From: Halichondria panicea
Taxonomy: Eukaryota; Porifera; Demospongiae; Suberitida; Halichondriidae
Length of the DNA: 64,000 nt
Direction: 5' to 3'
Assembly: GCF_963675165.1 (NCBI RefSeq)
Contig: NC_087378.1
Span: forward strand, 5,451,205 to 5,515,204
A model generated the notes under the pieces. It was not told the origin of the DNA and made no database searches. It worked only from the letters and a program-made list of their open reading frames with translations. Position 1 is the stretch's first letter; each line of letters opens with the position of its first letter. A program made the position numbers and the translations under genes. Positions 1 through 64,000 of the stretch are shown piece by piece.

Positions 1-199
1 TCGTCTGCTCAGTGAAAACAAACAACAAGCAAACCTTCCTAAACCTTCCAGAACCAGCAACAAACTTGTTGACGATAATGACCTGTCCCCAAGCATTCCC
101 GCTGCTTCACCATTTAACATTCCCACAGTAACCCACACGAGCAAAGGAGGAGGAGCTCAGCAACTGCATGATGAGAGAAAGAAGAACATCACTACCGGG
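1..199 (+). CDS. Left-edge exon of the repeat-exon gene (271-nt type)
   Basis: This is the 3' part of an exon homologous to the second exon of the four downstream cassettes. In frame it reads RLLSENKQQANLPKPS near the edge and ends GGGAQQLHDERKKNITTG before gtgagt. Downstream copies have LLTENKQQAIKPKHF and QQLYDERNTR at the same places. So at least one more two-exon cassette lies upstream of the window and the 81-nt array sits between cassettes. The 621-nt intron that follows (200-820) resembles the introns after the downstream cassettes. Confidence 0.8.
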
Positions 200-3100
200 G
201 TGAGTGCTTTTATTATTGTTCTCAGAAGAGCCATCAATCTCCTCGTAAAAGTTGACTTTTGTATGACCGTGGGAGCGCCAAGTTGAGTAGTTTTTTAGTT
301 TCAGCATGGTGTAGTCGTACGAGGAATAAGTAAATCTGACTGTGTGTGTATATACCTACTGATTACTAACTAAATGCTCATCGCTTACATTGCAACAGAA
401 ACTATAGTGCTTCTATCTATAGGCTTCTATAAACCACATTCTTTCGTTCATGGATTTACTTATTTCTCGAGTTATGGGTACAGTAGAGGCTACAGTAAGG
501 TTTGTTGCAGTCTCTTCGTAGCACCATTAACTTTATCTGATCTGCACAAAAAGTTCTATGCAAAGCTGCTCTGCCAAAAACAGCAGCCATTGCAGATCTT
601 ATGTTTTTAATTGACGGGAAAATACACACTACTAAACTCATACATCGATGCTTCTCTCCTTTAATTTATTTTTCCAGTTTATTCCTCTTCCTCAACACTC
701 TAATACGTTGTTGACAGAAGCAAAACATGCCTCGAGGCATTAAGTATTTAGGTGCTTATGATTTTATATGTTTGGCAGCCTAGATTGTTAGCAGCAGTAA
801 TGTCACATCTTCTTTTGTAGACTGGAGAAGGTGTCAGGGGAAGTGGTGCGTTGTCGAGAGAAAATGATTCCACCCGTCCTCAATCAGATGGAGTTCTCAG
901 GGTGAGTTATATACGAAATCACTTATAGGAGTGTAACGTCATTATTCGGTGACAAGCGTACACTGTATTAATTACTCTAAGCCATGGTTGCCAGGAGCGT
1001 AGCCAGACTTTTGAGACAAGCCTTTGTACAGTTTACATGTATTGCAGCTTTAACAAACTGAGTTTCTAGTAGCTAGCTGTAATGCCATAAATTTTCAGAT
1101 TGAAGAAGGTGTCAGGGGAAGTGGTGCGCTGTCGAGAGAAAGAGACTCCGCCCATCCTCAACCAGATGGAGTTCTCAGGGTGAGTTATATTATACGAAAG
1201 GACCTATAGTCTTTGTTTGAAGTCATTATTCGGTGCATGACAATTGTTGCATTGCCATAGAATAGATAAGAGTATCTACTCTTAGTTCAGTGGAAGCCTT
1301 TCAACCTTTGCATGAATGGGCACCTCCACAACTAGTTATAGCAGCAGTAATGTCATATATTATTTTGTAGACTGGAGAAGGTGTCAGGGGAAGTGGTGCC
1401 TTGTCAAGAGAAAGACACTCCCCCCGTCCTCAATCAGAGAGGGTTATCAGGGTAAGTTATTTACAAATTACTTACATGTAGTTTAGTGATTCTGAAGTGT
1501 AACATCATTATTTGGTGACAGCGTACTGTATTACTCTAAGCCATGGGTGCAGTCCAAGCAGTAGCATTTTACATGTATGACAGCTAGTCTCAACATAATT
1601 CTGATTGTTGTCGTAGCAGCAGTAATATCACATTTTCGATTGTAGGCTAGTGAAGGTGTCAGAGGAAGTGGTGCATTATCGAGAGAAAGAGATTCCACGC
1701 ATCCTCTACAAGATGCAGTTTTCAGAGTAAGATACTTATAATGACTGTAGGAGTATGACATCAGTATTTGGTTGACAATAAAGTGTATTATGAAGTCTAA
1801 GCTATGGGTTCAGTCCAAGCCTTTGTATAGTTTACATGTATGACAACTTCAACAAACTGAGTTTGTAGTAGCAGTTGTAATGCCACGAACTTTCAGGTTG
1901 AAGAAGGTGTCAGGGGAACTGGTGCGTTGTCGATAGAAAGAGACTCCGCCTACCCTCAACCAGATGGAGTTCTCAGGGTGAGTTATAAATATTATACGAA
2001 AGTATGGCCTATAGTCTTTGTTTAATTACTGTTAAGAGTATGACATCATTATTCGGTTCATGACAATTGTTGCATTGCTCCTCTAATTGCCATGTGTTCA
2101 GTCAAGAGTAGATAAAGAGTATCTACTCTTAGTTCAGTCCAATTAGGCCTTTCAGTATTATACATTGCATGAATGGCAGCCTCCGCAACAAACAGATTTT
2201 GTTGTAGCAGCAGCAGTGATGTCATATTACTTATAATGAGATTCCTAATTTTTTAATTGCGTTTTATTATTAGCGCGTACTTAATTTAGCGTTAATTACA
2301 AATTCGCTAAAATTAGTAACAATAAGGTATTTTGTAGACTGGAGAAGGTGTCAGAGGAAGTGGTGCATTCTCGAGAGACAGAAATTCCACCCGTCCTCAA
2401 TCAGAGGGAGTTATCAGGGTGAGTTATATACAAAATTACAGTAGATTCTCGCTATTCCGGCTCTCCAAAGTACAGCCACCTCGATATATCGGCCATTTGG
2501 CTTGGCACGGAATGCTAGCTATATCTGTACTGCACAAAACTCACCCTGAAGTACGGCCACTCGCTATTCCGTATACCAGCCAGTGCTGGCTGTCCCAAAC
2601 AAGGTTTTCAATGTAATTTTATACGTGTATTACGGCCGGATATGACGTTTTGGGTGTGGTTTAGCAAATAAAATTGGTTAAATACATCGAGAACAGAATG
2701 ATTCATTATCCTTCATTATCCTCGAGACAAGAACCGCAAAATTAGTCATTAGATTCGAGGTAAGGTCATTTTAAGCCGCGGCTATTTCCCGAAATACAGC
2801 CACCTCGCTATTCTGGCCAAGCTGCATGGTCCCAAGGGTGACCGCATTAACGAGAGTCTACTGTACTTAGTCTAGTGATTCGGAATATAGGAGTGTAACA
2901 TCATTTTTCGGTGACAAGCCTAAACTGTATTACTCTAAGCCATGGGTGCAGTCCAAGCTTTAGTTCAAACTGGTAACGTTTTACATGTATAACAGTCTCT
3001 GATTGTTGTCGTAGCAGCAGTAATATCACATTTTCTTTTGTAGGCTGGTGAGGGTGTCAGAGGAAGTGGTGCATTATCGAGAGAAAGAGATTCCACGCAT

Positions 3101-6100
3101 CCTCTACCAGATGCAATTTTCAGAGTAAGATACTTATAGCTTTTATTTTAATGACTGTAGGAATATGACATCATTATTGGTTGACAAAGTGTATTTTTAA
3201 CGTGTATTATTAACTTTGGGTTCAGTCCAATTAAGCCTTTGTACAGTTTACATGTATTGCAGCTTCAACAAACTGAGTTTCTAGTAGCAGCTGTAATGCC
3301 ACACATTTTCAGATTGAAGAAGGTGTCAGGGGAAGTGGTGCGTTGTGGAGAGAAAGAGACTCCGCCCATCCTCAACCAGATGGAGTTCTCAGGGTGAGTT
3401 ATATTATACGAAAGTACCTATAGTCTTTGTTTGACGTTATTATTCGGTTCATGACAATTGTTGCATTGCCATGGAATAGTTAAGAGTATCTACTCTTAGT
3501 TCAGTGGAAGCCTTTCAACCTTTGCATGAATGGAAATTACCTCCGCAACTAGTTATAGCAGCAGTAATGTCATACATTATTTTGTAGACTGAAGAAGGTG
3601 TCAGGGGAAGTGGTGCGTTGTCAAGAGAAAGACACTCCCCCCGTCCTCAATCAGAGAGAGTTATCAGGGCGAGTTATTTACGAAATTACTTACGTGTAGT
3701 TAACGTCATTATTCGGTGACAAGCATACTGAGTCATGGGTGCAGTCCAAGCAGTAGCATTTTACGTATATAACAGTCTCAACATAATTCTGATTGTTGTC
3801 GCAGCAGCAGTAATATCACATTTTCGATTGTAGGCTAGTGAAGGTGTCAGAGGAAGTGGTGCATTATCGAGAGAAAGAGATTCCACGCATCCTCTACAAG
3901 ATGCAGTTTTCAGAGTAAGATACTTATAGTAATGACGGTAGGAGTATGACATCAGTATTTGGTTGACAATAGAGTAAGTCTAAGCTATGGGTTCAGTCTA
4001 AGCCTTTGTACAGTTTACATGTATGACAACTTCAACAAACTGAGTTTATAGTAGCAGCTGTAATGCCACGAATTCTCAGGTTGAAGAAGGTGTCAGGCGA
4101 AGTGGTGCGTTGTCGATAGAAAGAGACTCCGCCCATCATCAACCAGATGGAGTTCTCAGGGTGAGTTATAATTATTATATGAAAGTACGGCCTATAGTCT
4201 TTGCTAATTACTGTCAAGAGTATGACATCATTATTCGGTTCATGACAATTGTTGCATTGCTCTCTAATTGCCATGTGTTCAGTCAAGAATAGATATCTTA
4301 GTTCAGTCCAATTAGACCTTTCAATTTTTCTTCAGTATTATACATTGCATGAATGGCAGCCTCCGAAACATGCAAACAGATTTTGTAGTAGCAGCAGTAA
4401 TGTCATATTTTATTTTGTAGACTGGAGAAGGTGCCAGAGGAAGTGGTGCGTTCTCGAGAGAAAGAGGTTCCACCCGTCCTCAATCAGAGGGAGTTATCAG
4501 GGTGAGTTATATACGAAATAATTATTACTTAGTCTAGTGCTTCTGAGTGTAGGAGTGTAACATCATTTTTCGGTGACAAGCCTAAACTGTGTTACTCTAA
4601 GCCATGGGTGCAGTCCAAGCTTTAGTTCAAACTGGTAGCGTTTTACATGTATAACAGTCTCTGATTGTTGTCGTAGCAGCAGTAATATCACATTTTCTTT
4701 TGTAGGCTGGTGAGGGTGTCAGAGGAAGTGGTGCATTATCGAGAGAAAGAGATTCCACGCATCCTCTACCAGATGCAATTTTCAGAGTAAGATACTTATA
4801 GCTTTTATTTTAATGACTGTAGGAATATGACATCATTATCGGTTGACAAAGTGTATTTTTAACGTGTATTATTAACTTTGGGTTCAGTCCAATTAAGCCT
4901 TTGTACAGTTTACATGTATTGCAGCTTCAACAAACTGAGTTTCTAGTAGCAGCTGTAATGCCACACATTTTCAGATTGAAGAAGGTGTCAGGGGAAGTGG
5001 TGCGTTGTGGAGAGAAAGAGACTTCGCCCATCCTCAACCAGATGGAGTTCTCAGGGTGAGTTATATTATACGAAAGTACCTATAGTCTTTGTTTGACGTT
5101 ATTATTCGGTTCATGACAATTGTTGCATTGCCATGGAATAGTTAAGAGTATCTACTCTTAGTTCAGTGGAAGCCTTTCAACCTTTGCACGAATGGAAATT
5201 ACCTCCGCAACTAGTTATAGCAGCAGTAATGTCATACATTATTTTGTAGACTGGAGAAGGTGTCAGGGGAAGTGGTGCGTTGTCAAGAGAAAGAGACTCC
5301 GCCCGTCCTCAATCAGAGGGAGTTATTAGGGTGAGTTATTTACAAAATTACTTACATGTAGTTTAGGAGTGTAACGTCGTTATTTGGTGACAGCGTACAC
5401 TATTACTCTAAGCCATGAGTGCAGTCCAAGCAGTAGCATTTTACATATATAACAGTCTCAACATAATTCTGATTGTTGTCGTAGCAGCAGTAATATCACA
5501 TTTTCGATTGTAGGCTGGTGAAGGTGTCAGAGGAAGTGGTGCATTATCGAGAGAAAGAGATTCCACGCATCCTCTACAAGATGCAGTTTTCAGAGTAAGA
5601 TACTTATAGTAATAACTGTAAGAGTATGACATCAGTATTTGGTTGACAATAGAGTAAGTCTAAGCTATGGGTTCAGTCCAAGCTTTTGTACAGTTTACAT
5701 GTATGACAACTTCAACAAACTGAGTTTGTAGTAGCAGCTTTAATGCCACGAACTTTCAGGTTGAAGAAGGTGTCAGGGGAAGTGGTGCGTCGTCGATAGA
5801 AAGAGACTCTGCCTATCCTCAACCAGATGGAGTTCTCAGGGTGAGTTATAATTATTATACGAAAGTACGGCCTATAGTCTTTGTTTTGATTTAATTACTG
5901 TCAAGAGTATGACATCATTATTCGGTTCATAACAATTGTTGCATTGCTCTCTAATTGCCATGTGTTCAGTCAAGAGTAGATAAAGAGTATCTACTCTTAG
6001 TTCAGTCCAATTAGGCCTTTCAAGCTTTCTACAGTATTATACGAATGGTAGCTTCCGAAACATGCAAACAGGATTTGTAATACCAGCAGTGATGTCATAT

Positions 6101-9100
6101 TTTATTTTGTAGACTGGAGAAGGTGTCAGAGGAAGTGGTGCGTTCTCAAGACAAAGAGGTTCCACCCGTCCTCAATCAGAGGGAGTTATCAGGGTGAGTT
6201 ATATACGAAATAATTATTACTTAGTCTAGTGCTTCTGAGTGTAGGAGTGTAACATCATTTTTGAGTGACAAGCGTAAACTGTTTTACTCTAAGCCATGGG
6301 TGCAGTCCAAGCCTTAGTTCCATTTTACATGTATAACAGTCTCTGATTGTTGTCGTAGCAGCAGTAATATCACATTTTCTTTTGTAGGCTGGTGAGGTTG
6401 TCCGAGGAAGTGGTGCAGTATTGAGAGAAAGAGATTCCACACATCCTCTACCAGATGCAATTTTCAGAGTAAGATACTTATAGCTTTTATTTTAATGAAT
6501 GTAGGAATATGACATCATTATTGGTTTGACAAAGTGTATTTTTAACGTGTATTATTAACTTTAAGCAGTTCAAGCCTTTGTACATGTATGGCAGCTTCAA
6601 CAAACTGAGTTTGTAGTAGCAGTTGTAATGCCACGAATTCTCAGGTTGAAGAAGGTGTCAGGCAAAGTGGTGCATTGTCGATAGAAAGAGACTCCGCCCA
6701 TCCTCAACCGGATGGAGTTCTCAGGGTGAGTTATATTATTATACAAAAGTATCTATAGTCTTTGTTTTGATATAACAGTATGACATCATTATTCGGTTCA
6801 TCAATTGTTGCATTGCTCTAATTGCCATGTCTTCAGTCAAGAGTAGATAAAGAGTATCTACTCTTAGTTCAGTCCAATTAGGCCTTTCAAGCTTTTGTAC
6901 AGTATTATACATTGCATGAATGGCAGCCTCCGGCCGGCCGCAACATGCAAACAGATTTTATAGTAGCAGTAGTTATGTCATATCTTATTGTAGACTACAG
7001 AAGGTGCCAGAGGAAGTGATACGTTGTCGAGACAAAGAGGTTCCACCCGTCCTCAGTCAGAGGGAGTTATCAGGGTGAGTTATACGAAATTAATTAGTCT
7101 TGTGATTCTGAATGTAGGAGTGTAACCTAATTTTCGGTGACAAGCGTAAACTGTATTACTCTTAGCCATAGGAGCCTTAGTTCAAAATAGTAACATGTTA
7201 CATGTATAACAGTCTCAACATAATTCTGATTGTTGTCACAGCAGCAGTAATATCACACTTTCTGTTTTGTAGGCTGGTGAAGGTGTCAGAGGAAGTGGTG
7301 CGTTATCGAGAGAAAGAGATTCCACGCATCCTCTATCCGATGCAATTTTCAGAGTAAGACATTTATTTTAATGACTCTAGGAGTGTGACATCATTTGGTT
7401 GACAATAAAGTTATTATTAGCTATGGGTTCAGTCCAAGCCTTGTATAGTTTACATGTATGGCAGTTCAACAAACTGAGTTTATAGTAGCAGCCGTAATGC
7501 CACAAATATTTAGGCTGAAGAAGGTGTCAGGGAAAGTGGTGTGTTGGTGAGAGAAAGAGACTCCACCCATCCCCAACCAGATGGAGTTCTCAGAGTGAGT
7601 TATAACGAAAGTTCCTAGTCTTAATTAAGGTAGTGTGACATCAGTTACTCGGTTAGTGTTGATTATAATTTAGCCATGTGCTCAGTCAAGAGTATAAGAG
7701 TATCTTAGTTCAGTCCAAACCTTTCAACTGTTGTGCAGAATGAATAATTAATACATTGCATGAATGGCAGCCTCCGCAACATTATAGTAGCAGCAGTAAT
7801 GTTACGTATTATTTTTATTTTGCAGACTGGAGAAGGTGTCAGCGGAAGTGGTGCATTGTCGAGAGAAAGAGGTTCCACCCGTCCTCAATCAGAGGGAGTT
7901 ATCAGGGTGAGTTATACAAAATTACTTAGTCTAGTGATTCTGAATGTAGGAGTGTAATGTCATTATTCGGTGATAAGCGTACACTGTATTACTCTAAGCC
8001 GTGGGTGCAGTCCAAGCCTTTGTTGCATTTTACATGTATAACATGTATCTCAACATAATTCTGATTGTTGTCGAGCAGCAGTAATATCACATTTTCTATT
8101 GTAGGCTGGTGAAGGTGTCAGAGGAAGTGGCGCGTTATCAAGAGAAAGAGATTCCATGCATCCTCTACAAGATGCAGTTTTCAGAGTAAGATATTTATTT
8201 TAATGACTGTAGGAGTATAACATCATTATCGGTTGACAAAGTGTATTATTAACGTGTATTATTAACTTTGGGTTCAGTCCAATTAAGCCTTTGTACATGT
8301 ATGGCAGCTTCAACAAACTGAGTTTTTGTAGTAGCAGTTGTAATGCCACACCTTTTCAGGCTGAAGAAAGTGTCAGGGGAAGTGGTACGTTGTTGATAGA
8401 AAGAGTCTCCACCCATCTTCAACCAGGTGGAGTTCTCAGGGTAAGTTATATTATACGAAAGTAACAAGTATAGTTGTTTTGATTTAATGACTGTAGGAGT
8501 ACCGTAGAAACTGGATTATTAGCACTTTCGACTATAAGCATATCTTTAAGCGCATGCTCAACTGCGGATTTTTTGTACTTGAATTGAAGCTCTTTTTCAA
8601 TTATGCGAAGGATATTAGTGAAAATTGATTTCAGCTTTACTACGATCGAGCTACATGTAGCTATAGTTTGTATAGTGCATGGCAGCTATATAGCGGCTTG
8701 TCATTCTGGAAGGGACTCTCTGGGCACTCTGTTACCTTGTCTGATCATGCTGAGACGTAGATGAGGTGGACTTGGATCCTTTCTGTTCCAGATCTTGGTT
8801 AATGTATGTTGTAAAATGAAAACTGTAAGATACTATGGTATGATAATTATAGATCCAGTTTGGATTGCCTGTTTGCCTTGCTTGCTCACTTTCTAGGTTG
8901 CTTTTCATCACAGAGACATCCGGTTACTGGTTGGGGCTCAAAAATGACTGAATTATAGGCGCATTCTCGAGTATAAGCGTATAGCTATTGACCCCATGAG
9001 CGCATGCGCTACTAATCCAGTTTCTACGATATGACATCATTATTCGGTTCATGATAATTGTTGCATTGTTCTAATTGCCATGTATTCAGTCAAGAGTAGA

Positions 9101-12100
9101 TAAGAGTATCTACTCTTAGTTCAGTCCAATTAGGCCTTCCAAACTGTTGTACAGAATGACATCTTGAATGGCAGCCTTCGTAACAAACAGATTTTGTAGT
9201 AGTAGCAGCAGTAATGTCATATTTTATTTTGTAGACTGAAGAAGGTGTCAGAGGAAGTGGTGCGTTGTCGAAAGAAAGAGGTTCCACCCGTCCTCAGTCA
9301 GAGGGAGTTATCAGGGTGAGTTATACGAAATTACTTAGTCTAGTGATTCTGAATGTAGAAGTGTGATGTCATTATTCGGTAACAAACTTATAAACTGTGT
9401 TACTCTAAGCCATGGGTTCAATCAGTTCAAGCCTTTGTTAGCGTTTTAATTGTATGACAGCTAGCCTCAACATACCATATAGCGCAACATTTTCGAGGCA
9501 CTTATATTTCGTAGAATGGCGTCTAAAAGCATTTCGTTGCACATACAATGTTCGTGGGATGACTGCTTACCGGAAGCCACGCCTTAAATCTTTGCACGTT
9601 AATTATAGCAGATAATTGTAATTAAAGAACACTGTAGAAGTATAACATCATTATCGGTTGACAAAGTGTATTATTAACGTGTATTATTAACTTTGGGTTC
9701 AGTTCAACTAAGCCTTTGTACAGTTTACATGTATTGCAGCTTCGAGTTTCTAGTAGCAGTTGTAATGCCACGAATTCTCAGGTTGAAGAAGGTGTCAGGG
9801 GAAGTGGTGCATTGGTGAGAGAAGGAGACTCCGCCCATCTTCAACCAGATGGAGTTCTCAGGGTGAGTTATAATTATTATACGAAAGTACCTACGTAAAA
9901 TCTTTGATGACTGTAAGAGTATGGCATCATTATTCGGTTCATGACAATTGTTGCATTGCTTTAATTGCCATGTATTCAGTCAAGAGTAGATAAAGAGTAG
10001 ATAAAGAGAAGTTAGTTGAATGGCAGCCTCCGCAACAAACAGATTTTGTAGTAGCAACAGCGATGTCATATTTTATTTTGTAGACTGGAGAAGGTGTCAG
10101 AGGAAGTGGTGCGTTGTCGAGAGAAAGAGGTTCCACCCGTCCTCAATCAGAGGGAGTAATCAGGGTGAGTTATATACAAATTACTTAGTCTAGTGATTCT
10201 GAATGTAGGAGTGTAACGTCGATCATTATTCGGTGACAAGCGTAAACTGTATTACTCTAAGCCATGGGTGCAGTCCAAGCATTTGTTCAGAATGGTAGCG
10301 TTTTACATGTATGACAGCTATAGCCTCAACATACCGTATGTGCAAAATTTTCAAGGGACTTATATTTCGTGGAATTGTGTCTAAAAGAATTTCGTTGCAC
10401 ATGCAATGTTCGTGGGATGACTGCTGACCGGAAGCCACGCCTTAAATTTTTGCACATTATAGCAGATAATTAAAGAACAATTTCGTGGACTTAATTTTCG
10501 TGTAGGATTGCCACGAAAACAGCGAAAATTTATCGCTATACTGTTGTCGTAGCAATATCACATTTTCTTTTGTAGACTGGTGAAGGTGTCAGAGGAAGTG
10601 GTGCGTTATCGAGAGAAAGAGATTCCACGCATCCTCTACCAGACGCAGTTTTCAGAGTAAGACACTTATAGTTTTAACTATAGGAGTGTGACGTCATTTT
10701 TATGTTGATGACAAGTGTAAAACGCAATACTGAGATCTAGCTTGATGAGTTGTGTGGCGCGGCCTAAAACGTTGACAATGTTTACCGTTTACCGCATCGT
10801 GGACTGTGGCATATTGCATGGAGCAAAGAGCAGTTGGAATGCCGTCGTTGACACTGTGCCCGTAAGGTGCTGATAGATCACAAATCAATCTCCATTTGTT
10901 CACCTAGTGTGCTTTTGGGACGAGGCCCAGAGGGCTGGTGTGTGGTTTGTCGCTTGTTATTGGGCCTAGCATGCGATTGGCTGCTAACTCTGTACAAAGT
11001 TTTTCCTGTACAACATGTGGGTTTGCTAGTGCAGAGGGACGATTATGGGTGTAGGAGCGAAGGTGATCTCGGGGGCCGTGAAAGCCAATACGGAAGCCCT
11101 CTTGAATGCTTTTATACATATACGATGCATAGCATTGGTCAGGGTGTGCCTGCAGAAATGGCTCTAGCTGAACAAGATTGATAGGAGATGTGTAACGAGG
11201 GCACTTTGTGTAATTCCCCATTAGCGACGAGCCTGTCATAAGCGTCTGTAAGTCGTAAGTGTACTTGTACTTTCCGGACTTGATGTTTGCGCACGGCAAG
11301 TCCCGCCTATAGATAGCACCTGCAGCAGAAAAGATAAATATGGCTTAGGAGTTCATGCGCATCAGTGGCGGATCCAGGAATGTTGAGAGGGAGGTTCCAA
11401 AACAGTTCATTAAAAGCCATCACTTTTCTTAAGCAATGAGCATGCGCATTAGAGAGCAGCCTAGTAACTACGAACCTGTCTAGATCCGCCACTGCGCATT
11501 GCGTGACGAAAATTATATGAGCCTGCACGCGCCAACACAAATGACAATGACAGCAGGGAAAGTGCATTTACTTGCAAAACAACGCAAAATAACAGCATAA
11601 TTATTTGGACAATAATATACAGTAAATACACACTAGCTGCTCGCATCATGGAATCCGTTTACGAAGACTTAGGGAATGGTCTCTTCTGCTTGAAGAACAA
11701 GTTGCCTGGTGTTTTGGGGCATTCGCAAGCAGGATGAGGTGCTGCACCAGGGTATGTAGCACAAACATGGTTGTACGTGCATGTGCCGGGATAGATGCAT
11801 GAACCTCAATTCCACGAGTTACACACCCTTGTCTTGGTATGCGTAAACGTTAGTGGAGGTGGATGAGATTTCGGGTGAAGGTACGCCAAGGCACATTCAT
11901 TCCTGATGCACATTCATTCCTGGTGTGATTGACACCGCGACAAAGGGAGAGGAGCGACTAGGTTTACCCGTGAAATTTCCGAGGATGGTTGTGGCATGAA
12001 GTGCTGGGGAGAGTGTGTTCCAGGGCAATGAAGGGTTGGCGGCAGCTTGTTGCCGGAACGAGCGATCGTAGCCGAGGTGTCCGTGACGAGAGGCCTCTAG

Positions 12101-15100
12101 GATCATCACCCGGGGCATAGGCAAGCTTTATCTTTTGTGGTCTAATCTGTGGTGAGAATTGCTGTGTAAGTCAGGAAGCAGTACAACCATGATGGCAATG
12201 TGAGGACATCCCTCATGCAGGGGCGTGATGGGCCTGCCGCTGATTATGTTGCCTGGAGCGTGGATGCTGTGGAGTAGTCTCATGGATCAGCCCCCTCCTA
12301 AGAAGGGGTCTGAGCACTCCTGATGTAGTTTTGTTGCACACGCTGGAATTCCAGCGGCTCAATCAGATTGACTTATTCCAGTCAGGTGATATTATAGGAG
12401 GCAATAAAGAACTGCACGTTGCTCAACGCATTTGGATAATCATTAACGCATGCATTACGCATGGTAAACGCTTCATACATAGACGCTGCTACGAAGCATA
12501 AGCAAGCCAAGCAGGGGTCCTTGGGCACAGAGTTAGCACCACAGGCAAAAGACACACATGTAATAGATTGAAGCACCTTCTTCAGAGAGAGAGAGAGAGA
12601 TGCCTGCGCTTTACGCTTTATACAATTAACAAATACGCGGGGGCGTAAGGTCAGGAATTCCATTGGTCTGGCACATTCCACTGTGAACTGACCTCAAGAC
12701 AAGAGTGCTCAGACCCCTTCTTAGGAGGGGGCTGATCCATGAGACTAGCTGTGGAGTTGCTCTAGTACGGAGATGTTGTCGGCCAGCAATTCTCGCAAAT
12801 TGACCGGATCAAATTTTGTCGACAATTTTTGTGGGATGGGCGCCTCTGCCGGTGAAAGGATAAGTCCGCTTCTATAGGATATGACTGTGGCAATTGGTGG
12901 GGCGCTGAGTTGGTTTTGGGTCAACGGGACCAAAAATAACAGCGATGGTGGTGGTAATGGCCCCAAGTGCTGCTAGGAGGGTTGGAGTAGATATTTGTGA
13001 GGCGAAGTGCTCGTAACAATTGATGAGTGAATGAGGAGAAGAAACAAAAAACAAAACAAAAAAACAATAAAAGCGTGAGATATAGCCGTGCGGAGTGAAT
13101 AGTGTGAGATAGGGCTGTAGCAATTTGTCCTACTCAATGGCAGCAAGTAAATATAGTATAACCTGCTTACTAGTACTGGATAGGACTGCAATTGTCCTAG
13201 CCAAATCGAATGCTTATTATGCTCATGCAATAATATGGAATAGGACCAAAGCCATGTGAATGAGCGGTGTGGTGTTTTTCCTGCTGTGCAATAGTAAGAC
13301 TATAGTAGCCAAAGCCACAAGTGAGTAGTGCATAGTGCTTCTTTATGGTGTGTAATCAATGACAAAATTAGCCAGTGTAAATTTAGATGGGCCATACCAA
13401 AACTGGACCCAAAAATGCTGACAGTGCAGAAAGTGACCCACAGAAAATGGTGCCCTCAGAATTTCTGCTCACACAAGAAAACTATACCCTCAGCAAATCA
13501 TACCCATGCCACACATATACTCACAAAAGGAAGTTATCAGATAATCCTATCAGAAAATCATACCCACGCACACACTGACAGGGACCATACTCAGAAAATT
13601 CAATGCTTAATATTGATGTTGGTACAGTAAATATCATTATGTGGTGTGGGTATGAGGGTCAGTTTCCTGCTGGTTAAAGTTCTCTTGTATGGGTGAGGGT
13701 ATATAGTTCCCCTTTGTGCGTGCATGGGTATGATTTTCTGAGCGTATAGTTTCCTTGTGTATTTTTGAGGGCATTGATTTCTGAGGGTCACTTTCTGAAG
13801 GTCATTTTCTGTGAGACACTCACTTTCCGAGGGTCACTTTCTGCACTGTTAGCATTTTTGGGTCCAATTTTGGAACAGCCTATCTAAATTTACACTGGCT
13901 AATTTTGTCATTGATTACACACCATACTTCTCAAGCTCGTTAGTCTGAGTCAGTTCCACAAGAGTAAACAGTGCTTATCAAGGTACTGAATAGGACTGTA
14001 GTGTTAAGCCCACGTGTCATAGTGCTTATCATGCAAGCACTCACTGTTAAGGATGCTTGCGGTTAGGTAGTGCAGTGCGATTTGGTATTGAGATACTATC
14101 GCAGTGCTATAGTCATGCTGGTGGGCAGCAAGTTTGACGCGGCATGGGACATGGCTAAACTGCTGCTCCAGACGCTGGCAATTAGCTATAATTATGGCAG
14201 CAATGGGAAGTAATCAACAGGTGTATTCCACGACACTATGCGAGGAGCATAAATCAACAATCACATGATATATGTACAAAGCGCTAGCAATGTATTTACA
14301 ACACAAACCTTGGAGAGTGGTGGGGATGAACGTCCCTATCCCTTGTGGGTTGATATTGTGGAGGCTGCACAGTCTGTGCAATGGGCATCACTTGTTGTTG
14401 CAGGGTCGATTGCCGCTGTTGTCCTGAGGTGAGCGGTGTCTGCTGCTGAGAGGGGTGCTGCTGTAGCTGTGGTAGAGAGTTGGCCGGCTCCTGTGGGTCC
14501 TGGGATTGGGTTGAAACGGGCAGGGAGCTTGCTGCCACGCGTTGGGCCTCTAGTTCAGCCCGCACTTCGTTGCGAATGATATGCAAAAACGCCGTGAAGT
14601 CGGGTTGGGCAGGTGGTGGGGCTGGTGGTGCTGGAGGCTGTCCAGCGGTGATTGAGACTACCTGTCCAGGAGGAGTTGCCGTCGAATTGTTTTGTGTGGC
14701 AGCTCGAGTAGAGCGTCGGCCGGTCGCTGTGGATCTGGTAGTTCTAGTCCTCTTTCCACGTGGCATCGTGGAGTGGTATAGTTAGACCAAAGTTAGACAA
14801 AGACTTTGCAGCTGACAAATGAATATGTCTTTGCTTGTGATAGAGCTAGCAGTAGCTATAGTGCACAATAATTGTATTTATGCACATTATGTGCAATACA
14901 TGATCCCTTATACCTGGCCTTGCATTTGACCACAATTATGCTGCTAAACAGGAAGTGGCCCCATCTTATGTTAACTGCATTTAAATGCATGCCTTTAAAT
15001 CAGAGGAGGTACGACAGGCGCGGTGCAGCTCAAGCGATTAGCCTTTGATTATCCGCCCATGCCCCGTCCACGTCGTATGTTTTTGCCTGATGTAATCAGA

Positions 15101-18100
15101 GACTAATTACTTGAGCTGCACCGCGCCTGTCGGACCTCCTCCGCCTTTAAATGCTCTTAAGCCATGCATGTGTTTAGTCCGAAGCAGATTTTGTAGTAGC
15201 AGCAGTAATGTCACGTTATATTTTGTAGACTGGAGAAGGTGTCAGTGGAAGTGGTGCGTTGTCAAGAGAAAGAGGTTCCACCCGTCCTCAATCAGAGGGA
15301 GTTATCAGGGTGAGTTATATAACATTTTAAGCCATGGGTTCAGTCCAAGCCTTTGTATAGTTTACATGTATGGCAGCTTCATGCAGCAAACTAATTGTGT
15401 AGTAGCAGCTGTAACGCCACGTACGAATTTTTAGGCTGGAGAACGTTTTAGTGGAAGTGGTGCGTTGTCGAGAGAAAGAGACGCCGCTCATACTCAACCA
15501 GATGAAGTTCACAGAGTGAGTTTATACGAAATAAGTACTTGTATATAATGACTGCAGTATATAGAAGTGTGACACCATTATTTGGTTGAGGACAACCGTA
15601 ACGTGTATATATTATTACTCTAATTAAGGATGGGATCAGTCCAAACCTTTACACAGAATAGTAGTATTTTACACGTTATAACAGCTTACAATGCATGGTT
15701 GTAGGCAACGAATTGCCTGAAAGTTGCCTGGTGTATGATGGCCTTTACGTTTCTTATTTTGTTTGTTATTCATGTTATTCATTTTCGTCTGTATTCAGGT
15801 TGGACTCTCGATGTCAAGAAACACCGTCAGTCAGTCTCAAACTAAAATCACATCTTCCCAATTGGATGCCCCACAATCCAACACTGAACATGGAGATGAA
15901 ACGGGTTCTGGGGATGACATTGATTCTGATAATTTCAATGATAGTGATACAGATGACACTAAAGTTGCATCTTCGGAGGTTGCCAAACGTTTGCCAGGGG
16001 ATCTAGAACAAATAAAAAAAACCCGAATGGATCGGCATACTAAACGACATAGTCGCCGACTCTTGGGCAAGGAAGACGAGACAACCTATACCCCAGCACC
16101 ATACCAGTCACGCTATCGCCAGTCCCCACACAAAAAAGATCGGAGCAGACGAGATGGCCGCAGTAAACGAAAAGGAGAACAGCTCCTCGACAGTAAGGTG
16201 ACTGATTCACCTCTGCTGCAGGCTGACCCCAACCGCAGAAAGAAGAGAGAAAAACTACTGCCTAGGATTGACAGGTGAGAACTAGATTGTAATAATTATG
16301 CTTTAAAATGAATGTGTGATTTCATGTAGGCTCTATTTAGGATGGATTAGATAACTGTAGTTATAAGGTCAATGCATAAAAGAGTAGTTTTTACCGGTCG
16401 TAAACTGGTCCCTTGTTATGTATTTTATCGAGTATAGTGCCTACCGTATATCGTATATTGTCCCTTGTTATGGAGTTGTTTTGTGTTTGTTGTTGTAGAG
16501 GAGACAAATTGAAAGCCCACGGACTTGATCCAAAGGAAATAAGTGAAGGTCCTGGAGGTGACACATCTCCAAAGAGCATAGATCGTCTGCTCACTGAAAA
16601 TAAACAACAAGCAATAAAACCTAAGCATTTCGGAACTAGCAACAAACTTGTTGACAATAATGACCTCCTCCCAAGCACTCCGGCTGCTTCCCCATTGAAC
16701 GTTTCCATAGTTACCCATGCGAGCAAAGGGGGAGGGGTTCAGCAACTGTATGATGAGAGAAACACCAGGGTGAGTGCTTTTTTATAATTATTCAGTCGAG
16801 CCTCGTAAGTTGCTTTTTGTATGCAGTTATCATGTCAAGTTTCAGCATTGTTATGTGCCTCGAGGTATAGTCGCACATGAAGACAGTAAAGCTGACTGTG
16901 TTTGTGTACCATATAGTGGGAGGGTATAAACTTTCGCGGAATGACCATTAGAAAGGTTTTCGCGGATTTAATGTTTGCGGATTAGCAGCCTTTCTTGCAG
17001 CATGCATGCATGCGATATTAAATTCATGGTTCGCGGTAGATGCTTGATCGGCAAAAACCATTTATACCCTCGAATTATACCCGCTATAAATTGCAACGGC
17101 AAGCCAACTAACAGCGTTCATATAGGCTTCTAGCCACATTCTGATTTAACCTATTATAAACGGGTACTAATTTTAGCAAATTAGGGAATTTGTAATTAAC
17201 ACTAAATTTCATAAAAAAAAACTTTTTTTACAGATAATGTACTTTTGAAAACCCCAAACTTTCCATTCAACCTCATCTTTGACAAAATGTGCTACAAATC
17301 CACTAAAATTTGTACCCTAAAACCAGAGAAAAATCTGAAAAACGCTAAAATTACTACATGTTTATAATAGTAACCTTAAGGTACTTACCTCGATAGTTTA
17401 GTGAAGGTTTGTTGCAGTCTCTTCAGAATCGTTCGTAGCATCGTTTGTCCGCACAACATCTCTATTCGAAATTTGATTAAATCTCCCTCTTTTTCTATTT
17501 TGATTCTTCATTGGCAGGAAATACACATTACTAAACTTATCATCATCGATCTATGCTTCTCTCCTTGAATTTCTGCTTCCAGTAAGCTCTTCTTTATAAC
17601 ATTCTAAAATATGCCTCAAATCATTTAAGCACTCAGATGCTTGTGTGATTGATTCTACATGGCAGCCTTAGCAAACGTAATATTATAGTAGCAGTAATAA
17701 TCGCATCTTCTTTTGTATTCAGTTGATAACAGGTGCTCTAAGCCATGGGTTCAGTCCAGCCTTTGCATAGAGTGATAGCATTTAACATATATATGGCATA
17801 CTCAAATTGGATGTTTCATACATCTAGCTCGTCCTTTTAGCCTTTTATTTTGTTTGAAACATGTGATTCATTTTTGTCTGTTCAGGTTGAACTCTCGATG
17901 CCAAGAAATACCCTCAGTCAGTCTCAAGCCAAAATCACATCTACCCATTCGGATGCCCCACAATCCAACACTGAACATGGAGATGAAACGGGTTCTGGGG
18001 ATGACACTGATTCTGATAATTTCAATGATAGTGATACAGATGACACTAAAGTTGCATCTTCGGAGGTTGCCAAACGTTTGCCAGGGGATCTAGAACAAAT

Positions 18101-21100
18101 AAAAAAAACCCGAATGGATCGGCATACTAAACGACATAGTCGCCGACTCTTGGGCAAGGAAGACGAGACAACCTATACCCCAGCACCATACCAGTCACGC
18201 TATCGCCAGTCCCCACACAAAAAAGATCGGAGCAGACGAGATGGCCGCAGTAAACGGAAAGGAGAACAGCTCCTCGACAGTAAGGTGACTGATTCACCTC
18301 TGCTGCAGGCTGACCCCAACCGCAGAAAGAAGAGAGAAAAACTACTGCCTAGGATTGACAGGTGAGAACTAGATTGTAATAATTATGCTTTAAAATGAAT
18401 GTGTGATTTCATGTAGGCTCTATTTAGGATGGATTAGATAACTGTAGTTATAAGGTCAATGCATAAAAGAGTAGTTTTTACCGGTCGTAAACTGGTCCCT
18501 TGTTATGTATTTTATCGAGTATAGTGCCTACCGTATATCGTATATTGTCCCTTGTTATGGAGTTGTTTTGTGTTTGTTGTTGTAGAGGAGACAAATTGAA
18601 AGCCCACGGACTTGATCCAAAGGAAATAAGTGAAGGTCCTGGAGGTGACACATCTCCAAAGAGCATAGATCGTCTGCTCACTGAAAATAAACAACAAGCA
18701 ATAAAACCTAAGCATTTCGGAACTAGCAACAAACTTGTTGACAATAATGACCTCCTCCCAAGCACTCCGGCTGCTTCCCCATTGAACGTTTCCATAGTTA
18801 CCCATGCGAGCAAAGGGGGAGGGGTTCAGCAACTGTATGATGAGAGAAACACCAGGGTGAGTGCTTTTTTATAATTATTCAGTCGAGCCTCGTAAGTTGC
18901 TTTTTGTATGCAGTTATCATGTCAAGTTTCAGCATTGTTATGTGCCTCGAGGTATAGCCGCACATGAAGACAGTAAAGCTGACTGTGTTTGTGTACCATA
19001 TAGTGGGAGGGTATAAACTTTCGCGGAATGACCATTAGAAAGGTTTTCGCGGATTTAATGTTTGCGGATTAGCAGCCTTTCTTGCAGCATGCATGCATGC
19101 GATATTAAATTCATGGTTCGCGGTAGATGCTTGATCGGCGAAAACCATTTATACCCTCGAATTATACCCACTATAAATTGCAACGGCAAGCCAACTAACA
19201 GCGTTCATATAGGCTTCTAGCCACATTCTGATTTAACCTATTAGGTACTAATTTTAGCGAATTAGGGAATTTGTAATTAACACTAAATTATAATGAATCT
19301 CATAAAAAAAAACTTTTTTTACAGATAATGTACTTTTGAAAACCCCAAACTTTCCATTCAACCTCATCTTTGACAAAATGTGCTACAAATCCACTAAAAT
19401 TTGTACCCTAAAACCAGAGAAAAATCTGAAAAACGCTAAAATTACTACATGTTTATAATAGTAACCTTAAGGTACTTACCTCGATAGTTTAGTGAAGGTT
19501 TGTTGCAGTCTCTTCAGAATCGTTCGTAGCATCGTTTGTCCGCACAACGTCTCTATTCGAAATTTGATTAAATCTCCCTCTTTTTCTATTTTGATTCTTC
19601 ATTGGCAGGAAATACACATTACTAAACTTATCATCATCGATCTATGCTTTTCTCCTTGAATTTCTGCTTCCAGTAAGCTCTTCTTCATAACATTCTAAAA
19701 TATGCCTCAAATCATTTAAGCACTCAGATGCTAGTGTGATTGATTCTACATGGCAGCCTTAGCAAACATAATATTATAGTAGCAGTAATAATCGCATCTT
19801 CTTTTGTATTCAGTTGATAACAGGTGCTCTAAGCCATATGGGTTCAGTCCAGCCTTTGTATAGAGTGATAGCATTTAACATATATGGCATACTCAAATTG
19901 GATGTTTCATACATCTAGCTCGTCCTTTTAGCCTTTTATTTTGTTTGAAACATGTGATTCATTTTTGTCTGTTCAGGTTGGACTCTCGATGCCAAGAAAT
20001 ACCCTCAGTCAGTCTCAAGCCAAAATCACATCTACCCATTCGGATGCCCCACAATCCAACACTGAACATGGAGATGAAACTGGTTCTGGGGATGACACTG
20101 ATTCTGATAATTTCAATGATAGTGATACAGATGACACTAAAGTTGCATCTTCGGAGGTTGCCAAACGTTTGCCAGGGGATCTAGAACAAATAAAAAAAAA
20201 CCAAATGGATCGGCATACTAAACGACATAGTCGCCGACTCTTGGGCAAGGAAGACGAGACAACCTATACCCCAGCACCATACCAGTCACGCTATCGCCAG
20301 TCCCCACACAAAAAAGATCAGAGCAGACGAGATGGCCGCAGTAAATGGAAAGGAGAACAGCTCCTCGACAGTAAGGTGACTGATTCACCCCTGCTGCAGG
20401 CTGACCCCAACCGCAGAAAGAAGAGAGAAAAACTACTGCCTAGGATTGACAGGTGAGAACTAGATTGTAATAATTATGCTTTAAAATGAATGTGTGATTT
20501 CATGTAGGCTCTATTTAGGATGGATTAGATAACTGTAGTTATAAGGTCAATGCATAAAAGAGTAGTTTTACCGGTCGTAAACTGGTCCCTTGTTATGTAT
20601 TTTATCGAGTATAGTGCCTACCGTATATCGTATATTGTCCCTTGTTATGGATTGACAGAAGTTGTTTTGTGTTTGTTGTTGCAGAGGAGACAAATTGAAA
20701 GCCCGCGGACTTGATCCAAAGGAAATAAGTGAAGGTGCTGGAGGTGACACATCTCCAAAGAGCATAGATCGTCTGCTCACTGAAAATAAACAACAAGCAA
20801 TAAAACCTAAGCATTTCGGAACTAGCAACAAACTTGTTGACAATAATGACCTCCTCCCAAGCACTCCGGCTGCTTCCCCATTGAACGTTTCCATAGTTAC
20901 CCATGCGAGCAAAGGGGGAGGGATTCAGCAACTGTATGATGAGAGAAACACCAGAGTGAGTGCTTTTTTATAATTATTCAGTCGAGCCTCGTAAGTTGCT
21001 TTTTGTATGCAGTTATCATGTCAACTTTCAGCATTGTTATGTGCCTCGAGGTATAGCCGCACATGAAGACAGTAAAGCTGACTGTGTTTGTGTACCATAT

Positions 21101-24091
21101 AGTGGGAGGGTATAAACTTTCGCGGAATGACCATTAGAAAGGTTTTCGCGGATTTAATGTTTGCGGATTAGCAGCCTTTCTTGCAGCATGCATGCATGCG
21201 ATATTAAATTCATGGTTCGCGGTAGATGCTTGATCGGCGAAATACCCTCGAATTATACCCACTATAAATTGCAACGGCAAGCCAACTAACAGCGTTCATA
21301 TAGGCTTCTAGCCACATTCTGATTTAACCTATTATAAACGGGTATACTAATTTTAGTGAATTAGGAAATTTGTAATTAACGCTAAATTATAATGAATCTC
21401 ATAAAAAAAACTTTTTTTTCAGATAATGTACTTTTGAAAATCCCAAACTTTCCATTCAACCTCATCTTTGACAAAATATGCTACAAATTCACCAAAATTT
21501 GTACCCTAAAACCAGAGAAAAATCTAAAATTACTACATGTTTATAATAGTAACCTTAAGGTACTTACCTCGATAGTTTAGTGAAGGCTTGTTGCAGTCTC
21601 TTCAGAATCGTTCGTAGCATCGTTTGTCCGCACAACGTCTCTGTTCGAAATTTGACCATCAGTCTTTGTAGTCCCCCTTTTTCTATTTTGATTCTTCATT
21701 GGCAGGAAATACACATTACTAAACTTATAATTTTATCATCATCGATCTATGCTTCTCTCCTTGAATTTCTGCTTCCAGTAAGCTCTTCTTCATAACATTC
21801 TAAAATATGCCTCAAATCATTTAAGCACTCAGATGCTTGTGTGATTGATTCTACATGGCAGCCTTAGCAAACGTAATATTATAGTAGCAGTAATAATCGC
21901 ATCTTCTTTTGTATTCAGTTGATAACAGGTGCTCTAAGCCATGGGTTCAGTCCAGCCTTTGTATAGAGTGATAGCATTTAACATATATGGCATACTCAAA
22001 TTGGATGTTTCATACATCTAGCTTGTCCTTTTAGCCTTTTATTTTGTTTGAAATATGTGATTCATTTTTGTCTGTTCAGGTTGGACTCTCGATGCCAAGA
22101 AATACCCTCAGTCAGTCTCAAGCCAAAATCACATCTACCCATTTGGATGCCCCACAAACCAACACTGAACATGCGAATGAAACGGGTTCTGAGGATAACA
22201 CTGGTTCTGATAATGATACAGATTACACAAAAGTTTCATCTTCGGAGGTTGCTAAACATTTGCCAAAACAAATCAATGAAGCCCCAATGGATCAGCATAA
22301 CGAACGGCGTGCTCGCCGACTCTTGGGCAAGGAAGACAAGACAACCTATACCCCAGCACCATACCAGTCACTCTATCGTCAGTCGCCACACAAAATGGGG
22401 CGGAGCAGACGAGATGGCCGCAGTAGACGGAAAGAAGAACAGCTCCCCGATACTAAGGCGACTGATTCACCCCTGCTGCAGGTGACCTATGATGACCCCA
22501 AAAGCAGAAAGAAGAGAGAGAAACTACTGCCTATGATTCACAGGTGAGAACAGGGTTGTCATTCTTTTCACGTACGTTTGATTTGATACCTTACGTGGGT
22601 ATATTTTCACAGGTATACAATTGTCGGCAATTTCACTGTTTAGCTCATTTTGCTAGTATTAAATTCTGCTAAAGTTGTGAAATTAATAGTGTTTCTAATT
22701 ACTCGCAAGTGTTTTAATGAGATTCATTGCATTTTCCGATTATCTGTGAGTACAATTTTTTGCAATTTTGAAATAACATAATTGCTAGGTCCATTCGTAT
22801 CGAGTATAGTTCCTACCGTATATCATATATTGTCCCTTATTATGGATTGACAGAAGCTGTTTTGTGTTTGTTGTTGCAGAGAAGACAAGTTGAAAGCCCA
22901 TGGACTTGATCCAAAGGAAATAAGTGAAGCTGCTGGAGATGACACATCTCCAAAAATCATAGATCGTCTGCTCAGTGAAAACAAACAACAAGCAATGAAA
23001 CCTAAACCTTCCAATGATTCCGAAATATATAGTAACACACTTGTTGACGATGATGACCTCCTCCCAAGCACTCCCGCTATTTCTATAGTAACCCACGCTA
23101 GTCAAGGGGGAGGGGTTCAGCAACTGTATGATGAGAGAAACACCAACATCACTACCAGGGTGAGTGCTGTTACATGTGTATTCAATGGAGATTCGTCAAG
23201 CCTCGTCTAAATCATGAACCTTTGATTTCTGTCTAAGTTTAATGTGTATGACCTTGCATGGGGCCCCTATTACAATCATGTATATATACGTATAATATAG
23301 TTTCAGCATTGTAATGCCTCAAGGCTTAACCAGAAAGCATACTGTGTGTGTTATTCAGTTGTTACTGCTCAACGATTAAATAAGGAAAGTACAGATTCTC
23401 TTTGTTGTGGTCAGCCACTGCATGTGTTTGAAGAGATTGAGAAGCTGCTGTGTGCATGCCATTTAATGGCAAGAAAGATTAGCAGTCTACTGCTCCGGCC
23501 CTCCCCCAAGCCATAGTAGTCTGGCCACCCTATTTAATTTGAACTTTACACTGGGCATGGAAATTAAGCTGTGTGTTTTCTTCAGAATCGTTTATAGCAT
23601 CATCTGTTTTCACAAAAATCTATTAAGGTAACAGCCTTGCATTAAAGCGATAGTTAGCTACAAGAGTAAGAAAACAGCAGCAGCCATTGTGAACTCTGAC
23701 CTCCGCAGATCTATACCCCTCTTTTAGTTGATAAAATTTACTAAAGTTCTGTTATTGAAATTCTGTCGCCATTAAGCTAGGATCCTAGCTCTTCCGTAAT
23801 TAACACTTTTGTTTTGCTTCAAAGCATTATTGAGCACTCGGGCGTGCTTGTGTGAGATTACATGTACATGTATGGCACAGCCTCTTATTGCTGTAGTAGC
23901 AGCAGTAATGTGATGTTTTTTTGTAGGCAGAAGAAATCGTCAGAGGAAGTGGTGCGTTCAGTGTCAGAGAAAGTGGTACGTTGTCGGGAGAAAGAGACTA
24001 CACCCGTCCTCAATCAGATGGAGTTCTCTCAATGAGTACAAGGCAACTCCCTTGCACGAAATGTTCGCTCAAATTAACTCACTTCCACTAA
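1..24091 (+). CDS. Unrecognised giant gene built from amplified exons (5' end outside window)
   Basis: I do not recognise this protein. The visible exons are 1-199, then 32 exons of 81 nt from 821 to 15515, then four exon pairs (15799-16274/16499-16769, 17886-18361/18586-18856, 19977-20452/20685-20955, 22080-22543/22880-23159), then the terminal exon 23927-24091 with stop TAA. Every junction shows AG at the acceptor and GT at the donor except one GC donor at 3669. Phases are 0-0 for the 81-nt exons and 0-2/2-0 for the pairs, so one frame runs through about 1,979 codons without a stop. The protein is hydrophilic: 27-residue repeats, then segments with an acidic stretch (GDETGSGDDTDSDNFNDSDT) and basic clusters (RSRRDGRSKRKG, NRRKKREKLL). 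No signal peptide or membrane segment is visible. A long, disordered, possibly nuclear protein is inference. Exons stay in frame while introns vary, which favours real coding. Confidence 0.78.
2439..2863. mobile_element. Miniature inverted-repeat element, TA target duplication
   Basis: The 425-bp insert sits between an A exon and a B exon of the array. Its ends are cagtagattctcg and cgagagtctactg, and TA dinucleotides flank it (2437-2438, 2864-2865). Sister introns read caaaattacttagtc across the empty site. A relative with the same ends is at 59670-59986, and a right-end fragment lies near 26812-26952 inside a POLM intron. TA duplication suggests a Tc1/mariner-type transposase; no coding region is present. 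Confidence 0.85.
3044..6387 (+). repeat. Recent tandem duplication of a six-exon block (~1.66-1.68 kb)
   Basis: Exons starting at 3044, 3313, 3588, 3834, 4080 and 4421 correspond in order to 4706, 4975, 5250, 5514, 5760 and 6113. Offsets are 1662, 1662, 1662, 1680, 1680 and 1692 nt. Intron sequence is nearly identical over much of the block. The block holds two A-B-C sets, so copying has occurred at the six-exon level on top of the three-exon periodicity. A more diverged relative spans about 1099-2338 at offsets of roughly 2.1-2.2 kb, part of which comes from the transposon at 2439-2863. Confidence 0.85.
8502..9029. mobile_element. 528-bp miniature inverted-repeat element, TA target duplication
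   Basis: Left end ccgtagaaactggatta and right end taatccagtttctacga are inverted repeats of about 22 bp with two mismatches. TA flanks at 8500-8501 and 9030-9031. The equivalent intron elsewhere reads ctgtaggagtatgacatc, showing the empty site. It lies in the intron between exons 8360-8440 and 9235-9315. No ORF of note. Confidence 0.85.
9475..9629. mobile_element. Fragment of the ccgtatag-type miniature element
   Basis: The text beginning at ccatatagcgcaacatttt matches the left part of the elements at 10333 and 45281 (shared aggcacttatatttcgt, aatgttcgtgggatgactgc). The right end is missing. It sits where a type B exon is expected between the A exon at 9235 and the C exon at 9782; that B exon is absent. 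Confidence 0.6.
10333..10542. mobile_element. ccgtatag-type miniature inverted-repeat element
   Basis: It begins ccgtatgtgcaaaatttt and ends aaaatttatcgctata, imperfect inverted ends in TA context. It is inserted in the intron before the B exon at 10576. Related copies are 36363-36568, 45281-45505 and the fragment at 9475. Confidence 0.65.
10706..11299 (-). pseudogene. Reverse transcriptase fragment
   Basis: Reading the minus strand from 11299, the ORF ends TSDKPHTSPLGLVPKAH at an in-frame TAG near 10905. The same frame continues directly with NKWRLICDLSAPYG and VNDGI, the N-terminal fingers region of a reverse transcriptase. Further on, a short tandem duplication (gtaaac repeated) shifts the frame before the LIKLDL motif A region, and the fragment ends near 10706 before the catalytic YxDD region. 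This is a dead, truncated copy. Confidence 0.7.
11362..11494. mobile_element. Small inverted-repeat element (agtggcggatcca ends)
   Basis: Left end cagtggcggatccagg and right end tagatccgccactg are inverted repeats about 133 bp apart. The agtggcggatcc terminus resembles those of hAT-like miniature elements. It is nested in the decayed retroelement. Confidence 0.55.
12275..12747. repeat. Fold-back element with ~45-bp inverted ends
   Basis: Positions 12275-12319 (agtctcatggatcagcccc to gagcactc) recur as a near-perfect reverse complement at 12703-12747. The interior of about 380 bp contains a (GA)n run near 12583-12600. It interrupts the retroelement between its gag-like and RT parts. Confidence 0.8.
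12747..12966 (-). pseudogene. Possible gag-like remnant
   Basis: A 73-codon minus-strand ORF contains SPAEAPIPQKLSTKF and LRELLADNISVLEQL. The pattern of a short Pro-rich segment followed by ELL-x-DNI resembles the downstream part of ORF1 in the retroelement family suggested for this insert. Position and strand agree with that ORF1, but the ORF is short and the family assignment is from memory. Confidence 0.35.
13344..13926. repeat. Long inverted repeat (fold-back) of ~580 bp
   Basis: The left arm starting tatggtgtgtaatcaatgac and the right arm ending gtcattgattacacaccata are reverse complements over at least 100 bp. Weaker complementarity continues toward a centre near 13625. Each arm contains direct repeats built on cagaaaatcatacccatgc-like units, so the whole could fold into a long hairpin. 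It is nested in the retroelement insert. Confidence 0.8.
14296..14766 (-). CDS. Gag-like ORF1 of the inserted retroelement
   Basis: The 156-codon ORF starts MPRGKRTRTTRSTATGRR, a basic N terminus. It continues with a Pro/Ala stretch (PPAPPAPPPAQPDF), a short helix-like segment (TAFLHIIRNEVRAELEAQR), and a long Gln-rich tail. Low complexity with a basic start is typical of ORF1 proteins of retroelements. It is co-oriented with the RT fragment 3 kb downstream. No zinc knuckle is visible. The function is inferred only from position and composition. Confidence 0.5.
   Translation of the reverse strand: MPRGKRTRTTRSTATGRRSTRAATQNNSTATPPGQVVSITAGQPPAPPAPPPAQPDFTAFLHIIRNEVRAELEAQRVAASSLPVSTQSQDPQEPANSLPQLQQHPSQQQTPLTSGQQRQSTLQQQVMPIAQTVQPPQYQPTRDRDVHPHHSPRFVL
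15003..15143. repeat. Inverted repeat at the edge of the retroelement insert
   Basis: The segment 15003-15036 (aggaggtacgacaggcgcgg, gtgcagctcaag) is repeated in reverse complement at 15110-15143. The spacer of about 75 bp contains CpG-rich sequence. It lies just before the host intron resumes near 15170. Confidence 0.75.
16913..17097. mobile_element. Small element carried in every cassette intron (copies 1-3)
   Basis: The segment starts near tagtgggagggtataaact and ends near ttatacccgcta, giving short imperfect inverted ends in TA context. The interior has repeated cgcggatttaatgtttgcgg-like text. Equivalent copies begin near 19000 and 21090. Its presence at the same place in three cassettes shows it inserted before the cassette amplification. 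Confidence 0.55.
23927..24091 (+). CDS. Terminal exon of the repeat-exon gene
   Basis: After a ttgtag acceptor the exon starts AEEIVRGSGAFSVRESGTLS, a diverged 81-nt-type unit with a partial internal duplication of its core. It then runs through GERDYTRPQSDGVLSMSTRQ into a short unique tail rich in Cys, Lys and His, and stops at TAA 24089-24091. The reading frame continues from the preceding phase-0 exon. The usual donor after the repeat unit has changed (ctcaatgagt in place of ctcagggtgagt), which would explain how an internal exon became terminal. No convincing AATAAA was seen just downstream. Confidence 0.75.
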   Translation, partial: AEEIVRGSGAFSVRESGTLSGERDYTRPQSDGVLSMSTRQLPCTKCSLKLTHFH

Positions 24092-25436
24092 AAACAGAAA
24101 AGTACATAGTAAAAATAGTAAGGGCTATGTAGGTAGGCCTTGTATAATTATAGCTGCATATACGCTGTACTATATAGTGAACCGTCTCTTTCCCATGTTC
24201 ATTGCATAATGGTTCCACTTAATTATAATGTTACTCCTACATGTAGCAGTTTATTTTTTTGTTATTTAACATTAATTTTGTTTGGGTTCTCGACCTATAG
24301 CTAGTGCTTGTTTTATTTACCTATCACATGTAAGTTGTGTCGTACCTCCTATTTAATATCTATTATCTGCAGCCATTGAATTTTCGACATCCTCTTTAGT
24401 ATCAATTGTAGGAAATCATTTCCCACTCTTTTTCACCGATATCTACATGCCTCGATCCCCAGGCCGCACTTCTTCTAATCCGCTATAGCACTATGCGTGC
24501 TTGTTGCCCAGTGAGTGGGCAGATAAAAGCAATCCAGTGCTGTAACTGTATGTATAATAGCTCCCACCCAGTAACTCATTTGGTCCCTTTTATAGGCTAC
24601 TTCCTTTTGCACTAATTGTGGGAAAGCAAAACTAAGAATTTACTATGGAATTATGCAAAACTAATGAATTCACTCAAAACACATGTCTTTGACAAAAAAA
24701 AGAGTTTGACGTCATTGGGCAACAATTTAGTTATTGGAGGTGCCCTCGTGCAACACACCAAATATTAGCCTCGATTCCAGGTCGATTAAAATAAGTATTT
24801 TAATGCGGCTTGGAATTTAGGCTAGCCAAATATTGCATGTTACACTCATGCTGGGAAATAACTAATACATGTGACTAAGGGCGTATAAAAGAAGCGAGGG
24901 CATGCAACTCACTATCTATCTAGTGCATGTAGTTAGCACTTCATGCAAATTCACACATTCCTCCGCCCACGTTTGAACTCTGCTCATTTGCTGTTGTATG
25001 CCCTCTCTTCTTTTATATATACGCCCTTGATGTGACACTGTTGTAATTATTATACATGACATAAATATAGTCTGCTCTAGCTGCCTTTGCCCTCCTACAA
25101 CAGTGAGCAATTTTTTCCTTTTGTTACATTAATTATAGAACGATCTTGCTTTTTGGAGAGTGTGATTCTGGATTCTGCCTTCGCATGCAGCAAAATTAAT
25201 TAATTAATGCAAAAATGTTCATAGTGATAATTTATACTGAATGATAGATAGAATTAGTTATGTAGCTTTGACACCTCACCGAGGCATCAGCACCTGCGGT
25301 GCTTTCATTGAACTAAAACAGGTAAAAATGCAGAAATATGGCTAGGCCTCTTTATATGATATAATGTACACCGTTTCTTTACAATTTTGTGACTCTGTAT
25401 ATGATTCTGTTGAAAGCTGATCTGAATCACGTACTC
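24092..25436. other. Intergenic region between the repeat-exon gene and POLM
   Basis: No gene is supported. It contains a miniature inverted-repeat element at 24877-25028 and, at about 25199-25310, an end fragment of the atgcctcggtg family (caccgaggcatcagcacctg). The genes on either side converge, so their 3' ends face each other here. Confidence 0.7.
24877..25028. mobile_element. Miniature element with aagggcgtata ends
   Basis: Left end aagggcgtataaaagaagcg and right end cttcttttatatatacgccc are inverted repeats. It is a small relative of the element at 33471-33980. Confidence 0.65.
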
Positions 25437-28400
25437 TCAGCAGTTTCTCTCCCATGGTTCTCTGTACTCCAGCTTCAGAAGGGAGAACACTTCCTTTTCC
25501 GTGGTAGCCACTAGAGATTTATTCTATGATCAAAATGAGCCATTATTAGATACATAAAAATTAATAGCGGCTGAGCAATCGTATCAACTCACCTGTGCAA
25601 TATTATTGTTGAGTACATGATAACAAAAGCTGACCGCCATTTAGATATTGAGAATGAGGAAGTAATGACATCATAGTTATCAATCAACCCACCTGAGCAA
25701 TATCATAGATACCGTGTGCATTCACTGTCATGTTTAACTCGTTGGCAGAGTAGCGTCTCAGGGATCGGTTGAATTGCTGTACAAGATTAAAAGCCAAGTA
25801 GTGTCAAATAGACTGATAAAATTACTTCAGCCCACCCACAGAGAGAGGCTAACATTCTGTGACAAAAGACGTACCCAAGAAGAAGGAAAAAGCAACAAAT
25901 TACTAGTGCTACATTGTACCATCTTACGTAAATACATAATTGCCTCTAAACTGTACACGATACCAAGGGCGTATACTTCTCTGTATACGCCCTTGACAAT
26001 ACGGCGTAACAAATTTAATAATTCTATGACATGCGTACCTTTGAGCCTGTCCAACTGACTAGAGCGAATGGGTACTGTTCTGGAGGAGAAACAACAAAGT
26101 CCACTCGTTTCACAAGACATGGAGCTTTCCTCTCCTCATGTTCTTCAACATCATTGGTAGTGGTAGTAGTGTCACTAGAATGTGGCAATCTAAGTATGCA
26201 AAACGCTTTGTTCAGGTTGTCAAATTTCACTCGTCTGAAATAAAGACACAAAATACAATAGTGTAGGGTATGACAATTACAGTAAAACCTCCTGACCAAC
26301 TCCGAAGAGTAACACCCACTATATAAAACGGCAACGAACTCAGGTCTGAATTAACATTTAAAAAGTTGCTTGGAAACAAGAAATCTGGCGAGAGCATAAC
26401 TCTAATCCGTTCTAACATCATTCACATGCACATTTTTTGCGCAACGTTTTTTGGCTGGTAGCTTCCACTCAATTTGGTGGTTTTCCGGGCCAGTCCTAGC
26501 AATTTTTCACATTGCTGGTGATATGTTCAATTCCCTACATACAGTAAGTCATGCTGGGGGACAATTAAATTTTGACCGTGCATTTTGTGCAAGCTAGCTA
26601 TGAGTATTGGCTGAATGTTGAGTGTTTCCTAATACATGCAGTGTTGAGCACAGGCATATGTACAGTCATAATTATGGTGACATGGAAGTGGTGATGTGGT
26701 GCTGGTATATGGACCTGGAACACAGTCTAGACATCTCCTATGTCAATTGTGATGCTGATGTAATAATAGCTGTACATGTTCATAACGTTGTACGGACTAG
26801 AGTTATGCTCTTGACGGATTCCCGCAAAATTAGTCATTAGATTCGAGATAGGGTTGTTTTTTTAGCTGTGGCTATTTTCTGAAATGAGGCCACCTTGCTA
26901 TTCCGACCAAGCTGCACTGTCACAAGGGTAACTGGATTAACAAGAGTCTACTGTAACTGGGCGTGGCCCGGAACCCGTCAGGCCCGGCACCCGTTCTGAC
27001 GGGTGCCGGGCCGTGCTCAGCTAAGTCTACTGTATCACATTTCAGCAAGAGGACTGCTGTGACTATCGACTGACAATATTAATTCACCGGTTCTTTCCCT
27101 GTGTTGGAGGGGTATGGAAATGGCCCATGCTCACATGTGCTATGTTTTTTCCACTAGTAACGTCAGAGTGAACTAGAACATCCTACGAGAGAAACAACAA
27201 CTACTTTAATACAATACTAGCTCTCATTTGACTGTGCACAATAATATTAAGTGGTTCTGCTGAAATTCCCTAAGTGTCAAATGTGTGGTCTGACCTGCTT
27301 GCGTAGTTCGCTGAGCAGTATGGTCAACAGAGTGTCAGTAATTGTGTGGTCGGGATTTGTCAGTAGGAGATCTATGTCATGGCCATGAGCCTTTCCCCTG
27401 GATCAATTACACGTTCAATCAAAAGCATTCTTCTCCTGGTCTATTTAACACATTGCAACAAATCTGCATAGGTACATTATTTTACTGAGTCACAGTATGC
27501 ACGCTTGCCTACCATAATTATTGGTACTCCAGTGGCTGCAATTCAAACATACAAACTCGTTCACCTTCGATATCCTCCTACAGCCTCCACACTGGTTCCA
27601 GAGGCACAGACATCGACCAGCCTCTGTACGTAGCCGGTTATCATCTCTGTCTCCTCTCTTGTCACTGGAACAGAAAGGTGCTCATAGTAAACAAGCCCTA
27701 ACTTCTGGGTTTTGGTCAATTGGAGCTCCTTAGAGGTCTGAATATCGTTGATTGACCTTAAAAGAGAAAGGGAGAGACACAGCAGCAGTTGTGCTGATGT
27801 ATTTCTCGTCAAGGGCATTATAGTACCGTACGTTATTCTTACTACATGTGAAAGCCAAACGTGTCCAGAGGTTAAATGTAATCTTCTTAGGTATATAGCT
27901 CACCTCAGACCTTTCTGGTACCACTTGTTGGCAGTAACAGAACCACAGCCATACACACTTGTGAACAGCTGTGTGTTAGAGGGAGGAAACATTACTCACA
28001 AATAATTATAGCTAACACAGCTGGCCTCAAAGAGATCATTGACCCGTCACCCCCGACTCCCACACTCCTATACTAGCTAGAAGTCAACTACAGCTGATAG
28101 AGAACAGTTAAGAAAAAACTGCTGTCAGGGTTTCCTACAGGGGGGGGGATTATGCCATAACACACTGTGTACGGCCTGGGTCACACCAATCAGACACCTT
28201 ATTCATAACAACTATTTCAATAGTGAATCACAGGATGAACTTCTACTCCATTTCCTCTAATTCACTGCGATTCCAGAGCAATTTTTTTTCAAGTCAGGTG
28301 TCGCTGAGGTTGCCATTTTTTTTATGAGCTTTGTCTAGGAAAAGCTTTGCTCTATCAATGCAGTAGCCACAGGAATAGACACAGCTGCTTTATCTATCTA

Positions 28401-31001
28401 AGCTGACTCGTACCATTAAATCGTTTTAGCACCAGGCACATTAAATTGTCACCGCTGAATTAACAAAACTGTGTTACCGCTGCAAATTTTTCATTCCACG
28501 ATACAATTTGTACTTCATGAAAACCCTAACTCTAACACTGACACCTCAGTTCCTAAGAATGCACCAGATGCGATATCAAACAGTCTAAAAAACAAAAATT
28601 TCCTGGGGGAGATTGCCCCCAACCCAACCCTGATGGCCATGTGCCTGAGCACACGGATATCCAGCTTGCCCCCTTATTTTTCTGAAATGTGCCCCCCTCC
28701 CCACCCTCCTGTCCATTGCTGCCTACCTCCATGCACTGAAACCACTCGCTTCTCCTACACTCTTCCACCTCTTGACACAAGCCGGTGCTGAGAATGTCCT
28801 GTACAGTATATAGGGTGTGTATTGAATACAAAACTGAATTCCACTACTCAAGACAATTACCGGTACAACAATTAATGCGGCCTTGTACACCCTAACACAA
28901 TGATACACTATACTACATGTATATGTAATATTCAGCAGTGTGTGAATCAGATCATTGTGCCTTACCTGTATCACTTGACTGGAGTGCTTGCCTATTCTAG
29001 GCAGATGTGTGATTTGTCCAATGTCCACAACCTTCCTGCAATCACAAAGTAAGACTTCAGTGTACAGCCTCTCAAGAGTCTAGTATCGGTATTGGCAGTC
29101 TGCATGGTGCATTCACACACTAAGCAGGATAGAAAATAGTCTAGTGCTCAAAGTACAGTAACTTTACTCTCAATTTATATTCACCTTGGTAGCACCTTTA
29201 GAGTACAGGAAGCTTGTCTAAAGGCCAAAGCACGAGTGTCTCCCTCTTTGTGGTCCAAGTGCTGGTAGTACCTCTCAAGCAATTCAAGAGCATCCTATGT
29301 AGCAATACTGGGAGATTCACAAAAACTACTTCAGCAAATTCTACGTACCGTCAGTATGTGGTTATGATGTTCTAATAAAGTTGCTCTCTGGCATTCATAC
29401 ACCGATATCTGTGGTGGGTAAACACAACACAAATGAATGTTGAAAGCTGCGCTGTGCTAATGACTCTCGGCATGTTTTGCTTGGCTCAAAAAGTATAGGG
29501 TATACAGATGCTTTGTATAATGTTATGTTACGACAAAATATGATTGTGTTTGAATTTCATAAAATAATCTAGAGCGTTTATAGAAGAAGAGCTTAATGAA
29601 ACAGGTCTGATGGCTTGATGAATAATTTTCAAAAAGGTCAATAAATAATTAAAAAGGGAAGTTAACACGCGTGGGCTTAAATGCGCATGCGCAGAAAAAA
29701 GGATGTGTCTGCAAAGGTTAAAGTTTGTAATGGTTGCTGCAGCTTCTGGCAGTACAACTTGCAGCTCTTTTGTGACTTTTGCAGCTAATAGCTAGCGCTT
29801 TAGCACAAGGTTTACTCATAACTTGAATAGAAACTTTGTGCAAGCAGATGATGCTAGGAACGGTTCTGAAGACACTGCAACAAGCCTTCACTGTAAGTAA
29901 AAATAGCCGTAATCGAGAACATAATTATAGCTTAGTTTGCCAATCATAATCCAAGAGAACGTGGCTAGAAGTCTGTTAGTTTTCGTCGCATTGTAACCGT
30001 TGAGCAGTTTACAGCTGGAACAGACGCACACACACACACAGTTAGCTTTACCTTATCCCTCGTGCGGCTACGCCTCGAGGCATAACTATATATACAGTAA
30101 CTTCACCACGTACGGGGTCGTAGGTCGTTACTTTCTCAGCAGCTGTTCTTTGAACAGGAGTTGGTGGTGATATGACTTCCATACTCTTCTGCAGTCTATA
30201 GCGATCTGTAACTAGGACTGGCATGCCCTCCGCAAAAGAGGAGGTCAGCCCTGGAATGAGTGGAAATCAACTACATGTATAATCATACTGGAGCAAATGA
30301 AATCGAAGATCATCTTATTCACTCCTGTCCCAACTAAAGAGACTATCTCTACTTTGAAATAACTGTATTTCCTCGATTAAACACTGAGGCGTCACCTTCC
30401 TAATTCCATGGTGAGGGGTTTAGCATCCAGACACTTAAATCAAGTTCAGACATTAATTTTAATCGAGAAAATATGGTATGTGTCTAAAGAAGGAAGCCGC
30501 AAATCATAGCCATTATTAGTGGTTTCACAACTTACATTCTAGACCAATCACGTCAGCATTGGCTGGTATAACACTGTATCGTGAGAACAACAGGTACTCA
30601 ATCAAAAATTAAAGGTAGGAGACTGAGAGATACACACCTCAGTACAGATGTTAATCGTTCAAAGGGCAGGGTTGTCACTACGTGGGTCACATCTTGGCTG
30701 AAATTAATAATTTAGAATGTCTACCAATGGTCTTCAATATTACGTCATGTCATGTGTCGCAATCATACCTGATGAAATTGGCTACAGAAAAGCCTTTCTT
30801 CTTGGCTATTTCTTTCAGATGGGACAAGTGACCAGAAGATATCTTCTTCTCTACAATGTATATCAGACACTTTGTGGGTTCTTCCGGTCTCTCTAGCTCT
30901 AGCTTCAATTTTTTCAGAGGAGGACTTGAAGTGGATGCTGAGTAGTCACTTTCTGAATAGTGGCAAGGATCATCTAGAACTGTATTTTTAACATTAGACA
31001 T
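25437..31001 (-). CDS. POLM: DNA polymerase mu/TdT-like, family X polymerase
   Basis: Fifteen exons (minus): 30769-31001, 30638-30697, 30536-30573, 30096-30250, 29349-29408, 29185-29294, 28966-29035, 28727-28798, 27904-27968, 27565-27756, 27295-27397, 27088-27182, 26039-26234, 25693-25776, 25437-25523. All phases join to 539 residues (human mu is 494). A BRCT domain (~44-125, CLIYIVEKK, VTHVVTTLPFERL) is followed by 8-kDa and HhH regions (LPRIGKHSSQVIQ; FTSVYGCGSVTANKWYQKGL). The palm GGYRRGKAHGHDIDLLLT carries catalytic Asp359 and Asp361, and KRVDFVV carries the third, Asp463. SWTGSK has the Trp typical of mu/TdT, where beta and lambda have Tyr-Phe, and the loop before the third Asp is long as in mu/TdT. 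Family role: gap filling in non-homologous end joining, in the nucleus. Exon 12 uses a weak donor (CGgtgaat), the least certain junction. Confidence 0.93.
25964..25995. repeat. Minimal hairpin of the aagggcgtata element family
   Basis: caagggcgtatac and gtatacgcccttg are perfect 13-bp inverted repeats with a 6-nt loop, inside a POLM intron. It looks like a miniature element reduced to its ends. A similar remnant is at 36047-36073. Confidence 0.6.
26981..27012. repeat. GC-rich perfect hairpin
   Basis: ggcccggcacccgt and acgggtgccgggcc form a 14-bp perfect inverted repeat around the loop tctg. It is strikingly GC-rich in AT-rich sequence and lies in the POLM intron between exons 26039-26234 and 27088-27182, just after the end of a cagtag-type transposon fragment. 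Confidence 0.85.
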
Positions 31002-31185
31002 AAGGTATTAGTACAACCAGTAGGTTGTACCGTACGTACATAGGATTGACAGTGCTATGGTTATATCTGTTTTCCGAGTGTTTTCAAAATGGCTTGGGGT
31101 CAGAGGTGAAAGGTGGTCCGTTTACGCTCTTTACCAGAATAATGGAACGATCATTATTAACAGTGAATCGAATGTAAAAGAGGGA
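31002..31185. promoter_or_regulatory. Shared 5' region of divergent POLM and SMIM8
   Basis: POLM starts at 31001 on the minus strand and SMIM8 at 31186 on the plus strand, leaving 184 bp. If the in-frame upstream ATG at 31057 of SMIM8 were used, only 55 bp would separate the starts. A bidirectional promoter is inferred from geometry; no TATA box or initiator is obvious. Confidence 0.55.
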
Positions 31186-31484
31186 ATGCCAGAATTAGAA
31201 GGGAGTGATAAGCCTGCACAACCAGGAAGTGGAATAAGAAGTACAAGAACGACCAGTGTATTTAGAGCTGTTAATTTTGAACTCTTTGCCACACCAGTGA
31301 GTTTTAATAGGCCTATAAAATCCCAAGATCAAATAACCATGTTCACCTGCAGAGAAGATCTGTAATGATACTGGGAGCTGTGTGTATGACTTTTTGTGCT
31401 GGATACCTCCTGCTTTTGAACAGCTCAACAGACCCTGTACTTGATCAGAAAACGTCTAGATCTAGATCTAGATGGGAAAACTGA
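31186..31484 (+). CDS. SMIM8: Small integral membrane protein 8 homologue
   Basis: Two exons, 31186-31296 and 31353-31484, join in phase 0 through gtgagt and a ctgcag acceptor to give 80 residues. The N-terminal part GSGIRSTRTTSVFRAVNFEL matches the conserved start of SMIM8 (LRGVRTTTLFRAVNPELF in human, from memory). Exon 2 gives one membrane helix (VMILGAVCMTFCAGYLLLL), and the protein ends SRSRWEN, comparable to the TSKWD end of the family. Function in the family is not well known. I chose the ATG at 31186 because the human protein is short; an in-frame ATG at 31057 would add 43 residues. It lies head-to-head with POLM. Confidence 0.82.
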
Positions 31485-31942
31485 ATTAATTTATATATTA
31501 TAGGCCTAGATCTATAATTGTTCGTATAATCGTCTAAGCATGATTCTAGCAACTATCATTCTGTTGATCCACATGTGCATATTAATTTTGATAGGTATAT
31601 TTGCTTGCGCTTGCATACCATAGATATTCTCGAAGATCTATGATATAACTTGGCTTTTAAATGGTACCGTCATACACTTTTTAACTATTCACGGGCTGCA
31701 ACCGACATCGGTTTACCAACAATGCCTGCAGGCTGCATTGGTCCTTTTGCTGTCAGTGGGATCAACCATAGACCAACTCACCCAAATTTTGACGTCATTC
31801 AGCCAGTGAAAATAAAACAACGCACGTGATCTGTCCAACCTTTATATGTACGCCTAATGACCTTTACCGTACCAGGTGTGACTAAAAAAAGAACAGGATC
31901 AGAGAAGCTACTGTATACTCTCATAGCACAAACACTTACAGG
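31485..31942. other. Intergenic region between SMIM8 and ATXN7L3
   Basis: 458 bp without a supported gene. It probably contains the SMIM8 3' end and the ATXN7L3 promoter (tttatatgtacgcc near 31842). An alternating tctaga/tagatc run near 31456-31512 is the only simple repeat seen. Confidence 0.5.
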
Positions 31943-34900
31943 ATGGATTTCTTTCGTCACACAGAGCTCCTTGAGGGTATTGTTAATCAACTTATAGACG
32001 AAGAAACGGTTGGAGTGTGCTTTGAGATGCATAGAGCTATCAAACTAGGCTATTACGACTTGTTATACCCCGAAGACAGGTTAAGTTTTGATTTTACAAT
32101 AGAGTTTTATAGCACAATGCCCTGTACCATAACATTTTTTTTACAATCCCGATACCGTATAGCGCTTTATTTTCGAGGAGCTAAACATTTGGTGTTTTTC
32201 GCGGATTGACCTTGAAACTCCAAACCTCATGTCTTACTGTAGAGGTATGGTCATTGAACCTCAAGTATTAGCTCGTCAAAAATAAAGCGCTATACCCCAG
32301 TACAGTCTCAGTATGTTACCGTAATTGATGTAATTACAGCGCCACCATAATTTACATGTAAGTGTCACGTCAGCATCAGCACAATTTTCTAAGGTCCTAA
32401 AAAAGCGCCAACCGTTATTGGAATTAATTTTTTGGGGCGCTTATAAAAAGGCTTGTTTGAGACATCAAGACAATCATCCTGCATCTTTGACTTCCTTCAC
32501 TTCTAAACAGTTGTCTAACTCATAGCTACAGTCAATGAATGTGTTGTTCACAAGTCACTCAGCTCTCAATGCTAGCAAGTGAAACTGTAGACCACACCCA
32601 TTTTCTCTACAAATTCTATACTAGCTGTTGAACATAAGCGCCACCATAATTTAGGCGCCAGCTTGGGCTGAACGCAATTTTTTTGTGCTCTAAAGATGCG
32701 CCACTCAGAAGTGGAATTAAGGCGCTGTAATTACATCAATTACGGTACTCATTTGTAGCCGCCTTCGTCTCTACATTTGTTTAGTTGCTGCATGCCTTGT
32801 GTTGTATCCAGTGTGTATGAGAAGCAACCGATAATGGATGTTAAGGGATTGGATATTTTTGGCAATGCACCCCAAACAATGAAGAAGAATGAAGAGTGTT
32901 TGTGTCCAAACTGCTCACGTACACTGGGTGCTCAGAAATTCGCCCCTCATCTTGAGAAGTGCATGGGAATGGGAAGGAACAGTTCACGACTGGCAAATAA
33001 GAAGTCAGTACATGTAGTATTCTATGCTTGTAGTGTATCCAATTTTTTCACACCCTAAAAAGGCAAAAGACACCAACTAACGAGTCTGAACATGAACCAT
33101 CAGATGACAATGAAGATGACTGGTCTTATCATACAGAGAAAATAGGTAAAAAGTTGAAAAAGGATAGAGTAGTAACCAATTCACCGCGAAGAGGAGCTAC
33201 CAGTCGAGGTCCAGGGAGACCATCGAAGCAAGTAAGGGAACATGACGAAATGGCATCACTTGCTCAAATAAATCTAACAAAGGTGAGGGTTAAATGTCTT
33301 ACTATAGTGAGACACTAGTCAGTTTTTATGCAGCCATCTCTGCAACAACATAATATGGCGTCCTTCTCAATTCTTCCCGTGGAGCACAAGCAATTGCTGT
33401 TTACTCAAATGTGTGGTGTGGTGTCCGAGCGAACTGGAAGAATGTGTACAAGGTATTATGGTATAATTATCAAGGGCTTATAAAAGAAGAGAGGGCAGGC
33501 ATGCAATAGCAAAACAGCAGAATTCAAATCGTGGGCGGATAAATGTGCACGAATGTGCAACATTTCTATTTTGAGAACTAATCATTCATCTGCCCACAAT
33601 TTGCTTGCTACGTGTACGACAGTGAGTTGTATGCCCTTGGACTGGGAAAGGGACTGGTCAGCTGCCGTGTTGAGAGAGTTGAGAATTGTCCCAGTGCATG
33701 AAAAATGTCACACTCACAAGAATGCAAACGGCATAAATAGTCATGTGCCACCGCCCACGTGTTAACTATTATACTGCACAAATATTATCGGCCTCGAGTA
33801 TAAGTACATACTGGCAGTATGTTGTCGAGGCTAAAGTAAATCACCCACGCATTACACATTTTGTGCTAATTGCATTCCAACGGGATAACTCTCACACGAC
33901 AGCTGGCCAGACCCTTTCTCCCCGAGATAAAGGGAGTAGTTTCCAGTCTAGCATGCCCTCTCTTCTTTTATACACCCTTGGTACCCTTGGTATGATACCA
34001 TAGATAAAAGAGTTAAGGAAACGGATCACGTGCTCCCATAAGCTGCATATAAAATGCTTACACAAGATACACTAAGATACAGCCGTGTTTCGCTCCCTAC
34101 CCCCGGGAAAACTACTTCTATGGCTGTTTTGGAAAATTCACCACAACTTCTATTTAATGTCCCTTTATATACTAGGTATCATTTGAAAAGAACAAACAAA
34201 GATTACTAGGAAGTAGCTAGAAGTACAGAAACATTGTGTTCACTATTTTAGGATGTTTCTGTACCTGCTACATGTAGATAAGTAGTGTACTGTGTGTCAT
34301 AATTATAGCCTCAAATATCAAACAGAAGTGAAAGTTCAGCAGCAGGATTCTCACATTGACAGTAACACAATCACTTGTCTGTCTTTGGCCATTTTTTCCA
34401 TGCACAGTAGACGGCCTCAATTAAACTGCGGAGTGCAATGCGGATAATTTTCGAGGCACTAAATGTATCCGATCCATTTCTCTCTTCTTTCTATCTATGA
34501 TTATACTAGGAATGCACATGCAGCCTAGCATAATATAATATGTTTGCAGGTCCGTCAATTGTCCACAGCACACTGAAGAGCAGAGACAAGAAGTCAGATT
34601 ACATCTTTTAGGTGCAGTGACCGCTTTTGTGTCCATATCTGCTTAAAAATCGAATAATGTTTCAGATGAAGGTCCTCCTTCAGCCAAAAGGTCAAGAGAA
34701 AGGTGAGTATGGAAACATTACCTTCAATAACATACTTCATCACACACAAACACACGTAGCTCTCACAAGTCTGGAGTTGATGAAGGTGAGGGAATATTCA
34801 TTTTGCTTCCTTCCTCTCGTTCAAATCCTGTTTCACAGAATTAGATATTGAAGATCATTACAGATCACCCGGTGAAGTCAGTGTGAAGAAAGGCAAGAAT

Positions 34901-34981
34901 AAATCAGGAAAGAAATCAAAGAAAGGGCATGGCAGTTCTGTCGTTTCCACATCAACTTTATTACACTCTAGTATGTTTTAG
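31943..34981 (+). CDS. ATXN7L3: Ataxin-7-like 3 (Sgf11), SAGA deubiquitinase module subunit
   Basis: Seven exons: 31943-32079, 32812-33003, 33063-33282, 33334-33452, 34550-34611, 34666-34702, 34864-34981; phases join to 294 residues (human 347). Exon 1 gives the helix VGVCFEMHRAIKLGYYDLLY, matching the segment that binds the ENY2 adaptor. The Sgf11 zinc finger is CPNCSRTLGAQKFAPHLEKC with ligands Cys77, Cys80, His92 and Cys96, followed by GMGRNSSR, the arginine-rich contact of the family. The SCA7-type finger (Cys210, Cys221, Cys227, His230; CGVVSERTGRMCTR, CPQHTEEQR) is split between exons 4 and 5. The C terminus is Lys-rich and short. In the family the protein activates USP22 to remove ubiquitin from H2B in the nucleus. 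Exon 7 starts at ATCACCC, because earlier AGs give a stop. Confidence 0.93.
32155..32296. mobile_element. ccgtatag-type miniature element in ATXN7L3 intron 1
   Basis: Left end ccgtatagcgctttatttt and right end aaaaataaagcgctata are inverted repeats about 140 bp apart. They belong to the same broad family as 36363-36568 and 45281-45505. Confidence 0.6.
32319..32745. mobile_element. Miniature element with ccgtaattgatgtaattaca ends
   Basis: The left end ccgtaattgatgtaattaca is mirrored by tgtaattacatcaattacgg at the right end, with TA on both sides (32317-32318, 32746-32747). A diverged second copy is at 58242-58675 in FIGNL1 intron 1. Both carry the internal text gcgccaccataattta or a close variant. 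No ORF. Confidence 0.85.
33471..33980. mobile_element. 510-bp miniature element in ATXN7L3 intron 4
   Basis: It starts caagggcttataaaagaaga and ends tcttcttttatacacccttg, inverted repeats of about 30 bp. It fills much of the 1.1 kb intron that splits the SCA7 finger. Related to 24877-25028 and to the hairpin remnants at 25964 and 36047. Confidence 0.8.
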
Positions 34982-35074
34982 TCATTGTTGTGTATTTTAT
35001 GTGTGATCCATCAATGAAGTGTGATTATAGTAATGACGACCACACCCAATCTTTGTTGGAACATATAAATTATA

Positions 35075-38000
35075 ATGGCTAAAAAGTCTCAAGAATCTCA
35101 TCCTTATCCTTCAAGTAATAGTATATCAGTGTATGATGTAATGGAGGATATGGAAACCATTCACAAGTATTTGCATAGAGGCGGTGGCCTCAGAAGGCAG
35201 ACCACTCTGACATCTTTCATGTCAGTTGCAGATTGCTCAAATAGTAACCCCAAGGTGACACAGGTACAAAGAGGCTTAGCCTCTGATTTCTTGTAAGAGA
35301 CTGAATGTAAAATGAGTCATATTCCAGGTTGACCCTCCAGCGTCTAGACGACACCCACATGGCATTGTATCAAGCCATCCTAGTAGCAGAAGCGAGTCTG
35401 CAGAATTTCCAAGCTATAAACGAGCTAACCAGGCAACTGGTCAGAGTGGTCATACTACAGCACGTGGGTGTAAAGAAGCATCACCTGTTAAAGAAACGAC
35501 TGGTAGACCAAAACGGACCTGTCCATTCTATAAGAAATTACCAGGTAATACTACTTTATGCTGTGTGTAGTTGCACTGTACTTCATTCTTTCTATTCCAG
35601 GAACTGGGTTTACAGTAGATGCATTCAAATATGGCTCCATTCCAGGCTGCATTGGTTACTTCCTCAGTCACTTTCATGCTGACCATTATCAAGGGCTCAA
35701 TAGGCAGTTTGAGGGTACACTGTACTGCTCAAAGGTAGCTACTGTTGATGTTGCTACACAGGCTTCATTCTAAATTCATTTAAGGACTATAAAAATCCCT
35801 GTTGCATTGTACACAAGAATTAAGCCATCAATGTTTCTTGCTCAGGTGACGGCTAATCTTGTCATTGAGCGGCTCAAGGTGGCTCCAACCAGTGTCCATG
35901 CTCTGACTTTGAATATACCACACTTTATTGAGGGAGTAGAGGTCACTCTATTGGATGCAAACCAGTAAGAATACCTTTACCAAAATAATTTATACCGGTT
36001 ACGGGTAGTATTCAGTGCTGTTTATGAAAGGACCAGTGAAGTAGTACCAAGGGCGTATAAAATACACCCTTGGTTACTCTATGATTGTAGTACATGTGAA
36101 TTTGAATATGAAAATATTGACTGTTGACTCTTTCAGCTGTCCAGGTGCTGTGCTGCTCTTATTTCAATTGTCATCTGGTGGGACATATCTTCACACAGGT
36201 TAGTGTCTACATATATGAATTCACCGACTTACTTCAATTTTCAGGTGATTTCCGTTTTTGCTCTTCCATGCTCTCCTACCCCCAATTGTTCGGTCTCACT
36301 ATTAATGAGCTCTACTTGGATACAACGTATGTTGGTTAAATATATGTAGTGGCCGGTGCATACCGTATAGCGTGTAATTTTCGTGGGGCAAAATATTCGT
36401 GGTTTTCGTGGTTGGAGGTCTGACCACGAATATTTTACCCACGAATGAAGCGACCTTGCCTACCTTTACCTGCAGTGCAAGCTCCAACCACGAAAATATT
36501 ACCCACGAAATGTCTCAATATTGCTGAACCACGAATATTTTGTCCCTTGAAAATTACCCGCTATACGGTATACATGTAGATGTCGCACATTGAATAACGC
36601 ATTTATTGTCATCGTTAGGTACTGTGATCAAAAATATGATTTTCCCAAACAAGCGGAAGCTATTTCTTATGCAATGGAAAAATCGGTACAAGTTGTTTCA
36701 AAGAATCCCAATACTCTGATAGTGTGTGGCACATACACCATTGGCAAAGAAAAATTTTTCCAAGGTGAGTACTCACACCGTGAGTGTATCAATTGTTTAC
36801 ATCTTTTAAATATCAGCAATTGCTGAATCCCTTGCTTGTGAGGTGTATGTAAGTGCTGATAAGAAAGTTATTCTTGACTGTCTTGAGTCCAACTGGGTAT
36901 CCCAGCATGTGCACACTGACAACTCGCACTCCTCAGGTCTCCATGTACTACCAATTGGAAAACTTAATTTCAAAGTGAGTGTTGATACATAGATTAGGTG
37001 TAGCCTCGATCCCAGGCCTTACTTTTTCTTGCTGTTGTCACTGTTCATCCATAAAAGACATAGTGCTAGTGAGGCAACAAAGAAAGAAATGGGCGTACAG
37101 TTAAGAAAAAGTAAGGCCTGGTTTGGGAAATCGCGTGATCCACAAGGATTTTTATGAACGTGGGCGATATGTAGCCCACAATCGTGACGTAAGGTATTCT
37201 CCCACGCATTCAGAGTTAATAAGACTGTACTGAGACAACCACCAAGCTGTGCTGCAAGTCAGATCAGAGAACCAGCGTGGCCAGCTCTGGTGGCAGTAGC
37301 TACCTGCTATATATGATAATGATGACTAACTTAAGCTATTCTTGATCTATACTAGCATGTAGAAAGACACAAGAAAAGGTAATAGTCTGATAGAATCTGA
37401 ACACACAATCTAGACTAGTAGATCATCTAGCTAAGCCTAAGGTATAGCTAGCTATAGTGCTTGCAAACTTCCAGTTCCAAGTCCATGTCCAGCTTGCTGC
37501 AGGTAAAGTTTTATTAGTCATAGATATCTGCGTGGGCAGTCTAACATCTCTAGCTCAGCATGCCCACGCTCATTTTCACCCTTCTACCACCCTTCTACCC
37601 TAACGCGACTTCCCGATACAGGCTCTCCTTTTTCCTAACTCTACGTCTATTTCTTTCTTTATTCCTCCAATTAATACCGTATTTTATCTCATTGAACGAT
37701 TAAGACAGTATTTTATCTTATTGAACGATTGTGATAAAGAACAGAAAAAGGAGAGCCTGTGTAGAGGCTAGATTAGGTGCTCATTGTAGTGACCTAGTTC
37801 ACCTAGTTCCTGCTTCTGTGGTTAATTGTGGTACTATTGAGAAAATTTCCCTTTGTAGAGGTTCCGCTGTAGTTATAATTATTGCAGTGATCTCTGTACT
37901 GTTTTTAGCAGTGCACATTGTGATTGCATGTATGATTCTAGTTTGTTGTTGGGATTATAATTCTGCAGTATTTATTGTCTTATTTGGAGCAATTCGGTGA

Positions 38001-38560
38001 CAAGTATACAGCAATTGTGGCATTCAAGCCAACCGGCTGGATGTACAGTGGAAGCTTGTCCTCAGTCAGGCCACAAACCAGTGGACCTATCTCAATATAT
38101 GGTGAGGGACTAATAATCAGTGAAATAAGCTATAGTACTTCGTGTTTTTTCGGATCCAAATACTAATTTTGCTTGTGATTTATTTGCTTGTGATTTCATG
38201 TGGTGGTCAATTATTTATTGACTTATACTTACTCGTAATAATCATGATATACATAATAAAATAAACGTAACGTTTAACAAACGGTCACGTACATGTACAT
38301 GCATGTATATACACAAGTGTTTCACACTTGACTGTAATTATCTTTACTTAGGTATCCCCTATAGTGAGCACAGCAGCTACACGGAACTGAGGGAGTTTGT
38401 TCAATATTTGAGGCCACTCAAGATCATACCAACTGTAGATAACGCTTCATCAAAGCGGAGAGAAGAAATGCAAAAGAACTTCAGAGAATGGTTAAGTGTA
38501 CACAGTACAGTCCCTGCTAAGAAACAGACAACTTTGTTAGAGTCATTTAAAATCAAATAA
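35075..38560 (+). CDS. DCLRE1A: SNM1A-like DNA crosslink-repair nuclease (metallo-beta-lactamase/beta-CASP)
   Basis: Ten exons: 35075-35263, 35328-35544, 35601-35734, 35846-35964, 36137-36198, 36245-36326, 36619-36764, 36817-36974, 37969-38101, 38352-38560; joined length 482 residues. The fold motifs are in order: SHFHADH (His159, His161, Asp163, His164), DANHCPGAV, TGDFR, the beta-CASP segment [12 protein letters not shown], and IPYSEHSSY. The family is a 5' exonuclease that digests past interstrand crosslinks, in the nucleus. The protein is about half the length of human SNM1A. The N terminus is short, no UBZ4 zinc finger is visible, and [10 protein letters not shown] (40-49) fits a PCNA-interacting box. 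The C terminus QTTLLESF is a weaker look-alike. The ATG at 35075 is the first in-frame one after the ATXN7L3 stop. Exon 1 could end at either of two in-frame donors. Confidence 0.92.
36047..36073. repeat. 27-bp hairpin remnant
   Basis: ccaagggcgtat and atacacccttgg face each other with almost no loop, in DCLRE1A intron 4. It appears to be just the ends of the aagggcgtata element family. Confidence 0.55.
36363..36568. mobile_element. ccgtatag-type miniature element in DCLRE1A intron 6
   Basis: It starts ccgtatagcgtgtaatttt and ends aaaattacccgctatacgg, flanked by TA on each side. The interior repeats cgtggttttcgtggttgga-like text in both orientations, so most of it is self-complementary. Confidence 0.85.
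36999..37771 (+). repeat. 773-bp sequence with an inverted near-identical copy at 41756-42528
   Basis: This copy fills most of DCLRE1A intron 8. It runs from gtagcctcgatcccaggcct to aaaggagagcctgtgtagag. The reverse complement occurs at 41756-42528, 4 kb away and outside the gene, with only scattered differences by eye. Internal smaller inverted repeats are present (aggcctta...taaggcct; caggctctcc...ggagagcctg). Whether it is a transposon or a segmental inverted duplication is not clear. Confidence 0.85.
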
Positions 38561-38749
38561 CTGTGCTTTAATTTGCAATAATTATATCTACGACTAAGGT
38601 CAGTTTATTACTGGAGTTTTTTTCTTGAATCTCAATTGATTTTCTCTCTTTCACCAGACTATTTTTACAACTTGAAAAAGCTGCACTATACCAGTTCCGG
38701 AGTGTTAGTCTAAAACTCTGTCTTCAATATGGTCAATGTCGTACCCTAC

Positions 38750-39071
38750 TACCGTACTTATTCGATTTAAGACGACACTCCAAATGCAACACATTTGATC
38801 TTAGGCAATTTACTTACCTCTAAAAGTAGAGTAACTGTTGCGTTGACAATTATTTGTTGATGTCGCTTCCTATAAATGAGGTAAACATAATGTCAATTTC
38901 AGGTAAGTGGCCTGGAATCGAGGCTAGTTGAGAAACCTTGACCTACCTCCAATTAGATGCGACCCTAAATGTATATATGCGACACAATTAAAGACTTCAT
39001 TCAACAAAAATGGCGATCTCTGCACGGCTCCATAATTAATTAAATTGCCTTAAATCGAATAAATACGGTAC
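38750..39071. mobile_element. Miniature element with taccgtacttattcg ends
   Basis: The left end taccgtacttattcgattta and right end taaatcgaataaatacggta are inverted repeats of about 22 bp with one indel. The interior contains cctggaatcgaggcta, an end shared with other repeats in the window. Confidence 0.75.
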
Positions 39072-39102
39072 TGCTGTACTTGTGTACATGATTATAATTA
39101 TA

Positions 39103-39599
39103 CTGTATAGCGGGAAATGTTCGCTATTTGGCTCCATGCAGAGCCCTCTGCAGCAGAAATGTTCGTTGGTTCTAATATTCATGTTTCAATGCCAGGAAAC
39201 CACACCCACCAATAGCTTTGCATGTGAAATACCGGTGCGTGGGAGTTTATCCCAGTTTTAAGAATCTTCTGTTTACTTTTACAGTGCATCCAGTCTAGAG
39301 AGTAGAATACCGTACAGCGGGAAATTTCGTGAGGTGTAATTTCGCGTTTTTCTAGGGTAGACAGAAGACACAAAAATTAAAACTGGGATAAACTCCCACG
39401 CACCAGTATTTCACATGCAAAGCTATTGATGGGTGTTGTTTTTTGGCATTAAAATGCGAATATTAGAACCCACGAACATTTCTGCTGCAGAGGGCTCTGG
39501 AGCCAAATAGCGAAAATGTCCTTTTTTTAGAACTCACGAACATTTCTGCTGAGGGCTCTAGGGCCAAATAGTGAACACTTGCAATTTCCCGCTATACGG
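39103..39599. mobile_element. Nested cgggaaat-type miniature element
   Basis: It starts ctgtatagcgggaaatgttc and ends gcaatttcccgctatacgg in TA context. The interior is largely self-complementary (gagccctctgcagcagaaat in one arm and atttctgctgcagagggctc in the other). It carries a second end-like sequence (accgtacagcgggaaattt) near 39310, suggesting one element inside another. Confidence 0.75.
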
Positions 39600-40850
39600 T
39601 ACCACAAATGTAAGATTGGAACATTTCTAAGAAATTGTGCTGCTACCATTGTGTAGGTGAATGAATAAGCTTATTCGAAAAGGTGTTATTGTGGGAAATC
39701 CATTTTGGTGAAAACGGAGGTGATCGTAAAAAAAAATGTGTGTAACATCAATTATCTCCGGAACTAAAGTCTTTCTGCAAAGTTTTCTTATCATAAGTTA
39801 GACAATTTATTTTGGATCTTAGCGTTAGCAAATCTCTCCCTAAAACCGAAACGGCACTAAAAACTAGCAATTTTGTGCACTGCGAAGGATGTGTTGATAT
39901 GTAAACATTGCACAAGTCAAGATAGCCAATTTGAAACTATGTATCTATATAGATGTTGTGACAAAATCCCAAACCTTAGCCGGAAACTGTGGGTCTTTTC
40001 TCTCCCTAACCCTACTATTATGTTGCCATGGAACAATTTCTTTATTATTATTCTAAGGAATTGCATGTCTTTGATGCTTTGTCAACTAATAGAGCTAACC
40101 GTACCATATATAGCACTCCCTTTGCTTTGTTCATTATTATCGTGCAGGAGAGAGGGGGCCTAATCTCACAGTGGGGGCCCTGGAATTTTAACAGAATGGA
40201 CCCCCTGGGGGCTACTGTATAGGCCCAGGGGTACACATTTTTAAGGTCCTGGGGGTGTAAACATGGGGGCCCAACATTTATGACACCGGTGTAGAAGCGA
40301 TATAATTATGGGGCTCCCCCTCTTTTGGGGGCCCGGGCCCTAAAACGCAATAGCGATTTGAGGCCCCTATTTCTATAGCGTGATAATTATTTTATTATAC
40401 ACTATAATAATGCTGCAGTGCAGCGCAATAATAATTTTCTTATACACTATAATAATGCTGCAGTGCAACAACCAAAGAGAGTAGATTTTTTTTACATTTT
40501 GTTGCAAGCAAAGGTGCATGATTTGAGTGCAGGTACTGAAAGTTCAACTATTGGCGCTTCCATTGGACCACCACCTAGGATACTAGTAAGTTCTGAGAAA
40601 TACTGCATTTTGTTGTTTTTTGGTGGCAAATAATTATGTTAGGAATACAACTTTCGAGTTTATGTTACTGATTAGAGGAGCGTGTACTACAATAGTGTAC
40701 ATGTACTTTTCAAAGTTGATTTTGCTACTTTTGCTGACATAAGCAATGATATTCCCTGATTTGTATGACGTTTTAATAATTATTAATGTCATAATTCAAG
40801 GAGGGTATTTTTATGGGGTGCCGTTTGTGTCAAAATGCTAATTTTATCCA

Positions 40851-41135
40851 CTTATGCAGAAGTGCACTGACTTATACACAAGTGCATAGATTTATACACA
40901 AGTGCACTGACTTATGCACAAGTGCACAGACTTATACACAAGTGCATAGATTTATACACAAGTGCACTGACTTATGCACAAGTGCACAGACTTATACGCA
41001 AGTGCATCGACTTATACACAAGTGCACTGACTTATACATATAACCTGACTTGTATATGTCAAGTACTTTCACTTATGCACAAGTATGCTGACTTATACAC
41101 AAGTGCACTGACTTATGCAGAAGTGCACAGACTTA
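40851..41135 (+). repeat. 20-bp minisatellite
   Basis: About 12 copies of a 20-bp unit close to agtgcactgacttatacaca, with alternating variants (gcactga/gcataga/gcacaga; tacaca/tgcaca), interrupted near 41036-41075. Three units make 60 bp, so the array is open in several frames; those ORFs are by-products. Confidence 0.9.
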
Positions 41136-41755
41136 TTGATCGACCTTTGACCTGTACATGTGATGCTTCTACAATGAATTCTATGTAGTATAGCTCTGAA
41201 GCAATCCGTGTTTCGCCTCTAACCTGGGAACTTGTAATAAGTTTCCCGGGAAACATCATATTTGATGTTTAGCAGCAAAACTGCTCGTGGACTTTTTACA
41301 GACAGCAAAACAATTCTCATGAATAATTCATGTTTAGACTCTCACGTTAGCCGATTAAAATCGTGGGGAAACACAGATGGTACTTCGAGGGTACTTTAAT
41401 TTTCAATCTTTCTTCTCTTCCAGAGGAGTGTCAAAAGGTCACAAATTAAAACACCATGTGGGCTTATATGTTTTACATGTAAAACTGAGTTTACCCTCCA
41501 CCCCTGGGTTTATACACATCACTAGCTTGATCCTCTAAAGTTATAATCATCAGTTGAGCTATCGCGCCCCAGACGAACCAGCTTGAGAGAAGATATCATT
41601 GCAACCTTTGACTTTTAATTGCATTCTTCGAAACCACAAGATATGCCTTCTGTACCTTAGCCTCGATCCCAGCCCCTCTCACCAATTGAAAGCGGCCTGG
41701 AATCGAGGCTATCTGTACCTAGGGTATATTTTTGAGGGTTTGCTGCACTGGATAT

Positions 41756-42528
41756 AGCCTCTACACAGGCTCTCCTTTTTCTGTTCTTTATCACAATCGT
41801 TCAATAAGATAAAATACTGTCTTAATCGTTCAATGAGATAAAATACGGTATTAATTGGAGGAATAAAGAAAGAAATAGACGTAGAGTTAGGAAAAAGGAG
41901 AGCCTGTATCGGGAAGTCGCGTGAGGGTAGAAGGGTGGTAGAAGGGTGAAAATGAGCGTGGGCATGCTGAGCTAGAGATGTTGGACTGCCCACGCAGATA
42001 TCTATGACTAATAAAACTTTACCTGCAGCAAGCTGGACATGGACTTGGAACTGGAAGTTTGCAAGCACTATAGCTAGCTATACCTTAGGCTTAGCTAGAT
42101 GATCTACTAGTCTAGATTGTGTGTTCAGATTCTATCAGACTATTACCTTTTCTTGTGTCTTTCTACATGCTAGTATAGATCAAGAATAGCTTAAGTTAGT
42201 CATCATTATCATATATAGCAGGTAGCTACTGCCACCAGAGCTGGCCACGCTGGTTCTCTGATCTGACTTGCAGCACAGCTTGGTGGTTGTCTCAGTACAG
42301 TCTTATTAACTCTGAATGCGTGGGAGAATACCTTACGTCACGATTGTGGGCTACATATCGCCCACGTTCATAAAAATCCTTGTGGATCACGCGATTTCCC
42401 AAACCAGGCCTTACTTTTTCTTAACTGTACGCCCATTTCTTTCTTTGTTGCCTCACTAGCACTATGTCTTTTATGGATGAACAGTGACAACAGCAAGAAA
42501 AAGTAAGGCCTGGGATCGAGGCTACACT
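41756..42528 (-). repeat. Inverted copy of the 773-bp sequence in DCLRE1A intron 8
   Basis: Reverse complement of 36999-37771, almost base for base. The two copies enclose DCLRE1A exons 9 and 10 (37969-38560) and about 3.2 kb beyond. Confidence 0.85.
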
Positions 42529-42553
42529 GGATATAGATCTAGGTATAATATTT

Positions 42554-43067
42554 ATGCCTCGGTGCGCATGCGCAAGCGAGGTATACGGTAGTGTGTTTGT
42601 GTGTCTGTGTGTGTCTGTGTGTCTGTGTAGACCGCTACAGCTGCTCAAGGATGAATCAAGTGCAAGTAAGAGTTTCTATAGGCTTCTAGTCTTGTTTACT
42701 TGGATTTTAATTCGTGGATTTGCAAAATAATGCTTCGTTCTCGAGTTATGCCTAGTTTTGCTTACTTGGAATGCCATTGCAGCCTTTTCAGAAGAGTCCG
42801 TAGCAAAACTTGTTCACCGAGTGTTACTACTCTACTTAGTAGTTAGCTCTGCACTAGAACGCTAGCTGCAAGAGTGAGCAGAGAGCTGCAAGGCTCTGCT
42901 GACTTGCAGCCATTAGACTTGAACTTTTGGCATCGATCGTTTCAACAATCATGGTTGATCATTACCCACTATTCGCATGCAGCAAAATAAAAGATGTTCA
43001 TGATGATCAATGTGTGTATAAAAGCTAGTTTTTATGTTATGTAGCTTTGGCACCTCCACCGAGGCAT
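42554..43067. mobile_element. atgcctcggtg-ended element, copy 1
   Basis: It starts atgcctcggtgcgcatgcgc, contains a tgtgtgtctgtgtg microsatellite, and ends ccaccgaggcat. Reverse-oriented relatives lie at 53064-53487 and 60338-60863 and share gcatcagcacc, ttgcaaaataatgcttcgtt and the microsatellite. No transposase is seen. Confidence 0.75.
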
Positions 43068-43298
43068 CAGCACCCGCGGTGCTTTCATATAGCAAGCTTT
43101 CCAAGCAGGCAAATAAACGATCAAGAGCAACAGAAGTGGTAGCTGCTATATCCAAGCAAAGGTCAAGAACCCATGACAAGATGTTTAAAGTGACCCTGTT
43201 AACCTAGGCTTACCTCCTCTGCTTCTCTTCATTGAAATTTTCGACGCATCAAAATTTCGCACTTTCTGCACTCGTGCGCATAAATTTTCATCCGTTAT

Positions 43299-44459
43299 TA
43301 TGGGGGGTGATCAGTGCCAAAACCTCCAGCTCTTTTTATTTAGCACTAAAATCATTTGCATAGTGAAGTTCTACATACAAATGATGCGCTCTCTCTAATT
43401 TGCATGGTGAAGTTCTACATACAAATGATACTCTCATTTGCATGGGGAAGTTCTACATACAAATGATACTCTCATTTGCATGGTGAAGCTCTACATACAA
43501 ATGATACTCTCGCATTTGCATAGTTAATTTGCTAAACTAGAAACTACTCCCCTTTTCACCTAAGAAAAGGCTCAGGGGAGAGAGTAATCTTTTTTAACTC
43601 CGTTATTGGACATGCCCACTTATGTGACCAAAAAGGATTGCCACATGAGCGGGAGTGTCCAACACGTAGTTGATAATGTTAATTAAAATGTCCGCTATAC
43701 TAATTGTGTCCTCCTTCAATATGCCACTATAAATTTACAGTTGTCCTATAGGGGCATGCGTGAAGAATGTCACGCTCCCACAATGTTAACGTCCTAACAA
43801 CTTGCATGCTACCACTCACACATGAATTGTACTATTTCTGCTGGGATCAAAGCTGAATAATTATGTAGTTATAGTGGTTTGTTCTAATTGTATTCCAACC
43901 TTCCCTTTTTCATCCGAGCCCTTCCTTATATATGAAAAAGGGAGTGGTTTCAAGTCAATGCAAATATATATGAGAGTGTCATTGTAAAACTAACAAAGCT
44001 TATCATTTGCCATGCAGGGTTATTTGTATGTAGAACTTCTCATTTGTATGTAGAACTTTCATCGTATGTAGAACTTCACCATGCAAATAAGAGTACCATT
44101 TATATGTAGAACTTCACCGTGCAAATAAGAGTATCATTTGTATGTAGAACTTCACCATGCAAATAAGAGTACCATTTATATGTAGAGCTTCACCATGCAA
44201 ATAAGAGTATCATTTGTATGTAGAAAATCACCATGCAAATAAGAGTATCATTTGTATGTAGAAAATCACCATGCAAATAAGAGAGAGCGTGTCATTTGTA
44301 TGTAGAACTTCACCATGCAAATGAGAGTATCATTTGTATGTAGAACTTCACCATGCAAACAAGAGAGAGCGTGTCATTTGTATGTAGAACTTTACCATGC
44401 AAATAATTTTAGTACTAAATAAAAAGAACTGGAGGTTTTGGCACTGATCACCCCCCATA
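43299..44459. mobile_element. 1.16 kb fold-back element with arrayed arms and octamer motifs
   Basis: The ends tatggggggtgatcagtgcc and ggcactgatcaccccccata are inverted repeats extending about 80 bp, and the element is flanked by cgttat on both sides (43293-43298, 44460-44465). Inside each arm are tandem copies of a ~38-bp unit containing tgtatgtagaacttcacc followed by ATGCAAAT. The left arm (about 43350-43520) has five octamer copies on the minus strand. The right arm (about 44035-44405) has seven exact copies plus two one-base variants on the plus strand. The centre (43530-44000) is unique and non-coding. Confidence 0.85.
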
Positions 44460-44475
44460 CGTTATATCATAGATA

Positions 44476-44501
44476 ATACAGTACTGACGTCAGTACTGTA
44501 T
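44476..44501. repeat. 26-bp perfect palindrome centred on a CRE-like site
   Basis: atacagtactgac followed by gtcagtactgtat is a perfect palindrome and continues with one mismatch to 44468-44509. Its centre TGACGTCA is the consensus cAMP-response element. Confidence 0.85.
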
Positions 44502-45280
44502 CATCTATGGTTATATTAACGTAGGTGTGGCTACCACGTACACGTACACCCACGTATATATTTAATTTTGTGTGTTGAGTCCAAGGACGAAAAAAACGAA
44601 ATTAAACACCCGTCGAAAATTTCAACGTTTACGGTATAATAATTATATGCTTGTACTAGCCTCGATATCGTGAGCGGCTTGTTCTCAAGGTCAATGCAGA
44701 TGGCTTTGAAAATGTTCTCTCTAATAAAAATATATACTCCCTTGTGATAAAAAGTATACCCCTCTCATGAAAAATCTATATACATGTACATGTACCCATT
44801 GAGAAAAGCATACCCCTAATTGACATCACAAATCATCTTGTCGTTATTTGCTGCATCCAAAGCTCATGTGATGTCTAACTGCAACTACACAGTTTGAGGC
44901 CCCAAAATGGACTGAAATCAATTTTTGAAGTCTTAAAAGAAGCGCGCCAACCATTGCTGCCTAGAAAAATTTTAGTTGCCTATTTTAATCGTTGAACCTC
45001 CATAAAACGGACACCATTGGGGAACAGCCTTTTGGCCGCTATAGAGAGGTGGTCTTCCTTGGGAGATTTCGATTTCCAGCTATGTATGCTCTATGAGTCA
45101 TTTCTTGCTACATATGTATCTATACAGTGGAACCTCCATTAACGACCACCTCCAAAGAGCCAAGATGTAGCAGTGCTACAGCAGTGCATGAGACTACGCC
45201 GTGTCCAACCCAGAGTCCCAGGGGAGGTACGACATGCAGGATCATGCAATTAGGCTTGATTGAACTATATAGATGATATA

Positions 45281-45505
45281 CCGTATAGCGCAAAATTTTC
45301 GAGGCACTTATATTTCGTGGATTAGCCTCTAAAAGCCATTTCGTTGCACAATGTTCGCGGAATGACTGCTAACCAGAAGCCACACCTTAAATCTTTGCAC
45401 GTTATTGCAGGTAATTTAACAATTTTCGTGGACTTATTTTGGTGTAGAATTCTAACCCACGAAATCCGCGAAAATTAAGCCCCTCGAAAATTTCTCGCTA
45501 TACGG
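45281..45505. mobile_element. ccgtatag-type miniature element
   Basis: It starts ccgtatagcgcaaaattttc and ends gaaaatttctcgctatacgg, with TA on both sides (45279-45280, 45506-45507). This is the best-preserved copy of the family also seen at 9475 and 10333. Confidence 0.85.
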
Positions 45506-45509
45506 TACA

Positions 45510-45757
45510 TAATAGCGGGAAATTTCGCATTTCAATGCCTGGAAACCACACCCACCAATAACTTCGTATGTTAAATACCGGTGCGTGGGACCATTATAAT
45601 TTTCACGTCGCATTTCAATGCCAGGAAACCACACCCACCAATAACTTCGCATGTTAAATACCGGTGCGTGGGATCATTATTTTAATTTTCACGTCTTCTG
45701 TCGATCTGTCCTCGAAAAACACGAAATTTTGCACCACGAAAATTTCCCGCTCTACGG
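45510..45757. mobile_element. Miniature element with an internal direct duplication
   Basis: It starts taatagcgggaaatttcg and ends cgaaaatttcccgctctacgg. A segment of about 65 bp (gcatttcaatgcc to accggtgcgtggga) occurs twice, at about 45528-45592 and 45608-45673, with a few differences. It abuts the preceding element. Confidence 0.65.
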
Positions 45758-46034
45758 TAGTACCGTATATCTTCTAATTTATCGGACAGCAAAAAATAAT
45801 TATTTGGAAAAAAAAGAGTACACCGAGTAAACAAAGGATTAGCTACAATCTAACGAGGAGAGAGTTAGCATCTGATTGTCTAAAGGATCTTTTTGAGACT
45901 GCATGCATGCAAGTAATAGCTAGCCTGCCAGGTAGTGAGACTAGAAGAAATTCCTTGAGTCTAGGCTTATCTCAGCAAAACAGTCAATGACAGAAATATT
46001 TTTTGTTACGTGTAATTTCACTTCCAGTGTTTCG

Positions 46035-46114
46035 AGTCGTGACTAGATGGGCATGCCCGTCCCCGGCCATAAATGGCTGGGGACGGACGGGCACGCCCAT
46101 CTAAGTCGTGACTA
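46035..46114. repeat. 58-bp palindromic insert with 11-bp flanking duplication
   Basis: agtcgtgacta occurs at 46035-46045 and again at 46104-46114. Between them 46046-46103 is an imperfect palindrome (gatgggcatgcccgtccccg against cggacgggcacgcccatc) with an AT-rich loop. It lies just upstream of the LINE. Confidence 0.75.
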
Positions 46115-46199
46115 CGTAAAGACAGTGCTGACCAATGACGTAAACGTTGCTGACTCCTCACCCACGTAATTGGGATCTAACAGCACTTATAAAAGCATA

Positions 46200-49100
46200 G
46201 ATAGTAGATTGAAGTGGTCACCTCAGAAAGAAGATAAGAGAAGACGAGTACAAGAAAATGTCTGTAAAACTCATCACTGTCTTGTTGGCTGGTGATATCG
46301 AGCTAAACCCTGGCCCTAGTTGGAGGTACCCCTGTGGAGAATGCTCAGGTCCTGTCAAGTGCAACCAGAAGGGAATATTTTGTGATGTCTGCAACACCTG
46401 GCTCCACACCCACTGCATTGGCCTCTCGGACCTAGACTATTCCATCCTGCAAGCATCTCCTGACACCTGGGCCTGTAGGAGTTGCCTGTGCAACACTCTG
46501 CCCTTTCACAACGCCTCGCTTGGCTATAATAGCAACACCTCTATATCTGACCTATCCATCTCATCCACCTCCACATCTGCCCCAAATGAAAATCTAAACA
46601 TCGTAAGTTTGAACTGTCGAAGTCTACTTTCTAAAATAGATAATTTGAGATTACTAACTGAAGCCCAAAACCCACATGTTGTCGCTCTCTGTGAAACATG
46701 GCTTGATGACTCCATCAGCGACCGAGAGTTGTCTTGTGAGGGATACTTCCTGGTAAGACGTGACAGAAACAGACAAGGCGGTGGAACTGCTGCTTACATA
46801 CGTGAGGACGTCCCCTTCACCATCCACACCTCTCATTCTTCAATCGAATTCCTGATGTTAAATTTGAAGCTAGCCTCAGGCTCCCTACTCTGCGGAATAT
46901 TCTACAGACCCCCATCCTCAAAAGCCGCTGTTCTATCTGAGTTGGAGGCTACCCTGGAGAGCCTACCTCCTGTCAAACTAGTCCTGCTAGGCGACTTCAA
47001 CATTGACATAACAAACTCAAAGGATCCATACCTTCATCACATCCAATCTATCAGTGACAAATTATCTCTCAAACAAGTTGTTTCGTCACCAACCAGATCA
47101 ACAACCTCATCTTCGTCCATTATTGACCATATCTATCTCACTGACAATCCAAAACTTCTGTCCTGTGAAGTCGGCCCACCGCTTGATGGCTGCGACCACA
47201 ACACCATATTCGTCTCATTGGACATGTCCCCCCAAAAAGTGCTAAAGCTCCTTGCAGGAAATTTTGGCTATACAAGAAAGCAGACTTCGAGTCTGCCAAC
47301 AAAGCTCTTAGGAATATTCCCACAAGCTCCCTCCCAGATACTGATGTTGACCTCTTTTGGTCTACCTGGTTCAATGTATTCATGGCAACTATGTCCAAGT
47401 TCATACCTTCAAAACGATCTCCCTCCAAAAAAAAACTGCCGTATATAACAAAATCTATCATCAAATTAATGCAGAAGAAAGTCCGTCTTTACAGGAGAGC
47501 AAAAGGCTTAGACACTCTCCAATCGTGGTCCAAATACAATAAGTGCAGAAACAACTTGACCAGTGCCCTTCGATCGGCCAAAAAAGACTTTTTCTCAAAT
47601 CTCGCCAAAAACATCCACTCTCCAAAGGACTTTTGGTCTGCATATCACAAACTGTCACCAAACCATCAGAGGATTCCACCCCAGATAACTCTCAAACACC
47701 ACTCAGCAGAAAAACCTATTGAAAAGGCGAATCTTTTTAACAATTTTTTTGCATCTTGTTTCTCTAAACCATCACAGCCGCTGCCTATCCCATCACCAAC
47801 CACTCAAGCAGTGTCCCTTCTATCCATACACTGCTCTGTTTTAGAGGTAGAACAACAACTACTACACTACAAACAAAAGACTGCTTCTGGACCAGATGGA
47901 ATCTCTAGCATTATGTTAAGGAACACTGCCAGCTCCATAGCACCCCAACTGTCTACACTCTTCAACCTATCCCTCAGTCAAGGAAAAGTCCCCTCGGCCT
48001 GGAAAGTCTCAAATGTAACCCCAATTCACAAAGCTGGTGATAAATCTGATGTCTCTAACTATAGACCAATTTCATTACTGTCCTTAATATCGAAGGTTCT
48101 CGAGAGAATTGTTCACAATCAAATATCACTTCATTTAACATCAAACAAACTTCTCTCCAACAACCAATTTGGTTTCAGGTCAGGATTTTCAACTCAGGAT
48201 GCACTACTGACTGTCACAAACGACTGGCACCAATTACTATCAAAAAACAGACAAGTAGGAGCAGTTTTCTTTGATATTCGTAAAGCATTCGACTCTGTCC
48301 CCCACAATCAGATCATTAAGTCACTCTCAAAACATGGTATCTCGGGTCCACTGCTAACTTGGCTCTCAGACTACCTATCAAACAGAAGTCAGAGAGTCGT
48401 CCTGGAAGGTGCATCCTCAACACCGTGCCGTGTAACGTCTGGAGTCCCTCAAGGCTCTATTCTGGGACCCCTACTGTTCATTATATTCATGGACTCGCTG
48501 AATGAAATAAAGCTCTGCCCCGGAACCAAGCTAATCCTATATGCTGATGACATCCTCCTTTACAGGCCAGTAATTTCAGATAACGATCTCACTCAGCTCC
48601 AGCAGGATATTAATGCAGTTCACAACTGGACTATACAACATGGTCTCCTTCTAAACAACAAAAAAACCAATGTTCTACCCATCACAAGATCTATGAATGC
48701 GATCCCACTCACCCTCTCTATTTCAAACCAGCAAATCCCCATTGTGGAATGTTTCAAGTACCTCGGCGTCACCATCTCTAAGAATCTGTCCTGGTCTGAG
48801 CACATTACCAACACTGTGAGGACATCCAAACAACAACTGGGATTGCTCCACAGGAAGTTAAAAGATGCATCACAGCAATCAAAGCATACAATTTACAGGA
48901 GCACTGTACTACCCAAACTTGAATACTGCGCCGCAGTATGGGACCCCCATCAATCAACACTCACCAAGAAACTGGAGAACACCCAATCATTTGCCTGCAA
49001 AATCATAACCAAAGAATGGAAATCTGACTATACTTCTCTACTTAACAAACTCCAACTCAAATCTCTTAAAGACCGCAGGAATATCCAAAAACTTAAAGTA

Positions 49101-49502
49101 TGCTTCAAAATCATCAACAACAAATCCTGTATTCCTCCCTCTGTCTTCTCACCCCACCCATCCCCTTCCCCCCGTCATCCGCACAGCCAAATACTCTTTA
49201 TACCACATGTGGGCACCTCATCCCACAAACATTCCTTTTTTCTGGATGTAATACCAAAATGGAATTCTTTACCACCAGAAGTTATCAACAGCTCCTCTGA
49301 TTCATCATTTAAATCGAACCTCAGTAGCTTTTTGTGTAATAATTATTATAATTAGCCGTAGCTCCTGTTTTATTTCTCTGTTTTTGTGTTGTCCAGGGGA
49401 AGTCTTCACACTAGCCATCTGAGCTACCTGATCTACCCTTATGCACACCTTGGTTTTGCATAAAAATTTCTTAAATAAAAAAAAAAAAAAAAAAAAAAAA
49501 AA
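46200..49502 (+). mobile_element. CR1/L2-like LINE with poly(A) tail
   Basis: The protein-coding part runs 46258-49355 and is followed by a 3' UTR ending in aaata and about 28 A residues (49474-49502). The 5' boundary is not defined; a tataaaag box lies near 46187. Domains on the plus strand are a 2A-like motif, a PHD-type finger, an endonuclease and a reverse transcriptase. I found no target-site duplication by eye. Confidence 0.85.
46258..49355 (+). pseudogene. LINE polyprotein: 2A motif, PHD finger, endonuclease, reverse transcriptase (frameshifted)
   Basis: The protein starts at ATG 46258. Residues 9-20 are LLAGDIELNPGP, matching the DxExNPGP consensus of 2A ribosome-skipping peptides. 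A PHD-like finger follows (CGECSGPVKC, CDVCNTWLHTHC, CRSCLC). The apurinic endonuclease motifs are LNCRSL, CETWLD, LLGDFNID and DHNTIF. Near 47240-47265 homology leaves this frame and continues one frame back, so a one-base change has broken the ORF; the first frame then ends at 47448. The reverse transcriptase has NYRPISLLS, FFDIRKAFDSVPH, SGVPQGSILGPLLF and YADDILLY, and stops at 49353-49355. The element family is Jockey/CR1/L2-like by domain order; the exact clade needs a tree. Confidence 0.85.
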
Positions 49503-50387
49503 CTCTTTGGAGCCACTGGCCAGCAAGGAAATGCAGTAGCCAAAGCTCTTCTAGCCAAGAATTACAAAGTTAGAGCAGTAACACGCAGCCCTGATAATGC
49601 CAAGGCTCAAGAATTGAAGAAGCTAGGTGCTGAAATAGCTCAAGTCAAAAACATGGATAACAGACACGACATGAAGCAAGCGATCAATGGCTCATATGGA
49701 GTGTTTGCTGTTACCAACTACTGGGGAATGGTTGGCGAAAATCCTAAAACTGCTTACGACCGAGAGATTGCTCAAGGAAAGGCCATTGGAGATATTTGCA
49801 ACGAGTTAGGCGTTAAGCACCTTGTTTACAGTGGCCTTGAACATGTGGAAGCGATTATGGAGAAGCCTTGTCCCCACTTTGATACCAAGGGCATTGTTGA
49901 AAAGTATCTTGATGAGAAGAGTGTTCCTAACACCAGCACTCGATACGCATTCTATTTTGACAACTTTTTAGGTTTATTCCCGATGCAGAAACAAGACGAT
50001 GGTACATACACTCTAACCTTCCCTGCACAGAAGCCAATGGATGGAGTAGCTGTTGCTGATTGTGGCCCAGCAGTAGCAGCAATCTTTGATAACCCAGAAG
50101 AATACATTGGAAGGAAAATAGGATTCAGCGGGGACAAACTGACAGGTCATGAGTATGCAGCCATCCTTAGCAAGGTGATAGGCAAAACAGTCAACTTTAA
50201 CTATGTTCCCCCGGAAGTTTTTGCAAAATTCCCATTCCCTGGAGCAGATGACATAGCAACTATGTTCGAATTTTATGACTTTGGAAATGGGCCAGATCGA
50301 AGTGTTGAGTTGACCTGCAAGCTTAATCCAGCTGTTCAGGGATTCGAAGCATGGGCACGACAGAACAAAGACCAAATTCCAGTCTGA
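49503..50387 (+). CDS. NMRAL1: NmrA-like NAD(P)-binding protein, 5' end cut at LINE poly(A)
   Basis: The open frame begins directly after the A tract with LFGATGQQGNAVAKALL, the Rossmann glycine motif that in this family lies about ten residues from the start. It runs without a stop for 294 codons to TGA at 50385-50387. Family signatures: VRAVTRSP, VTNYW, HLVYSGLEHV, FDTKGIVEKYL, and a conserved C-terminal half ending GFEAWARQNKDQIPV. NMRAL1-type proteins bind NADPH and sense redox state in the cytoplasm. There is no ATG in frame before the glycine motif, and upstream codons are all Lys from the poly(A), so the start was lost or displaced by the LINE. No intron is present. It may be a recently disrupted gene, a retrocopy or an assembly join. 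It is tail-to-tail with FIGNL1, 104 bp apart. Confidence 0.8.
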   Translation, partial: LFGATGQQGNAVAKALLAKNYKVRAVTRSPDNAKAQELKKLGAEIAQVKNMDNRHDMKQAINGSYGVFAVTNYWGMVGENPKTAYDREIAQGKAIGDICNELGVKHLVYSGLEHVEAIMEKPCPHFDTKGIVEKYLDEKSVPNTSTRYAFYFDNFLGLFPMQKQDDGTYTLTFPAQKPMDGVAVADCGPAVAAIFDNPEEYIGRKIGFSGDKLTGHEYAAILSKVIGKTVNFNYVPPEVFAKFPFPGADDIATMFEFYDFGNGPDRSVELTCKLNPAVQGFEAWARQNKDQIPV

Positions 50388-50388
50388 A

Positions 50389-50452
50389 CACTATTATTGA
50401 ATACAACTATAACACTATTATTGAATACAACTGTAACACTATTATTATACCA
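50389..50452. repeat. Short AT-rich tandem repeat after the NmrA-like stop
   Basis: About 2.7 copies of a ~23-bp unit (acactattattgaatacaac plus a short linker) follow the stop codon. It may include the 3' end of the transcript; no AATAAA is seen. Confidence 0.7.
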
Positions 50453-50491
50453 TGTTATACGTACGTTATATACAATGATACAGTAATTGGT

Positions 50492-58913
<8,422 letters not shown>

Positions 58914-59291
58914 AGCATGCAGCTAGATCTAGCTAGCTAGCTGGCCAGCTAAAAACAGCCAACAATTTTATAGAGAGCACAGCTGCATATGATTTGAGGG
59001 GAAATCCCGATAGCCCCTCCTATTATTTCGGATACCAACTGGGTGTTGTGCAAGTATGATCCTCTAAAACTGAAAAGCTTCAGGATAGTGAGAGAGGATT
59101 TCCTATGCAAGAAAGGAGAGTTGATAGCAAAGTAGAAAAGGTATTCATGATTGCAAGTTTATACTAGATCTATATTAAGTTATGCAACTATGTATCTAGT
59201 GTCATAATAAGTTTAGTCATTATGATAACTATAGTCAAAAGTAATTTAATGAGCATGCATGCAGGAGCTGATGCTGGTAACGTGGATGTAG

Positions 59292-59618
59292 TTAGACTCG
59301 CTCTGACCAGTCCATCCTCTGGGGATTGGGACTGATGGTCAACTGCCAATCATCGAATTATTAAATTTGGTAATGACGAATCACAGTACAGAAGCAATGC
59401 CATGTGACATATTTCGCCCACGTAAAACTCGTTGTAGTTGGGCTGGGTCTATGTTGTGTTAGATAAACACGGACATAACACACACATTCACTTGATAGTT
59501 ATGCAACTTTGGTCAACTGCACAAACGTACCACAAGATGATGTCACTATACAAAATTCCACTAGAACAACTCGATGATTGGCAGTTGACCAGTCCCAATC
59601 CCCAGCGAGTCTATAGGA
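59292..59618. mobile_element. Miniature element with long inverted arms
   Basis: ggggattgggactgatggtc and aactgccaatcatcga in the left arm (about 59318-59358) recur as reverse complement tcgatgattggcagtt and gaccagtcccaatcccc in the right arm (about 59571-59608), with one short gap. The ends approach tagactcgct/agcgagtcta. Confidence 0.7.
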
Positions 59619-59669
59619 TGAAGTCATAACTGTTGAGTTAGTTCCTAAGTTATGCTATACTTATATACA

Positions 59670-59986
59670 CAGTAGACTCGCTATTCCGTCTCTCTGATTT
59701 GGTTTGGCACGAATTGCTATAGCTAGATGTTTACTGCACAAACCTCGCCCTAAAATGCGCCCACTCACTATTCTGTATACTGGCTGCCCCAAACTAGGTT
59801 GTTATTTACGGTCGGATATGACGCTTTGGGTGTGGTTTGGCAGATAAACACTAGAGAGCAAAATTATTCAGATTTGAGGTAGAGTCGTTTTTAAGCCGTG
59901 GTTATTAATTAATTAAATGTGGCCCACTCGCTATTCAGGCCAAGCTGCACTGTCCCAAGGGTGGCCGGATTAACGAGAGTCTACTG
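59670..59986. mobile_element. cagtag-type miniature element
   Basis: It starts cagtagactcgctattccg and ends taacgagagtctactg. It shares internal text (gttggcacg-like, ggcggatatgacg-like, gctgcactgtcccaagggt) with 2439-2863. The flanking TA is not preserved. Confidence 0.75.
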
Positions 59987-60337
59987 TGGGAATATTCACC
60001 TCAAATATTAATTTACCCAAGGCTACGTACATATCATTCCAATACACCTATAGCTACACGTACTGGGCCTGAGGGGGCGTAATGTCGAGACGTGGATGCA
60101 CATTATACACTTCATTCCAGTGTTGATTTAGCTAACTTGACAGCAATTGCTAAAGAGTAGATTGACAAATGTGACAAATGTGAATAACGAAGGAAAAACC
60201 AACAAGTATTCCTTGCATCACAAATTTTTCTACACATTTTCTCCCGTCAACCCAAATGTGACGAATGTCGATGCATACATGCATGCATTTTTAATTCATA
60301 ACACAGCAATTCAGGAATGAAAGCACTGCAGGTGCTG

Positions 60338-60863
60338 ATGCCTCGGTGGAGGTGCCAACGCTATACATAACATAAAAAGCTACTAAGCTAGCTTTTATAC
60401 ACACATTGATTATAATTATCATAATGAACATTTTTTTAAAACAATTGATACCAAAAGTTCAAGTCTACAATTAATGGCTCAGCAGAGCCTTGCAGCTCTC
60501 CTCTCACTCTTGCAGCTACCAATAGCTAGCGTTCTAGTGCAGAGCTAACTGCTAAGTAGAGTAGCAACACTTGGTAAACAAGTTTGGCTACGTGCTCTTC
60601 TGAAAAGGCTGCAATGGCATTCCAAGTAAGCAAAACATGCAAAACCAGGCATATAAACTCGAGAACGAAGCATTATTTTGCAAATCCACGAATTAAAATC
60701 AAAGAAAACATGACTAGAAGCCTATAGAAACTCTTACTTACACTTCATTGATCCTTGTGCAGCTGTAGCAGTCTACACAGACAGACAGACAGACACACAC
60801 ACACACACACACAAACACCGTGACACTACCGTATACCTCGCTTGCGTATGCGCACCGAGGCAT
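60338..60863. mobile_element. atgcctcggtg-ended element, copy 3
   Basis: It starts atgcctcggtggaggtgcc and ends gcgcaccgaggcat. It includes a run of cagacagacacacaca (about 60777-60812). It is the reverse-oriented relative of 42554-43067, conserved through most of its length. Confidence 0.75.
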
Positions 60864-61236
60864 AACTAGTGAAGAACAAACGCACTCATTATAGCATTAT
60901 TGTGATCACCTTCGAATAATTATGGCGCTATATTAGTGCCATAATTCAAAGGGGTATACTTTTTTCATTAAGGGTATATATCATTAGGGGGTATGTAACA
61001 AAGTGATGTAACGATGAACGCTATAGTAATAGTACTTTGTTATTAGGTACACCCACTTAGTGTGGGTGTACATAGTTGACTTCCTATTTATGATGTTGTG
61101 CGCATGCGTGGAGAGAGTCTTGCCATGTGGAAAATGAACGTTAATGATCAAGAGTGATTGAGCTATTTAACAGTGGAGGTCCTGCCGAGACTAACCTTAC
61201 ACACAAGGATATTAGCTTCTAGAGCTAAGTAACAAG

Positions 61237-61869
61237 ATGGCAGACGACTCAGAGAGCCTGATCACGGAAATCGTCGAGGAGACGACTGGAGACGAAGGGC
61301 TATTGCCAAGTGCTAGACCTCGAGGGAGACTGTACTCGTTGAACTCCTCGAGGCTCCCGACTGACGTCATCAAACGCATAGCCGTGGAGCTGAGGCTACC
61401 TGGGACTGCCTCGAGGGCAGACACCTACCCTATGCTGGAGGGCAAGCTGGAAGGGTTGGGACACGAACCAAGGAACGTTCAAGTGAGGCTGGATGAAGAC
61501 TCCATTGAGCTGATGGATGCTGAAGGAGGAGTGTTTCTGCAGATAGAAGTCCCTGCTGAAGAGGATCCTGCCGAAGAGGATGGACACGAAGGAAGCGGAG
61601 ACCTGCGCGCTCAACTAGACGAAGCCTGCTCTCTGAACGAGTGCCTTCGGAGAGAGGTGAGTGAACTTAAGATACGGCTTGCTAAAGCCAACACTAAGGT
61701 CAAGGAACTGTGGGGCCAACAATGTACATTGTTGGTCGAGTTTGATGAACAATTAGCCGAAGCAGAGGCTAAGATTGAGCATCTTAGGGCTGCTGGTACA
61801 GGCAGTCCCCCTAGCATAACCGGAGAACAGAGAAAGAGAATCCCCCACTGTATCGGACATATTTACTGA
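61237..61869 (+). CDS. Gag N-terminal ORF of a Gypsy-type retrotransposon
   Basis: A 210-codon ORF starts MADDSESLITEIVEETTGDE. It has a SAP-like helical stretch (LPTDVIKRIAVELRLPGTAS), an acidic segment (EEDPAEEDGHEGSGD) and a coiled coil (about residues 125-190, LDEACSLNECLRREVSELK and KVKELWGQQC). It stops at TGA 61867-61869. The capsid domain continues in the next frame, which is open from 61820, so the two frames overlap by about 50 nt. Either a programmed +1 shift or a one-base change joins them. Confidence 0.7.
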   Translation: MADDSESLITEIVEETTGDEGLLPSARPRGRLYSLNSSRLPTDVIKRIAVELRLPGTASRADTYPMLEGKLEGLGHEPRNVQVRLDEDSIELMDAEGGVFLQIEVPAEEDPAEEDGHEGSGDLRAQLDEACSLNECLRREVSELKIRLAKANTKVKELWGQQCTLLVEFDEQLAEAEAKIEHLRAAGTGSPPSITGEQRKRIPHCIGHIY

Positions 61870-64000
61870 GCAACCCCGTAGAAGTAACGCCCATAGACGA
61901 GGCAAGGCCCCACCAGTGGAACCATTTACTGGGGAGAATGAAGCCATTAGGTTTGACGACTGGGTCCCTTCGCTAGAACGTGCAGCCACATGGAATGAAT
62001 GGGCGGAAGGCGACCGCCTACTCCAGTTGGCAGGCCACTTACGAAGTAGAGCCCTGCAGGAGTGGGAGCTAATCAGCGACAGTAATAAGACAACTTACTC
62101 ACTAGCTGTAAAAACTTTGAAGTGTAGACTGGATCCAGGCAGTAAAACTCTAGCAGCACAGGATTTTCGCCACACGGTCCAGTCAGAAACAGAAAGTGTC
62201 GGAGACTTTATACGCAGACTAGAACGGATTTTCCGCATAGCTTATGGGCGGGATGGTATCAATGCAGAGGCCAGAGATGCCCTGTTGTACGGTCAACTAC
62301 ATGAGGGGTTGCGTTATGAAATAATGAGAGCACCAGGCGTATCTGGCGTTGACTCCTACTCAGCCTTATGCATTGCAGCAAAGAGTGAGGAGCGTAGGCT
62401 CCAGGAATTGAGGAAGAGGCAACAGTATCAGAAGCCACCCCCCAAGACCTTCCCAGCTAGAGGATACGGGTTTACCAACACCTTCAATGAGAAGAGACGT
62501 GATGGTAAGAGCGACAAGCATACCTGTTTTGTATGTGATCAACCCGGTCATTTTGCCAACAACTGCCCCTCTAGACGCACAGAGAGCCGAGGTAGAAATC
62601 TACTGGGCAGCCAGAAATCAGCCCCGATGCAGACTATAAGTGGGTTAGAACCTGAGGCATCTGATAGGATGGAGGACATGTTAGAAATGCTTCTCTCTGA
62701 CTCGGACGGAGAACAGGTTCAACTGGTACAGGTGCGAGACAAGGGTAGTAGTGCTAAAGGAGCCACAGTCCAGATTCAAGGAGTCCCAGCAGTAGGTGTG
62801 CTAGATAGTGGCTCCGACCTAACCATTATAGGGGCTGAGTTGTTCACGAAAGTAGCACTAGCAGCACGTCTACATAAACGAGATTTTAAAAAGGCTGATA
62901 AGATCCCTAGAACCTATGACCAGAGAACCTTCTCATTGGACGGACGTCTAGATCTAGACATAGAGTTTGCGGGAAAGAGCATGAACACCCCAGTGTACGT
63001 TAGGAAGGAAGCACAAGACCAGCTTCTCCTTTCTGAAGGTGTATGTAGACAGTTAGGTCTTATCACCTACCATGCAAGAGTAGAGCCTTTTAGACAACTA
63101 CTTAAGGACCCCCACGGTAGCAGTACTGACGAGAGAGTAGCACAAGTACCCATTGTTAGAGTACACCTAGTACAGTCAGTCAATATGCTGCCGCACCAGA
63201 GCCTTGTTGTTCCGGTCCAGACGGATGCACATTACGGTAGTGAATATGTGTTACTGGTAGAGTCCTCTAATGAGCTCAGAGAAACCACTGGAGTTCACGT
63301 AGAAGACGCCCTAATCAACACTTCTTGCGACGGTTTAGCCTATCTTATTCTGTCTAATCCTAGTGGTGTATCTTGTCAGATAGAGGTGAATGCATGTCTT
63401 GGAGTCGTACAGCAAGTTGCGCTGGTTGACCCAGACATGGAGAAACTGGATGGCCCCTCTGTAAGCCGAGTAGAGGGTCACCATCCAGCAGAACACGACA
63501 ACGCTGGCCCGAGGAAGCAGAAACTATTAGCTATCATAAAGAAGCCGGAAATCCTGAATGAGCAACAGTCGACTGAGTTTGAGACATTCCTGACCCAACA
63601 TCATGATGTCTTTAGCTTAGAAGATGGGGAAAGAGGCAAGACCAGTCTGACCGAGATGACAATCCTGACCGGAGACTCCCCACCACAGAGAGTACCAGCA
63701 CGGAGGATGCCATTAGCAGTTCGTCGAGAGGTGGCCACGCAACTGAGAAATATACAGAAGACAGGGGTAGTACGTCCATCAGCCAGTGCATGGTCAAGCC
63801 CGGTAGTAATGGTCAAAAAGAAGGATGGGACGCAGCGCTTTTGCGTAGACTACCGTGCACTAAACGCAGTAACAAAAGCAGACACCTTTCCACTCCCTCG
63901 CATTGACGACCTGCTGGACCAGTTGGGCAACTCCAGGTTTTTCACAACACTAGATTTAGCCAGCGGATATTGGCAAATCAGGCTCTCCCAGAGCTCCCGA
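61820..64000 (+). CDS. Gag capsid, zinc knuckle, protease and reverse transcriptase of a Gypsy-type element (runs off edge)
   Basis: Frame 2 is open from after a stop at 61817-61819 to the window end, over 720 codons. In order it shows a capsid-like domain (VEPFTGENEAIRFDDWVPSL, LQLAGHLRSRALQEW, ESVGDFIRRLERIF), a zinc knuckle CFVCDQPGHFANNC (CX2CX4HX4C, about 62528), and an aspartic protease with GVLDSGSDLTIIG (about 62800). A linker with ILTGDSPPQRVPARRMPL leads into the reverse transcriptase start (SPVVMVKKKDGTQRFCVDYR, TLDLASGYWQI). The YxDD, RNase H and integrase parts would lie to the right. Domain order fits Ty3/Gypsy (Metaviridae-type). The absence of stops suggests a young copy. Confidence 0.88.

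Follow-up and report, generated by a model that had tools for sequence, protein, structure and literature searches.

Tandem 81-nt exons at the 3' end of one large gene model in the sponge Halichondria panicea

An array of 81-nt exons in the DNA of Halichondria panicea (GCF_963675165.1, NC_087378.1, positions 5,451,205-5,515,204, forward strand; this whole stretch of 64,000 nt is referred to as the window) was identified, as judged from sequence, as the 3' end of one much larger gene model on the + strand. Within one gene and one ORF, numerous exons that share a frame-preserving size stand in tandem; in kind, not in family, the product would be an exon-repeat giant protein of the titin/collagen type. 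Rather probably, the array would encode a constitutively spliced, disordered tether, grown by tandem duplication, in the 3' part of one ca. 149-kb membrane-protein gene model.

Gene model and joined ORF

The model (+ strand; window coordinates -125334 to 24091; C2:5325870-5475295) includes 169 exons (21 upstream exons, the array, the cassettes and the terminal exon), which were joined into a single ORF of 8,069 residues with its sole stop at 24089-24091; this ORF bears out the proposal of the initial annotation that the exons belong to one gene. All 169 acceptors are AG; the donors (n = 168) are 166 GT and 2 GC. The joins of the 21 pre-array exons were chosen by hand, and stops in the first set vanished once a missed 56-nt exon was added. 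The ORF takes in the last part of a huge N-terminal region, followed by a single hydrophobic stretch of membrane-like character, a region resembling a coiled coil and ca. 6,950 residues of tail.

Unit exons

Number and position: At 821-15515 on the + strand, 32 exons measuring exactly 81 nt each (27 codons, phase 0-0) follow one another without interruption, with 0 matches on the - strand; the exons start at 821, 1099, 1371, 1646, 1897, 2338, 3044, 3313, 3588, 3834, 4080, 4421, 4706, 4975, 5250, 5514, 5760, 6113, 6388, 6645, 6994, 7273, 7514, 7826, 8105, 8360, 9235, 9782, 10084, 10576, 15229 and 15435. All 32 are open and preceded by AG; 31 are followed by GT and one (exon 3588-3668) by GC at 3669-3670, the sole non-GT donor of the array in the window. 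The 32 open exons with intact splice sites described initially were thus confirmed. Three exon types, told apart by two residues, follow each other in the order TVTAVTAVTAVTAVTAVTAVTAVTAVTVTATV. Units 30 and 31 are separated by an intron of 4,572 nt (10657-15228), which owes its size to an insertion of apparently transposon-like DNA; the remaining 30 introns of the run measure 125-794 nt. The 33rd match, at 23951, does not count as an exon of its own; it falls within the terminal coding exon (23927-24091, + strand, joined ORF), which ends in the stop codon and includes a diverged unit in fused form.

Full array: It begins ca. 44 kb upstream of the window, where 73 further 81-nt exons bring the number to 105; with 10 shorter ones (63 nt, 7 exons; 69 nt, 1; 72 nt, 2), all outside the window, 115 units were obtained. 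Every unit is in phase 0-0, as the initial annotation had it for its 32 exons, 115/115 lengths are divisible by three and no unit (0/115) has a stop. The pattern stands out because the lengths of introns between neighbouring units (n = 102), when divided by three, show no preference for any one remainder (34/33/35). The contrast drawn initially between a fixed exon length and a free intron length holds for the window and as a trend; the word "never" does not hold, in view of the 10/115 units of 63-72 nt elsewhere. Position-matrix scores of the 105 exons (window and upstream) were 87 to 166, partly circular as the matrix was trained on these exons; the maxima on controls were -95 (one shuffled sequence) and -108 (reverse complement).

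Tail

Composition: The tail (6,954 residues) contains 1,029 K+R vs 999 D+E and is richest in S, G, R, D and P; in the charge-hydropathy plot, 204 of 230 windows along it lie beyond the boundary towards disorder. Duplicated blocks of about 1.7, 2.1 and 6.6-7.0 kb with a mutual identity of 90-98% clearly point to growth of the tail through tandem duplication of blocks. Glycosaminoglycan attachment at Ser-Gly pairs was set aside, since the topology would make this part a cytoplasmic tail.

Database searches: No Pfam domain above the curated cut-off was found in the joined units scanned; Trimer_CC in six joined window units (E 0.00085; 19.3 bits vs a cut-off of 27) was, with three weaker matches, regarded as chance. 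Eleven joined units gave no convincing match among 7,993 scored proteins of the database, those sharing most words, and the window gave nothing at Rfam gathering scores.

Upstream region

N-terminal part: A rough model (128 predicted exons, 10,336 codons) contains a single in-frame stop, situated where two predicted exons join; some of its exons lack counterparts from block to block and are probably spurious. With this model counted, the whole protein would reach about 18,000 residues. A signal-peptide-like start is followed by a very large repetitive region, presumably extracellular; the first 905 residues match seven database proteins, the best with 86% identity. The membrane helix, the coiled coil and the topology were assigned by visual inspection. 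Two N-terminal pieces gave no Pfam family at E up to 10, and a PDB search with one such piece gave weak unrelated matches alone (best E 0.15). For a piece of 1,115 residues around the coiled coil nothing was found among 8,000 scored candidates of the protein database; a scan of a set of genome contigs showed no relatives of a 239-residue coiled-coil piece, and scans of a set of viral contigs none of the first N-terminal exon or of the cassette.

EVC2/limbin: This family, with an extracellular N-terminal part, one membrane helix and a coiled coil, was considered by eye, on account of its layout, and was rejected for want of sequence support. EVC2_like (PF12297) is absent from the Pfam matches and was not found in a scan of the genome in which the control genomes were silent as well; human EVC2 ranked 29 of 289 reported matches, 28 of its own shuffles being higher.

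L1+L2 cassettes and TOPBP1

Cassettes: Interspersed in the array are 16 copies of a two-exon cassette (L1+L2, ca. 240 residues), 16/16 of them open; the pair as a whole is in phase 0-0. At the start of the window lies the 3' part of an L2 exon (1-199; donor ACCGGG/GTGAGT at 199/200); the first 84 bases of this exon precede the window, as does the whole of its L1 partner. Further pairs were placed (all on the + strand, in the joined ORF) at 15799-16274 (L1, 476 nt, phase 0 at the 5' and 2 at the 3' end) with 16499-16769 (L2, 271 nt, phase 2 at the 5' and 0 at the 3' end); 17886-18361 with 18586-18856; 19977-20452 with 20685-20955; and 22080-22543 with 22880-23159, the L1 of this last pair, alone among the gene's 16, having retained the TYDDP motif present in the TOPBP1 copy.

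Origin: One strong relative was found elsewhere in the genome (C9:2342684-2343624; E 1.4e-47 for L1, 8.4e-33 for L2), and this locus is a gene for the DNA-damage protein TOPBP1, its downstream exons matching human TOPBP1 BRCT7/8 (E=3e-40). All 16 cassettes are 68-73% identical to the linker preceding BRCT7 of this TOPBP1 and share the position of its intron, 38-48 nt of which can be aligned when C9 is compared with 14/16 copies. By these alignments the cassette clearly shares descent with the linker and evidently moved as genomic DNA, internal intron included. In the scanned parts of the giant gene Pfam showed no BRCT domain, and 15/16 cassettes are without TYDDP. The statement in the initial annotation that no described gene family is known with this protein sequence stands for the joined units within the candidates scored; it does not stand for the N-terminal part, which has database relatives, or for the cassettes, with their TOPBP1 descent.

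Constraint and function: Against the TOPBP1 copy the cassettes give dN/dS 0.38-0.51, a constraint that may partly belong to the TOPBP1 branch; among the upstream-group cassettes themselves pooled pN/pS is 0.87. The ATR-activating domain of TOPBP1 has a conserved aromatic-D-D-P core; in a comparison, the human segment ranked 1 of 294 reported matches (300 shuffles added) with 9.4 bits, the best shuffle reaching 7.1. A functional role of W1145 in this domain is reported in PMC6121618. PDB searches with the linker matched no TOPBP1 chain; the linker segment did match a designed repeat protein with a summed E of 0.0012, but none of the individual stretches reached significance, and the match was discarded as chance.

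Frame and sequence constraint

Nonsense and indel changes: Among 327 reconstructed substitutions 0 nonsense changes were seen vs 9.7 expected (Poisson p ~6e-5). In 70 nearest-copy pairs the introns carry, over 13,264 sites, 250 indels, 204 with a length not divisible by three; at this rate ca. 105 would be expected in the exons, where gaps were needed in five pairs, with a net change of 0 or 9 nt and no net frameshift in any of the 70. The other two sense frames have stops in 14 and 56 of the 105 exons; an antisense reading was rejected (stops in 33, 95 and 104 of 105 in the three frames). That nonsense and frameshift changes are missing points to translation of the units in the frame given.

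Amino-acid changes: An omega of ca. 1.15 was obtained across the units from reconstructed substitutions. Nearest-copy pN/pS was 0.64 (0.47-0.94; pairs with up to 4 differences), a value that does not discriminate because some wrong-frame and antisense controls (0.53-1.06) are equally low; dN/dS alone having no discriminating power, the coding argument was based on the nonsense and indel counts. Nearest-copy divergence was 0.049 in exons vs 0.063 in introns; in the 28 closest pairs, 0.031 vs 0.028. The residues kept most often, out of 105, are S8 (102), G7 (101), E3 (98), G9 (98) and Q21 (96). Codons 3, 8 and 21 show fewer nonsynonymous changes than expected (p 0.012, 0.0075 and 0.016; significance lost after correction for 27 tests); G7 and G9 are not low in this test. 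Frame and exon length have been kept, and the amino acids have drifted at about the neutral rate. The initial annotation took the constancy of exon length as an argument for selection on the protein and a dN/dS near 1 across copies as an argument against its reading: with the omega found, selection mainly on amino-acid sequence is unsupported, and the dN/dS test would fall against that reading by its own measure, whereas the missing nonsense and frameshift changes speak for translation.

Gene conversion and unequal exchange among copies might also purge broken copies, a point against the reading preferred below.

Interpretation

On the reading preferred here, all unit exons would be joined constitutively, and the product would consist of a signal-peptide-like start, a repetitive N-terminal region, a single membrane helix-like stretch, a region resembling a coiled coil and, as its tail, 115 units, mostly of 27 residues, together with 16 cassettes of ca. 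240 residues. The tail would serve as a long, nearly charge-balanced cytoplasmic tether or spacer, the length of which may count more than its exact sequence. That the units are functionless in themselves, tandem duplication having inflated an already disordered tail, is considered possible without being probable; copies would then stay in frame solely since a frameshift or stop would cost the protein its C-terminal end or expose the entire message to decay. The overall omega, the closeness of exon to intron divergence among recent copies, the block duplications and the pooled pN/pS of the upstream-group cassettes all suit such an origin; the dN/dS of the cassettes vs TOPBP1, in part perhaps of the TOPBP1 branch, and the uncorrected deficits at codons 3, 8 and 21 do not. 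A docking array, with every unit serving as a motif for low-affinity binding or for modification and repetition giving multivalency (scaffold or condensate), would agree with the strong retention of S8, G7, E3, G9 and Q21 and with the low counts at codons 3, 8 and 21, but is judged unlikely in view of the loss of these p-values on correction, the ordinary behaviour of G7 and G9, the overall omega and the absence, from those joined units that were scanned, of any Pfam domain exceeding its cut-off.

An alternative-splicing device, in which inclusion or skipping of symmetrical exons would yield a variety of tail lengths or combinations, is rather doubtful. Phase 0-0 of the units and of the cassette pair lets any subset keep the frame, and three exon types alternate in order; however, often-skipped exons should gather stops or frameshifts, and 0/115 units and 0/16 cassettes are broken, with the nonsense deficit pointing the same way. 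Frequent skipping is not supported because broken copies would be tolerated. The idea of interchangeable exons giving many length variants is accordingly allowed by phase, as first suggested, but is left without its frequent skipping. In a mutually exclusive cluster of the Dscam type one exon of the cluster enters each transcript; here full inclusion leaves the frame open, and so the frame does not enforce such exclusion. It is very improbable that the array forms a gene of its own, or is a relic without expression, in accidental frame with the membrane protein: the pre-array joins were indeed hand-picked, but 21 consecutive upstream exons share one stop-free frame with the array, only a 211-nt intron separates the first unit from the preceding exon, and a relic should have stops, which no unit has. 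Slighter still is the prospect of a cell-surface giant with a length-tuned cytoplasmic tail, whose 16 domesticated TOPBP1 linkers would couple membrane events to checkpoint-kinase signalling or tether such factors at the membrane. Of this checkpoint reading, the shuffling is backed by sequence; 15/16 cassettes are without the aromatic-DDP core.

The locus is a clear example from nature of how more than 100-fold copying of one symmetrical exon has lengthened a protein segment, a relative of one module (the cassette) being still recognisable elsewhere in the same genome. It parts two usually confounded constraints, frame and exon length being kept vs amino acids drifting; selection on the length of a disordered tail is therefore directly testable through copy number between individuals and species. 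Automatic annotation may easily miss or break such genes.

Comparison with known systems

Fungal tandem-repeat surface proteins, close by title, were set aside: one or two introns, no repeated exons (PMC8786786). Schistosome micro-exon genes: exons of 3-81 bp are regularly interspersed with long introns (PMC10526429); short exons between introns are common to both systems, whereas the schistosome products are secreted and built from many different short exons, and here one type was copied more than 100 times in a giant protein that carries one membrane-like stretch. Most coding sequence of a micro-exon gene comes from short exons; the sponge units make up 115/169 exons yet only ca. 9.2 of 24.2 kb of joined coding sequence, a share smaller still with the N-terminal model counted.

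Titin: In the PEVK region one exon encodes one motif. The motifs are of ca. 28 residues (PMC9100103), and 93% of the alternatively spliced I-band exons are symmetric (PMC12580133). A giant protein, a long disordered segment, symmetric exons and a motif size near 27 residues are shared; titin is sarcomeric, with Ig and FnIII domains and alternative splicing, whereas here a signal-peptide-like start and a membrane-like stretch are present, no Ig/FnIII or other Pfam domain lies above cut-off in the scanned parts of the giant gene, and the tail is without PEVK composition.

Fibrillar collagen: Helix exons are of 54 and 45 bp, and the gene is thought to have grown by repeatedly adding fixed-size in-frame exons (PMC4450265). 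The length of collagen is tied to the Gly-X-Y helix, a repeat absent from the unit sequences, whereas the sponge units are apparently disordered and drift near the neutral rate. Growth by fixed-size in-frame exons is common to both: 23 contiguous 54-bp exons in one block there (PMC4450265), 32 contiguous 81-nt exons here.

Exon array

Positions are counted from the start of the window, position p being C2:5451204+p of contig C2 (NC_087378.1) and upstream positions zero or negative; 190 kb of upstream DNA was examined, and the genome comprises 131 Mb in 39 contigs. A template scan of the window gave 32 repeated exons (units) of 81 nt at 821-15515, on the + strand only and all open (acceptor AG 32/32; donor GT 31/32, GC 1/32); the 32 stop-free phase 0-0 exons of exactly 81 nt reported in the initial annotation were borne out, one donor being GC. 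Template match no. 33, at 23951, is part of the terminal exon, which is longer than a unit. The window units are of three types, distinguished by two residues and following one another in near-perfect T-A-V succession.

The array begins at -43697 and forms the 3' end of a + strand gene model of about 149.4 kb (giant gene; C2:5325870-5475295). Of its 115 units, 105 measure 81 nt, 73 of them upstream of the window and 32 within it; the other ten are shorter, at 63 nt (seven), 69 nt (one) or 72 nt (two). All 115 lengths are divisible by three, and every join is phase 0-0; acceptors AG 115, donors GT 113 and GC 2, stops 0. A position matrix trained on the same 105 exons that it scores gave 87-166, the maximum being -95 for one shuffled sequence and -108 for the reverse complement. 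Introns separating adjacent units (n = 102) measure 86 to 4,572 nt (median 190.5), their lengths being evenly distributed over the three remainders on division by three. A genome search with a unit was scored for 40 of 90 candidates; all 40 lie on C2, in or adjoining the giant gene.

Coding state of the array

Reconstruction on one tree of the 105 81-nt exons gave 327 substitutions, none of them nonsense, where the observed transition bias predicts 9.7 (p ~6e-5). Nearest copies were paired by flank similarity >0.60 (70 pairs; flanks of 110 nt, splice sites excluded); flanks: 250 indels (204 with a length not divisible by three) over 13,264 sites; exons: about 105 indels expected, gaps needed in five pairs, with a net change of 0 or 9 nt. 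Divergence of exon and intron was 0.049 vs 0.063 (70 pairs) and 0.031 vs 0.028 (28 closest pairs).

Nearest-copy pN/pS at ≤4, ≤8 and ≤12 differences: all exons, 0.64 (0.47-0.94), 0.80 and 0.87; window units, 0.40, 0.62 and 0.75; upstream units, 0.89, 0.96 and 0.93. This measure does not discriminate, because wrong-frame and antisense controls (0.53-1.06 at ≤4; 0.48-0.94 at ≤8 and ≤12) overlap the true frame. The tree-based nonsynonymous/synonymous ratio of the 105 units was 1.15. Codons 3 (p 0.012), 8 (0.0075) and 21 (0.016) changed less, and codon 6 (p 0.0009) more, than expected, all uncorrected for 27 tests. The selection on the protein proposed earlier is upheld in part: the ratio near 1 speaks against selection mainly on the amino-acid sequence, yet the retained frame and length and the absence of nonsense changes point to translation in this frame. 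Units and cassettes (exon pairs L1+L2 set among the units) retain frame and length, and amino-acid constraint is loose. Gene conversion between copies may add to the lack of broken copies.

Cassettes and TOPBP1

Sixteen cassettes are placed between runs of units (L1 416-476 nt, L2 271-292 nt, phases 0-2-0), and all 16 are open. Searched against the genome, L1+L2 returned 36 matches, namely the C2 copies, C9:2342684-2343624 (C9 copy) and two short weak ones elsewhere on C2. The C9 copy is flanked by exons that read as BRCT domains in compatible phases (joined by eye), and Pfam gave BRCT-type domains on both sides; the exons downstream of it matched BRCT7/8 of human TOPBP1 with E=3e-40 (next protein, 3e-22). 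By these BRCT exons and the TOPBP1 match, L1+L2 is the linker before BRCT7 of H. panicea TOPBP1. dN/dS was 0.38-0.51 for cassettes vs the TOPBP1 copy and 0.59 (mean) for upstream vs window cassettes; pN/pS pooled over the upstream cassette group was 0.87.

In vertebrate TOPBP1 the linker position before BRCT7 is that of the ATR-activating domain. This domain and W1145 are treated in PMC6121618. The C9 copy carries TYDDP, which in the giant gene is present in the last cassette (22080) only, of 16. In human TOPBP1 its place is presumably taken by WDDP. The human segment ranked first of 294 reported matches after addition of 300 shuffles, the match being weak (9.4 bits vs 7.1 for the best shuffle); PDB searches with the linker query did not match TOPBP1.

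The intron inside the cassette is alignable between C9 and 14 of the 16 copies over 38-48 nt (79-87% identity), showing that the transfer was one of genomic DNA. Its direction would be from TOPBP1 to the giant gene, judging from the place of the cassette in TOPBP1, the cassette tree being unrooted. The 60 kb around the C9 locus yielded no unit exon.

Gene model and relatives

Twenty-one exons before the array (-51517 to -43909) share one frame when joined, the joins being hand-picked and the open frame requiring a 56-nt exon. They read as the end of the N-terminal region, a hydrophobic stretch like a single membrane helix and a charged region like a coiled coil, helix and coiled coil being called by eye. 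The joined reading frame has 169 exons and 8,069 residues, with its sole stop at 24089-24091. Repeated N-terminal blocks lie between a signal-peptide-like start at -125334 and the 21 exons; the automatic model of this part (128 exons, 10,336 codons) is rough, since one in-frame stop falls on a predicted junction and some exons do not recur between blocks. Counted with this model, the whole protein would come to roughly 18,000 residues. Open stretches at about -131000 to -128100 on C2, which we take to be phosphoacetylglucosamine mutase-like, lie just upstream and would set the 5' boundary.

Seven database proteins matched residues 1-905 of the N-terminal model (86, 62, 62, 62, 59, 50 and 27% identity over 49-59% of the query; 7,988 candidates scored), which indicates, by protein similarity, that this part is conserved in other sources. 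The protein database gave nothing for a 1,115-residue piece including the coiled coil (8,000 candidates scored) or for 11 joined units (7,993 scored); scans of genome_contigs with a 239-residue coiled-coil piece and of viral_contigs with the first N-terminal exon and with a cassette gave no relative. A 315-residue coiled-coil piece gave no convincing second locus in its own genome (best other E 0.42).

Proposed working and growth of the array

The tail (units and cassettes; 6,954 residues) is almost neutral in net charge (1,029 K+R vs 999 D+E) and contains five cysteines; the charge-hydropathy line places 204 of its 230 windows on the disordered side. It probably serves as a disordered tether from the membrane to a partner bound at the C-terminus or by the cassettes, its exons being spliced constitutively; this is the most economical reading, because frame and unit length are kept while sequence drifts. 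Skipping of exons without loss of frame, as suggested in the initial annotation, is permitted by the phases; frequent skipping is disfavoured, no unit copy being broken. The strongest rival of the constitutive tether is a non-adaptive expansion of the array.

Adjacent upstream blocks of 6.6-7.0 kb have common stretches 90-95% identical, blocks of 2.1 kb are 91-98% identical, and the window blocks of 1.66/1.68 kb 94%, in register (first four stretches of each pair); growth was likely driven by unequal exchange. Between the last cassettes, at ~17700-17740, 19795-19835 and 21895-21935, stretches resemble by eye the flanks of unit exons yet match no unit; they appear to be remnants of units since lost.

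Nearest to the giant gene in construction are fibrillar collagen and titin, as described in PMC4450265 and PMC12580133; schistosome micro-exon genes share short exons with it (PMC10526429). Literature on repeated in-frame exons and on giant or disordered repeat proteins, mostly from non-subscription journals, gave no comparable 27-codon exon array by title or start of abstract.

Other features of the window

An enlarged intron holds an open stretch at 10906-11344 (-), presumably similar to a DIRS/Ngaro-type retrotransposon reverse transcriptase (N-terminal part), and a 161-residue proline/glutamine-rich one at 14298-14781 (-), possibly transposon-derived. Between units 30 and 31 (~15003-15144) an inverted repeat around GACAGGCGCGGTGCAGCTCAAG resembles, by eye, a short inverted-repeat transposable element. 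Open stretches at 32759-33318 (+) resemble what we take to be SGF11/ATXN7L3 (SAGA complex), and those at 50784-53968 (-) presumably belong to a fidgetin-like 1-type AAA ATPase. Overlapping endonuclease-/reverse-transcriptase-like open stretches of 411 and 722 residues at 46213-49355 (+) are assumed to form a non-LTR retrotransposon that a change of frame has divided. A 302-residue open stretch at 49479-50387 (+), in our assumption NmrA-like NAD(P)-binding, is possibly a retrocopy, since a poly-A run and the retrotransposon-like stretch directly precede it.
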